This document shows, piece after piece, positions 1-64,000 of a stretch of 64,000 nucleotides of DNA (the first letter of the stretch is position 1; each line of letters begins with the position of its first letter). Where the stretch lies: positions 1,302,001 to 1,366,000 of the forward strand of contig OY730171.1 in the NCBI GenBank assembly GCA_963422465.1, written 5' to 3'. The notes beneath the pieces are model-generated. The model did no database searches. It was not told the DNA's origin and saw only the letters and a program-made list of their open reading frames with translations. Both the position numbers and the translations under genes were made by a program. This stretch comes from Lichina pygmaea. Lineage: Eukaryota; Ascomycota; Lichinomycetes; Lichinales; Lichinaceae.

Positions 1-1441
1 TCCTTTAAATGTTTCTTCAAGAAAGGCATAGCTGGAAATAGTGGAAAAGATACTGTCAAGAAAGTATTTGAGGGGGGAGTTTTGAATAGAAGAAAGAAAA
101 CAGGCAGTGTGAAATTTAAAGTAGAGGTCTAGAGGTAGAAGAAAAAGCTCACTCTCTAATAGAAAAGAAGGAGTGGCTTTCAAAGCACCCCCAATAAGTC
201 TTAGGCATCTGTTTTGAAATGAAACAAGGGAAGAGATATTGGAGGATTTTCTTAGAGGGTTAAACCAGATCCCCACTGCATAGCTCAGTAGAGATCTCAG
301 TATAGCAGTGTACACCAGACGTGATGTGTGAACTGGAAAGCCCCAAGTAGAATAGGAAGTTCTAGAAAGAGAAGAGAGTGCTTTCTGTGCTTTTTGAAGA
401 ATAATCCTCTGGTGTTTGTGCCAGTGGAGCTTTGCATCTAGGTACACTCCAAGTACTCACACATCTTCTTTTGGTTTGAGAATCACATTCCCCAGTCTGA
501 GCTTGAGCTGAAGATTGTCTGATCTTCTTCTGGAAAAATAAAGTATTTCATATTTCTCAGGTGAGAAGACTATTCCATGTCTTGCAGCCCAGGATAGACA
601 TTTGTGGTGTGTGTTCTTTAACTTCAGAAGATTACTTTTCAAGGAGTGACTAAAAGCAAGCAGATTTGTATCATCTGCAAACCCCAGGGCAGATACACCA
701 GAAGAGGGAGTATGCACAGTCTTATGCAATTCAGAAATGTAGAATAGAAAAAGAATAGGGGATAATGGAGAATCTTGAGAAACTCCACAATGAATAGGAA
801 TAGAACAAGACTCAGAATCATCAAAGACAAGAGTGGTAGAGCGCTTATCACAAAAGGAGTAGATCCAGGAAGCTAGCCAGGCAGGTATTCCTTTTCTTTT
901 CAGAATTTGCTGTAGTATCTTGGGGAGAACTCTGTCATAGGCTCCTGAGATATCCAGTGAGGGTAGGGATGCAACCATGCCTTCCTTCCAGACTTTTTCC
1001 ACTTGGGAGGTTAGAAGGAAAAGTGCTGCTTCTGTGGATCTTCCTTTCCTAAAGCCTATCTGGATATCTGGCAATAGTCCAGCTTCTTCTGCTATCTTGC
1101 TTAGTCTGACTGCAGCAATAGCTTCCATCAGCTTGCCTGTTGTTTTTAGCAGAGCTATAGGGCGCCAGGCTTTAGCTTGATTGTAGGTTCCCTTGCCAGG
1201 TTTCCTCAAGCAGACTGTTTTTGCACTCTTAAATCTTTCAGGGAAGTACTCTAGTTTCCAGCATGTTGAAGTCAGAATAGCTAGAGCTTGGCAGAACCTA
1301 GGCCCCAGAGCTCTCAGAAATCTATTTGGCAGCTTATCTCTCCCTCCTGCTGTGAAAGGTTTCTTCTTGGCCAGAATTTGCTCCACTTCTTCACATGTTA
1401 CCTCCTGGGAGAGCTGTATCTCAGAGATAGTCTGGGAGCTT
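1..1441 (-). pseudogene. LINE-A ORF2 fragment (reverse transcriptase)
   Basis: Codes for the RT part of LINE ORF2, which would copy the LINE RNA at a nicked target. The longest open stretch is 457-1386 (309 codons). It shows FTAGGRDKLPNRFL, the RT segment GFRKGRSTEAALFLLTSQ, the catalytic ALGFADDTNLLAF and the thumb-proximal FSPEKYEILYFSRRR. A stop just below 457 replaces an Arg codon (CGA to TGA), as in copies 1, 4 and 5; coding similarity resumes at once in 1-453 with VLGVYLDAKLHWHKHQ. Another stop near the 5' side truncates it again. It is a dead fragment with no endonuclease. Confidence 0.85.
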
Positions 1442-1462
1442 TCTGAGCCTGGTTCTGGAACA
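1..1462 (-). mobile_element. LINE-A copy 0 (Tad1-like LINE), partial
   Basis: This is a non-LTR retrotransposon fragment whose 3' end lies left of the window. Its 5' side is cut at about 1462, where a Gypsy-A LTR begins without its own first ~17 bases, so the junction is not a clean insertion edge. The sequence matches the ORF2 RT region of the other LINE-A copies at 7498-11121, 13054-15745 and 35972-37955. It is closest to the copy at 35972, with which it shares the variant IPAWLASWIYSFCDK in the RT palm. Family assignment to Tad1-like LINEs rests on the RT and endonuclease motifs seen in the longer copies. Confidence 0.85.
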
Positions 1463-2020
1463 ACACAGTCTTTATATACTCACAGAGGGCAACAGACAGG
1501 ATACTGAGTGGAAGTACCAAGCAGCATGACACAGGAGGAAGTCATATAACTGTCAAGACTGACCAGAGGTTGCTTGACACAGTGTGTATATGTATCAAGC
1601 ATGGCAAGCCCAACTTGACCAGCTTGACACAGTATGTATATACATCAAGACTTGTGAGCACAGCTTGACAAGCTTGACACAGCATGTATATACATCAAGT
1701 CTTTCAAGTACAGCTTGACAGGCTTAATAGTGAGTAAAGTAAGTATAGCTTACTAAGCTTGAAAACTGAGCACTATATAGTCAGGTGATAGTTCCCCTAT
1801 AGAACAATTATCTTCAACTTATGTTGTGATCCAGACAACTAGATCTACTTTAATACAAACTACAGTCTTGTATAAAGCCACTGATCAGGTGTTAATACCA
1901 CTATATTCCACCAAACCTCTTCACATTTCTTGACACTTCTCTTCTGTGAGAACTAATCTACTTTCCACATCTCACCCTAATCCTACACTTGGGTAGGATA
2001 CTACAGTACAGACTGCAACA
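1463..2020 (+). repeat. 5' LTR of Gypsy-A1 (left edge truncated)
   Basis: Matches the LTR at 11281-11867 but lacks its first ~17 bases. It ends in gactgcaaca and is followed by the same ctttgaagac primer-site sequence as the other copies. Its tandem-repeat section (1570-1750) has decayed from the gagctcac form to TA-rich text such as tgtatatacatc. Confidence 0.85.
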
Positions 2021-2038
2021 CTTTGAAGACTCTCAAGA

Positions 2039-2935
2039 ATAAGTACCTCAGGAGTAACTAACCCCACATTCCCAGATGGAAAGATTGGCATCACCAAGCC
2101 AGACCTGTTCTACAGTGAAAGAAACAAGGTTAACAACTAGCTTATACAACTCCAAGTCTACTTTCAATTCCAACCAGAGATAAAGCTACCAAAAGAAAGT
2201 AGTTTTTTTTTGCAACCACTTACATGAAAAATAATACTTATTGATAGATTAAGCTCTACATCAACAAACACCTCTCAGGAAACAGAAGTAATAACAGTAC
2301 AGATAAATGGATAACTACATAGAGACTATTTAAGGAAGAAGTCAAGAAGATCTTTGGACTATCTAACAAAGATAAAGTGGCTATATAAATAATCCAGCAC
2401 ATCAAGTAATAACACTCAGCTGCAGAGTACACTACATAATTCAAGCAATACTTAGTACTGACTGATTAGGACAACAATACTCTAATAGTCATGTACTGAT
2501 GTAGACTCAAGAAAAACATGAAAAACAAGATCACCTTCAACAGATAAGCAGTCAAGACACTGGACAAACTTATTATATAAGTAATCAACATTAACAATAA
2601 ACTTTTCAAGTGAGTGATAGAGAAACACTATAACAGAGGATACAGCCACCCCACATAGTATGTGAGTAACCACTACAGATTGCCTAACAAGGCACTGCCA
2701 CATAACCTATATAGCTATGTATCTATGGAACTGGATGCAGTCCACCACAAGGGAAGATTCACAAACAAAAGGAATAACCACAAGAGGAAAGCACTAAAGT
2801 GCTATACCTGTGGCAAGCTAGACCACATAGTGAAAGACTATTGTTCAAAGAACAAGGTGCACTGACAGTAACGTAATACACTCAACAGAGACTGGAATAT
2901 CATCAAGCCAGAGGACCTACCAGAAGAAGTTCAGC
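2039..2935 (+). pseudogene. Gypsy-A1 gag
   Basis: A broken gag copy that aligns with the gag of A2 (from 11886) and A3 (minus, from 48348). A nucleocapsid CCHC knuckle is readable near 2800-2845 (CYTCGKLDHIVKDYC), preceded by the typical PMELDAVHHKGRF-like stretch. The capsid part upstream is recognisable only by similarity. Many breaks. Confidence 0.75.
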
Positions 2936-2955
2936 TATCTCTTAAATAATAAGAT

Positions 2956-2969
2956 AAATACAATCAGCT
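2956..2969. repeat. target-site duplication, left, of the SINE
   Basis: aaatacaatcagct, repeated at 3406-3419 on the far side of the SINE. Confidence 0.9.
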
Positions 2970-3405
2970 GGGGCGGCATGGTGTAGTGGGAAGCTGGTGA
3001 GAGTTTCCCACTACGTGGCACCCATGACCCGGAACTAGTGGTGTCAGGCCTGGAGAACCTGACTAAACTAGTTGTCAGTTCAAATCTGACCCACCCCACA
3101 TTCTGCCACAAAAACCCCCAAGATTTATAGAACTTGTCTAAGATGTACTCCTCGCAAGATGTATGAAAACTCTCAAGAAATAGCTCACCCAATATCTGTC
3201 AAGATCCACAAAACCCTTATTACTGTGGTTTTCCTATTTCCCCTACGAGGTTTGGGGTTTTCCCACAGTACGTACACTACAAACCACGGGGTGTACAGTA
3301 AATGCGTGAGGTCCCCGAGTCAAGTCTACCAGAGACAAAAATCCTTCAAGAAGTTCTGCATAGCTTAACAGCTGAATCAGTGTAAGAATCAAATCAAAAT
3401 CAAAA
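2970..3405 (+). mobile_element. tRNA-headed SINE
   Basis: A 436-bp element flanked by a perfect 14-bp target duplication. The head looks tRNA-derived: an A-box-like tggtgtagtgg at 2979-2989 and a B-box-like agttcaaatct at 3077-3087 (two differences from GGTTCRANTCC), giving an internal RNA polymerase III promoter. The middle is unrelated to anything else here. The last 40 nt before the tail (3350-3389) match the 3' end of LINE-B at 36 of 40 positions (complement of 19821-19860). The tail is (aatcaa)-like and ends in A-runs, similar to LINE-A tails. It has no coding capacity and must borrow LINE enzymes. Confidence 0.88.
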
Positions 3406-3419
3406 AAATACAATCAGCT
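3406..3419. repeat. target-site duplication, right, of the SINE
   Basis: Second copy of aaatacaatcagct; Gypsy-A1 sequence resumes directly after it. Confidence 0.9.
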
Positions 3420-3659
3420 ATTGGAAGCAGTCCACCAACTGGCAACATCAGAAGGTAAGAATCTACCAGAGCAGACAGGTCAGGACAAAGGACAGAAGTC
3501 TTTAACTACCTCTGATGGAGACCAAGATAAACCTGTGTCTATCAAAGAAGACATACTACAAGAAAGCTATACTTACAGTATAGACTCACAAAATCTACAG
3601 CACAGCACACTACAGTGGAGGTTTTGCACAGACTATTACTACACCCACCACAAACAGTT

Positions 3660-3987
3660 ATGAAAGTACAGAGGACATTCACTCTACCACACCACCTGCC
3701 ACAAGTATTGGGTCAATTGCAAGAAGGATGTGTGTGAAACTCATCTTTGGGACAAACCCCAGCACACTATATTCCCCAGGCATACACATGACTGGTATAA
3801 ACATCTCATGTTTCTACAGCAAGGCAACAACAACAACTACTACATTAACAATTGGCAGTACTGCCTGAAGTCTGGATATAACAAGCATCAGCAAGACAAA
3901 TTCATGAACAGATTCCTCAGAACAGACAGGAATAGCTGGATCTATTGCCTGGTCAGTGGAAAGACACTTCAATCAGGAAAAGACTGA
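3660..3987 (+). pseudogene. Gypsy-A1 Cys/His/Trp linker domain between gag and protease
   Basis: A segment rich in Cys, His and Trp between the nucleocapsid knuckle and the protease, best read in 3730-3987. The core motif W-x2-C-x4-C-x2-H-x3-K occupies 3853-3900 and also occurs in A2, A3, B1 and B2. The function is unknown; the spacing of Cys and His suggests metal binding. Confidence 0.7.
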
Positions 3988-4069
3988 ACTTCTATGTTAA
4001 GAGGTGACACTGGGAGCTCAACAACATAACCTCTAGCAATGCAAAGCACCTGTGATTGCCTGTGTCACT

Positions 4070-7000
4070 ACATACTAAAACACCAGTACAGATGTATGTA
4101 CTTGTTGATTCAGGAGCCAACAGAAACTACATCTCAAGATAATTCCACAGCACCCTCAGCACTGAACAAAAACATAAAATATAACCTTACCAGCTTGCAA
4201 TAGCAAATAGACAGACAGAGCTAGTCTGCCACAAGACACAGCCAATAGAAATAGTTACCAGACACTATGCTGAAAGAATCCACTTTGATATTATCAAGTT
4301 GGCCACTCAGAATATCTATTTGGGGATGCCTTGGCTAAAGAAGTATAACCCAGTTGTTAACTGGAGGATAGGAGTACTCCTATTTAGGAACTACACTAAC
4401 AACACAGCTTGGACCTGTTACCAGCTGCAGAAAGTGTGGATAGATAAGAGAAGAAGTCCTCAGTGGAACCTCACTACCAGAAAGAACAACTCTTAAAAGA
4501 AGAGGTCTGCCTTGACAGGCATACCCCAGAACCAGGTGGCTAAACAGTCAGAGATAAAGAGAGAGGAAGTTGTTACCACTCTGGAGATCTCTGAAGAGTA
4601 CTGACCTGAGTATGATAACCTCTTTCAGGAAGAGACAAAAATAGCAGTGTTGTCTAAGCACCAACCTTGGGATTATAAGATCAAGTTGCAACCAGGGACA
4701 GAGCCAGAATTTAGACCAATCTATCAGTTATCAGAAAAAAAGTTCTGAGTACTTTGTGAGTACCTGGAGAAAAACCTGAAAAAAAGTTTTATTTAAGAAT
4801 CTCAATCACCAGCAGAATACCTGATACTATTTGCACTAAAGAAAAACAGAAGTCTTCAACTTTGTGTAGACTACAGAAAACTCAACAATATTACTATCAA
4901 GAACTGATACCTGTTGCTAAACACAAACAAACTGTGAGACAGGATCAGCCAAGCTACAATCTTCACCAAGCTGGACTTGAAAGAAGTATACAACCTGATA
5001 TACATGAAAGAAGAAGAAGAATGGAAAACAGTCTTCAGAACTTAATATAGACACTACAAGTATCTGGTTATGCTATTCAGACTTATAAACACACCAGCAA
5101 CATGTCAAGCCTTGATCAACAATATTATCAGAGCACACCTGGACTAAACAGCTATCACCTACCTAGATAATATTCTTGTCTACTTGAACACATAACAGAA
5201 ATATACCAAACATGTGAAGAATATTCTACAATACCTACAAAAGGTAGAGCTTAAGCTCAACCTGGAGAAGTGTGAGTTTAACAAACCAGAAGTTGAATTC
5301 CTCAGATATATTATAGGAATTGAAGAGATGAAGATTAACCCTGAGAAAATTAAAGTGATTTAGCAATAGCCAACACTGACATCAGTCAAGAAAGTACAAG
5401 TCTTCCTAGAATTTACTAACTTTAATTGACAGTTTATCAAGAACTACTCACAGATGGCAACACCACTGACAGAACTCACAAAGAAGGATGTGGAGTACTG
5501 GTAGACAGAAAGGCAACAAAAAGTATTCCAACAGCTCAAGAACACTTGTGCCAAAGAACCAGTTCTTCTCAACTTCAAAACAGGCCAACCAACACAAATC
5601 AAAACAGACACTTCAGACCAAGTAGTGGGAGCATGTCTATACCAACAGGCAGATAGCAAATAGCACCCAGTCACCTACTACTCACACAAAATATCACAAG
5701 GGGAAAGAAACTATAATATCTATAACAAAAAGCTACTGGCAGTTGTCAATATACTTGAACACTGGAGAGTGTACATGGAAAGCAGTTCTGAACTTACTAT
5801 TCTCACAGACTACAAGAATCTGACAACACTCATGATAACCAAGAAACTGAACTAACAACAAGTCAGATCAGCTAAACTTCTAGGGCAACACAAGTTTAAA
5901 ATCTTGTACACCCCTGGACAAGATAATAGAAGAGCAGACATACTAAGCTGACAAAAAAACCACATGGAAGATGATGAACACCAAGGAACAATCTTATAGC
6001 AGAACTAGTAAGGAAACCTGGTGCCACAACTGTAGATCAACAAGCTTATAGCAGAAGATACTGAGAAACTAATAAGGAACTACTATGATAACTCAGTATA
6101 TAGTCACCCAGAAATCACCAAAACTACAGACTTTATCTAACAGGCAGGGAATAATATTATCAATCTCTGATAACAAGTCACAGACTACATCAGCAAATAT
6201 CTACTATACCAGAAAAACAAACATGGAAGACACAAGCTATATAGAGAAAGACACTTGAACATGATACTAGGAAGTCTGTGGGAAGATGTGTTAATAGACT
6301 TCATCACAAAACTACCTAAGTTCAAAGACTCAGTCACAGAAATCACCTACAACTTGATCATGGTGATAGTGGACAGATTCACAAAATACCTAATAGTGGT
6401 ACTATTCAAAGAGACCTACACAGCAGAACAGTTGGGACACTTCTTACTGGCCAGATTGGTCAGAGACCACAGAGTTCTAATCATGATTATTACAGACAGA
6501 GACAAACTCTTCACATCTAACTACTGGAAAACAATCAGTGCAGCCATGGAAACAAAACTTAAAATGTCTATAGTCTACCACCAACAAATAGACAGCCAGA
6601 CAGAACAAGTAAACTAAGTCCTGGAGACTTACTTGTGGTATTACATCAATCAGACCCACAGCAATTAGGTACAACCATTACCAGTGGTACAGCTGGTAAT
6701 TAACTAGCACAGATCAGATTCAATAAAGAAATCACTATTCTTTACCAACTTTAGATAATATACAAACATCAGAATACCAAGCAAAGCTTCACTAGGTATA
6801 GAGAAAGCACTCCAACATAACAAGCTATTACAGCAAACACACATGATGATAAGGCACTACCTTCAAGAAAGCTTGAAAAAAATACAGCACTAAATAGACA
6901 AAAAATCAAAATAGCACCTCAGCTGAAGAAGGGGGATAAAGTCTACCTCCTCACAAAAAATTGGAAAACAAAGAAACTGAAGATGAAGAAACTTGACAAC

Positions 7001-7290
7001 ATCAAGGTCAGACTATTTTTAGTCAAAAAGAAAACAGGACTAGTCAACATCAAGATACAACTACCAAGGGATACCAGAGTCTATCCAAACTTTCATATCT
7101 TAATGATTGAACCAGCTGACCAGAGCACACTCTTGCAGAAGATATTTTATTACCAGCCTGAAGAGGAAAGAGTTCAAAGTCAAACAAATTCTGGCTAAGA
7201 AAAGTCAGTGATACTTCATCAAGTGGAAAGAATACCCAGACTCAGAAAATACCTGGGAACTACTTAAGAACGTTAAGAACTGCCAGCTTT
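4070..7290 (+). pseudogene. Gypsy-A1 pol (PR-RT-RH-IN-chromodomain)
   Basis: A decayed pol region. Recognisable in order: protease (LVDSGAN near 4105 and MPWLKKYNPVVNW near 4330), RT (about 4650-5420), RNase H (about 5560-5960), integrase core (6255-6617, with DFITKLPKFKD and VDRFTKYLIVVLF), integrase C-terminal part and chromodomain (about 6900-7290). The order PR-RT-RH-IN and the terminal chromodomain place it among Ty3/Gypsy chromoviruses. Broken many times. Confidence 0.85.
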
Positions 7291-7667
7291 TTCTGTGATA
7301 GTTCCAGCAGGGGCAGGACTGAACAGCTTGGTCTGCAGAAGAGATATTGATGACTGTCACAGTCAAATTCTCACCATCCAACTCCATCTTCTTCACAAGA
7401 CACTGAAGCTTCTGTCTTGCAAAAACTTTAGCTTCTTCCAACATCTTCCACTTCTGAGAAAGACAGACTTGCACTGCAGAGAGTTGTTCAAAGAGTATTT
7501 TTTTTTTGATTTGATTCTTACACTGTTTGTAGCTTTATAGCTATGTAGATCTTCCAGCTAATAGTGAACTTCTTCAGAAAACCTTTAAAGAAATAAAAAC
7601 TGAAGACAGGGAGGTGACTAGAAAGTGTAGCAAAAGAAAATCTTGTAGTGTCTGGTAGGAAAAGCTT

Positions 7668-10600
7668 CTAGATGTTGGAGTGTGAATAGTGAAGTTTGAA
7701 AGCCAGATTACATTGGTTTAGTCTTTTCAAAGACATAAACCAGTACAGAAACTTCTGTAGAAGCTCTGGGTTTGAAATAATAGTAGTGAAATCTTGGGGG
7801 TTAAAGAGAGTATGTTGTCTTTGACTTGAGTAGAGAGAGCATGAAAAGGTAATATACTTTACTGTCTCTTCTGCTTGACTACACATGTATAGGGGGGTAG
7901 GAAAGTCAGGGACTCCAGCTCTGAAAAGAAAACTTGCTAGACCAATTCTCCCAGTTCTGGTTTGCAGTAGTAGACTTGCCTCAGCTTTCTGTAGCTTTTT
8001 GTAGAGCTTTAGGTTGTTGTAGTGAGGTTTTTGGCAAAACACCTGCTATCCAGCATAGCTTTTTCTTTTCTTCTTCTCCTATTGGTTTTCCCACTCTTTA
8101 GTAAAGAGTATTTGTAGTTCTTTCTTTGAACTAGCCTGGTTAGTAGTTATTTGACTTAACCAAGTGAACTTCCAATTAGGAGAGATAGTTGAGGATTTCT
8201 TTAAAGGTTTCCTCAGTGAAGAAGTATAGGAAGAAATAGTAGAAAAGATACTGTCAAGAAAGTCTTTCAGAGAGGAGGTTTGGATAGAAGATAGAAAACA
8301 AGCTATGCGAAATTTAAAATAGAGATCTAGGGGTAAAATAAAAAGCTCACTCTCTAATAGAAAAGAAGGAGTGGCTTTGAAAGCACCCCCAATAAGTCTC
8401 AGACATTTGTTTTGGAATATGATAAGAGAGGAAATATTAGAGGATTTTCTGAGTGGGTTGAACCAAATTCCCACTGCATAGCTCAGTACAGATCTGAGTA
8501 TTGCAGTGTACACAAGGTCTGCTGTGAGAACTGGAAAGCCCCAGGTGGAGTAAGAGGTTCTAGAAAGAGAAGATAGTGCTTTTTGTACTTTTTGAAGAAT
8601 AATTCTCTGGTGTTTGTGCCAGTGGAGTTTGGCATCCAGGTACACTCCCAATACTCACACTTCTTCTTTTGGTTTTAGAATCACATTCCCAAGTCTAAGC
8701 TTGAGCTGCAGATTGTCTGATCTTCTTCTGGAAAAATAAAGTATTTCATATTTCTCAGGAGAGAAGACTATTCCATGTCTTGCAGCCCAAGATAGACATT
8801 TAAGATGTGTATTCTTCAACTTCAGAAGGTTGCTTTTAAGAGAGTGTCCAAATGCAAGCAGATTTGTATCATCTGCAAATCCCAGAGCAGAAACACCAGT
8901 AGTAGGAGAATGTACAGTCTTATGAAGTTCAGAAATATAGAATAGAAAAAGAATAGAAGACAAGGGGGAACCTTGGGGGACTCCACAGTGAATAGGAATA
9001 GAAGAGGACTCAGAGTCATCAAAAACTAGAATAGTGGTACATCTGGTACAGAAAGAGAAGATCCAAGAAGTTAGCCAGAGAGGAATTCCTTTTCTCTCCA
9101 GAATCTTTTGAAGAATCTCTGGGAGAACTCTGTTATATGCTTCTGAGATGTCCAGAGAAAGTAGAGATGCAACCATGCCTTCTTTCCAGACTTTTTCCAC
9201 TTGGGAAGTTAGAAGGAAAAGTGCTGATTCAGTTGATCTGCCTTTCCTGAACCCTATCTGGATTTCTGGCAAGAGTTTAGTCTCTTCTGCTACCTTGCTT
9301 AGTCTGGCTGCTGCAATAGCTTCCATCAGCTTGCCAGTTGTGTTTAGCAGAGCTATAGAGTGCCAGGCTTTAGCTTGGTTATAGATTCTCTTGCCAGGTT
9401 TTCTTAGACAGACTGTTTTTGCATTCTTGAATCTCTCTGGAAAGTATTCCAGTCTCCAGCATGTTGATGTGAGAACAGCTATAGCTTGGCAGAACTTGGG
9501 ACCCAGAGCTTTCAGAAATCCATTTGGCAGCTTGTCTTTTCCTCCTGCTGTAAAAGGTTTCTTCTTGTTCAGAATTTGCTCCACTTCTTCAGTGGTAACC
9601 TCCTGAGAAAGCTGGATCTCTGGGGTACTCTGGTGACTTTCTGTACTTGGTTCTGGAACACGTGCTTCTGGAAAGAATTGAGCTGAGAAAGATTTTGTCT
9701 TCTCCTCAAAGCTTTTGGCTAGTCCTTCTTGAGTCTCCAGATCAGGGACCAGAGGAAGATCAGGAGTCTTGTTAGCTTTTGATTTTCCCCACTTTGCAAG
9801 CTTCCAGAATTTTGAGAAACTGGCTAGCTCATGAACTTGTTTCCTGAAGGTGTTCTGTTTGCCTTCTCTGACAGCTTTCTTCTTGAGCTTAGTTGCTTCT
9901 TCTAGCTCTTCTTGGCTTGCCTGTCCTCTGAGCACTTGTCTTCTTATTCTTCTTTCCTCCTTAACTTTAGTTTGGATCTCTTGGTTCCACCAGGAGACTG
10001 AGTGGCTAGATTGCTTCTGGAGTTCTGTGCATCTGTCTGCTATTTCTTGGAGAAAGTGGTTAAGATATTCCAAGTACTCATCCACTTCATGTTTATCTTG
10101 AAAGTGGAAGAGCAGCTGCAAATTATTACACTCTTGTTTTGCCAGGTTTGTGTCCAGTGTTTTCCAGTTCCTTTCTGGCTTCCAGGTTTTTCTTGGTGAG
10201 TCCAGGTCCAGGCTAGTTAGCACAGGTCTGTGGTCAGACCCATGAAAGAACTGCAAAGCAATTTTAGAAAAGATTAGAGAGTTAGAAAAAGAAGAAGATA
10301 TAAGGGAAAGATCAATAGGTGAACAGGGTTTGTGGGAAAGAGATCTAGCTCTTGTGGGTGTAAAAAATGCAATAGCTAACTCCAGATTTGAGTTTTTCAT
10401 TAGAGTTTGGAACTTGTGTGCAGTGTCAGAATATAGTCTTCTTTTCTTTAACCAGTCAGGGTGGTGAAGATTTGAGTCTGTAAGAAGAATATGCTGCCCT
10501 TTTGCTTGTAAAGTATTTTGGAGTAGACAGAGAAGAGCTTCTGATGCTTGTAGGTAGTTCTCTTGACTTGAGGGAGTGAAGTATAGATTATACACCCACA

Positions 10601-10910
10601 GAGAAGTAGAGGTATTTTCCAGATGAATTTCAAGAGAAACAAAGTCTTTACTCCAGAAAGTAGGGTGGAGAGATGACAGTTTCAGGTTTTTGTTAATAAG
10701 AAAAAGAGTTCTACCAATCTCTGGAGAATATAAAGAAAGAAATGAAGAAAAAACAGTTGAGGTGCTGGTTTGAAGGTGAGGATTCTTCCAGAGTTCTTGA
10801 AGTGCAATAATATCTACTTCTTGAAGAGTTGGGGTTGCTAGAAGTAGCTCTTGGACTGATTGGCTTTTCTGCACATTGTATTGAAGAAGTGTGAACTTTG
10901 TATTCTTCAT
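7668..10910 (-). pseudogene. LINE-A ORF2: endonuclease and reverse transcriptase
   Basis: About 1080 codons. The N-terminal apurinic-like endonuclease covers residues 1-235, with LQYNVQKSQ, LQELWKNPH, TDSNLHHPDW and the closing GSDHRPVLT. A basic linker follows (KVKEERRIRRQ). The RT occupies about residues 420-800, with GFRKGRSTESALFLLTSQ, LDISEAYNRVLPE and ALGFADDTNLLAF. The C-terminus holds a Cys/His motif (CSQAEETVKYITFSC-like) and the end box LLQKFLYWFMSLKRL. No RNase H domain is visible between RT and the C-terminus. Three premature stops break it: one CGA-to-TGA at 8652-8654 and two Trp-to-TAG between 8043 and 8078. The start overlaps the ORF1 stop as ATGA (10907-10910). It was probably competent before these point changes. 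Confidence 0.88.
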
Positions 10911-11121
10911 GTAGACATTTCATCTTCAAAGATCTTGAAGGGGTTGACTGACTGCTTTCCCCCTGTGTTTGTTGATCTTGTAGACAGAATTTGCACTTCT
11001 GGAGACTCTCCTCTTAGTCTCTCTGAGCTTCTAGTTGGCTCTATAGTTTTCTGTCTTTTTCCCCCTGGAAGAGTCTGTATGAAGGGGAAAGTAACTGGAG
11101 ACTGTGTGACTGGGACAGTGG
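10907..11121 (-). pseudogene. LINE-A ORF1, C-terminal fragment
   Basis: Roughly the last 70 codons of ORF1, ending FKIFEDEMST then TGA. The phrase EKDRKTIEPTRSSERL resembles EDRKKRKQGELVRTRSSARL in LINE-B ORF1 of copy 3, which supports the assignment. The zinc-knuckle part would lie upstream and is missing because the element is 5'-truncated here. The TGA shares bases with the ORF2 ATG. Confidence 0.7.
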
Positions 11122-11280
11122 TTTTATTTTATTTATTTTATTTTATTCTTACTCTGATTTGGCTGGTGAGCCATGCAGAACTTCTAGATACATGCTTTTT
11201 TTCCCAGAAAACCTTTGAAGGAATAAAAACTGAGACTTGAGTAAGACTAGAGAATTATCTGGGAGAATATACAGTGTCTG
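11122..11280 (-). mobile_element. LINE-B copy 3, 3' terminal part (split by Gypsy-A2)
   Basis: The 3' UTR and (aaaat)-like tail of a LINE-B. It matches 19801-19960, the 3' end of LINE-B copy 2. The remainder of the element continues at 26324 after Gypsy-A2. The 5-bp gtctg at 11276-11280 is repeated at 26324-26328, as expected for LTR-element insertion into this LINE. Confidence 0.88.
11276..11280. repeat. target-site duplication gtctg, left, of Gypsy-A2
   Basis: Identical to 26324-26328, immediately outside the LTR ends. Confidence 0.88.
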
Positions 11281-11867
11281 TGTTATGACCCAGGAGGAAC
11301 ACAGTCTTTATACTCACAGAAAGCAGCAGACAGGATACTGGACAGAAGTACCAGGCGGCATAACACGGAAAGCAGTCACGTGACTGGTGAGACTGACCAG
11401 GGGTTGCTTGCTGCAGCATACATATATGTGAGCAAAGTGAGCAGAGCTCACCCAGCTCACTGCAGCATGCATGAACAAGTGAGCAAAGTGAGCAGAGCTC
11501 ACCCAGCTCACTGCAGTATACATGAACAAGTGAGCAAAGTGAGCAGAGCTCACCCAGCTTGCTGCAGCATGCATAAACAGTGAGCAAAGTGAGCAGAGCT
11601 CACTGAGCTCACAGACTGAGCACTATATAGTCTGGTGATAGCTCTCTTATAGAACAATCATCTTCAACTCATGTTGTGATCCAGACAACTAGATCTACTT
11701 CAATACAATCCTTTTGTACAAAGCTATTGATCAGGTGTCACCACCACCACATTCCACCAAACCTCTTCACACTCCTTGACACTCCTCTTCTGCGAGAACC
11801 AACCTGCCTTCCACATCTCACCCTTAATCCTATACTTGGTTAGGATAGCACAGTACAGACCACAACA
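11281..11867 (+). repeat. 5' LTR of Gypsy-A2
   Basis: 587 bp, TGTTATGACC to CCACAACA. It contains tandem 51-bp units starting at 11429, 11480, 11531 and 11581, a TATA-like ctatatag at 11623-11630, and atcttcaa at 11660-11667, which pairs (one base short) with the primer site just inside the LTR. Confidence 0.93.
11429..11603 (+). repeat. tandem 51-bp repeat array in Gypsy-A LTR
   Basis: Four starts of a ~51-bp unit opening with tgagcaaagtgagcagagct. Each unit contains the inverted repeat GTGAGC-aga-GCTCAC. The 3' LTR of the same element has three starts (25936, 25987, 26037), which accounts exactly for the 51-bp difference in LTR length. Confidence 0.9.
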
Positions 11868-11869
11868 CT

Positions 11870-11877
11870 TTGAAGAC
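11870..11877 (+). promoter_or_regulatory. putative self-priming primer-binding site, Gypsy-A2
   Basis: ttgaagac begins 2 nt after the LTR end. Its complement gtcttcaa occurs in Gypsy-A LTRs about 36 nt after the TATA box (intact in A3; one transition in this copy). This fits Tf1/sushi-type self-priming by the mRNA 5' end; no tRNA 3' end match was seen. Confidence 0.65.
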
Positions 11878-11885
11878 CCTCAAGG

Positions 11886-13053
11886 ATGAGTACCTCAGGA
11901 GCAACCAACCCCAACTTCCCAGATGGAAAGATTAGTGTTGCCAAGCCAGACCTGTTCTACAGTGAAAGGAACAAGGTCAATGATTGGCTTATGCAACTTC
12001 AAGTCTACTTTCAATTCCAACCAGAGACAAGACTGCCTAAAGAAAAGTGGTCACTCTTCACAACCACTTACATAAGAGGCAATGCCTATTAATAGATTAA
12101 GCCTTATGTCAACAAACATCTCTCAGGAAACAGAGATCACAACAGTACATCAGAATAGATGATGAAATAGACACAATTCAAGGACAAGATCAAGAAGATC
12201 CTTGAACTATCTAACAAAGACAAAGTGGCTATACAAATAATCCAGCACATCAAGCAACAACCCTCAGCCGCAGAGTACACCACACAGTTCAAACAATACT
12301 CAGTACTGACTGACTAGGACAACAACACCCTGATGGTTATGTACTGACATAGACTTAAAGAAAACATGAAGAACAAAATCACCTTTGATGGACAAGCAGT
12401 CAACACACTGGACAAACTCATCGCACAAGTAATCAATATTGACAACAAACTATTCAAGCAAGTGATGGAGAAACACCATGACAGAGGATACAGCCACCCC
12501 GCATGGTATGTGAGTAACTATTACAAACTGTCTAACAAGGTACCACCACATAACCCATATGGCTACACACCCATGGAACTGGATGCAGTCCACCACAGAG
12601 GAAGATTCACAAAGTGAAGAAACAACAGAAAAGGGAAAGCACTAAAGTGCTATGCCTGTGGTAAGCTAGGCCACATGGTGAAAGACTGTTGTTCAAAGAA
12701 CAAGGTGCACTGACAGCAACTTAATACACTTGATGGAGACTGGAACATCATCAAGCCAGAGGACTCACCAGAAAAGATTCAGCTATCCCTCAAACAATAG
12801 GATGATTATGATCAGACACTTGAAGCAGCCCACCAACTGGCAACATCAGGAGGCAAGAACCTACCAGAACAGACAGGTGAGGACAAGGGACAGGAGCCCT
12901 TAACCACCTCTGATGGGGACTGAGACAAACCTGTTTCTATCAAAGAAGAAATACCACAAGGAAGCTATGCTTACAACATGGACCCACAAAACCTACAGCA
13001 TAGCAAACTACAGTGGAGGTTCTGCACAAAGTACTACTACACCTACCACAAAC
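11886..13053 (+). pseudogene. Gypsy-A2 gag
   Basis: Begins MSTSGATNPNFPDGKISVAK 18 nt after the LTR. A capsid-like retrotransposon gag region (WLMQLQVYFQFQPE) is followed by a spacer (MELDAVHHRGRF) and one CCHC knuckle (CYACGKLGHMVKDCC, about 12648-12695). The same layout is seen in A1 and A3. LINE-A copy 2 is inserted at 13054. A few breaks. Confidence 0.85.
13040..13053. repeat. target-site duplication, left, of LINE-A copy 2
   Basis: cacctaccacaaac, repeated at 15746-15759. Confidence 0.92.
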
Positions 13054-15571
13054 CTGGAAGCCAGAAAGGAACTGGAAAACACTGGACACAAACCTGGCAA
13101 AACAAGAGTGTAATAATTTGCAGCTGCCCTTCCACTTTCAAGATAAACATGAAGTGGATGAGTACTTGGAATATCTTAACCACTTTCTCCAAGAAATAGC
13201 AGACAGATGCACAGAACTCCAGAAGCAATCTAGCCACTCAGTCCCCTGGTGGAACCAAGAGATCCAAACTAAAGTTAAGCAGGAAAGAAGAATAAGAAGA
13301 CAAGTGCTCAGAGGACAGGCAAGCCAAGAAGAGCTAGAAGAAGCAACTAAGCTCAAGAAGAAAGCTGTCAGAGAAGGCAAACAGAACACCTTCAGAAAAC
13401 AAGTTCATGAGCTAGCCAGTTTCTCAAAATTCTGGAAGCTTGCAAAGTGGGGAAAATCAAAAGCTAACAAGACCCCTGATCTTCCTCTGGTCCCTGATCT
13501 GGAGACTCAAGAAGGACTAGCCAAAAGCTTTGAGGAGAAGACAAAATCTTTCTCAGCTCAATTCTTTCCAGAAGCATGTGTTCCAGAACCAAGTACAGAA
13601 AGTCACCAGAGTACCCCAGAGATCCAGCTTTCTCAGGAGGTTACCACTGAAGAAGTGGAGCAAATTCTGAACAAGAAGAAACCTTTTACAGCAGGAGGAA
13701 AAGACAAGCTGCCAAATGGATTTCTGAAAGCTCTGGGTCCCAAGTTCTGCCAAGCTATAGCTGTTCTCACATCAACATGCTGGAGACTGGAATACTTTCC
13801 AGAGAAATTCAAGAATGCAAAAACAGTCTGTCTAAGAAAACCTGGCAAGGGAATCTATAACCAAGCTAAAGCCTGGCGCCCTATAGCTCTGCTAAACACA
13901 ACTGGCAAGCTGATGGAAGCTATTACAGCAGCCAGACTAAGCAAGGTAGCAGAAGAGGCTAAACTCTTGCCAGAAATCCAGATGGGGTTCAGGAAAGGCA
14001 GATCAACTGAATCAGCACTTTTCCTTCTAACTTCCCAAGTGGAAAAAGTCTGGAAAGAAGGCATGGTTGCATCTCTACTTTCTCTGGACATCTCAGGAGC
14101 ATATGACAGAGTTCTTCCAGAGATTCTTCAAAAGATTCTGGAGAGAAAAGGAATCCCTCTCTGGCTAACTTCTTGGATCTTCTCTTTCTGTACCAGACGT
14201 ACCACCACTCTAGTTTTTGATGACTCTGAGTCCTCTTCTATTCCTATTCACTGTGGAGTTCCCCAAGGTTCCCCTTTGTCTCCTATTCTTTTTCTATTCT
14301 ATATTTCTGAACTTCATGAGACTGTACATTCTCCTACTACTGGTGTTTCTGCTCTGGGATTTGCAGATGATACAAATCTGCTTGCATTTGGACACTCTCT
14401 TAAAAGCAACCTTCTGAAGTTGAAGAATACACATCTTAAATGTCTATCTTGGGCTGCAAGACATGGAATAGTCTTCTCTCCTGAGAAATATGAAATACTT
14501 CATTTTTCCAGAAGAAGATCAGACAATCTGCAGCTCAAGCTTAGACTTGGGAATGTGATTCTAAAACCAAAAGAAGAAGTGCGAGTATTGGGAGTGTACC
14601 TGGATGCCAAACTCCACTGGCACAAACACCAGAGAATTATTCTTCAAAAAGCACAAAAAGCACTATCTTCTTTTTCTAGAACCTCTTACTCCACCTGGGG
14701 CTTTCCAGTTCTCACAGCACGCCTTGTGTACACTGCAATACTCAGATCTGTACTGAGCTATGCAGTGGGAATTTGGTTCAACCCACTCAGAAAATCCTCT
14801 AATATTTCCTCTCTTATCATATTCCAAAACAAATGTCTGAGACTTATTGGGGGTGCTTTCAAAGCCACTCCTTCTTTTTTATTAGAGAGTGAGCTTTTTC
14901 TTTTACCTCTAGATCTCTATTTTAAATTTCGCACAGCTTGTTTTCTATCTTCTATCCAAACCTCCTCTCTGAAAGACTTTCTTGACAGTACCTTTTCTAC
15001 TATTTCTTCCTATACTTCTTCACTGAGGAAACCTTTAAAGAAATGCTCAACTATCTCTCCTAATTGGAAGCTCACTTGGTTAAGTCAAATAACTACTAAC
15101 CAGGCTAGTTCAAAGAAAGAACTACAAATACTCTTTACTAAAGAGTGGGAAAACCAATGGAAGGAGAAGAAAAGAAAAGGCTATGCTGGATGGCAGGTGT
15201 TTTGCCAAAAACCTCACTACAACAACCTAAAGCTCTACAAAGAGCTACAGAAAGCTGAGGCAAGTCTACTACTGCAAACCAGAACTGGGAGAATTGGTCT
15301 AGCAAGTTTTCTTTTCAGAGCTGGAGTCCCTGACTTTCCTACCCCCCTATGCATGTGTGGTCAAGCAGAAGAGACAGTAAAGCATATCACCTCTTCATGC
15401 TCTCTCTACTCAAGTCAAAGACAACATGCTCTCTTTAACCCCCAAGATTTCACTACTATTATTTCAAACCCAGAGCTTCTACAGAAGTTTCTGTACTGGT
15501 TTATGTCTTTGAAAAGACTAAACCAATTTAATCTGGCTTTCAAACTTCACTATTCACACTCCAACATCTAG
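13054..15571 (+). CDS. LINE-A ORF2, 5'-truncated but open reverse transcriptase
   Basis: An open frame of about 839 codons from the LINE junction to TAG (the frame is open from 13013, reading in from Gypsy gag sequence). It contains the linker KVKQERRIRRQVLRGQ, then the RT with LPNGFLKALGPKFCQA, GFRKGRSTESALFLLTSQ, LDISGAYDRVLPE, GVPQGSPLSPILFLFYISE and ALGFADDTNLLAF (near 14355-14395). The C-terminus has C-x-C-x7-H-x4-C in CMCGQAEETVKHITSSC (near 15350-15400). The endonuclease is absent through 5' truncation, so the copy is dead as a mobile unit even though its RT frame is intact. No RNase H domain is visible between RT and the C-terminal Cys/His motif. Confidence 0.9.
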
Positions 15572-15745
15572 AAGCTTTTCCTACCAGACACTACAAGATT
15601 TTCTTTTGCTACACTTTCTAGTCACCTCCCTGTCTTCAGTTTTTATTCCTTTAAAGGTTTTCTGAAGAAGTTCACTATTAGCTGGAAGATCTGCATGGCT
15701 GTAAAGCTACAAACAGTGTAAGAATCAAATCAAATCAAAATCAAA
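13054..15745 (+). mobile_element. LINE-A copy 2, 5'-truncated, young
   Basis: 2692 bp with a perfect 14-bp target duplication, starting inside ORF2 after the endonuclease (first residues WKPERNWKTLDTNL). The 3' UTR runs 15572-15725 and the tail is agaatcaaatcaaatcaaaa. It is inserted in Gypsy-A2 in sense orientation. Its RT frame has no stop, unlike all other LINE copies here. It is nearly identical over its 3' half to LINE-A copy 4 at 32458-33994. Confidence 0.94.
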
Positions 15746-15759
15746 CACCTACCACAAAC
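15746..15759. repeat. target-site duplication, right, of LINE-A copy 2
   Basis: Second copy of cacctaccacaaac; Gypsy-A2 resumes after it. Confidence 0.92.
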
Positions 15760-16092
15760 AGTTACAAGGATACAGAGGACATTCACTCTACCACACCACC
15801 TGCCACAAGTATTGGGTCAACTGCAAGAAGGATGCGTGTGAAATCTACCTTTGGGATAAACAACAACACACTGCATTCCCCGGGCACACACATGATTGGC
15901 ACGAACACCTCATGTTCCTACAACAAGGCAACAACAACAACTACTACATCAACAACTGGCAGTACTGCCTTAAGTCTGGATGTGACAAGCATCAGCAAGA
16001 CAAATTCATAAACAGATTCCTCAGAACTGACAGGAGTGGCTGGACCCATTGCCCAGTCAGTGGAAAAACACTTCAATCAGGAAAAGACTGAA
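15760..16092 (+). pseudogene. Gypsy-A2 Cys/His/Trp linker domain
   Basis: Lies between gag and protease. The frame shows a Cys- and His-rich lead (TTCHKYWVNCKKDACEIYLW), a His/Trp stretch (FPGHTHDWHEHLMF) and the core W-x2-C-x4-C-x2-H-x3-K at 15957-16004 (NNWQYCLKSGCDKHQQDK), ending shortly before the protease. This is the clearest family-A copy. The same spacing occurs in families A and B; from memory, similar W..C....C..H motifs exist in other fungal Gypsy polyproteins. Role unknown. Confidence 0.75.
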
Positions 16093-16471
16093 CTCCCTTG
16101 TCAAGGGGTGATATCAGGAGCTTAACAACATGACCCCTAGCAATGCAAAGCACCTGTGATTGCCTGTGTCACTACATGCCAACACACCAGTACAGACATA
16201 CACACTTGTTGACTCTGGAGCCAGTGGAAACTACATTTCAAGACAACTTTACAACACCCTCAGTACTGGAAGAAGATGCAAGTGGCAGCCCTACCAGCTC
16301 ACGATAGTAAATGGACAGACAGAGCTAGTCTGCTATAAGACACAGCCAATGGAAATAGCTACCAGACACCATACTGAAAGGATCCACCTTGATATTGTCA
16401 AGTTGGCCACTCAGGATATCTATTTGAGGATGCCTTGGCTAAAAAAGCACAACCCAGTTGTTAACTGGAGG

Positions 16472-16483
16472 ACAGGAGTACTC
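16472..16483. repeat. target-site duplication, left, of short LINE-A tail
   Basis: acaggagtactc, repeated at 16852-16863. Confidence 0.9.
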
Positions 16484-16851
16484 AAACATATCACCTCTTC
16501 ATGCTCTCTTTATTCAAGACAAAGACAACAAGTCTCTTTTAATCCCCAAGACTTCACCACTATTATTTCAAACCCAGAGCTACTACAGAGGTTCTTGTAC
16601 TGGTTTATGTCTTTGAAAAGACTAAACCAGTTTAATTTAGCTTTCAAACTCCACTATTCCCAATCCAATACCTAGATTCTCTTCTCTTACCAGAAACTTC
16701 AAGATTCCTTTTGTTACATTCCCTAGTCACACCCTGCCTTCAGTTTTTATCCCTTCAAAGGTTTTCTGAAGAAGCTCACTATTAGCTAGAAGATCTGCAT
16801 GGCTGTAAAGCTACTACCAGTGTAAGAATCAAATAAAAAAATAAAATAAAA
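16484..16851 (+). mobile_element. LINE-A 3' fragment, extreme 5' truncation
   Basis: A 368-bp insertion in Gypsy-A2 protease sequence with a 12-bp target duplication. It carries the last ~60 codons of ORF2 (16484-16675, KHITSSCSLYSRQRQQ to LHYSQSNT), the 3' UTR and an aatcaaataaaaaa-type tail. It matches LINE-A copy 5 (37590-37955) better than copies 1, 2 and 4, so it belongs to the second LINE-A subfamily. Confidence 0.92.
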
Positions 16852-16863
16852 ACAGGAGTACTC
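16852..16863. repeat. target-site duplication, right, of short LINE-A tail
   Basis: Second copy of acaggagtactc. Confidence 0.9.
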
Positions 16864-19789
16864 ATGTTTAGGAACTGCACTAACAACACAGCTTAGACCT
16901 GTTACCAGCCACAGAAGGTGTGGACAGATAAGGGAAGGAGTCCTCAGTGGAACCTCACTGACAGAAAGGATAACTCTCAAAAGAAGAGGTCTGCCTTGAC
17001 AGGCATACCCCAGAACCAGGTGGCCAAACAGTCAGAGATGAAGAGAGAGGAAGTTGTTAACTCTCTGGAGATCTCTGAAGAGTACTGACCTGGGTATGAT
17101 AACCTCTTTCAGGAAGAGACAACAACAGCAGTGTTGCCTAAGCACCAAACTTGGGATCATGAGATCAAGTTGCAACCAGAGACAGAGCCAGGATTTAGAC
17201 CAATTTACCAGTTATCAGAAAAAGAGCTCCAAGTACTTCGCAAGTACCTGGAGGAAAACCTGAAAAAGAGTTTCATTCAAGAATCTCAATCACCAGCAGG
17301 ATACCTGATACTATTTGCACCAAAGAAAGATGCAAGTCTTTGACTTTGTGTGGATTACAGGAAACTCAACAACATTACTATCAAAAACTGATATCTGTTG
17401 CCAAATGTGAACAAATTGCCAGACAGGATCAGCCAAGCTACAATCTTCACCAAGCTGGACTTGAAAGGAGCATACAACCTGATATGCATGAAAAAAGAAG
17501 AAGAATGGAAGACAGCTTCCAGAACCCAATACAGACACTACAAGTATCTGGTCATGCTATTCAGACTCACAAACACACCAGCAACATGTCAAGCCTTGAT
17601 CAACAATATTATCAGAGCACACCTGGACCAAACATCTATCACCTACTTGGACAACATTCTTGTCTACTCGAACACGCAACAGGAACATACTAAACATGTG
17701 AAGGATGTTCTACAATACCTACAAGAGGCAGAGCTCAAGCTCAACCCAAAGAAATGCAAGTTCAACAAACTGGAAGTTAAATTCCTCAGATACATCATAG
17801 GGATTGAAGGGATCAAGATTGACCCTGAGAAAATCAAAGTGATTCAGCAATAGCCAACACTGATATCAGTCAAGGAAGTATAAGCCTTTCTAGGATTTGC
17901 TAACTTCAACTGACAGTTTATTAAGAACTACTCACAGATGGCAACACCACTGACAGAACTCACAAAGAAGAACATGGAGTACTGGTGGACAGAGAAACAA
18001 CAAAAAGTATTCCAACAGCTCAAGGACACTTGCACCAAGAAACCAGTTCTCCTCAACTTCAAGACAGGCCAGCCAACATGAATCAAAACAGACACTTCAG
18101 ACCAGGCGGTGGGAGCATGTCTATGCCAACAGGCAGACAGCAAGTGGCACCCAGTTGCCTACTACTCACACAAAATGTCACAAGCAGAACAAAACTATGA
18201 TATCTATGATAAAGAGCTACTGGCAGTTGTCAATGCACTTGAACATTGGAGAGTGTATATGGAAAGTAGTTCTGAACTCACTATTCTCACAGACTACAAG
18301 AATCTGACAACATTCACAACAACAAAGAAGTTGAACAGACAACAAGTCAGATGGGCTGAACTCCTAGGGTAACACAAGTTCAAGATCTTGTACACCCCCA
18401 GACAAGACAATAGGAGAGCAGACACACTAAGCCAACAAAAAAACCACATGGAAGATGATGAACATCAAGGAACAATCTTACAGCAGGACAAGTAAGGAAA
18501 CCTGGTGCCTTAACCACAGATCAATAAGCTCACAGCAGAAGACACTGAAGAACTAATAAGGAACTACCACAATAATCCAGCACATAGTCACCCAGGAATC
18601 ACCAAGACCACAGACCTTATCCAACAGGCAGGGAACAATATCATCAACCTCTGACAACATGTCACAAACTACATCAGCAAGTGTCTACTATGCCAGAAAA
18701 ACAAACATGGAAGATATAAGCTATACAGAGAAGGACACCCGAACACAATACTAAGAGATCCTTGGGAAGATATATCAATGGACTTCATCACAAAGTTACC
18801 CAAGTCCAAAGACCCAGTCACCAGAATCACCTATGACTCAATTATGGTGATTGTGGAGAGATTCACAAAATACCTAATAGTGGTACTATTCAAGGAAACC
18901 CACACAGCAGAGCAGTTGGGACACCTCCTACTGGACAGATTAGTCAGGGACCACAGAGTTCTAATCATGGTCATTACTGACAGAGACAAACTCTTCACAT
19001 CTAACTACTGGAAAACAATCAGTGCAGCCATAGGAACAAAACCCAAGATGTCTACAGCCTATCACCCACGAACTGACAGCCAGACAGAGTGAGTAAACCA
19101 AGTCCTGGAGACTTATTTGCAGTATTACATCAACCAGACCCACAGCAATTGGGTACAATTATTACCAGTGGCACAGCTGGCAATCAACCAGCACAGATCA
19201 GACTCAACAAAGGAATCACTATTCTTTGCCAATTTTGGACAACACACAAACATCAGAATGCCAAGCAGAGCTTCACTAAACATGGAGAAAGCACTCCAAC
19301 ATGACAAGCTCCTACAACAAACACACACAATGATGAAGTATGACCTTTAAGAGACCTTGGAAAAAATGCAGTGTCAAATAGACAAAAAATCAAAAATGGC
19401 ACCTCAGCTAAAGAAGGGGGATAAAGTCTACCTCCTCACAAAAAATTGGAAAACAAAAAAGCCAAAGACAAAGAAACTTGACAATATCAAGGTCAGACTA
19501 TTTTCAGTCAAAGAGAAAACAGGACCAGTCAATGTCAAGATATGACTACCAAGGGATGCCAGAGTCTATCCAAACTTTCATATATTAATGATTGAACCAG
19601 CTGACCAGAGCACACCCTTGCAGGAAACATTTTATTATCAACCTGAAGAAGAAGAAGAGTTCGAAGTTGAACAGATCCTGGCTAGGAAAAGTCAGCAATA
19701 CCTTGTCAAGTGGAAAGGATACCCAGACTTGGAGAATACCTGGGAACCACTCAAGAACCTCGTGAACTGCCAGCTTCTTCTGCGACAGT

Positions 19790-19800
19790 TTTGGCAGGAG
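19790..19800. repeat. target-site duplication, left, of LINE-B copy 2
   Basis: tttggcaggag, repeated at 25341-25351. Confidence 0.9.
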
Positions 19801-20009
19801 TTTTATTTTATTTTATTTTTATTCTTACACTGATTTAGCTGTAGAGCCATGCAGAACTTCCAGGTACATGTTTGTTTCTCCAGAAAACCTTTGGAGGAAT
19901 AAAAACTGGAGCTTGGGAGAGACTAGGGAAAATCTTGTGGAATATGCAGTCGCTAAGGAAATTTGTACATGTAGCTATTTGTTAAAACAAACAGTTGACT
20001 TGGTAGAGC

Positions 20010-23000
20010 TTAGAAAGAGAGTTGGTGGGCTAGGTTGAACTGGTCAAGTCTTTTCAAAGACATAAACCAGAAAAGAAGTTTAGGAAGTAGCTTGGAGGAG
20101 AATAAGATAGATGGGAAATCTTGTAGAGGGAATTGGACTTGTTGTTTTTGGTTTGAAAATTTGTTACAGAAAAAAGTGATGTGTTGGGCTGTTTCTTCTC
20201 CAAAACCACATGTGCATAGAGGGGAGTTAAAGTCTGGAACATTTACTCTGAAAAGAAATCTGGCCAGTCCTATTCTTGCTGACAGAATTTGAAGAAATAG
20301 ACTAGACTCAGCTTTTCTCAAATCTTTGAAGATATTGAGGTTTTTCTTCTGTGGCCTTCTGGTGAACATGTCCCAAATAGCAGAACAATTTCCTCTGCTT
20401 ACCTGCCATCTGGCTTCCCATTCTTTGTGGAAAACCTCCTGTAGACTTTTCTTTGAGAAGTCTTGGTTAGTAGTTAGTTGTTCCAGCCAGACTGTTCTCC
20501 AGTTTAGAGAAATAGTTGTCAGAGACTTTGGTGTAGTTCTGAGAGAAGAAACATAGAGAGAAATTTGACTGTGTAGTTTGTGGAGAAGTGTAGAAGGAGA
20601 GTTGGGTAGTGTGTTTGAATAGAAAGATGAAAGAAAACATGCTGTTCTCAGCTTGAAGTATAAGTCTAGAGGGGGTAGAAATAGTTCTGATTCAAGTAGG
20701 AAAATAGGAGTGGCTTTAAAGACACTTCCTATAGTTCTTAAACATTTATTTTGGAAAGTAGATAATGAAATAATATTAGAGAGTTTCTTTTGGGGATTGA
20801 ACCAGACTCCTACTGCATAACTAAGAAGAGATCTTAGTATAGCAGTGTAGACATGACGTGCTGTTAGGACTGGTAGTCCCCAAGTAGAGTAGGTTGTTCT
20901 GGATAAAGCTGAGAAATATTTGGAGGCTTTCTGTGACATGATTTTTTGGTGTTTTTTCCAGACAAGTTTTGAGTCAAAGTAAAGTCCCAAGATGCGCACT
21001 TCTTCTTTTGGTTGAAAAACCACTTCTCCAAGTCTTAGACTGAGTTGAAGATTGTCTCTTCTTCTTCTAGAAAAATGGAGAAGTTCATACTTTTCAGGTG
21101 CAAACTTCATACCATGTTTTCTTGCCCAGTCCTGACATTTGGAATGTGTAGACTTCAACTTGAGAAGGTTGCTTTTCAAGGAGGAGGAGAATGCAAGAAG
21201 ATTAGTGTCATCTGCAAAACCAAGTGCTGAAACTCCTTTCTCAGGGGTGTGTACAGTATTGTGCAGTTCTGAGATATAGAAAAGAAATAGAATAGGAGAG
21301 AAAGGTGATCCTTGAGGGACTCCACAGTATATAGGGAACTGGGGGGATTCTGAGTCATCAAACACCAGAGAGGTAGTACGTGAAGTAGTGAAGGAAAAGA
21401 TCCAGAATACAAACCACTTAGGAATCATTCTCTTAATCAGGATCTTTCTGAGAACTTCTGGCAAGACTCTGTCATAGGCTCCAGAGATGTCTAGAGAGAG
21501 AAGACTAGCAACCATTCCTTCTTTCCAGATCTTTTCTACCTGGGAGGTCAGAAGAAAAAGTGCTGATTCTGTTGATCTTCCTTTTCTGAATCCTATCTGG
21601 ATTTCTGGCAAGAGATTTTCTTTCTCAGCTAGTTCACTTAGTCTTGCAGCTGCAATAGCTTCTATTAGCTTCCCAATTGTATTCAGGAGAGCTATAGGGC
21701 GCCATGCTTTTGCTTGACAGTAGGATCCCTTGCCAGGTTTCCTTAGGCAGATTGTCTTGGCTGACTTGTACCTGTCTGGAAAGTATTCCAGTCTCCAGCA
21801 AGCCTCCAAAACCTTAGCAATTCTTTTGTTGAAAGGGTCTCCCAGTGCTCTTAGAAATCCATTTGGTAGAGTATCTTGGCCTGGTGCTGAGAGAGGTTTT
21901 TTCTTCTTTAGAACCTCTTGTACTTCTTTCTTGGAGACTTCTTGGGATAGTTGCCATTCCTGGGTTTCTTCTGGCAGGTCCTGTTCCTCTGGCTCTGGCT
22001 GTAGGGGAAGAGGGAAGAATTGAGTCCTGAAAGCTTCTGTTTTCTCTTCAAAAGACTTTGCCAGCTGTCCTTGTTGTCCTATAAGTTCTGGGACTATTGG
22101 TAGGTCAGGAACTTTGCCAGCTTTTTCTTTTCCCTATTTGGTAATTCTCCAGTAGTCCTGGGTTTCTGCTAGCTGGTGGAGATGTGTTCTGAATGTCTTT
22201 CTTTTGGCTTGTCTGATCAGACTCTTTTTCTTTTTAGTTATCTCCTCTAGTCTGGTGGTTTCCTCTTGGCCTTGGAGTACTTTTCTTCTTACTTTTCTTT
22301 CCTCCTGGATTATTTCTTTGATTTCCTGGTTCCACCATGGTACTGCATACCTGGACTCTTTGCAAGGTTGGGTTGTCTTGTTTGCAATTTCTTGGAGAGT
22401 TTTGTCCAGTCTTTCCAGGTAATCATCCACTTCTTTCTTGCTAGTAAGAGATGGAATAGGTGGTCGGTTATCAGCTTCTTGTCTTGCTTGACTAGCATCC
22501 AGAGTTCTCCAGTTCTTTTTGTCTGTTCTGGTTTTTGTTGGAGTCTCCAGACTGAGAATTGTGTGCACTGGTCTGTGGTCTGACCCTGTGTGGAATCTCA
22601 TGTTAATTTGTGAGTAAATAAGAGAATTAAGTAAAGAACTTGAAATAAAAGAAAGATCAATTGCTGATGAAGGTGGTTCTAGAAGAGTTCTTGCTCTTGT
22701 TGGTGTGTAGGGAGCTATTGCCAGCTCTAGTCCCTATTTGTCTGTTAGGTTCTTGAAGGATAAGGCCAGTTCTGAGTATAGCTGGCTTGACTTTGACCAA
22801 CTTGGGTGGTGGAGATTTGAGTCTGTCAGGAGAATATGTTCACCCTCTTTTTGGATAGCTTGTTCCAGTAGGTCTAGAAGAGTCTGAGCTGACTCTCTAT
22901 AGTTCCTTTGGCTTGTGGGTGTGAAATAGAGGTTGTGGATCCAGAATGACTTTGTTTGAACTCTTATCTTCAAGGAGACTAGATCTTTACTCCAGAAAAT

Positions 23001-23249
23001 TGGGCTTATAGATGACCGCAAAATTCTTCTGTTAACAGGAACAAGTGTTCTCCCTAGCTCCTGGCTTTGTAAAGGGTAGAAGGCTGAGAATGTTGTAGAG
23101 ATGCTTGATTCTTGGTGGGGGTTTTTCCAGGGTTCTTGCAGAGTGATGATGTCCACTTCCTGTAGTCTAGGGTTTGCCAGTAGAAGTTCTTGGCATGTCT
23201 GGCTTTTCTGGACATTGTACTGGAGAAGGTTAAGTGTGGAGTAACTCAT
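20010..23249 (-). pseudogene. LINE-B ORF2: endonuclease and reverse transcriptase
   Basis: About 1079 codons from ATG at 23249 to the stop at 20010. Endonuclease, residues 1-235: LQYNVQKSQTCQELLL, LQEPWKNPH, TDSNLHHPSW and GSDHRPVHT. Basic helical linker: EERKVRRKVL. RT, residues about 410-800: GFRKGRSTESALFLLTSQ, LDISGAYDRVLPE, GVPQGSPFSPILFLF and ALGFADDTNLLAF. C-terminus: CTCGFGEETAQHITFFC and LLFWFMSLKRLDQFNL. Just two in-frame TAG stops interrupt it, near 22731 and 22131; at both, Trp fits by comparison with the relatives. No RNase H is seen, although it is common in Tad1-type LINEs. The start codon overlaps the ORF1 stop as TAATG. Confidence 0.92.
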
Positions 23250-24652
23250 TAATCCTCTTGGCTAGAGTCTTCCAAGATCTCAGTAGCTTTTTTTCTGGGT
23301 ATGTTGATTTGGAACTCTGAGTTCTGTGCAAGTGGGAAAGTGGGGAGCTGAGTGTTCAGTCTTGAGCTTGAGCATGCTCTTAGTACTTCCCCTTGTTTTC
23401 TTTTCTTAGCTTCTTGTCTGTCTTGTAGACTTGGCCCTTTTTCTTGTGTTGAGGGAGTCTGAGGTAGAGCTAGTCTGGGAGCTATTGTGTACCTCCCTGG
23501 TCTTGCTAGCCATACCTCTCTTGCTTTCTGGATTGCTTCCTGTTTTTTCTGGCAGGACTTTGACCAGGCTGGGTGGTTTCCCTTGCAGTTTGCACATTTT
23601 GGTGTTAGAGTTTCTGGAGAAGTCTGGCAGTCTCTTCTGGCATGCTTTCCTCCACAGGCTGTGCACTGGGCTTGGGCTTGGCAAGTGCGTGCTTGGTGTC
23701 CAAACCTAGCACATTTGTAGCACTGGGTGACTGATGTTGCTAGCAGGGCTGGTTCTACTTCATGTAGAGTGTATCCTAGGACTACTCCTTTCTCAATTAG
23801 GAGGTTTGCTTGCTCTGGGGTGGCTAGATCCAGATGTAGAGATGTGACTGGCTTCTGGAGGAGTTTGGCTTTTCTGGACCAGTAGGTTCTTAGGATGTTG
23901 ACCTTACTTTCCATCCCAGAGTTTTGGGAGAAGATTGTCTTTTTTGTTTCCTCCAGGTTTTCTGGCTTGAAGTCTTTTGTCTGCACCCCATGGACTAGCA
24001 CTGGAAAGATTCTGGGTGATATCTTGGCCTCTGCTGTAAAGACAGCTGGGATCCAGTCCTTGTTTTCCTCTAGCTGAGTCTTGGCTTGAGGAGTTTCCAG
24101 AGAGATTATAATATCTCCTGAGAGTAGTTTTCTGGCTGCTCTTATTTCTTTTTGGCAGGAGAGTGGTGTTTTCTTCTTGAGAGCTTCCATGAGCTGGGCT
24201 GGTGTTCTGTTTGCTAACTGGCCAGTCTGAGTTCCAGGTCTGATAGTGATTTCACTGTGGATTCTGGTTGGAACAGGGATTTCCTGTCCTACTGTTTTCT
24301 GGGCTGCCTGGGCATATGTTGGCTTGGTGTTTTGTTTTTGGACTTGGTTCTCAATGCTGTCCAGTCTCTCAAGTATCTTCTGGAGACTCTGGGAGTTAGG
24401 TGAGTGAGTAGAGACATCTTTGTCCAGAGCTTCTGCCACTTTGGACAGAATACTATCCTATACTTTTTTGATGTGTTGGGGAGCTTTTGTGTGGATAAGC
24501 TATTCTTCCACTAGCTGGGGAGGTGTCAGCCCTTTCTCTTCTTCTTTTTCTTCAGTCTGGGATTGGTCTGTCAGGGAGTTAGCCACTGGGGGTTGCTGGG
24601 AGCTTGGAGAAGGCTGGTTTTCTTTCTCTTTCTCTGGTTTTTTCTTTGACAT
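23249..24652 (-). pseudogene. LINE-B ORF1: RNA-binding protein with three CCHC knuckles
   Basis: 467 codons if read from ATG at 24652 (MSKKKPEKEKENQP), a charged Ser/Pro/Glu-rich N-terminus. Two TAG stops at Trp positions lie in the N-terminal ~60 codons; from 24439 the frame is open to the end. The central region (TYAQAAQKTVGQEIPVP, TIRPGTQTGQ) is an RNA-binding-type ORF1 core. Near the C-terminus come three zinc knuckles: CYKCARFGHQARTC, CTACGGKHARRDC and CANCKGNHPAWSKSC. A basic tail (RQEAKKRKQGEVLR) ends at SSQED-TAA. ORF1 proteins of this type coat the LINE RNA. The TAA overlaps the ORF2 ATG by one base. Confidence 0.9.
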
Positions 24653-25340
24653 TATGTGATTTTGGGTGTCTTCCAGCAGTTCTTTTTGGCTGGGATTGGT
24701 GAGGCTCTTTTGGAGGCTTCTTCAAGTTGTTCGCAAAGGGTCACCTGGTTCCTAGCAGTAGTTGCACAATCCTGGGACCACTCCCCAAGACTGTACTTTC
24801 CTGGGCAGTCTTTTCCAACTAGACTCTAGGGAAATCTGGTTGTATTAACTCAAGCTAGGGACCACACCCCCTGCCTGAGCTTTCCTAGAGTTTTTCAACT
24901 CTACCAGCACTAGAGGCAAGCTCTAAACTATTCCTCTTATCCTGGGAGCCCTGATCTCCTTGTTGGTGGGTGTCTCACTTTTAGGAGAGGTTTCGTGTTT
25001 TATCTCTGATAGACTGGGAGTGCTGGCTCAATCCTGAGTTTTAGTCTCAGGGCTGATTGTTCCAAGGTAGGTAGGGCTTTGCCCAGTCCTTCAGAATACC
25101 TCTGGTCCCTCTCACTCTTGTTGTGGCTGGGTGGTTGGTAGTTGAAGCAAGAAGACGTGAGTGCTGGGATCACAACTTTTGACCAATAGGCCTGATTCAG
25201 AAAAGTGATGGGTTTTCACTCTTGGGAAGTGGGTGGTTTCAGCAAGCTTCACGACTGGTTTCCAGGACTTATGACCAAATCCGCTGATTGTCAAAAGTGA
25301 TGGTCCTTTGGCGATGTGGTACTGGGAAGAGTTTTTCCTC
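24653..25340 (-). promoter_or_regulatory. LINE-B copy 2 5' UTR with internal repeats
   Basis: 688 bp upstream of ORF1, non-coding. It holds three diverged blocks with a shared pattern, a ctgggaccac-like stretch followed by gactttcctggg-like text, near 24745-24810, 24860-24910 and 25030-25085. Copy 3 has the same three. Such 5' repeats in LINEs often carry the internal promoter; that role is inferred here. Confidence 0.6.
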
Positions 25341-25351
25341 TTTGGCAGGAG
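25341..25351. repeat. target-site duplication, right, of LINE-B copy 2
   Basis: Second copy of tttggcaggag; Gypsy-A2 continues with taggactgaacagct. Confidence 0.9.
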
Positions 25352-25763
25352 TAGGACTGAACAGCTCAGCCTGCAGAAGGGACATGTCAATGACTGATCA
25401 AGTCAAATCCTTGCTATCCAACTCCATCTCTTTCACCAGACACTGAAGCTTCTGCCTCGCACAGACCTTGGTGCCTTCCAACACCTTTCACTTCTGAGAC
25501 AGACAAACTTGCACTACAGCAAGTTGTTCAAAGAGTGCATCACACATTACTTCTTCAGCAGCCACATCCTCACAAAGGTTGTCCTGGGACATGTTCAGAG
25601 ATGCCCAGGACACAGAGACACAAGACCTCCCACACTGAGTGCACACAGCACACTTCAACTTATCATCTTCCTCTGGCATCTGGAAGCACAGACAACCACA
25701 GAGAACACAAAAGTCGCAGAGCTCACACATAACTTTGGAGACATGACCAGATTTCATCAAGAC
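25352..25763 (-). pseudogene. Gypsy-A2 antisense Cys-rich reading frame
   Basis: A frame on the strand opposite to pol, between the chromodomain and the 3' LTR, best open at 25488-25760. It starts MMKSGHVSKVMCELC near the 3' LTR, then has a dense Cys cluster including C-x2-C-x6-C (CAVCTQCGRSC), then LNMSQDNLCEDVAAEEV and a Glu/Lys/Leu-rich end. It runs toward the antisense of the chromodomain C-terminus. Related frames exist in A1 (7205-7474) and A3 (plus, 43040-43500). It shares position, orientation and the KVxC opening with the family-B antisense frame. Function unknown; broken at least once. Confidence 0.6.
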
Positions 25764-25772
25764 AATAAAAGA

Positions 25773-25787
25773 TGGAGAGGAGGATAG
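25773..25787 (+). promoter_or_regulatory. polypurine tract of Gypsy-A2
   Basis: atggagaggaggata-type purine run directly before the 3' LTR TGTTA. The same gaggaggatag is seen at A3, and gaggggatag at B1. Confidence 0.75.
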
Positions 25788-26323
25788 TGTTACAACCCAG
25801 GAGGAACACAGTCTTTATACTCACAGAAAGCAGCAGACAGGATACTGGACAGAAGTACCAGGCAGTATAACACAGGAAGCAGTCATGTGACTGGCGAGAC
25901 AGACTAGGGGTTGCTTGCCACAGCATGCATATGCGTGAGCAAAGTGAGCAGAGCTCACCCAGCTTGCTGCAGCATGCATGAACAACTGAGCAAAGTGAGC
26001 AGAGCTCACCCAGCTTGCTGCAGTATGTATAAACAGTGAGCAAAGTGAGCAGAGCTCACTGAGCTCACAGACTGAGCACTATATAGTCCGGTGATAGTTC
26101 CCTTATAGAATAATCATCTTCAACTTATGTTGTGATCCAGACAACTAGATCTACTTCAATACAATCCTTTTGTACGAAGCCATTGATCAGGTGTCACCAC
26201 CACCACATTCCACCAAACTCCTTCACACTCCTTGACACTCCTCTCCTGCGAGAACCAACCCACCTTCCACATGTCGCCCTTAATCCTATACTCAGTTAGG
26301 ACAGCACAGTAGAGACTGCAACA
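25788..26323 (+). repeat. 3' LTR of Gypsy-A2
   Basis: 536 bp, TGTTACAACC to ACTGCAACA, with three repeat-unit starts. Followed by gtctg, the target duplication. Confidence 0.93.
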
Positions 26324-26340
26324 GTCTGGAGAAAATATAA

Positions 26341-29300
26341 TCACAGAGATGATAGGTTTTCTGGTAAGAGTTGGTGTGCTAAGTTAAACTGGTCTAGTCT
26401 TTTCAAAGACATAAACCAGAGAAGAAATTCTTTAAGCACTTTAGGCTTTTGAAGTAAAGTAGAGAAATTGTAGGAAAGAAAAGTGGCTTGCTGTCTTTGA
26501 GTAAGAAACTTGTTACAAGAGAAAGTGATATATTGAGCAGTCTCTTCTCCAAAACCACAGGAACATAGAGGGGATTGGAAGTCTGGAATATTTGCTCTGA
26601 AAAGAAAGCTGGCTAGTCCTATCCTTGCTGATAGAATCTGCAAGTAAAGACTTGCTTCAGCTTTTCTCAAGTCTTTGAAAACTTTGAGATTTTTCCTTTG
26701 GGGTAGTCTGCAAAATAGCTCCCAGACTGGAGAACACTTCTGTCTGTTTGCCTGCTATCTGGCTTCCCACTCTTTCTGAAACACTTCTTGAAATTGTTTC
26801 TTAGAGTAATCTTGGTTAGTGGTTAGTTCTTCTAGCCATCTTGCTTTCCAGTTAGGTGTGACAGTAGACAGAGACTTTGGAAGTGTTCTCAGAGTAGAAA
26901 CAAAAACAGTGATCTGGGAAAAGAGCTTATAGAGAAGTGAGAAGAGAGGATTAGAAGAAGTATTAGGAAAATAGAAAGATTGTAGGAAAGTTGCTGTTCT
27001 GAATTTGAAATAAAGATCAAGAGGTGGTAGGAATAGTTCTTCTTCAATAAGAAATGTAGGAGTAGCTTTGAAGACACCTCCTATAGTTTTTAGACACTTA
27101 GTCTGGAAAAGATTTAGAGAAGAAATATTAGAAGGTTTTTTGTGGGGATTGAACCAGACTCCTACTGCATAGCTGAGAAGTGATTTCAGTATTGCAGTGT
27201 AGACAAGTCTAGCAGAGAGAACAGGTAGACCCCATGTAGAAAAAGTAGTTCTGGAAAGTGCTAAGAAAAACTTGGAAGCTTTCAGTAACATGATTTTCTG
27301 GTGTTTTTTCCAGAGAAGCTTGGAATCATAGTGTAGTCCCAGAATACACACTTCTTTCTTAGGCTGTAGTACCACTTCTCCAAGTCTTAGACTGAGCTGA
27401 AGATTATCTGTTCTTCTTCTAGAAAAATAGAGAAGTTCATACTTTTCAGGTGCAAACTTCATTCCATGTTTTCTTGCCCAGTCTAAACACTTGGAGTGAG
27501 TAGACTTTAGCTTCAGGAGATTGTTTTTAAGAGAAGGGGAAAATGCCAGAAGGTTTGTATCATCTGCAAAGCCCAGAGCTGATACACCTTTCTCTGGTGT
27601 ATGAACAATATTATAAAGATCTGAAATATAGAAAAGAAATAAAATAGGAGAGAGAGGTGAACCTTGAGAGACTCCACAGTGTACTGGGGACAAAGAAGAC
27701 TCTGAATCATCAAAAACAAGAGAGGTTTTTCTTTGGGTAGTGAAAGAAAAGATCCAGTTAACAAACCAGCTGGGAATTCCTTTTCTCTCCAGGATTTTCT
27801 TGAGAATTTCTGGCAGAACTCTATCATAAGCTCCTGAGATATCCAGAGAAAGAAGACTGGCTACCATTCCTTCCTTCCAGACTTTTTCAACTTGGGAAGT
27901 GAGTAGAAATAGTGCAGACTCAGTTGATCTTCCTTTTCTGAAGCCTATCTGGATTTCTGGTAGCAGGTTTTCTTTCTCAGCCAGTTCACTTAGCTTTGTG
28001 GCTGCCAGAGCTTCTATCAGCTTCCCAATTGTGTTGAGAAGTGCTATTGGCCTCCAAGCTTTGGCATAGCAATAGAATTCTTTGCTAGACTTTCTCAAGT
28101 ATATTGTTCTGGCTGCTTTGTATCTGTCAGGGAAATATTCTAGCTTCCAGCAGGCTTCCAGAACTTTGGCTATCTTTTCATTGAAAGAGTCTTCTAATAC
28201 CTTCAGAAATCCATTGGGTAGAGTGTCTTTCCTACAAGCTGTAAAAGGTTTTTTCTTTTTCAGAATATTGTGAATATCTTCTTTAGAGATTTCCTGAGAT
28301 AGCTGGTGTTGTTGGTGGTTGGCTGGCTGGTCCTGGGATTCTGGTACTGGCTGGAGAGGTAGAGGGAAGAACTGGGTTTTGAATACTTCTACCTTTTCTG
28401 TGAAAGTTCTGGCAGTTTCTCCATCTTACTTTGTGAGCTCTGGAACAATTGGAAGTTCTGGTGGTTTGCCAGCTTTTTCTTTACCCCACTTGGCTATTTT
28501 CCAGTGCTTTTGTGTTTCAGCCAGGTTCTGGAGTTGTTCTCTGAATATCTTTCTTTTAGCATTCTTGATCAGGTGTTTCTTTTCCTTTATTACCTTTTCA
28601 AGTTTGTAGACTGGTTCTTGGTTTTGGAAGACTTTTCTTCTTAGTTTTCTTTCCTCTTTAATTTTCTCTTTAATCTCTTGGTTCCACCAGGGAACAGTGT
28701 ACTTTGAGTCTCTCAGAGGTCTTGTTGTCTTGTCAGCCAGTTCTTGAAAAGCTTTGTCCAGGTTCTCCAGATAGTTGTCCACTTCCTCTCTGCTAAGTAG
28801 TGGTGGAATAGGGGGAAGATTTTTAGCTTCTTTCTTGACTTGGTCCAGATCTAGTGTTCTCCAGTTTCTTTGGTGGGTTCTGGCTTTCTTTGGTGTTTCC
28901 AGACTTAGGATTGTCTGAACTGGTCTGTGGTCTGAACCTGTGTGGAAGTCTAGGTTAATCTGAGAAGAAATAAAGAAATTAAGAAGTGACATAGAAATAA
29001 AAGATAAGTCAATAGCAGAGGAGGGAGGCTCTGCCAGTGTAGGTGCTATTGCCAGCTCTAGCTCTTGATCATCTGTGAGTTCTTTGAACTTAGTAGCTAG
29101 TTCAGAGTAGAGTTGGGAGGATTTTGACCAGGATAGGTGGTGGAGGTTTGAGTCAGTCAGAAGATTATATTCTCCTTCTTTCTCCAGTGCCTGGGCCAGT
29201 ACATCCAGTAGAGCTTCTGCTGATACTCTGTAGTTTTCCTGGTTTGTAGGTGTGAAGTACAGGTTATGTACCCAGAACACTTTTGCTTGCACTCTTATCT

Positions 29301-29580
29301 CCAGTGATGTTAAATCCTTGCTCCAGAACACAGAGGTTATAGCTGATCTCTGTATTCTTCTGTTGATTAGAACCAGAGTTCTCCCTAACACTTGGTCTTG
29401 AAGAGGGTAGAAGGCTGAGAAGACTGTTGAGGTACTTGTTTCCTGGTATAGATTTCTCTATAGTTCTTGAAGTGCAATCAGATCCACTTCCTGGAGTCTG
29501 GGGTTAGCTAGTAGAAGATCTTGACATGTCTGGCTTTTCTACACATTATACTGGAGAAGGTTGAGAGTTGGTGTACTCAT
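26341..29580 (-). pseudogene. LINE-B copy 3 ORF2: endonuclease and reverse transcriptase
   Basis: The same ORF2 as in copy 2. Open stretches lie at 28426-29391 (endonuclease, with SDHRPVQTI and the linker KEERKLRRKV), 26755-28098 (RT, with GFRKGRSTESALFLLTSQ and ALGFADDTNLLAF) and 26341-26670 (CSCGFGEETAQYITFSC, then LLWFMSLKRLDQFNL). Several premature stops interrupt it, including early ones in the endonuclease at Gln and Trp positions. The start overlaps the ORF1 stop as TGATG at 29578-29582. Confidence 0.88.
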
Positions 29581-31034
29581 CAAACCTCTGGGTTAGAATC
29601 TACAAGTATCTCAAAAGAGTTTTGTTTTGGAAGATTAGTGGTAGTCTTCAGGTTTTGCAGAGAGATTGCTTGAGAGCTAAGTCTTGCACTTGATCTAGTT
29701 CTCACCAGCTCTCCCTGTTTTCTTTTCTTCCTATCCTCTCTATCAGATAGATTAGGGCCACTTCCAGTATCAGTGGTCTGGCTTGGAGAGAAGATAAAAG
29801 TGGAAGAGATGTTTTCTGGAGTAGTGTATCTTCCAGGTCTGGTGAGCCAGGATTCTCTAGCTTTCTGTGTAGCTTCCTGCTTTTTAGGGCAGACTTTTTC
29901 CCAAGCAGAGTGTTTCCCTCCACAGTTAGTACATTTGGGAACTAGCTTTTCTTGAGGAATTGGGCAATCTCTTCTGGCATGTTTTCCTCCACATCCTAGA
30001 CACTGTGCTTGAGCTTGGCAGGTTCTTGCCTGGTGTCCAAACTTTGAGTATTTGTAGTATTGGACCACTGATGTATCCAGAAGTGCTGGCTCTACTTCAT
30101 GGATCATATAGCTAAGTACAACTCCTCTCTTGATTAGTAGATTAGCTTGCTCAGGTGTTGCAAGATCTATGTGCAGAGATGTCACAGATTTCTTAAGAAG
30201 TTTGGAGTTTCTGGTCCAGTAGGTTCTCAGGATTTTGACCTGGTTTTCCATACCAGGGTTTTGTCTGAAGATAGTCTTAGTTGTCTCTTCCAGATTATCT
30301 GGGTTAAAGTCCTTTGTTTGAACTTCATGAACTATGACTGGGAAGATTCTGGAAGAGATCTTAGCTTCTTCAGAGAACACTGCAGAGATATAGTTTTTGT
30401 TCTGTTCTAGTTAAGTCTTGGCTGAGGGAGATTCTAGAGAGATGATAATATCACCAGAAGAGAGCTTTCTGACTGCTCTGATATCTTTCTGGCAAGATGT
30501 AGGGACTTTGTTCTTGATAGCCTGCACAAGCTGGGAGAGTGTTCTGTTTCCTGTCTATGCTGTTTGGACTCCAGGTCTGATAGTAATCTCACTGAAGATT
30601 CTCTGGGGAACTGGAATTTCCTGAACTGTAGCTTTCTGGACTGCTTGAGTATAGGAGAGATTAGATGCTGGTGCTTGCATATTTTTCTTAATTCTGTCCA
30701 GTCTCTGGAGAACTTTCTGAATCTCTTGTCCAGTGGTGGAAGGTGTGGCTATATAGCTTGCTAGCTGGGTGGTGATTTTCTTCCATGCTGTCTGTACCTT
30801 TGGGGGAGCTTTAGACTGGTTTAGCCAGACTTCAACAATCTGGGATACTGGCAGTGTGTTTTCTCCAGCTTGTTGGTCTGGTGTTGCCAGAGAGGCATCT
30901 TGTTAGCTTGGCTCTGGGGAACTAGATAAAGAAGAAGAGCTGGATTGGATGTTGGGGGATCTGGGAACTAGTATAGAGATTAGTACTCTAGAGTTGTATT
31001 GGAGATGACTGGGTTTTTTCTTTTTTGAGGCCAT
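29580..31034 (-). pseudogene. LINE-B copy 3 ORF1: CCHC-knuckle RNA-binding protein
   Basis: Reads from MASKKKKPSHLQYNS at 31034, with three premature stops in the N-terminal two thirds; 29580-30380 is open. Knuckles: YYKYSKFGHQARTC (first knuckle with both of its first two Cys changed to Tyr, a G-to-A effect), CLGCGGKHARRDC and CTNCGGKHSAWEKVC. A basic tail (EDRKKRKQGELVRTRSSARL) follows, ending NPEV-TGA. Confidence 0.88.
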
Positions 31035-31612
31035 AGCTCTGGGTTTCCAGTAGTGATACTTTTAGAGAGTTAAGAGAGTTGAGGGAAAGAGAAGAGTACC
31101 CTGACTTCCCAGCAGTAGTGATCTAGCCCTGAGTCCAGACCTCAGAGCTAGACTTTCCTGGGCAGCTTCTTTCTTCTAAGCTCTGGGTTAGGTCTGGAAG
31201 TATTCACCTAGACTAGGGACCAGACCTGCTATCTAGACTTTCCTTGAATTCTTAGATTCTGCCAGCCAAGAGTAGAGCTCAAGTTATTCCACTTTTCCAC
31301 TCTCTGTTTTCCTCTTGAACTGGGAGTACTTACTCAATCCTGGGACCACACCTCAAGACTGAGTGTTCCTAGGTAATTAGGGCCTGTCCCCAGTTGTCCA
31401 GAAAACCACTGGCCTCTCTCTCTTGTTATTGGTAGTCTGTTACTTGTTGAAGTTAAAGATCGTGGAGTCTGGAATCACAACTTTTGATAAACAGGTTGAG
31501 TTTTCCAAAGTGATGGGTTTTCACCTTCAGGTTTTGGTGGTTTGAGGGTGGAACTCGGCTGGTTTCCAGGACTTCTGACAAAATGCGGTGATTGTCAGAA
31601 GTGATGGTCCTC
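31035..31612 (-). promoter_or_regulatory. LINE-B copy 3 5' UTR with internal repeats
   Basis: 578 bp of non-coding sequence parallel to the copy 2 5' UTR. Three imperfect blocks of the ctagggaccag...gactttcct type occur near 31120-31165, 31205-31255 and 31335-31385. The distal end has the same acaacttttga...gtgatgggttttcac text as copy 2. Confidence 0.6.
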
Positions 31613-32457
31613 GGGTAGATAGTTATTATAGCTGTACAGGTAATTCTTGAGAGTCTGGTTCTACCTCTCAGTTTGGCTGTCTGTTTGTGGATGAAAGATA
31701 GTTAACAGCTTTCACCTCATCATCAGCATGTGGCAAAAAGTACTCTAGTAACCACTTGTGAATAGACCCCCATGATCAGTAACAATAGATTCAGGTGTGC
31801 TACATTAGGTGATAACCTTCACAACAAAAAGATCAGCTAGTTCAGGTACTTTCAACATCTCCCAAATCAGGAATTACTTAGCTATTTTAGTATACCTGTT
31901 GACAACAACAAAGATACTATTATAGACCTATCCCTCAAAAGAACTTGGTGGCAGCTTGACAATAAAATCTATTGTCAGTGTGGCCTATAGCCAATCTGGC
32001 TGCAGCAACAACACAAGTTCTCTGTAAGACTTGTGTTTGTGTCTTTGAGTGTTGGCATGTTACATACAACTTGACATAGTCCTTGACATCACTGGTGATT
32101 CCAGGCCAGTACTATTTCTGCTACATAAGGTGCTGGGTCTTCTTAGCCCTGAAATAACCTGCCAACAGGTTATTGTAGTTTCTGCAAAGGATTTCATTCC
32201 TAACAGAAGTATCCTGAGGTACATACAATGCAGATTCATATTACAGCAGTCTGTTACTGTTGATCTTCCACTTGCCACTGTATCACATCTCTTTCCCAGC
32301 TACTTGTGTAGCTTGACTGGCTACTGGTGCAGACTGCCTGAGGTAGTCCTTCATGAGAGTGTCCTCTCTGTGAAGATCTTAAACCAAATCCACTAGTGCT
32401 GGAGTACTCTCAGTATAGACTGTTTCAGTCTCTGTACTCCACAACACAAGAAACCAA
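31613..32457 (-). pseudogene. Gypsy-C integrase fragment
   Basis: Antisense reading shows the integrase core surroundings: IDFIVKLPPSSFEG-like text near 31925-31975, FVVVNRYTK near 31900, and a FHPQTDSQTE-like motif near 31680. The left end is cut at the LINE-B border. Several breaks. Confidence 0.75.
32446..32457. repeat. target-site duplication, left, of LINE-A copy 4
   Basis: acaagaaaccaa, repeated at 33995-34006. Confidence 0.9.
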
Positions 32458-33824
32458 CACCACCCTAGTTTTTGATGACTCTGAGTCCTCTCCTATTCCT
32501 ATTCACTGTGGAGTCCCCCAAGGTTCCTCTTTGTCTCCTATTCTTTTTCTATTCTATATTTCTGAACTTCATAAGACTGTACATTCTCCTACTACTGGTG
32601 TTTCTGCTCTGGGATTTGCAGATGATACAAATCTGCTTGCATTTGGACACTCTCTTAAAAGCAACCTTCTGAAGTTGAAGAATACACATCTTAAATATCT
32701 ATCTTGAACTGCAAGACATGGAATAGTCTTCTCTCCTGAGAAATATGAAATACTTCATTTTTCCAGAAGAAGATCAGACAATCTGCAGCTCAAGCTTAGA
32801 CTTGGGAATGTGATTCTAAAACCAAAAGAAGAAGTGTGAGTATTGGGAGTGTACCTGGATGCCAAACTCCACTGACACAAACACCAGAGAATTATTCTTC
32901 AAAAAGCACAAAAAGCACTATCTTCTCTTTCTAGAACCTCTTACTCCACCTGGGGCTTTCCAGTTCTCACAGCAGACCTTGTGTACACTGCAATACTCAG
33001 ATCTGTTCTGAGCTATGCAGTGGGAATTTGGTTCAACCCACTCAGAAAATCCTCTAATATTTCCTCTCTTATCATATTCCAAAACAAATATCTGAGACTT
33101 ATTGGGGGTGCTTTCAAAGCTACTCCTTCTTTTCTATTAGAGAGTGAGCTTTTTCTTTTACCTCTAGATCTCTATTTTAAATTTCGCACAGCTTGTTTTC
33201 TATCTTCTATCCAAACCTCCTCTCTGAAAGACTTTCTTGACAGTACCTTTTCTACTATTTCTTCCTATACTTCTTCACTGAGGAAACCTTTAAAGAAATG
33301 CTCAACTATCTCTCCTAATTGGAAGTTCACTTGGTTAAGTCAAATAACTACTAACCAGGCTAGTTCAAAGAAAGAACTACAAATACTCTTTACTAAAGAG
33401 TGGGAAAACCAATGGAAGGAGAAGAAAAGAAAAGGCTATGCTGGATGGCAGGTGTTTTGCCAAAAACCTCACTACAACAACCTAAAGCTCTACAAAGAGC
33501 TACAGAAAGCTGAGGCAAGTCTACTACTGCAAACCAGAACTGGGAGAATTGGTCTAGCAAGTTTTCTTTTCAGAGCTGGAGTCCCTGACTTTCCTACCCC
33601 CCTATGCATGTGTGGTCAAGCAGAAGAGACAGTAAAGTATATTACCTCTTCATGCTCTCTCTACTCAAGTCAAAGACAACATGCTCTCTTTAACCCCCAA
33701 GATTTCACTACTATTATTTCAAACCCAGAGCTTCTACAGAAGTTTCTGTACTGGTTTATGTCTTTGAAAAGACTAAACTAATTTAATCTGGCTTTCAAAC
33801 TTCACTATTCACACTCCAACATCT
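32458..33824 (+). pseudogene. LINE-A copy 4 ORF2, C-terminal part
   Basis: Contains the RT active site ALGFADDTNLLAF and the C-terminal region CMCGQAEETVKYITSSC. Stops interrupt it after codons near 32707, near 32836 (the same CGA-to-TGA as copies 0, 1 and 5), near 32874 (TGG to TGA) and near 33779. The stretch 32981-33781 is open. Confidence 0.88.
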
Positions 33825-33994
33825 AGAAGCTTTTCCTACCAGACACTACAAGATTTTCTTTTGCTACACTTTCTAGTCACCTCCCTGTCTTCAGTTTTTA
33901 TTCCTTTAAAAGTTTTCTGAAGAAGTTCACTATTAGCTGGAAGATCTGCATGGCTGTAAAGCTACAAACAGTGTAAGAATCAAATCAAATCAAA
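32458..33994 (+). mobile_element. LINE-A copy 4, 5'-truncated
   Basis: 1537 bp with a 12-bp target duplication, inserted antisense to Gypsy-C. It starts in the RT palm (TLVFDDSESSPIPIHCGVPQ) and ends in an aatcaaatcaaatcaaaa tail. It is nearly identical to the 3' part of LINE-A copy 2 (14200-15745), so both derive from a recent common source. Confidence 0.93.
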
Positions 33995-34006
33995 ACAAGA
34001 AACCAA
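33995..34006. repeat. target-site duplication, right, of LINE-A copy 4
   Basis: Second copy of acaagaaaccaa. Confidence 0.9.
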
Positions 34007-35750
34007 GGCACCAGGTGTTCTAGACTACCTTGGCCAGCAACCACCAAGTTGTTGCTTGCACTGCCCTGGCTCCCTACCTTCTTGTAGTCAGCCAGTTGAT
34101 CCCAGACTCCACTAGTTCCCCAAGAGATACTCCTGTAGTTGTACACCCTGAAGGTAATTCTTGTTTTCATGTTCTGTTCTAAGACTCCCAGGGTGTGAAT
34201 CCTCTTGCCTGACAGATCACTTGGTGGAATCACATCTCCCCAATAGTGAGCAACATCCTCAACCATCTGTCCCACTGTGGTTTTCAGCCACAAGTTGTTA
34301 TCCCTTACATGTCTAGTGATGTTAGCCAGCTTCCACTGTAGGGTTGGCAGCAACATGGACACTATTTCTTGGCTGTTGTTTAGGTCTGGTCTTTGTGAGA
34401 ATATGTCAACCAGGTTCATACTCCCAAGCTGGTAATCAATCACAAAGTCAAGCTCTGATAGCTATTCAGTCTATTATACCTGCCTGCCTGTCAGCACTTT
34501 TGTTGTCATGAAGTACTTCAGGTTTGTGTGGTCTGTGAGGACTATGATAGGGTAACAACTACTATCAAGGTAGTGCCTTCACTTCTTGAATACTATGACA
34601 ATCACCAGCAACTCACTGTCATGGACTTTGTAGTTGTACTTGGCCACTGTTATCTTGTGGGAATAATACACCACTGGATGCCAGTGGTGTGTTGTGGAGT
34701 TGTCCTCTTGTGGCTGTGACAAGATTTCTCTGATTGCAAATTCTGATGTGTTAGTCTCAACACAGATTGGCTGGCTTTGGTTGAAGTGCCCCAGCACTGG
34801 CACACAGGTAAACATATCTTTGAGAGTCTGGACCACCTGCTCCATGTCTGCTGACAGCTGGAAGCTTGCACCCTTTGGTCAGTCAGTCTTTTTGAGGTAC
34901 TCTGTAAGCACCTGCACTACATGTGAGAAACCTTATATAAACCACTGGTAGAAGTTTGCAAACCCCAGGAAGTATTGGATATTCTGTACTGATTTTGGTG
35001 TCAGCCACTCAGTGATAGCTTGAACTCTTGGAGACTATTGATACTCCTCTTTCAGTCACCACAAACTCCAGAAAGCTCACTTCCCTGACTGCAAAGTAAC
35101 ACTTTAATAGCTTCATGTACAGCTGGGCACTGTGGAGATGTTCCAACACCTTCTGTACATGTGCCAGATACTTGTCATAAACTGCTGAGAAGATGAGTAT
35201 ATCATCTATGTAAACAATGCAGATGATGTTAATCAAGCTGTCAAGTATCTGCTCTATGAATGCTTGAAAGATCACTGGTGTGTTAGCTATTCCAAATAGT
35301 ATCACAAAGTATTCAAAGTGGCTGTATTGTATTCAAAACACACTTTTCCACTTATCACTCTTGTGGATGTGGATACAATAGTACATATCTCAGAGGTTAA
35401 TCTTTGTGAAAACATAAGCATTGCACAGTCTATCAAAAAACTTCTATATCAGCAGTAGCAACCCCAAGTTCTTTCAAGTTTTGTTGTTGAGCTCTTGATA
35501 GTTAACATATATCTGTGAGCTACTGTTCTTCTTGGGGATAAAGATGATGGGTGTGCCAGCAGGTGATATCAACCTGTGTATCCAGTCTTTGCTCAGGTTA
35601 TTGTCCAGGTATTCTTTTAGGATACCCAGCTTCTTCTTGGAGAGCTTGTAAGTTGGACTCTTCAGTAGGTCTCCCCTGACAAGGTCAATCATGTGATCAT
35701 GAGGGGTGTGGCTTGGTAACTCCCTCACCATCTTCTCTGAGAACACATCA
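34007..35750 (-). pseudogene. Gypsy-C RT-RNase H
   Basis: Reads on the minus strand from the RT N-terminal box (LSKDWIHRLISPAGTPIIFI, about 35540-35600) through YIDDILIF and the connection to RNase H (VETNTSEFAIREILSQ, YYSHKITVAKYNYKVHDSEL). It then runs toward the integrase (MIDYQLGSMNLVDIFSQRPD, about 34380-34443). Broken in several places; no intact domain remains. Confidence 0.8.
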
Positions 35751-35961
35751 GTGTAGTTATGTAGTTTCTTCAGTAACTTGACTCAAGTCACTGTCAGCTG
35801 GTCTGAGCTAGCTATAGAAATGCAAGTCTTGTCCAGCTTGTAGGTGGTGTAGAAGTGCCAATCTGCAAGCTTCAGCAGATCTGGTATTGTGATACTGTTG
35901 TTGACAGTCTTGCTGGTGATATACTCAGACATGACACAAGAGTTTTGGTGGTACTACTATG

Positions 35962-35971
35962 TTTGCTAAGC
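35962..35971. repeat. left copy of 10-bp flank repeat tttgYtaagc
   Basis: tttgctaagc; the right counterpart tttgttaagc lies at 41478-41487. The pair brackets the block 35972-41477 and joins two pieces of Gypsy-C. Confidence 0.6.
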
Positions 35972-37778
35972 TCTCACATCAACATGCTGGAGACTGGAAT
36001 ACTTTCCAGAGAGGTTCAAGAATGCAAAGACAGTCTGTCTAAGAAAACCTGGTAAAGGATACTATAACCAAGCTAAAGCCTGGCGCCCTATAGCTCTGCT
36101 AAACACAACTGGCAAGCTGATGGAAGCTATTACAGCAACCAGGCTAAGCAAGGTAGCAGAAGAAGCTAGACTTTTGCCAGAAATCCAGATGGGCTTCAGA
36201 AAAGAAAGATCAACTGAATCAGCACTTTTCCTACTAACTTCCCAAGTGGAAAAAGTCTGGAAGGAAGGCATGGTTGCATCCCTACTCTCACTGGATATCT
36301 CAGAAGCCTATGACAGAGTTCTCCCCAAGATACTACAGCAAATTCTGAAAAGAAAAGGAATACCTGCCTGGCTAGCTTCCTGGATCTACTCCTTCTGTGA
36401 TAAGTGCTCTACCACTCTTGTCTTTGATGATTCTGAGTCTTGTTCTATTCCTATTCATTGTGGAGTTTCTCAAGATTCTCCACTATCCCCTATTCTTTTT
36501 CTATTCTACATTTCTGAATTGCATGAGACTGTGCATACTCTCTCTTCTGGTGTATCTGCCCTGGGGTTTGCAGATGATACAAATCTGCTTGCTTTTGGTC
36601 ACTCCTTGAAAAGTAACCTTCTGAAGTTAAAGAACACACACCACAAATGTCTATCCTGGGCTGCAAGACATGGAATAGTCTTCTCACCTGAGAAATATGA
36701 AATACTTCATTTTTCCAGAAGAAGATCAGACAATCTTCAGCTCAAGCTCAGACTGGGGAATGTGATTCTCAAACCAAAAGAAGAAGTGTGAGTACTTGGA
36801 GTGTACCTAGATGCAAAGCTCCACTGGCACAAACACCAGAGGATTATTCTTCAAAAAGTACAGAAAGCACTCTCTTCTCTTTCTAGAACTTCCTATTCTA
36901 CTTGGGGCTTTCCAGTTCACACATCATGTCTGGTATACACTGCTATACTGAGATCTCTACTGAGCTATGCAGTGGGGATCTGGTTTAACCCTCTAAGAAA
37001 ATCCTCCAATATCTCTTCTCTTGTTTCATTTCAAAACAGATGCCTAAGACTTATTGGGGGTGCTTTCAAAGCCACTCCTTCTTTTCTATTAGAGAGTGAG
37101 CTTTTTCTTCTACCTCTAGACCTCTACTTTAAATTTCACACTGCCTGTTTTCTTTCTTCTATTCAAAACTCCCCTCTCAAATACTTTCTTGACAGTATCT
37201 TTTCCACTATTTCCAGCTATACCTCTCTCTTGAAGAAGCTTTTAAAGGAATTCTCAACTATCTCTCCTAGGTGGAAATTCACTTGGTTAAGTCAAATAAC
37301 TACTAACCAGGCTAGTTCGAAGAAAGAACTACAAAAGCTCTTTACTAAAGAGTGGGAAGACCAATAGGAAGAGAAGAAAAAAAGAAGCTATCCAGGCTGG
37401 CAGACTTTCTGTCAAAAGCCACACAAAAACAATCTGAAGCTCTACAAAGAGTTACAGAAAGCTGAGGCAAGTCTGCTACTGCAAATCAGGACTGGAAGAA
37501 TTGGTCTGGTAAGTTTTCTTTTCAGAGCTGGAGTTTCTGACTTCCCTACCCCACTATGTGTGTGTGGCCAAGCAGAAAAAACTGCAAAACATATCACCTC
37601 TTCATGCTCTCTTTATTCAAGACAAAGACAACAAGTCTCTTTTAATCCCCAAGACTTCACCACTATTATTTCAAACCCAGAGCTACTACAGAAGTTTTTG
37701 TACTGGTTTATGTCTTTGAAAAGACTAAACCAGTTTAATCTAGCTTTCAAACTCCACTATTCCCAACCCAATACCTAG
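35972..37778 (+). pseudogene. LINE-A copy 5 ORF2, RT and C-terminus
   Basis: Open stretches are 36120-36791 (GFRKERSTESALFLLTSQ, LDISEAYDRVLPK, ALGFADDTNLLAF), 36801-37367 and 37560-37778 (CVCGQAEKTAKHITSSC, FLYWFMSLKRLNQFNL). Stops include the shared CGA-to-TGA site at about 36789, an early TAC-to-TAA-type loss before 36120 and a TGG-to-TAG near 37368. The C-terminal Cys/His motif is kept. Confidence 0.88.
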
Positions 37779-37955
37779 ATTCTCTTCTCTTACCAGAAAC
37801 TTCAAGATTCTTTTTGTTACATTCTCTAGTCACACTCTGCCTTCAGTTTTTATCTCTTCAAAGGTTTTCTGAAGGAGTTCACTATTAGCTAGAAGATCTG
37901 CATGGCTGTAAAGCTACTACCAGTGTAAGAATCAAATAAAAAATTTAAATAAAAA
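35972..37955 (+). mobile_element. LINE-A copy 5 (second subfamily), 5'-truncated
   Basis: Starts within ORF2 upstream of the RT (TSTCWRLEYFPERFKNAK) and ends with an aatcaaataaaaaatttaaat tail. Its left flank is Gypsy-C on the minus strand and its right flank is Gypsy-D on the plus strand; no target duplication lies directly at its two ends. It matches copy 0 (1-1462) and the tail at 16484-16851 more closely than copies 1, 2 and 4. Confidence 0.88.
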
Positions 37956-39860
37956 CAACAAAGAGTTGCTGGCAATTGTCTGTGCCTTTGAAGAATGGTG
38001 AGCAGAGCTTGAAGGATCTCCAGAACCTGTCAAGGTGATCTCTGATCACAAGAACTTGGAGTACTTCATGTTATCAAAGTACCTTTCCTGCTGTCAAGCC
38101 TGTTGGAGTGAGTTCTTGTCACACTTTAATTTCAAGATCAGCTACTGTCCAGGCAGTCAGTGCAAGGCTGACACTCTCACTCAATGTTCCCAAGACCTCC
38201 TGTCAGACAGTGATCTCTGTCAAGACTTCATGGAGTAAGTTGTCCTCAAGCCCAAGAATCTTGCACATTCAGAGGTTCAAGTCAAGCCCATCCAGATCCT
38301 GAGATGTTCAGAAGCTGTACCAGTTGACACTGAACCTGATGCTGCACCTCTTTCAGACATCATCCAAGCTGCCTATAACAACCTTGCTGAAGGTGATCCA
38401 GTGGTAACAGTGTCACAGATGCTAAGGGATAGTGTCAGGCACAGTCAAGAAGTGTCTCTCTCAGACTGCAGCTTAGAAAATAACTGTCTCTTCTACAAGA
38501 ACTAACTCTGGATCCCTGAGAACAATAAGCTACACCTACACCTGTTCTAAGAAGCCCATGACCAAGTAATAGCTGGCCACACTGGGATTGCCAAGACCTA
38601 TAATCTTCTGTCTTGTTAGTACTATTGGCTAAAGATGGTGAACATCATACAGCAGTACATCAGGAATTGTCATGTCTGCCCTCAAGCAAAGCCTGCCTGT
38701 GATCACCAAGGAGAGCTGCTGTCTCTTCCCATGTCTCAGCAATGTTGGCAGGATCTGGCTATAGATTTTATTACTGACTTGCCCAAGTCAAGAGATACCT
38801 GCTTCCCTGGTGCCAAGCACATCTGGGTCATCACTGACTGTCTCACCAAAGAACACCACTTTGTGCCATGTGCTGAGATAACAACCTCGCATCTTGTCTG
38901 GATGTTCATCCAGTTTGTTATCTGTACCCATGGCTTGCCCAGGAGTATTGTCTCAGACAGAGGAGGTCAGTTTGTCAGCTTATTCTGGAAAGCACTCTGT
39001 GCCCATCTTGATGTCATGCTACGACTATCCTCAGGACACTACCCAGAGACAGATAGTCAGACAGAACAAAAGAATCAGAAGCTTGAACACTACCTGAGAT
39101 CCTATGTCAACTATCTCCAAGATGACTGGGTCCAATAGCTTCCTCTGGCAGAGTTTGCGCAGAACAACTCCCAGTCTGATTCCTCTGGTATAGCACTGTT
39201 CTTTGCCAACAAAGGGTATTATCCAGAGCTCAGCATCACACCCACAAGTGAAGCCTGCAACCAAGATGCTATGGAAATCTCTGGAGAAATAACACAGATT
39301 CTGGAACAGTTGCAAGCTGAACTCTGACTATCCCAGGAAACTCAAGCTCACACCGCCAATTTGCATCAAGTTCTGTCACTGTCCTATCAAACTGGAGACC
39401 TTGTTTGGCTGAATACTAAGAACATCAGGACACACCACCCATGCAAAAAGCTTGACAACAAATGGATTGGACTATTCAAGGTGTTGAAGATAGTCGGAAG
39501 CCATGCCTGCCATCTGGAGCTTCCACACACTCTCAAGATCCACCCTGTCTTTCATGTTTCCCTTCTACGTCTGGCACCTGCTAATCCTATCCCTGGCCAA
39601 TCAAATGAACATCCTGGCCCTGTCATTAGTCAAGACACAGATAAAGAGTTCTAGGTTGAAAAAATCCTTGACTCCAAGCCAGCAACATCTTGACAGAAGT
39701 TCAAGTACCTGGTCAAATAGTCTGGACAGCTAATTGAAGATGCCACTGAAGAGCCTATTGAGCATCTTGACAACACTAAAGACACCATCTACAACTTCCA
39801 TGAGAAATACCCAAGGAAACCACAGCCACGGAACTACGCCCACAAGTGGCCTGAGGCTCA
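37956..39860 (+). pseudogene. Gypsy-D1 RNase H, integrase and chromodomain-like tail
   Basis: RNase H end: [17 protein letters not shown]. Integrase zinc finger region: IRNCHVCPQAKPACDH (about 38660). Catalytic core 38755-39140: IDFITDLPKSRDTC, ITDCLTKEHHFVPC, IVSDRGGQFVSLFWK and HYPETDSQTEQKNQ. SH3-like C-terminal part: 39361-39600 (GDLVWLNTKNIRTHHPCKKL, HPVFHVSLL). A degenerate chromodomain-like stretch follows (VEKILDSK, KYLVK). Confidence 0.85.
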
Positions 39861-39891
39861 CAGGAGTTTGCCATGTGAAGGAGAGAGGTAA

Positions 39892-40158
39892 TGTCACAGT
39901 TCTGGCCCAGTTGCATATCTGGCACAAGTCACGCACCTTGCCGGGAAGTTCCATCTGCACTGTTGCCTGTTTGCTCCACTGTATCCCCTGCCTATAAGAA
40001 CTTCTCCTGCTCCCTCAGCTTCTTCTCTTCTTCTTTTCTCTTTTCCTTCCTTGTCTTTCGTCTTGTACATCAATCCAAGTCTCAAGTCTCAAGCCAAGTC
40101 AGGTCAAGGTTACTGAATCAGTTAGGCTTGAGTTCTGCTCTGCTATTGCCTCGTCACA
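39892..40158 (+). repeat. 3' LTR of Gypsy-D1
   Basis: 267 bp, TGTCACAGTT to CGTCACA. It contains a TATA-like tataaga at 39993 and gtctttcgt at 40054-40062. It is nearly identical to the complement of 41201-41477. Confidence 0.9.
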
Positions 40159-40189
40159 GTCCTTGGGCGTGATGATGACCAAGGACTAC

Positions 40190-41150
40190 TTGTTTTCCGA
40201 CTCTGGAGTAGTCTCAACGGTGGCAGACTTAGTGGTGGTTGTGGTGGTGGCAACAACAGGCATGCTTTTCACTGGACAGAAGGTTGAGACATGACCTTGG
40301 TTCCCACAGTAGAAGCAGAGGCTTTTGCTTCAGCGACATTCTCACTCTTCTGGTGTCAGCTTAGAGTGGCTGAGATCCATGGTAGGACTTGGTGGCCGTG
40401 GCGTGAAGACTGGCTTGATAAACCCTGGACACAGAACTGAAGCTCCTGACTGTGGAACTGAGGCTTGGGTGGGAGGTGCTTGACGTAGACGGTGAGAGTT
40501 GGCAGAAGTGGCACGCAACTGGTTGTCCTGCAGCTGGCATTCCTCAACAAGCTTCTGATAGCTGATATCCTTGAGGTTGATGCTGACAAGCTGCTTGGCA
40601 AGCTCTTCAGAGACAGCGCACCGAAGATGGGACTTCAAGGCCTTGTTGTTGAAGTCTGTGCGTGGAGTATACTAATTGAACTCTGTGAAGAACTCGGCAA
40701 AGGAACAGTTGGCCTGACACAAGGCAATAAGCTTCCTCTGAGCTAGGAACTCTGGGTCTGGGTCAGAGAAGGTGTTCCGGAGATCTTGGACAATGTTGTG
40801 CCAGTCGATGTACTGGCCAGCCGTGATCTTAGCTGAGATGTAGGACTGTGCAGTGCCAGTCGTGCGTGAAAAGACATACACAATCCGTGATGTTTCCGTA
40901 GGGTACCGGTCAGTGTTGAGTGTCATCTTGAGTGACAGTGACATGATAAAGCTCTCAAGCTTCTCATGCATGATTTCTGTATTTCCTCTATCGCCACTGA
41001 AGATCTCTGGGTCAGCAGTGTGTTCAGACTTGGACTTGGGAGTGGTGTTGGTAGCTTGAATTCACATAAACTCTGCAAACATGTTGTGAAGGAACTTGTT
41101 ATTTCCAGCAACTGGCATGGCTTGGTCTGGTTGTTGAGACATGACAAGGA
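40190..41150 (-). pseudogene. Gypsy-D2 gag
   Basis: Minus-strand gag beginning MSQQPDQAMPVAGNNK near 41145, just inside the LTR. The capsid part includes HEKLESFIMSLSLKMTLNTD and DWHNIVQDLRNTFSDPDPEF (40672-40971). The nucleocapsid knuckle CFYCGNQGHVSTFC lies near 40275-40325. Lightly broken. Confidence 0.85.
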
Positions 41151-41189
41151 TATGAACATAGCTTGGTGAAGTGTGTTATAGTTGGGTAG

Positions 41190-41198
41190 GTCTTTCGT
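41190..41198 (-). promoter_or_regulatory. putative self-priming primer-binding site, Gypsy-D2
   Basis: acgaaagac on the minus strand, 2 nt inside the LTR end. It complements gtctttcgt found within the LTR (complement of 41298-41306; also 40054-40062 in D1). A nine-base perfect match with the same 2-nt offset as families A and B. Confidence 0.7.
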
Positions 41199-41200
41199 AG

Positions 41201-41477
41201 TGTGACAAGGCAATAGCAGAGCAGAACTTGAGTCTAACTGATTCAGTAACCTTGACCTGACTTGGCTTGAGACTTGAGACTTGGATTGATGTACAAGACG
41301 AAAGACAAGAAAGTAAGAAAAAGAGAAAAGAAGAAGAGAAGAAGCTGGGGGAGCAGGAGAAGTTCTTATAGGCAGAGGATCAGGCAACAGCAGAGCAAGC
41401 AGGCAACAGTGCAGATGGGACTTCCCGGCAAGGTGCGTGACTTGTGCCAGATATGCAACTGGGCCAGAACTGTGACA
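41201..41477 (-). repeat. 5' LTR of Gypsy-D2
   Basis: 277 bp; on the minus strand it reads TGTCACAGTT to TTGTCACA. Right of it Gypsy-C protease sequence starts. Confidence 0.9.
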
Positions 41478-41487
41478 TTTGTTAAGC
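41478..41487. repeat. right copy of 10-bp flank repeat tttgYtaagc
   Basis: tttgttaagc, the partner of 35962-35971, with one C/T difference of RIP type. Confidence 0.6.
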
Positions 41488-42383
41488 TTAGCCACAAAGA
41501 AGACATGCAGCTGCACATGGCTCTTGATCCGCATCACTCTGTAAGCCACTTTGTTGATTGCTCCTTGCTGGGAGTCTTCTTCAAACATAGATATACAGAT
41601 TGGGTGGGTCTGCAGCCACTTCAAGTTGCATTTAGTGGTGTATGCAGGGTCAATGATTCTGTAGGAGCTGCAGCCACAGTCTACTATTGCTTGCCTGGGG
41701 GTGAAGTTTTGATTGTGCAGAGAAGAGAGTTCAATAGAGGTGTGGAAAAATGTGCTATTCATTGGGAAGTTATTAAGCTCCTTCCTGATTCTACCTTGTT
41801 CCACCACCTTCTTGCTCACTACCTCAGATTCTTGGATGTGACTCTGCCCAAGGATCATCTTTTTTTTGTCTCCAGCTCTGCAACTTCCACCTTGGCATCT
41901 TCGGGGGCTTGAGCTCCTGCTGTGGTGATCTGCGGCCAGCGGGTGGGGAGCAGCACACATTGACTGACAAAGTGCTGCTTCAACCTGCACTGTCCACACA
42001 AGCCCTTGGCTCTCTGTTCTGAGAGCATGTCAGAGGTCACCCATTTTGCTCTGAGCTTTCCTGCTGACGTGTCCATGAGGCCAGGGTGTGTACCGGTAGC
42101 TGTTGAGGTGGCTGGGGAGCTGGCAGGGTGGCTGGGAACTGCTTGGGAGAGTGTTCCAGCCGTGCCCACTGTGTGGGCCAGTGGCAGAACCATCCGGGAA
42201 TGTTGGTGATATTGTTCTGCTTGTTGGCAGTTATCCAGTGACTGGCACAGGTGTACCAGTTTGTCCATTGTTGTCAGCTTGGTAGCCTGGTACAAGAGAG
42301 CTGTCCCTAGCTCTTGCGAGAGTTGCAGCCACAGCATGTGCAGCAGAAAGCTCTTATTGTACCCTGTTTTGGGTGTGTGCCAC

Positions 42384-42388
42384 ATGAA
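42384..42388. repeat. target-site duplication atgaa, left, of Gypsy-A3
   Basis: Identical to 52506-52510. Confidence 0.88.
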
Positions 42389-43023
42389 TGTTGCAGTCTG
42401 TACTGTACTGTCCTATCCGAGTATAGGATTAGGGTGAGAGATGGAAGGCGGGTTGGTTCTTGCAGGAGAGGAGTGTCAAGGAGTGTGAAGGGGTTTGGTG
42501 GAACGTGGTGGTGGTGACACCTGATCAGTGGCTTCGTACAAGATTGTATTGAAGTAGATCTAGTTGTCTGGATCACAACATGAGTTGAAGACAATCGTTC
42601 CATAAGGGAACTATCACCAGACTATATAGTGCTCAGTTCGTGAGCACAGTGAGCTCTGCTCACTTTGCTCACTCTTCATGCACGCTGCGGTGAGCTGGGT
42701 GAGCTCTGCTCACTTTGCTCACTTGTTCATGCACACTGTGGTGAGCTGGGTGAGCTCTGCTCACTTTGCTCACTTGTTCATGCACGCTGCAGCAAGCTGG
42801 GTGAGCTCTGCTCACTTTGCTCACTGTTCATGCACGCTGTGGTGAGCTGGGTGAGCTCTGCTCACTCTGCTCACGCATATGCATACTGCGGCAAGCACCC
42901 CCTGGTTTGTCTTGCCGGTCATGTGACTGGTTCCCGTGTCACGCTGTCTGGTACTTCTGTCCAGTATCCTGTCTGCTGCTTTCTGTGAGTATATAAAGAC
43001 TGTGTTCCTCCTGGGTTGTAACA
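42389..43023 (-). repeat. 3' LTR of Gypsy-A3
   Basis: 635 bp; on the minus strand it reads TGTTACAACC to GACTGCAACA. It has about one 51-bp unit more than the A2 5' LTR (array about 42640-42890). Confidence 0.93.
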
Positions 43024-43039
43024 CTATCCTCCTCTCCAT

Positions 43040-43500
43040 CTTTCATCATCTTGATGAAATCTGGTCATGCCTCCAAAGTCATGTGCGACTGTTAGCTGAC
43101 CTCAGCTTGCTACTCAAATCCGTGATCGGGGTTTTGTTTCACGTACGCCCTACAACTTTTGTGTTCTCCGTGGTTGTCTGTGCTTCCAGATGCCGGGAGA
43201 AGATGATAAGTTGAAATATGCTGCGTGCACTCAGCACAGGAGGTCTTGTGTCTCTGTGTCCTGGGAATCTCTGAACATATCCCAGAACAACCTCTGTGAG
43301 GATGTGGCTGCTGACAAGGCAACACACAACACACTCTTCAAACAACTTGCCACAGTGCAGACTTGTCTGTCTTGGAAGTGAAAGGTGTTGGAGGGTGCTG
43401 AGGTCTGTGCAAGGCAGAAGCTTCAGTGCCTAGTGAAAGAGATGGAGTCGGATGGTGAGGATTTGACTTGATCAGTCATTGACATATCCCTCCTGCAGGC
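43040..43500 (+). pseudogene. Gypsy-A3 antisense Cys-rich reading frame
   Basis: Antisense to the element, starting just inside the 3' LTR (MKSGHASKVMC-like at about 43056). It shows MPGEDDKLKYAACTQHRRSC (43190 onward) and SWESLNISQNNLCEDVAA, then CARQKLQCLVKEMESDGED and LLQAKLFSPTPAK, and runs into the complement of the chromodomain end. It carries about 60 bp near its start that are not seen in A2. Broken. Confidence 0.55.
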
Positions 43501-43514
43501 TAAGCTGTTCAGTC

Positions 43515-46500
43515 CTACTCCTGCCAAAACTGTCGCAGAAGAAGCTGGCAGTTCACGAAGTTCTTGAGTGGTTCCCAGGTATTTTCTGAGTGTGGGTATC
43601 CTTTCCACTTGACAAGGTATTGCTGATCTTTCCTAGCCAGGATCTGTTCAACTTCAAATTCTTGTTCTTCTTCAGGTTGATAATGAAATGTTTCCTGCAA
43701 GGGTGTGCTCTGGTCAGCTGGTTCAATCATCAATATGTGAAAGTTTGGATGGACTCTGGCACCCCTTGGTAGTTGTATCTTGACGTTGACTAGTCCTGTT
43801 TTTTTTTTGACTGAAAATAGTCTGACCTTGATATTGTCAAGTTTCTTCATCTTTGGTTTTTTTGTTTTCCAATTTTTTGTGAGGAGGTAGACTTTATCCC
43901 CCTTCTTTAGCTGAGGTGCCATTTTTGATTTCTTGTCTATTTGGCATTGTATTCTTTCTGAGGTCTCTTGAAGATAGTGCCTCATCATTGTGTGTGTTTG
44001 TTGTAGGAGCTTGTCATGTTGGAGTGCTTTCTCCATGTTTGGTGAAGCTCTGCTTGGCATCCCAATATTCACATGTTGTCCAAAATTGGCAAAGAATAGC
44101 GATTCCTTTGTTGAGTCTGATCTGTGCTGGTTGATTGCCAGCTGTGCCACCGGTAATAACTGTACCCAATTGCTGTGGGTCTGGTTGATGTAATACTGTA
44201 AGTAAGTCTCCAGGACTTGGTTTGCTCACTCTGTCTGGCTGTCAGTTTATGGGTGATAGATTGTAGACATTTTGGATTTTGTTCCCATAGCTGCACTGAT
44301 TGTCTTCCAGTAATTGGACATGAAGAGTTTGTCTCTGTCTGTAATGATCATGATTAGAACTCTGTGGTCTCTGACTAATCTGTCCAGTAAGAGGTGTTCC
44401 AACTGTTCTGCTGTGTGGGTCTCCTTGAATAGTACTGCTATTAGATATTTTGTGAATCTGTCCACTATCACCATAATCAAGTTGTAGGTGATTCCTGTGA
44501 CTGGGTCTTTGGACTTGGGTAACTTTGTGATGAAGTCTATTGACACATCTTCCCACAGGCCTCTCAGTATCATGTTCGGGTGTCCTTCTCCATATGGCTT
44601 GTGTCTTCTGTGTTTGTTTTTCTGGCACAGTAGACATTTGCTGATGTAGCTTGTGACATGTTGTCAGAGGTTGATGATATTGTTCCCTGCCTGTTGGATA
44701 AGGTCTGTGGTCTTGGTGATTCCTGGGTGACTATGTGCTGGATTGTCGTGGTAGTTCCTTATTAGTTCTTCAGTGTCTTCTGCTGTGAGCTTGTTGATCT
44801 GTAGTTGTGGCACCAGGTTTCCTTGCTGGTCCTGCTGTAAGATTGTTCCTTGGTGTTCATCATCTTCTATGTGGTCTTTTTGTCAGCTTAGTGTGTCTGC
44901 TCTCCTGTTGTCTTGTCTGGGGGTGTACAAGATCTTAAACTTGTGTTGCCCTAGGAGTTCAGTCTATCTGACTTGCTGTCTGTTCAGCTTCTTGGTTGTT
45001 GTGAACATTGTCAGATTCTTGTGGTCTGTGAGAACAGTGAGTTCAGAACTACTTTCCGTGTACACTCTCCAGTGTTCAAGTGTGTTGACAACTGCCAGTA
45101 GCTCTTTGTCGTGGATATCATAGTTCTGTTCTGCTTGTATTATTTTTTGTGAGTAGTAGGCAACTGGGTGCCACTTGCTGTCTGCCTGTTGGCATAAACA
45201 TACTCCTACTGCCTGATCTGAAGTGTCTGTCTTGATTTGTGTCGGTTGGCCTGTCTTGAAGTTGAGGAGAACTGGTTCCTTGGCACAAGTGTCCTTGAGC
45301 TGCTGGAATACTTTTTGTTGTCTCTCTGTCCACCAGTACTCTATATCCTTCTTTGTGAGTTCTGTCAGTGGTGTTACTATCTGCGAGTAGTTCTTGATAA
45401 ACTGTCAGTTGAAGTTGGCAAATTCTAGGAAGGCTTGTACTTCCTTAACTGATGTCAGTGTTGGCCATTGCTGAATCACTTTGATTTTCTCAGGGTTGAT
45501 CTTGATCTCTTCGATTCCTATGATGTATCTGAGGAATTCAACTTCCAGTTTGTTGAACTTGTATTTCTTCAGGTTGAGCTTGAGCCCTGCCTCTTGTAGG
45601 TATCGTAGAACATTCTTCACATGTTTGGTATGTTCCTGTTGCGTGTTCAAGTAGACAAGAATGTTGTCCAAGTAGGTGATAGCTGTTTGGTCCAGGTGTG
45701 CTCTGATAATGTTGTTGATCAATGCTTGACATGTTGCTGGTGTATTCATGAGTCTGAATAGTATAACCAGATACTTGTAGTGTCTGTATCAGGTTCTGAA
45801 GGCTGTCTTCCATTCTTCTCCTTCTTTCATGCGTATCAGGTTGTATGCTTCTTTCAAGTCCAGCTTGGTAAAGATTGTAGCTTGGCTGGTCCTGTCTTGC
45901 AATTCATTCACATTGAGCAACAGATATCAGTTTTTGATGGTAATATTGTTGAGTTTCCTGTAATCCACACAAAGTTGAAGACTTCTGTCCTTCTTTGGTG
46001 CAAATAGTATCAGGTATCCTGCTGGCGATTGAGATTCTTGAATGAAACTCTTTTTCAGATTTTCCTCCAGGTACTTGTGAAGTACTTGGAGCTCTTTCTC
46101 TGATAACTGGTAAATTGGTCCAAATCCTGGCTCTGTCTCTGGTTACAACTTGATCTCATGATCCCAAGGTTAGTGCTTAGGCAACACTACTGTTGTTGTC
46201 TCTTCCTGAAAGAGGTTATCATACCCAGGTCAGTACTCTTCAGGGATCTCCAGAGGGTTAACAACTTCCTCTCTCTTTATCTCTGACTGTTTGGCCACCT
46301 GGTTCTGGGGTATGCCTGTCAAGGCAGACTTCTTCTCTTGAGAGTCATCCTTTCTGTCAGTGAGGTTCCACTGAGGACTTCTTCCCTTATCTGTCCACAC
46401 CTTCTGCGGCTGGTAACAGGTCCAAGCTGTGTTGTTAGTGCAGTTCCTAAACATGAGTACTTCTATCCTCCAGTTAACAACTGGGTTGTGCTTCTTTAGC

Positions 46501-46810
46501 CAAGGTATCCCCAAATAGATATCCTGAGTGGCCAACTTAACAATATCAAGGTGGATCCTTTTGGTATGGTGTCTGGTAACTATTTCCATTGGCTGCATCT
46601 TATGGCAGACTAGCTCTGTCTGTCCATTTGCCATCGCAAGCTGGTAGAGCTGTCGCTTGCGTCTCTTTCCAGTGCTGAGGGTGTTGTAAAGTTGTCTTGA
46701 AATGTAGTTTCCACTGGCTCCAGAGTCAACAAGTGCGTATGTCTGTAGTGGCGTGTTGGCGTGTAGTGACACAGGCAATCGCAGGTGCTTTGTGTTGCTA
46801 GGGGTCATGT
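43515..46810 (-). pseudogene. Gypsy-A3 pol (PR-RT-RH-IN-chromodomain)
   Basis: Minus strand. Protease 46490-46808 (ALVDSGASGNYISRQLYN, IPWLKKHNPVVNW). RT about 45405-46150 ([14 protein letters not shown]-like, YLDNILVYLNTQQEHTKHVK). RNase H about 44930-45330. Integrase 43750-44660 (IDFITKLPKSKDPVTGITYN, VDRFTKYLIAVLFKETHTAE, LLQTHTMMRHYLQE). Chromodomain about 43515-43690 (EVEQILARKDQQYLVKWKGY, ENTWEPLKNFVNC). About six to eight breaks. Confidence 0.9.
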
Positions 46811-46846
46811 TGTTGAGCTCCTGATGTCACCCCTTGACAAGGGAGT

Positions 46847-47200
46847 TCAATCTTTTCCTGTTTGAAGTGTCTTTCCACTGACTAGGCAATGGGTCCAGCC
46901 ATTCCCATCAGTTCTGAGGAATCTGTTCATGAATTTGTCTTGCTGATGCTTGTCGCATCCAGGCTTGAGGCAGTACTGCCAATTGTTGATGTAGCAGTTG
47001 TGGTTATTACCTTGCTGTAGGAACATGAGGTGTTTGTGCCAATCATGTGTGTGCCCGGGGAATGCAGTGTGTTGGTGTTTGTCCCAGAGATAGATCTCAC
47101 ACACATCCTTCTTGCAATTGACTCAATGTTCATGGCAGGTGGCGCGGTAGGGTGAATGTCCTCCATACCTCTGTAGTTGTTTGTGGTAGGTGCAGTAGTG
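46847..47200 (-). pseudogene. Gypsy-A3 Cys/His/Trp linker domain
   Basis: Open at 46847-47104 on the minus strand: MCEIYLWDKHQHTAFPGH, DWHKHLMFLQQGNN, then the core NNWQYCLKPGCDKHQQDK with W-x2-C-x4-C-x2-H-x3-K at 46934-46981. All metal-ligand-type residues match A2. Confidence 0.75.
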
Positions 47201-47431
47201 CTTTGTGCAAAACCTCCACTGTAGTTTGCCGTGCCATAGGTTTCGTGGGTCTATGCTGTAAGCATAGCTTCCTCGTGGTATTTCTTCTTTGATAGACACA
47301 GGTTTGTCTCAGTCCCCATCAGAGGTGGTTAAGGGCTCCTGTCCCTTGTCCTGACCTGTCTGTTCTGGTAGGTCCTTGCCTCCTGATGTTGCCAGTTGGT
47401 GGGCTGTTTCCAATATCTGATTGTAGTTGTC

Positions 47432-48348
47432 CTATTGTTTGAGAGATAGCTGAGCCTCTCCGGGTGGGTCCTCTGGCTTGATGACATTCCAGTCTCTGTC
47501 AAGCGTATTAAGTTGCTGTCGGTGCACTTTATTCTTTGAACAACAGTCTTTCACCATGTGGCTTAGCTTGCCACAGGCATAGCACTTCAGTGCTTTCCTC
47601 TTTTTGTTGTTTCTTCCCTTCGTGAACTTTCCCTTGTGGTGGACTGCATCCAGTTCCATGGGTGCATAGCCATATGGGTTATGTGGCAGTGCCTTGTTAG
47701 GCAGCTTGTAGTGGTTGCTCACATGCCATGCGGGGTGGCTGTATCCTCCGTTGTGGTGTTTCTCCATCACTCGCTCAAATAGTTTGTCATCGATGTTGAT
47801 TGCTTGTGTGATGAGCTTGTCCAGTGTGTTGACTGCTTGTCTGTCGAAAGTGATTTTATCCTTCACATTCTCCTTGAGTCCACATCAGTACATGACCATC
47901 AGGGTATTGTTGTCCCAGTCAGTCAGTACTGAGTATTGTTTGAACTGCGTAGTGTACTCTGCAGCAGAGTGTTGTTGTTTGATGTGCTAGATCATTCGTA
48001 TAGCCACTTTGTCTTTGTTAGATAGTCCAAGGATCCTTTTGATCTTGTCCTTGAATCACGTCTATTTTATCATCCATTCTGTTGTGCTGTTGTGGTCTCT
48101 GTTTCCTGAGAGATGTCTGTTGATGTAGGGCTTGATCCATCGATAAGCATTGCCTCTCATGTAAGTGGTTGCGAAGAGGGGCCACTTCTCCTTAGGCAGC
48201 TTTGTCTCTGGTTGGAATTGAAAGTAGACTTGGAGTTGCATAAGCCAGTCGTCAACCTTGTTTCTTTCACTGTAGAACAGGTCTGGCTTTGCGACGCTAA
48301 TCTTTCCATCTGGGAATCCAGGGTTGGTTACTCCTGAGGTACTCATCC
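47432..48348 (-). pseudogene. Gypsy-A3 gag
   Basis: Begins MSTSGVTNPGFPDGKISVAK at 48346, 19 nt inside the LTR. The capsid-like part includes LMQLQVYFQFQPETKLPKEK and RGNAYRWIKPYINRHLSG. The C-terminal portion (47432-47866) has PMELDAVHHKGKF and the CCHC knuckle CYACGKLSHMVKDCC. Broken about twice. Confidence 0.88.
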
Positions 48349-48354
48349 TTGAGG

Positions 48355-48362
48355 GTCTTCAA
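48355..48362 (-). promoter_or_regulatory. putative self-priming primer-binding site, Gypsy-A3
   Basis: ttgaagac on the minus strand, 2 nt inside the LTR end at 48365. Its exact complement within the LTR lies at 48561-48568 (complement reads gtcttcaa), about 35 nt downstream of the TATA-like ctatatag at 48598-48605. Here the 8-nt match is perfect. Confidence 0.7.
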
Positions 48363-48364
48363 AG

Positions 48365-48915
48365 TGTTGCGGTCTGTACTGTACTGTCCTATCTGAGTAT
48401 AGGATTAGGGCGAGAGGTGGAAGGCAGGTTGGTTCTCGCAGGAGAGGAGTGTCAAGAAGTGTGAAGGGGTTTGGTGGAATGTGGTGGTGGTGACACCTGA
48501 TCAGTGGCTTCGTACAAGATTGTATTGAAGTAGATCTAGTTGTCTGGATCACAACATGAGTTGAAGACGATCGTTCCATAAGGGAACTATCGCCAGACTA
48601 TATAGTGCTCAGTCTGTGAGCTCAGTGAGCTCTGCTCACTTTGCTCACTTGGTGAGATCGGTGAGCTCTGCTCACTTTCCTCACTTGTTCATACATGCTG
48701 CAGCGAGCTGGGTGAGCTCTGCTCACTTTGCTCACTGTTCATGCACGCTGCGGTGAACTGGGCAAGCTCTGCTCACTCTGCTCACTTGTCCATGCATGCT
48801 GCAGCGAGCTGGGCAAGCTCTGCTCACTTTGCTCACTGTTCATGCACGCTGCGGCGAGCTGGGCGAGCTCTGCTCACTCTGCTCACGCATATGCATGCTG
48901 CGGCGAGCACCCCCT
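48365..48915 (-). repeat. 5' LTR of Gypsy-A3, first piece
   Basis: The downstream part of the 5' LTR (R-U5 and repeat array). It is interrupted at 48916 by the Copia element and continues at 52388-52505. Confidence 0.92.
48911..48915. repeat. target-site duplication cccct, left, of the Copia element
   Basis: Identical to 52383-52387. Confidence 0.88.
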
Positions 48916-49107
48916 TGTTGAAGTTGGGCGATCTGCAACGTCATAGCACGTGACTTACAGAAGGGCGCTAACCCTAGATTGGGAAGAAGAGTTTTCTCAT
49001 TTTTCATTGTAGACGAATGTCTTAGTACATCCTATTGAATACAAGATCCTATTGTCTTCTAAGTGCCTTGTCATTCTGAAGTGTCACCGACACTGATTAT
49101 CCCAACA
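48916..49107 (+). repeat. 5' LTR of the Copia element
   Basis: 192 bp, TGTTGAAGTT to ATCCCAACA. Confidence 0.93.
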
Positions 49108-49120
49108 GGTTATGAGCCCA
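49108..49120 (+). promoter_or_regulatory. Copia primer-binding site, initiator tRNA-Met half
   Basis: ggttatgagccca starts right after the LTR. Its first 12 bases complement the anticodon stem-loop of fungal initiator tRNA-Met (gggctcataacc, from memory), the half-tRNA priming known from Drosophila copia. Confidence 0.8.
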
Positions 49121-49272
49121 GGAATCCTGCTGACAAGGTTGAATCGACTGTGAAGAAGTCGAAGAAGAAGAGGAGAAGAAGAGCCTAGAGGAAAAGGCTG
49201 CAAAGAAGAGTCTAGAGGAAAAGGCTGTAAGGAAGGGCTAGCCACGACATTAGCAGAAGGCAAGCCAATAGG

Positions 49273-50120
49273 ATGGAAGACAAGAAGGAACAGGGCAGGA
49301 AGGTCCTGCTCTGGGGTCCAGAGAACTATGAAGACTGGGCACAAGTTATCAGGATGCGGCTATTGGCCGCAAGAGTCTGGCACACCGTCCTTGTAGAGCC
49401 AGAAGAGTCAGAGATGAAGCCTGCCCAAACGTCAGCAACAGGATCCAAAGGTCAACAGATCGAGGCCACAAAGGAGTGGCAGGATAGCAAGGCAGAAGAA
49501 GGAAAGGCAGCAGACATCATACTGTCGTCAATTAGTGAAGAGCAGCAAAAACACGTCAGACAGATCAAGCACCCCTACCACATCTGGAAGACCCTGAAAG
49601 GGATCCACGAACAGCCGAACAACGAGAAGCTGCACAACACAATGGTACAGCTGTTTTCGAAGGACCTCGGCCGAACGATCGAAGAGAGAGGGTCGAGGAT
49701 CCGTGTGCTCAATGCTGAAATAGAGAGCTACGACTCGACGCTGAAACTGCCGGAAAAGACATTAGTGATCCTGCTCCTAGAGTCGTTGACGCCAGAATAC
49801 AACACCATGAAGAAGATCCTCATAACGACGGATCAGATCGACGAACTGGACAAGGTCCTGCAGAAGTTAGCAGGAGAAGAGGCATGGATTGTCAAGGGAG
49901 AAGCGGAGCAGGCACTGGCTGTCCGTAAAGAGGGCAAAGGACAGAGCAAGGGCTGACGAGACAGAAAGGACATGAAGTGCTTCCGGTGTGACCGGACAGG
50001 GCACAGGAAGTCTGAATGTTTCGCGACACGGTCAGCAGACAGAACCCCATTGGAGGACGAACCCCCAGTGAAACCCAGGAAGAGAGGGGAGAAGGCAAGA
50101 GCGGCAACATACCGGGAGGA
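49273..50120 (+). pseudogene. Copia gag
   Basis: UBN2-type Copia gag: WGPENYEDWAQVIRMRLLA, IKHPYHIWKTLKGIHEQ, LPEKTLVILLLESLTPEYN and EEAWIVKGEAEQAL. A CCHC knuckle follows at about 49975-50020 (CFRCDRTGHRKSEC) with a basic region after it (KPRKRGEKARAA). Broken about once. Confidence 0.88.
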
Positions 50121-50129
50121 TGAGGAAGG

Positions 50130-52068
50130 AGAGAAGACCTACCTCACTTGCCTTGTACCGGAGCTGGTGATCGGGGAACCACGGACGAGCGATTGGATTG
50201 TTGACAGCAGTGCGACCTGACACATGAGCTGGGATCTCGGACTATTCGTTGAGTTGAAACCTATGGGAGGCCACCTGTCAGTAGCCAACGGAGACAGGCT
50301 TGCGATCAAAGGTGTAGGAACTGTATGGACCCGGTTCAACCAGCAGAGCAGTGTTGCGACAGTCACAGGAGTGCTGTACGTACCTGGATTGACTGCCAAC
50401 TTGATGTCAGTTTCAGATCTGGACAAGAAGGGGTTCAAGACAACAACAAAGAATGGGGAGATGGCCATAATAAAGAATGGCAGAAGAAGGGTAACAGCCA
50501 GAAGAGAAAAGGGCACGTACCACTTGAAGGCAAATAGCGAGGTAGTCCTCGCGACAGGACAGGAGAGCCCGACCAGCGGGGCTGGACAGGAGAGTCCTGC
50601 AGACACGAAGAAGAAGACCTGGCACCGGAGGCTAGGGCATGCAAGCAAGGCTGTCATGAAGAGGGCAGCACTCACCGGCAAACTCGAAGAGTTCGAGTAC
50701 GATGAGGAGGAAGTCAAGAACTGTGAGGACTGCATGTTAGCCAAAATGCAGAAGACTCTCCGGAAGAAGGCTGAAGCAACAACAACAAGAAAGCTCGAAC
50801 TGGTGCACACTGATGTGTGCGGACCTCTGCAAGATGAAGGGTACGACAGATCACGGTACCTGCTGACGATGATTGATGACTGGACCCGGATGACGTGGGT
50901 GTATCCCATGAAGCTCAGGAGTGAGCTACCCGTCGCTTTTGGCAGCTGGAAAGCCATGGTGGAACAGGAATCCGGCGAGAAGCTGTGCAGGATACGGTGT
51001 GACAACGCCAAAGAATACATCAGTCAGTACTTGAAGTGTCTGAAGCCAGAGGGAGTAAGAGAAGAACCCACCGTGCCGTACAACCCACAGCAAAACAGGG
51101 TTGCCGAGCGGTATAACCGAACAATTATCGGTCGGGTGAAAGCGATGTTGGCGGACGCAGAGCTGCCGATGCAGCTGTGGCCCGTAGCAGCCCAGACGTC
51201 AGCGTACCTGGACAACAAGCTGTCACACGGGGACAGGAAGGACTTGCCGGAAGGAGAATGGACAGGACGGACTGTCAACGCAGGCCATCTGAGAGCCTTT
51301 GGGTGTGTCGCATACATGCATATACCGAAGGAGAAGAGGAAGAAGTTAGGTCAACTGGCCTGGAAAGGAGTAATGGTGGGGTACCGGGGTAATCACATTT
51401 ACCTGGTATGGAACCCGGAGACAAAGAAGATTGCGGCTGCAGCGTCCGTACGATTCATGGAAGAGATCGTGGGACAACGAGCGCAGGTGCGACCTAAGGA
51501 GAAGGTCAGCATTGAGGGGGGGTGGCCACGGGTCACCTCAGGGCCTGAGCACGGCATTGAGGGGGGGTGGCCACAGGTCGCCTCAGTGCCCGAGCAAAGG
51601 AGAGAGAGACAGGTGCAAGGCGTACCTGATCGGTCGGACGAACCGGACGAAGAAGACAGTGACGAAGAGTCAGTAAGATACGACACGGAAGGGACAGAAG
51701 ACTCACCTTGGCAGCCCCGACAAGGAGTGGCTGAAGGACCAGCTGAAGCACCTGAGGAAGGAGCTCAGGAGTCGAACAAGTCCGAAGGAAGAGGTCGTGT
51801 GGAGCCTGAAAGAGGTCCACAAGAGAACAGGGCCACAGGCAAGGCCACGAAGGAAGGGTCTGAAAGGGCACAGGAAACAGAGCCAGCGAGGCGGAGTACG
51901 CAGATCCGCAAGGCAACAGGGAAGGCAAAGGAAGGTGCCTTCACAACAGAAGAATTGGTGTCTGTACTGACGATTCCGAGGTCGGATACGTGCCTTCTGC
52001 GGAAATGCTCTCAGACAAGCCACTCAGCATTCAGGCACGGAAGGAGAAGCTGCAGGGACTTGGTCTGA
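50130..52068 (+). pseudogene. Copia protease and integrase with repetitive tail
   Basis: Protease around 50190-50430 (DWIVDSSAT at the usual DSG site, VLYVPGLTANLMSVSDLDKK). GAG-pre-integrase zinc region: WHRRLGHASKAVMKR and CEDCMLAKMQK. Integrase core: LVHTDVCGPLQDEGY, IDDWTRMTWVYPMK, RCDNAKEYIS and NPQQNRVAERYNRTI, which supply the DDE residues. After WNPETKKIAAAASVRF comes a tail with two tandem IEGGWP..V repeats (51510-51600) and a Glu/Arg-rich low-complexity end. No RT motif follows. Confidence 0.88.
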
Positions 52069-52179
52069 CACAGTAGACAAGATGTCAGCTAACAGAAGCA
52101 GCAGAGGACGGTGGGCCTACATACTCACCTTGGAGAGCTAAATTGCAAAGTGGAGGTGCAGCTCGAGTGGAGGTGCAGC

Positions 52180-52190
52180 TTGAGGGGGGG
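52180..52190 (+). promoter_or_regulatory. Copia polypurine tract
   Basis: tgaggggggg run directly before the 3' LTR TGTTGAAG. Confidence 0.75.
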
Positions 52191-52382
52191 TGTTGAAGTT
52201 GGGTGATCTGCAACGTCATACCACGTGACTTACAGAAGGGCGCTAACCCTAGATTGGGAAGAAGGGTTTTCTCATTTTTCATTGTAGACGAATGTCTTAG
52301 TACATCCTATTGAATACAAGATCCTATTGTCTTCTAAGTGCCTCGTCATTCTGAAGTGTCACCGACACCGATTATCCCAACA
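52191..52382 (+). repeat. 3' LTR of the Copia element
   Basis: 192 bp, about five differences from the 5' LTR, nearly all transitions. Confidence 0.93.
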
Positions 52383-52505
52383 CCCCTGGTCAGTCTCGCC
52401 AGTCACGTGACTGTTTCCCGTGTCATGCCGTCTGGTACTTCCGTCCAGTATCCTGTCCGCTGCTTTCTGTGAGTATAAAGACTGTGTTCCTCCTGGGTCA
52501 TAACA
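52383..52505 (-). repeat. 5' LTR of Gypsy-A3, second piece
   Basis: Starts with the second copy of the cccct duplication (52383-52387). It holds the U3 start of the LTR, ending (minus-strand start) TGTTATGACC at 52505. Confidence 0.92.
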
Positions 52506-52876
52506 ATGAACTCTGTGTAGTGCTCCGTGAAGGCCTTCTTGCCCTGGCTGAGCTTTGCGAGTTTTGTTCAAGCTGTGTTTGCTTGGTCCAGATCTCTGAA
52601 GGCGTTGTCCAGGATCCTGAACATGGATCTGAACACTGTGTCACCTGGGTATTCAACAGCAAGTCTCAGAGCTCTGGTGTAGCTCTCCTCCACGTACAGC
52701 TCCAATTGGGCCTGTGCGGCTCCTCCAACCTGTGAGAAGACATAGCAGAGTTGGGCTAACACGTCTGGATACCGAGTCCCCTCCTGCCCAATCTTATCAG
52801 ACATCTTGATCTTCCAAATGTCTAGGGAGATCTCATCTGTCTGTGTGTCTCCTGTGAAAACAGGAGGATTTGGGAG
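52506..52876 (-). pseudogene. Gypsy-C gag N-terminal part
   Basis: Begins on its left with the atgaa duplication (52506-52510). The minus strand reads a capsid-like gag: TGDTQTDEISLDIWKIKMSD, RYPDVLAQLCYVFSQVGG and DTVFRSMFRILDNAFRDLDQ. It connects in position to the gag piece at 41478-42388 across Gypsy-A3. Its right side is cut at 52876 by the Gypsy-B1 LTR. Confidence 0.78.
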
Positions 52877-53220
52877 TGTTAAGGCCCAGGCCGGAACGGC
52901 TGAGCCGACCGAAGCGAGTGTACAGAGGTACACGGAACAATGTTCACCCAACCCGGTGGACGAGGTGGACGATGTGTAACCAGCTCGTCCAGCTCGTCCA
53001 CGCAGAAAGCTGATACCCCTCGGGAGGACCCCCCCCCCTCAGGCTCCTGTATATAAGAACCCAGATAGCCGGAGAGAATAGCTCTCCAGGCTGAACGCAC
53101 ATTACGAGCGACAATAGCAAGAGAGTTACCCCACTTGCTATTCATCTATTGAGTCTCTGCCTTCCTCAGTCGAAGACAAGACCACCCACATTCTGAGTGG
53201 ACGTGGACTGGCCTTTAACA
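52877..53220 (+). repeat. 5' LTR of Gypsy-B1
   Basis: 344 bp, TGTTAAGGCC to CCTTTAACA, with one copy of the ~46-bp gtggacgaggtggacgatgt unit. TATA-like tatataag at 53050; aggctgaa at 53088-53095. Confidence 0.93.
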
Positions 53221-53222
53221 GT

Positions 53223-53230
53223 TTCAGCCT
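53223..53230 (+). promoter_or_regulatory. putative self-priming primer-binding site, Gypsy-B1
   Basis: ttcagcct begins 2 nt after the LTR. It is an exact complement of aggctgaa at 53088-53095, which lies 38 nt after the TATA box, where transcription would start. Confidence 0.7.
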
Positions 53231-53255
53231 CTAACACATAGGTCACCAGCTCAAT

Positions 53256-54500
53256 ATGATGGCAGATCCACGCAGCCCTACCCCTTCACAGGCAGGCCAA
53301 GCTCGGGCTGCGCCTCAGGCGCAAGCCCAGGAACCACCTGTCCCTACCACCCTCACCTTACCTCCAAAGCCGTTGAAGGTAGGTACACCGAAGAGGTACG
53401 ATAGATCACAAGGGGGATTGGAATTATTCTTCTCTCAGCTTGAGCTTTACTACGGATTCAACGCCGCACAATTCCCTACGGAACAGGAGAAAGTGCTGTT
53501 CGCAGCTTCCTACCTGGACGGACTGACATTTGCCTGGTTCAATGTCTACCTACAAGACTTCCTCGACAACAAGGAAGATCCCTCTAGCATAGAGACCACG
53601 ACACGGCAGATCATTGGGAGATTCTCTACCTTCAAGACCCAGATGAAGAAGACCTTCGGGGTCATTGATGAAGAACAAGATGCGGAACGAAAGCTCCAAG
53701 CACTACGGCAGACAGGGTCAGCATCAGACTTTGCAGCGAAGTTCCAACAGTTGTCAGTGAGGACGCAATGGGGAGACAGTGCCTTGACGGCACTATTCTA
53801 CCAAGCTCTCAAGGAACAAGTCAAGGATGACATCGCACGAGGAGACTGACCTACTGACCTTGAGGATATGATTGACACAGTGGTACACATCGACGACTGA
53901 CAGTTCGAACAAGAACTTGAGAAGTGAGGCAAGCATGCAAGACCATAGGGCAAAAAGACAGCGCCTGCACAAGACAAGTACAGCTTGACACCCATGGAGA
54001 TTGATGCAACAACACCACAGGCAACAAAGAAGAAAGAAACACGGAAGTGTTACAATTGCCAGAAGGTAGGACACCTCGCAGCCAACTGCCAAAGCAAGAA
54101 GAAGAAAGGAGGCAAGGGTAAGCAGTTGAATGCCACCAGTGCCTGGAAAGGCAAGGGCATTCAGGAGCCACCGAGAGCTCCCAGAGGCACGCTACCCATG
54201 AACCGGTCAGAAGCAACACTCCTCGGACAGGAGGACAATCTCAGACAGCACATCAAAAGACTGGAGAACAATCTGCAGAGGTCACTGGAGGACCTGCACA
54301 CAACTCAAGACCAGATCGATAAGGTTTATTGGGAGGATGACCTGATCTCCGAATTCGACACAACAGACTACGAGATTGACATAACCGGCTTGCCACCAGT
54401 TCCCAAGACACCACTACTCCGACAACAGGATGCGACCTTGTCGGAGGACGGCGAAGCAAGAGTGACATGATGGGTGGATGACACCATCAGCATCTCACAG
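53256..54500 (+). pseudogene. Gypsy-B1 gag
   Basis: Starts MMADPRSPTPSQAGQARAAP, 36 nt after the LTR. The N-terminus is Pro/Ala/Gln-rich, then a capsid region (LEYFFSQLELYYGFNAAQFP-like, LDGLTFAWFNVYLQDFLD, FKTQMKKTFGVIDEEQDAER). The nucleocapsid knuckle CYNCQKVGHLAANC is at about 54048-54090. A coiled-coil-like stretch follows (DNLRQHIKRLENNLQRSLED), then an acidic segment. A few breaks. Confidence 0.88.
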
Positions 54501-54509
54501 CCCTGAGAC

Positions 54510-54803
54510 ATCGCAGCGCAAGTGGACCTTCACCAGGCTACGACACCAGCCTGCGGATGTCCTTATTGGAAAGGATGCGAGGACCACCACTGCAAGGAAC
54601 ATCTCCTAGAGAAAAGGAGAAGGCACTACTTCCCTGGCCCAGAATGCCACAAGAAAGTCTGGAGCATCAAGCACCAGCTAAGCCAGCAAGGGAAAGAACA
54701 CAATGATTGCGGAGAAGACGCATGGGAGCTATGCTTCACTGAAAAATGTGAAAGACACGCGGCAGAACACCAGGCTCAGGGCCTTGGTTGTTCAAAAAAC
54801 TAG
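54510..54803 (+). pseudogene. Gypsy-B1 Cys/His linker domain
   Basis: Between gag and protease: ACGCPYWKGCEDHHCKEHLL with the core W-x2-C-x4-C-x2-H-x3-K at 54567-54614, then HYFPGPECHKK. Apart from this spacing it has little similarity to family A, which makes the shared motif notable. Function unknown. Confidence 0.75.
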
Positions 54804-54879
54804 CAGTGCTCTTCAAATCCGGAGTCGGAAGAGCAGGCAAGACAACACTCCGGAGAGAAGGGGTTGAGCAGAGCCTCGA

Positions 54880-57800
54880 CACGACAGCCTGCAGCCCGCA
54901 TTTTCGCATCAAGATGAGAGTCAACAGGCATCTGACAAACGCCATGATCGACTCTGGAGCCACTGGTAACTTCATGTCAGAAAGTTTCGCCAGGAAGCAC
55001 AAGATCCCGACTCAGGAAAAGAGGAATCCATACCAACTAACGGTAGTGGACGGGACACCACTCTCCAACAACCAAGGACAAGTGACAAAGGAGACCAAGA
55101 ACTTACGACTGTGTGTCGACAGTACGACAATCAGATCAGAAGAATTCGACTTGGTCCAGATACCACATGAAGTTATATTGGGTCTTCTGTGGTTGGAAAG
55201 TCAAAACCCAAGGATCGACTGGAAAAGAAGGCACCTAGTCTTTCCGAAGAGAAGTCTGGCAACTCGAGCAGAGCCAGAGAAAGTGAGAATCAAAGAGATC
55301 TTATATGCAGGGTGGAAGAAGCACCACCGGCGAGGGCGAGCCTATGTGGCTTGGATGAAGCCCCGAACACAACAACTTTGCACCACGCAAGACGCTGTGG
55401 GCAAGACTCAGGCACCGCAGCTGCCAAGTGAGTATAAAGACTACCAGGAGATGTTTGGTGAGGAAGCAGTCGTGACGCTACCAGAACACCAAGAGTGGGA
55501 TCACGAAATTCCACTGGAAAACAGAAAGAAACCCACACACAGCCCTATTTACACTCTATCAGCAAAGGAGCTTGAGGCCTTAAGAGATTACCTGGACAAG
55601 AACCTAGCGAAAGAGTTCATAAGACCTTCAACATCACCAGCCGGATACCCGATATTGTTTGTGCCAAAGAAGGACAGCAAATTACGACTGTGCGTCGACT
55701 ACCGGCAGCTCAATACGATCACGATTAAGAATCACTACCCGCTACCGCTAATATCGGAAATCCAGGACCAAATCCAAGGAGCCAAGTAGTTTACCAAGTT
55801 CGACATCTGAGGTGCTTTCAACCTGGTTAGGATGAAAGATGGTGAAGAATGGAAGACAGTCTTTCGTACGAGGTACAGGTATTACAAGTATACTGTTATG
55901 CCATTCAGCCTTACGAATGCACCGGCGACGTTCCAATCACTTATTAACACTATCCTCCGACAATACCTGGATATATTTGTTACCACTTATATTGACGATA
56001 TCTTGGTTTACACCAATGGAACCCTGGAGGAGCACAGACAGCATGTCAAGAAGATCCTACATACACTCCAAGAAGCAGGAATAAAGTTACACTTTGATAA
56101 AAGCGTCTTCCACGTGAAAGAAGTGGAATATTTGGGATCGATCCTGACAACAGAAGGAATCTGTATAGACGATACAAAGATCACGGCAGTACAAGACTGG
56201 CCAACACCCAAAAACCTCAAAGAAGTCTAATCCTTCCTGGGATTTGCGAACTTCTACCAACAATTCATCAAGGAGTACTCGAGGACAGCAGCACCCTTGA
56301 CTGAACTAACAAAGAAGGAAGAAACCTTCACTTGGGGGAACAGCCAAGAGAGAGTGTTCCAGGAGCTGAAAGAGAAGTTCACCTCCGCACCTATACTGGC
56401 ATCATTTGATCCCGGGTGGTGGATCATCATGGAGACAGATGCCTCGGACCAAGCACTTGGATCTTGCTTATGTCAACCAGACGCTGAAAACCACCTACAC
56501 CCTGTCGCATACTGATCGAGAAAGTTCTCTGGCCCAGAACTCAGGTACGATGTTCACGACAAGGAGTTGTTAGTGATTGTCGACATATTCCAGGAGTGGA
56601 GACCTTACCTGGAAGGAGCAAAGTACACAGTGGATGTGTACTCAGACCACAAGAATTTGGCTTACTTCACGATGACAAAGAAGCTAAACAGATGACAAGT
56701 CTGATGGGCAGAGCTTTTAGCTTCATACAACTTCCAGATCTTCTATCGAAAAGGATCAGAAAACGCACAAGCGGACACGCTTAGCAGGCGGCCTGATATG
56801 ACGACAGATGACACGACAGAAGAGTGCCCAATCCTGGTGACAAAAGGACAAACTCTGGTCTATGCTCAACCTCAGTTAGCGAGAACTGAAGAAATAGGTG
56901 CACTCCTGACTCTAGGCCACAACGTTGCGGCCACGAACAAGGAAGAAGTGCCAGAGAGCGCACAAGAGGATGTGATTTGACAACATCACGATAGACCTCT
57001 ACACAGACATCCTGGGCAAGACAAGACTCTGGAAAAGATCTGGAGACATTACCACTTCAACGGAATAAAGTGGAAAGTGACGGAATTTATTCGCAACTGC
57101 GAAGAGTGTGCGAAAAACAAACTGTCACGCCACAAACCCTATGGAGAGAGTCAACAAATAGACCTCCCAGAAGTGGCTTGGGATACCATCACAATGGATT
57201 TTGTGGTGAAGCTGCCAAGGTCAGAGGACCCGGTAACAAAGGTGAAATATGACAGTATCTTGGTGGTTGTTGACAAACTCACCAAATACGCTCACCTGAT
57301 CCTGTGGCGAGAGACAGGAACAGTGAGCGAACTCGCCAATGTCCTGCTCAAAGAATTGGTTAGCCAGCGAGGGCTACCCACGAAGATTATCTCAGATCAA
57401 GACAAACTCTTCACCTTGAAATTCTGGAACACGTGGATAAGACAGCTAGGGATAGACACGAGGATGTCTACTGCCTACCATCCACAAATAGACAGACAAA
57501 CTGAGAGAACAAACCAGACAATGGAACAGTACCTACACCACTACGTCAACCACTGACAGGACAATTGGGTAGAACTGCTACCAATGGCTCAGTTTGCGTA
57601 CAACGATCAGCAACACAGCGTGACAGGCATGACACTGTTCTTTGCGAACTACAGCAGAAACCCCTGCTGGGAAGTGATGGCGGCTGGAAGTGGCACTTCA
57701 ACGAACATTGAAAAACTCACTGCTATGCATGAGGAAATGAAGACTGCAATTGAATCTGCACAAAAGACAACAAGCCACCACCTAAACAGCAAAAGGTTGA

Positions 57801-58210
57801 AGGGACCAACCCTGGAGAGGGGGGATAAGGTCTATTTGTCAACAAAAAACCTGCGCTTGAAGCGACTGAGCAAAAAGCTGGATCATGTACGAATCAGACT
57901 GTTTGAAATTGAGAAGCGCACTGGAGAAGTCAACTACTGACTGAGACTGCCAAAAAAAGCATGGATACACTGAGTATTCCATGTCTCGCTGCTTGAGCCA
58001 GCACCCAGCGACGCAGCAATCGAAACAGAATAGCACTTCGAGGACAACAAAGAAGAGTACGATGTTGAAAGAATCCTAGACAGCTGGAGAAGTGGACGGA
58101 AAATTGAATACCTGGTCAAGTGGTTAGGGTATGACAATGAGGAGAACTCGTGGGAACCCACTGAGAACTTCAGCCCTGCGATGAACAAGAAACTGCGGAG
58201 TTTCCACCAA
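54880..58210 (+). pseudogene. Gypsy-B1 pol (PR-RT-RH-IN-chromodomain)
   Basis: Protease about 54900-55230 ([37 protein letters not shown]). RT 55500-56230 ([55 protein letters not shown]). RNase H about 56300-56800 (METDASDQALGSCLCQPD). Integrase 57077-57620 (MDFVVKLPRSEDPVTKVKYD, VDKLTKYAHLILW, AYHPQIDRQTERTNQ). Chromodomain about 58040-58205 (EYDVERILD-type start, YLVKWLGYDNEENSWEPTEN). Around ten breaks. Confidence 0.9.
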
Positions 58211-58684
58211 CAAAACCCGCAGAAGCCAGGATTGATGGAGACAAAGGCTCGAGAGAAGCCAAAGCCTCCAAAGAGAAGAAGTCCTCCAAAGGCGGTGGAG
58301 ACTCCACACACGTAGCCTCCTGCTCAAGATCCTCCTGATCCTTGATCGTAGCAAGCTCACGCTTGATGGCCTCACCCTCCTTCTTGGACAACACACCCAA
58401 CTGACAACAGAGACAAAGTTTGCGAGGAAGGAGAACAGACTCCTACTCCTTGATCTCCTTCAGTTGAGCCTCAAGCTGAGTGCACTCAAGCTCCATCTTC
58501 TCCCACTCCAACTCCGCGAGATGGAGATCGCAACAGCAACCCTTCTCAAGGCACTGACCGCAAAATATAGACTCTGAACTGACAACACACTTGGCACGGT
58601 CACGACAACATGTGCTGCATGAAACTTTGGATACCTTGCCCATCTTGCCAACACAAGAACTGAGAACTCCACGATGATTAACAT
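58170..58684 (-). pseudogene. Gypsy-B1 antisense frame: Zn2Cys6-like plus coiled coil
   Basis: Antisense to pol, between the chromodomain and the 3' LTR; it starts within about 70-110 nt of the LTR and ends over the complement of the chromodomain C-terminus. The frame reads MGKVSKVSCSTCCRDRAKC, then CGQCLEKGCCCDLHL, giving C-x2-C-x6-C-x8-C-x2-C-x4/6-C, near the fungal Zn2Cys6 spacing. A Glu/Leu-rich coiled-coil stretch (ELECTQLEAQLKEIKE) follows, then a CLCC pair (PRKLCLCCQLGVL) and a Pro/Ser-rich end (ESPPPLEDFF). About 165 codons, broken about once. The same frame exists in B2. No known function; not part of the standard Gypsy set. Confidence 0.7.
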
Positions 58685-58754
58685 GAGATGTCTGGGTTAT
58701 GGTAAGAGAAGCGAGAGGATCTGGGGACAGAACCTTTGGAGGGAGGGGATAGTG

Positions 58755-59060
58755 TTAAGGCCCAGGCTGGAACAGCTGAGCTGACTGAAGCGAGTGTACA
58801 GAGGTACACAGAACAATGTTCACCTGACCCGGTGGACAAGGTGGACGATGTGTAACCAGCTTGTCCAGCTTGTCCACGGTGGACAAGGTGGATGATGTGT
58901 AACCAGCTTGTCCAGCTTGTCCACGCAGAAAGCTGATACCCCTTGGGAGAACCCCCCCCCCTCAGGCTCCTGTATATAAGAACCCAGATAGCCAGAGAGA
59001 ATAGCTCTCCAGGCTGAACGCACATTACAAGCGACAATAGCAAGAGAGTTACCCCACTTG
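58755..59060 (+). repeat. 3' LTR of Gypsy-B1, first piece
   Basis: Starts TGTTAAGGCC after the polypurine tract gagggaggggatag and breaks off at accccacttg where B2 begins. It has two copies of the ~46-bp unit, against one in the 5' LTR. Confidence 0.92.
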
Positions 59061-59451
59061 TGTTAAAGGCCAGTCCACGTCCACTCAGAATGTGGGTGGT
59101 CTCGTCTTCGACTGAGGAGGGCAGGGACTCAATAGATGAATAGCAAGTGGGGTAACTCTCTTGCTATTGTCGCTCGTAATGTGCGTTCAGCCTGGAGAGC
59201 TATTCTCTCCAGCTATCTGGGTTCTTATATACAGGAGCCTGAGGGGGGGGAGTCCTCCCGAGGGGTATCAGCTTTCTGCGTGGACGAGCTGGACAAGCTG
59301 GTTACACATCGTCCACCTCGTCCACCGTGGACAAGCTGGACAAGCTGGTTACACATCATCCACCTTGTCCACCGGGTCAGGTGAACATTGTTCTGTGTAC
59401 CTCTGTACACTCACTTCAGTCGGCTCAGCTGTTCCAGTCTGGGCCTTAACA
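59061..59451 (-). repeat. 3' LTR of Gypsy-B2
   Basis: 391 bp; on the minus strand it reads TGTTAAGGCC to CCTTTAACA. Two copies of the ~46-bp gtggac unit. Confidence 0.93.
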
Positions 59452-59503
59452 CCATCCCCTCCCTCTAAAGGTTCTGTCCCCAGATCCTCTCGCTTCTCTT
59501 ACC

Positions 59504-60032
59504 ATGACCCAGACATCTTGTGTTAATCATCGTGGAGTCCTTGGTTCTTGTGTTGGCAAGATAGGCAAGGTATCCAAAGTTTTATGCAGCGCATGTTGTC
59601 GTGACTGTGCCAAGTGTGTTGTCAGTTCAGAGTCCACATTTTGCGGTCAGTGCCTTGAGAAAGGTCACTGTTACAATCTCCATCTTGTGGAGTCGGAGTG
59701 GGAGAAGATAGAGCTTGAGCGCACTCAGCTCAAGGCTTAACTGAAGGAGATCAAGGAGCAGGAGTCCGTTCTCCTTCCTCGCAAACTTTGTCTCTGTTGT
59801 CAGTTGGGTGTGTTGTCCAAGAAGGAGGGTGAGGCCATCAAGCGTGAGCTTGCTGTGATCAAGGATCAGGAGGATCTTGAGTAGGAGGCTACGCGTGTGG
59901 AGTCCCCACCGCCTTTGGAGGACTTCTTCTCTTCGGAGACTTTGGCTTCTCTCAAGCCTTTGTCTCCATCGATCCTGGCTTCTGCGGGTTTTGTTAGTGG
60001 AAACTCCGCAGTTTCTTGTTCATCGCAGGGCT
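59504..60032 (+). pseudogene. Gypsy-B2 antisense frame: Zn2Cys6-like plus coiled coil
   Basis: Same frame as in B1. It opens MTQTSCVNHRGVLGSCVGKI 53 nt from the inner end of the 3' LTR. The cluster KVLCSACCRDCAKC then CGQCLEKGHC has C-x2-C-x6-C-x8-C-x2-C-x5-C spacing. Coiled-coil-like EWEKIELERTQLKA follows, then PRKLCLCCQLGVLSKKEGEA, IKRELAVIKDQEDLE and a Pro/Ser-rich end. It stops over the complement of the chromodomain end. Position next to the LTR suggests an antisense promoter in the 3' LTR (inference). Broken about twice. Confidence 0.7.
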
Positions 60033-63000
60033 GAAGTTCTCAGTGGGTTCCCACAAGTTCTCCTCATTGTCATACCCTAACCACTTGACCAGGTATTCAA
60101 TTTTCTGTCCACTTCTCCGGCTGTCTAGGATTCTTTTGACATCGTACTCTTCTTTGTTGTCCTTGAAGTGCCATTCTGTTTCGATTGCTGCGTTGCTGGG
60201 TGCTGGCTCAAGCAGCGAGACATGGAATACTTGGTGTATCCGTGCTTTTTTTGGCAGTCTCAGTCGGTAGTTGACTTCTCCAGTGCGCTTCTCAATTTCA
60301 AACAGTCCGATTTGTACATGATCCAGCTTTTTGCTTGGTCGCTTCGAGCGCAGGTTTTTTGTTGACAAATAGACCTTATCCCCCCTCTCCAGGGTTGGTC
60401 CCTTCAACCTTTTGCTGTTTAGGTGGTGGCTTGTTGTCTTTTGTGCGGATTCAATTGCAGTCTTCATTTCCTCATGCATAGCAGTGAGTTTTTCAATGTT
60501 TGTTGAAGTGCCACTTCCAGCTGCCATCGCTTCCCAGCGGGGGTTTCTGCTGTAGTTCGCAAAGAACAGTATCATGCCCGTCACGCTGTGTTGCTGATTG
60601 TTGTACACAAACTGAGCCATTGGTAGCAGTTCTACCTAATCGTCCTGTCGGTGGTTGACGTAGTGGCGTAGGTACTGTTCTATCGTCTGGTTTGTTCTCT
60701 CAGTTTGTCCATCTGTTTGTGGATGGTAGGCAGTAGACATCCTTGTGTCTATCCCTAGCTGTCTTGTCCACGTGTTCCAGAATTTTGAGGTGAAGAGTTT
60801 GTCTTGATCTGAGATAATCTTCGTGGGTAGCCCTCGCTGGCTAACCAATTCTTTGAGCAGGACATTGGCGAGTTTGCTCGCTGTTCCTGTCTCTCACCAC
60901 AGGATCAGGTGAGCGTATTTGGTGAGTTTGTCAACAACCACCAAGATACTGTTATATTTCACCTTTGTTACCGGGTCCTCTGACCTCGGCAGCTTCACCA
61001 CAAAATCTATTGTGATGGTATCCCAAGCCACTTCTGGGAGATCTATTTGTTGACTCTCTCCATAGGGTTTGTGGCGTGACAGTTTGTTTTTCGCACACTC
61101 TTCGCAGTTGCGAATAAATTCTGTCACTTTCCACTTCATTCTGTTGAAGTGGTAACGTCTCCGGATCTTTTCCAGGGTCTTGTCTTGCCCAGGATGTCTG
61201 TGTAGAGGTCCATCGTGATGTTGTTGAATCATGTCCTCTTGTGCGCTCTCTGGTACTTCTTCCTTGTTTGTGGCCGCAACGTTGTGGCCTAGGGTCAGGA
61301 GTGCACCTATTTCTTCAGTTCTCGCTAACTGAGGTTGAGCATAGACCAGAGTTTGTCCTTTTGTCACCAGGATTGGGCGCTCTTCTGTCATGTCATCTGT
61401 TGTCATATCAGTCCGCCTGCTAAGTGTGTCCACTTGTGTGTTTTCTGATCCTTTTCGATAGAAGATCTGGAAGTTGTATGAAGCTAAAAGCTCTGCCCAT
61501 CAGACTTGTTGTCTGTTTAGCTTCTTCGTCGTCGTGAAGTAAGCCAAATTCTTGTGGTCTGAGTACACGTCCACTGTGTACTTTGCTTCTTCCAGGTAAG
61601 GTCTCCACTCCTGGAATACGTTGACAATCGCTAACAACTCCTTGTCGTGAACATCGTACCTGAGTTCTGGGCCAGAGAACTTTCTTGATCAGTATACGAC
61701 AGGGTGTAGGTGGTTTTCGGCGTCTGGTTAACATAAGCAAGATCCAAGTGCTTGGTCCGAGGCATCCGTCTCCATGATGATCTGCCGCCCGGGATCAAAT
61801 GATGCCAGTATGGGTGTGGAGGTGAACTTCTCTTTCAGCTCCTGGAACACTCTCTCTTGGCTGTTCCCCCAAGTGAAGGTTTCTTCCTTCTTTGTTAGTT
61901 CAGTCAAGGGTGCTGCTGTCCTCGAGTACTCCTTGATGAATCGTCGGTAGAAGTTCGCAAATCCCAGGAAGGATTGGACTTCTTTGAGGTTTTTGGGTGT
62001 TGGCCAGTCTTGTACTGCCATGATCTTTGTATCGTCCATACAGATTCCTTCTGTTGTCAGGATTGATCCCAAATATTCCACTTCTTTCACGTGGAAGACA
62101 CTTTTATCAAAGTGTAACCTTATTCCTGCTTCTTGGAGTGCATGTAGGATCTTCTTGACATGCTGTCTGTGCTCCTCCAGGGTTCCATTGGTGTAAACCA
62201 AGACATCGTCAATATAAGTAGTAACAAATATATCCAGGTATTGTCGGAGGATAGTGTTAATAAGCGATTGGAACATCACCGGTGCATTCGTAAGGCTGAA
62301 TGGCATAACAGTATACTTGTAATGCCCGTACCTTGTACGAAAGGCTGTCTTCCATTCTTCACCATCTTTCATCCTAACCAGGTTGAAAGTGCCTCAGATG
62401 TCGAACTTGGTAAACTACTTGGCTCCTTGGATTCAGTCCTAGATTTCTGATATTAGTGGTAGTGGGTAGCAATTCTTAATTGTGATCGCATTGAGCTGCT
62501 GGTAGTTGATGCACAGTCGTAATTTGCTGTCCTTCTTTGGCACAAACAATATCGGGTATCCGGCCGGTGATGTTGAAGGTCTTATGAACCCTTTCGCTAG
62601 GTTCTCGTCCAGGTAATCTCTTAAGGCCTCAAGCTCCTTTGCTGATAGAGCGTAAATAGGGCTGTGTGTGGGTTTCTTTCTGTCTTCCAGCGGAATTTCG
62701 TGATCCCACTCTTGGTGTTCTGGTAGCGTCACGACCGCTTCCTCACCAAACATCTCCTGGTAGTCTTTATACTCACTTGGCAGCTGCGGTGCCTGAGTCT
62801 CACCCACGGCGTCTTGCGTGGTGCAAAGTTGTTGTGTTTGGGGCTTCATCCAAGCCACATAGGCTCGCCCTCGCCGGTGGTGCTTCTTCCACCCTGCATA
62901 TAAGATCTCTTTGATTCTCACTTTCTCTGGCTCTGCTCGAGTTGCCAGACTCCTCTTCGGAAAGACTAGGTGCTTTCTTTTCCAGTCGATCCTTGGGTTT

Positions 63001-63300
63001 TGACTTTCCAACCACGGAAGACCCAATATAACTTCATGTGGTATCTGGACTAAGTCGAATTCTTCTGATCTGATTGTTGTACCGTCAACACACAGTCGTA
63101 GGTTCTTGGTCTCCTTCGTCACTTGTCCTTAGTCGTTGGAGAGTGGTGTCCCGTCCACTACTGTTAGTTGGTATGGATTCCTCTTTTCCTGAGTTGGGAT
63201 CTTGTGCTTCCTGGCAAAACTTTCTGACATGAAGTTGCCAGTGGCTCCAGAGTTGATCATGGTGTTTGTCAGATGCCCGTTGACTCTCATCTTGATGTGA
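59994..63300 (-). pseudogene. Gypsy-B2 pol (PR-RT-RH-IN-chromodomain)
   Basis: Minus strand. Protease about 62950-63300 ([36 protein letters not shown]). RT about 61980-62750 ([36 protein letters not shown]). RNase H about 61430-61860 (METDASDQALGSCLC). Integrase 60300-61200 (IDFVVKLPRSEDPVTKVKYN, VDKLTKYAHLILW, AYHPQTDGQTERTNQ). Chromodomain 59994-60160 (EEYDVKRILDSRRSGQ, YLVKWLGYDNEENLWEPTEN). About six breaks. Confidence 0.9.
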
Positions 63301-63478
63301 AAATGCAGGCTGCAGGCTGTCGCGTCAAGGCTCTGCTCAACCCCTTCTCTCCAGAGTGTTGTCTTGCCTGCTCTTCCAACTCCAGATTTGAAGAGCACTG
63401 CTAGTTTTTTGAACAACCAAGGCCCTGAGCCTGGTGTTCTGCCACATGTCTTTCGCATTTTTCGGTGAAGCATAGCTC

Positions 63479-63740
63479 CTATGCGTCTTCTCCGCAATCA
63501 TCACGTTCTTTCCCTTGCTGGCTTAGCTGGTGCTTGATGCTCCAGGCTTTCTTGTGGCATTCTGGGCCAGGGAAGTAGTGCCTTCTCCTTTTCTCTAGGA
63601 GATGTTCCTTGCAGTGGTGGTCCTCGCATCCTTTCCAATAAGAACATCCGCAGGCTGGTGTTGTAGCCTGGTGAAGGTCCACTTGCGCTGTGATGTCTCA
63701 GGGCTGTGAGATGCTGATGGTGTTGTCCACCCATCACGTC
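63479..63740 (-). pseudogene. Gypsy-B2 Cys/His linker domain
   Basis: ACGCSYWKGCEDHHCKEHLL with W-x2-C-x4-C-x2-H-x3-K at 63590-63637, followed by HYFPGPECHKK. Identical in the core to B1. Confidence 0.75.
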
Positions 63741-64000
63741 ACTCTTGCTTCGCTGTCCTCCGACAAGGTCACATCCTGTCGTCAGAGTAGTGGTGTCTCG
63801 GGAACTGGTGGCAAGCCAGTTATGTCAATCTTGTAGTCTGTTGTGTTGAATTCGGAGATCAGGTCATCCTCCCAATGAACCTTATTGATCTGGTCTTGAG
63901 TTGCGTGCAGGTCCTCCAGTGACCTCTGCAGATTGTTCTCCAGTCTTTCAATGTGCTGTCTGAGATTGTCCTCCTGTCTGAGGAGTGTTGCTTCTGACCG
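63741..64000 (-). pseudogene. Gypsy-B2 gag C-terminal part
   Basis: Minus strand; matches the post-nucleocapsid part of B1 gag (RSEATLLRQEDNLRQH-like, a coiled-coil stretch, then ITGLPPVPETPLL). It runs off the window. Confidence 0.8.

Follow-up and report, generated by a model that had tools for sequence, protein, structure and literature searches.

An antisense gene for a Zn2Cys6-type protein in chromodomain Gypsy retrotransposons of Lichina pygmaea and its possible role in regulating their own LTRs

Introduction

The source paper for brtn, an antisense gene of a fungal retrotransposon, is reportedly Zhao et al. 2011 (Virology 417:248). The gene belongs to the Boty-like Gypsy elements of Botrytis cinerea (cited in PMC7264820, PMC8365987 and PMC4227169; the protein is named in PMC5987419), and the passages on it describe an element with gag-pol, a CHROMO domain and brtn-106 (PMC4227169) and count brtn among the antisense ORFs located between pol and the 3' LTR (PMC7264820). 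LTR retrotransposons with an antisense gene at their 3' end are on record both from plants and from Botrytis, in the wording of that source without known function (PMC7264820). The plant examples given are Grande gene23, RIRE2, Retand TRP28 (PF04195) and PvRetro13 (PMC7264820, PMC11963269). Retand TRP28 is predicted to be DNA-binding and about half of Retand elements have tandem repeats (PMC11963269), and GENE23, the antisense protein of maize Grande, is described as nuclear and of unknown role (PMC7264820). A retroviral example is HBZ of HTLV-1, a nuclear protein encoded by an antisense gene at the 3' end of the provirus (PMC11963269). In the open-licence literature, as covered by titles, the beginnings of abstracts and passages (most subscription papers lie outside it), we found no Zn2Cys6 antisense protein of a retrotransposon.

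Here we describe antisense genes in chromodomain Gypsy elements of the ascomycete Lichina pygmaea, based on a 64,000-nucleotide stretch of contig OY730171.1 (assembly GCA_963422465.1, positions 1,302,001 to 1,366,000), referred to below as the window, and on searches of the genome (32.5 Mb, 8 contigs).

Results

Anatomy of the antisense gene in the window

Two copies of one element family (F1), B1 and B2, have a frame antisense to pol, as the first-pass annotation had noted, although its limits required correction (Table 1). For B2 (59504-60032) the proposed start stands, and the end moves to 60034 with the stop codon included, with two in-frame stops on the way. For B1 (58170-58684) the lower end is retained; the ATG at 58684 belongs to another frame with an unrelated translation and the true start position is 58700. 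The frame had been thought to begin inside the LTR; instead the ATG position lies 52 nt internal of the LTR edge (edges at 58753 and 59451), a distance found in 40/40 F1 copies. It had also been described as running over the complement of the chromodomain end, and an overlap with pol does exist, confined to the pol tail (about 145 nt). The cysteine pattern resembles Zn2Cys6, as proposed, and does so more than chance would allow, but the last interval, which had been read partly as x4, reflects an extra Cys where other copies have Arg (by eye). The true spacing is C-x2-C-x6-C-x8-C-x2-C-x6-C, the last C-x6-C being seen in less decayed copies.

B2 sits inverted inside the B1 3' LTR (58753-59451), and the B1 LTRs are unequal in array length, the 5' LTR having a single unit and the 3' LTR two. 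Elsewhere in the window are long open frames that appear by eye to be LINE-type and Copia-type-like, at 8658-10919, 20013-22133 and 26758-28425 on the minus strand and 49231-52065 on the plus strand.

Table 1. Window coordinates of the antisense genes and the element features around them
Feature	Position	Strand	Remarks
F3-type antisense gene remnant, decayed	7276..7516	-	
F3-type antisense gene remnant, decayed	25341..25748	-	
F3 antisense gene, opposite a long minus-strand frame	43067..43564	+	decayed, three internal stops; antisense TATA 77 nt before ATG
5' LTR of B1	52877..53220	+	single array unit, half-sites 52956, 52993; sense TATA 53050-53057
Antisense gene of B1 (F1)	58170..58700	-	176 codons + stop; broken: ATA at start codon (58700-58698), TAG at codon 86
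pol stop codon TAG of B1	58313..58315	+	by eye; pol phase consistent
Zn2Cys6-type cluster of B1, codons 28-57	58530..58619	-	Cys spacing; folds compared for relative P0001
Polypurine tract of B1, between antisense ATG position and 3' LTR	58738..58752	+	by eye
3' LTR of B1, shortened by B2 insertion	58753..59060	+	
U3 array of B1	58830..58925	+	two 47-bp units; inverted half-sites GTGGACGAG / CTCGTCC at 58832, 58869, 58879, 58916, some CpG-decayed
Sense TATA box in B1 3' LTR	58973..58980	+	
3' LTR of B2 (element on minus strand), within B1 3' LTR	59061..59451	-	
U3 array of B2	59279..59374	-	two 47-bp units; half-sites 59280, 59317, 59327, 59364
Antisense gene of B2 (F1)	59504..60034	+	176 codons + stop; broken: TAA at codon 79, TAG at codon 127
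Zn2Cys6-type cluster of B2, codons 28-57	59585..59674	+	Cys spacing

The gene family across the genome

The antisense gene occurs in a second subfamily, F2, and a third family, F3, was found via its chromodomain, with an antisense frame at the same place as in F1 and F2. F3 is also present in the window, where the first-pass annotation had not mentioned it. The chromodomain (PF00385) lies beside the antisense frames of F1 (e.g., C3:3217601-3217753) and F3, and integrase-type sequence was recognised by eye; on the evidence of their pol with chromodomain, F1 and F3 are Ty3/Gypsy chromoviruses. The copies compared below comprise 40 for F1 (38 fetched plus B1 and B2; 40 of 271 candidates scored), 30 for F2 (fetched from the 150 scored of 279 candidates) and nine fetched for F3, whose subfamily F3c is represented by two loci.

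By hand count, the antisense frame is free of stops in 53/61 F1 copies at 85% identity or above (a set that includes B1 and B2) and, counting from the second Met, in 115 of the 150 scored F2 matches. Recent capture of a single host gene by a few copies is ruled out by these numbers, as no fewer than 61 F1 copies and 150 F2 matches have the frame. Among the 40 F1 copies it is stop-free in 34, compared with 17 for a pol stretch of that length read in the pol phase; among the 30 F2 copies the figures are 21 over the whole 189 codons and 19 for an equal length of pol, so that the contrast in openness is confined to F1. One of the nine F3 copies is stop-free. As 167/1000 neutral F1/F2 simulations kept at most one stop, openness by itself is weak evidence for a gene.

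By eye, many of the differences between copies replace Arg with Cys, His or Gln, which is what C-to-T decay at CpG would produce; the pattern seems to point to mutation of repeats that is RIP-like or linked to methylation. Also seen, for instance at C2:2666798-2667322 and C4:3627715-3628230, were decayed relatives with a 194-codon frame, about 58-66% identical to the F1 gene, that seemingly belong to neither F1 nor F2. In some F2 loci, L049 and L054 among them, the sense strand opposite the antisense gene also has a long open frame; this phase is broken in F1 and has no F1-F2 constraint.

Selection on the encoded protein

Purifying selection on the antisense frame, which the first-pass annotation had named as support for its reading, was found in both comparisons available to us, F1 with F2 and subfamily F3a with F3c. 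Across 40 x 30 copies of F1 and F2 (Nei-Gojobori, codons with a stop or gap skipped) dN/dS was 0.27 for 175 codons and 0.22 for the 125 of them that do not overlap pol, whereas the other five frames gave 1.04, 2.13, 0.93, 0.42 and 1.74 on the same pol-free bases. The pol phase had values of 1.74 outside the overlap and 0.99 within it. We take the 0.42 of one sense frame to be a shadow of the antisense gene, because the two have their third positions in common and this sense frame contains about 7 stop-bearing codons per pair (about 6 in F3), compared with 0.4 (2.1 in F3) for the antisense frame. Within the 50-codon pol overlap dN/dS was 0.33 in the shadow frame, 0.43 in the antisense frame and 0.99 in the pol phase, and the pol overlap alone is thus not decisive. 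For F3a with F3c (14 pairs) the antisense frame gave 0.16 and the shadow frame 0.27. In neutral simulations (60 drawn of the 1200 F1 x F2 pairs; 14 F3 pairs) none of 1000 was as low as the highest observed pN/pS, either for F1 x F2 or for F3. Inside the frame, F1 and F2 are set apart by indels of 36 nt and 6 nt. The antisense frame is a real gene under protein-level selection and not a chance frame.

The cluster and helix of the protein

The spacing C-x2-C-x6-C-x(5-12)-C-x2-C-x(6-8)-C is present in 35/40 F1, 27/30 F2 and 9/9 F3 copies, the cysteine positions thus being kept across copies and subfamilies, in line with the expectation of the first-pass annotation. When one natural protein each of F1, F2 and F3 was shuffled 100,000 times, the spacing arose 0, 0 and 1 times, respectively. 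The suggested search against the Zn_clus profile gave weak matches in some members and was mostly sub-threshold: at E <= 10 there were matches in 7/22 members (best E 0.00076) and in 3/9 (best 0.24), the bit scores given being 12.5-16.3, below the Pfam cut-off of 21, and the Pfam scan gave no Zn_clus match for the L025 protein or the F3 protein of L079. The comparison of folds pointed the same way: each of the 11 PDB entries listed against the AlphaFold model of a relative, P0001, is a Zn2Cys6 domain (at low Z), the matches being GAL4, HAP1, PPR1, PUT3, LEU3, AlcR and Pho7, with PPR1 fitting the model at 1.5 A over 35 residues.

After the cluster a helix of 71 residues is predicted (residues 63-133; pLDDT 83-96 for residues 71-130), and the heptad scores of five proteins were equalled by 209, 105, 31, 125 and 43 of 2000 shuffles. 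Sequence searches of the PDB placed HAP1/CYP1/GAL4 weakly (E 0.59 to 2.6) among 7 matches; with an F1/F2 profile the best matches were coiled-coil and RING proteins, and CYP1/HAP1 appeared at E 4.2 and 6.4. PDB sequence searches with F3 proteins returned no Zn2Cys6-type match, NCBIfam a single chance-level match, and no bZIP came up at E <= 10 when three F1 proteins were scanned against Pfam. One F3 protein weakly matched DUF3716 (13.8 bits, cut-off 22), a name not found in the open-licence literature searched. Comparison of the F1/F2 and F3 profiles gave no usable homology. The loop between the second and third Cys is nearly alike in F1 (RRDRAK) and F2 (RRDHAK); in less decayed copies it reads VLRGRP in F3a and VLNHKP in F3c. 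Our protein searches reach relatives that share 5-residue words. One such protein, P0090 (61% to F3), had no match above 65% in the genome of the window among the 150 of 506 candidates scored, and it may come from another genome.

Inverted half-sites in U3

The fungal Zn2Cys6 transcription factors named above bind paired half-sites. With the antisense ATG on one side and the sense TATA on the other, tandem U3 units are found in 36/40 F1, 26/30 F2 and 9/9 F3 copies, and the remaining four copies each of F1 and F2 have a single unit. The unit is 47 or 69 bp long in F1, 35 bp (up to six copies) in F2 and 50 or 42 bp in F3. F1 and F2 have the half-site GTGGACGAG / CTCGTCC in common, and, with CpG decay allowed, both orientations occur in 40/40 and 30/30 U3s, at a nearly equal distance within the unit (19 nt in F1, 18 nt in F2). 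Between units, where they stand closer together and at other spacings, the half-sites form the palindromes CTCGTCC-ACGGT-GGACGAG in F1 (18/40 copies) and CTCGTCC-GGT-GGACGAG in F2 (28/30). In a comparison of 4/40 F1 with 2/30 F2 copies, picked among those with a single unit, and with CpG decay ignored, the half-sites were 100% alike, the flanking U3 75-77% and the sequence between the half-sites 44%. The F3 subfamilies have half-sites of their own, GTGAGC/GCTCAC in 7/7 F3a copies and GTCTCGA/TCGAGAC-type in 2/2 F3c copies, which are mutually exclusive.

In five tests the palindrome content of U3 was equalled by 0, 1, 1, 0 and 1 of 200 dinucleotide shuffles, with 10/200 for L047. The R-U5 controls were equalled by 4, 2, 22 and 99 of 200, so that R-U5 of F1 is palindrome-rich as well.

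An antisense promoter in the 3' LTR, proposed by the first-pass annotation, has its support in the sister family F3, where an antisense TATA lies 77-79 nt before the antisense ATG in 10/10 copies, including the window copy at 43067 (a TATA arose in 61/5000 base-shuffled 60-nt stretches). Such a TATA was seen before the antisense ATG in 0/40 F1 copies and in 1/30 F2 copies (L075, where the sense TATA was not found).

Joint exchange of the gene and the repeats

Of the 30 loci with an F2 gene, 24 have F1-type pol (96-98%) and six F2-type pol. A three-piece model (F1-F2-F1) fitted to the 24 chimeras at 228 informative sites left 7 to 18 mismatches, with 32, a poor fit, for L075; L061, nested and with a short pol match, was left out of the test. 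The model puts the 5' break upstream of the antisense stop, at a distance of 42-95 alignment columns, and the 3' break past the TATA in 22 chimeras and between the repeats and the TATA in L067 and L071. Given these positions, every fitted swap (24/24) carries the whole antisense gene and all U3 repeats. Two template switches during reverse transcription would explain the swaps, and the independent events may be few in number. Adjacency alone is another possible reason why the gene and the repeats moved jointly.

Discussion

As judged from its sequence, the product of the antisense gene is best read as an accessory DNA-binding regulator, and our somewhat favoured hypothesis is that the retrotransposon encodes a Zn2Cys6-type protein that regulates its own LTR via the half-sites in U3. 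Each of these Ty3/Gypsy chromodomain families has, between pol and the 3' LTR, an antisense gene for a protein of 165-190 residues in which a long predicted helix comes after a Zn2Cys6-type cluster. Transcription of this gene would start in or beside the 3' LTR, and the protein would dimerise through the helix and bind the inverted half-sites. The control region would then be divergent, in the order antisense gene, (TATA), operator repeats, TATA and gag-pol, and a protein made from the 3' LTR would meet these repeats again in 5' LTRs. Because U3 precedes the sense TATA in the 5' LTR and adjoins the antisense gene in the 3' LTR, a single protein could govern gag-pol as well as its own gene, much as at a divergent operator. 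We would expect repression that senses copy number over activation, although the sign is a guess.

The main rival to self-regulation is that the selected protein is nuclear and acts elsewhere, on host DNA or chromatin (integration targeting, nuclear entry of the pre-integration complex or anti-silencing), with the U3 repeats serving host transcription factors. We regard this as unlikely but as deserving serious attention, since the link from the protein to the U3 repeats is indirect and conserved half-sites could suit any factor, and since the maize Grande antisense protein, according to the passage on it, is nuclear with its role unknown (PMC7264820). Against it, the half-sites differ where the loop differs (F3a and F3c) and agree where the loops are nearly alike (F1 and F2), and the gene and the repeat were exchanged jointly in 24/24 chimeras. 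The near-equal spacing of the half-sites within the units of F1 and F2, on the other hand, takes some weight from the self-regulator reading and from the cassette reading set out below.

We consider it quite improbable that the antisense RNA and not the protein matters, by pairing with gag-pol RNA and so feeding silencing or damping expression. Antisense transcripts have been discussed, in the source passages, as possible regulators of retrotransposons (PMC7264820), and RNA and protein roles might coexist, but a non-coding RNA would not be expected to show in-frame indels, or purifying selection on codons in each of two independent comparisons, and the selection on the protein makes an RNA-only role unlikely. 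The probability that the frame is open by chance, kept by composition or as the shadow of a sense gene, appears negligible to us. The sense frame with the common third positions does have low dN/dS (0.42 and 0.27; in the pol overlap 0.33 compared with 0.43 for the antisense frame), a sixth or so of neutral F1 simulations (167/1000) kept no more than one stop, and stop-free F2 copies are about as frequent for the antisense frame (21/30) as for pol (19/30). That sense frame, however, has more stop-bearing codons, about 7 and 6 for each pair (antisense 0.4 and 2.1), and is not in the pol phase, and in F1 the antisense frame is stop-free in 34/40 copies against 17/40 for an equal pol length. We reject this explanation on dN/dS, the simulations and the F1 stop counts.

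An extension of the self-regulation hypothesis, which we put forward tentatively and hold to be possible though doubtful, is that the antisense Zn2Cys6 regulator and its matching U3 operator repeats between divergent promoters form exchangeable cassettes of self-control. Such cassettes would diversify in the recognition loop and the half-site, be swapped as units during reverse transcription and define immunity-like groups within one genome, for which the repressor-operator modules of phages provide a model.

The observations matter in that a single genome has two protein families, with no detectable homology to each other, that agree in the spacing of a known DNA-binding cluster and each lie beside inverted half-sites of their own. 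They suggest a way for a retrotransposon to set its own expression, and as the adjoining half-sites name a candidate target, the question of function becomes directly testable.

Among fungal proteins, GAL4, HAP1, PPR1, PUT3, LEU3, AlcR and Pho7 are like the antisense protein in Cys spacing and in its predicted cluster arrangement and predicted helix after the linker. Unlike these factors, the antisense protein is short and encoded antisense in a retrotransposon, and no activation domain was recognised in it. HBZ, from the passage describing it, is a basic leucine zipper (bZIP) protein of a retrovirus, in contrast to the Zn2Cys6 type in a fungal retrotransposon, so that the two would be alike in their working at most. 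The plant antisense ORFs, as described, have the position and orientation seen in F1-F3 but belong to other protein families, and the repeats of Retand lie between pol and the 3' LTR, whereas those of F1-F3 are in U3. The gene brtn likewise belongs to a fungal chromodomain Gypsy element with an additional antisense gene, a likeness drawn from its description and not from the BRTN sequence, and U3 repeats go unmentioned for brtn in the passages that treat it. As the antisense genes of brtn, Grande and Retand elements have already been reported, the class is known; what is new, as far as the open-licence literature tells, is the Zn2Cys6 reading, the selection measured across several families within a single fungus, half-sites that are specific to the family and their joint swap with the gene.
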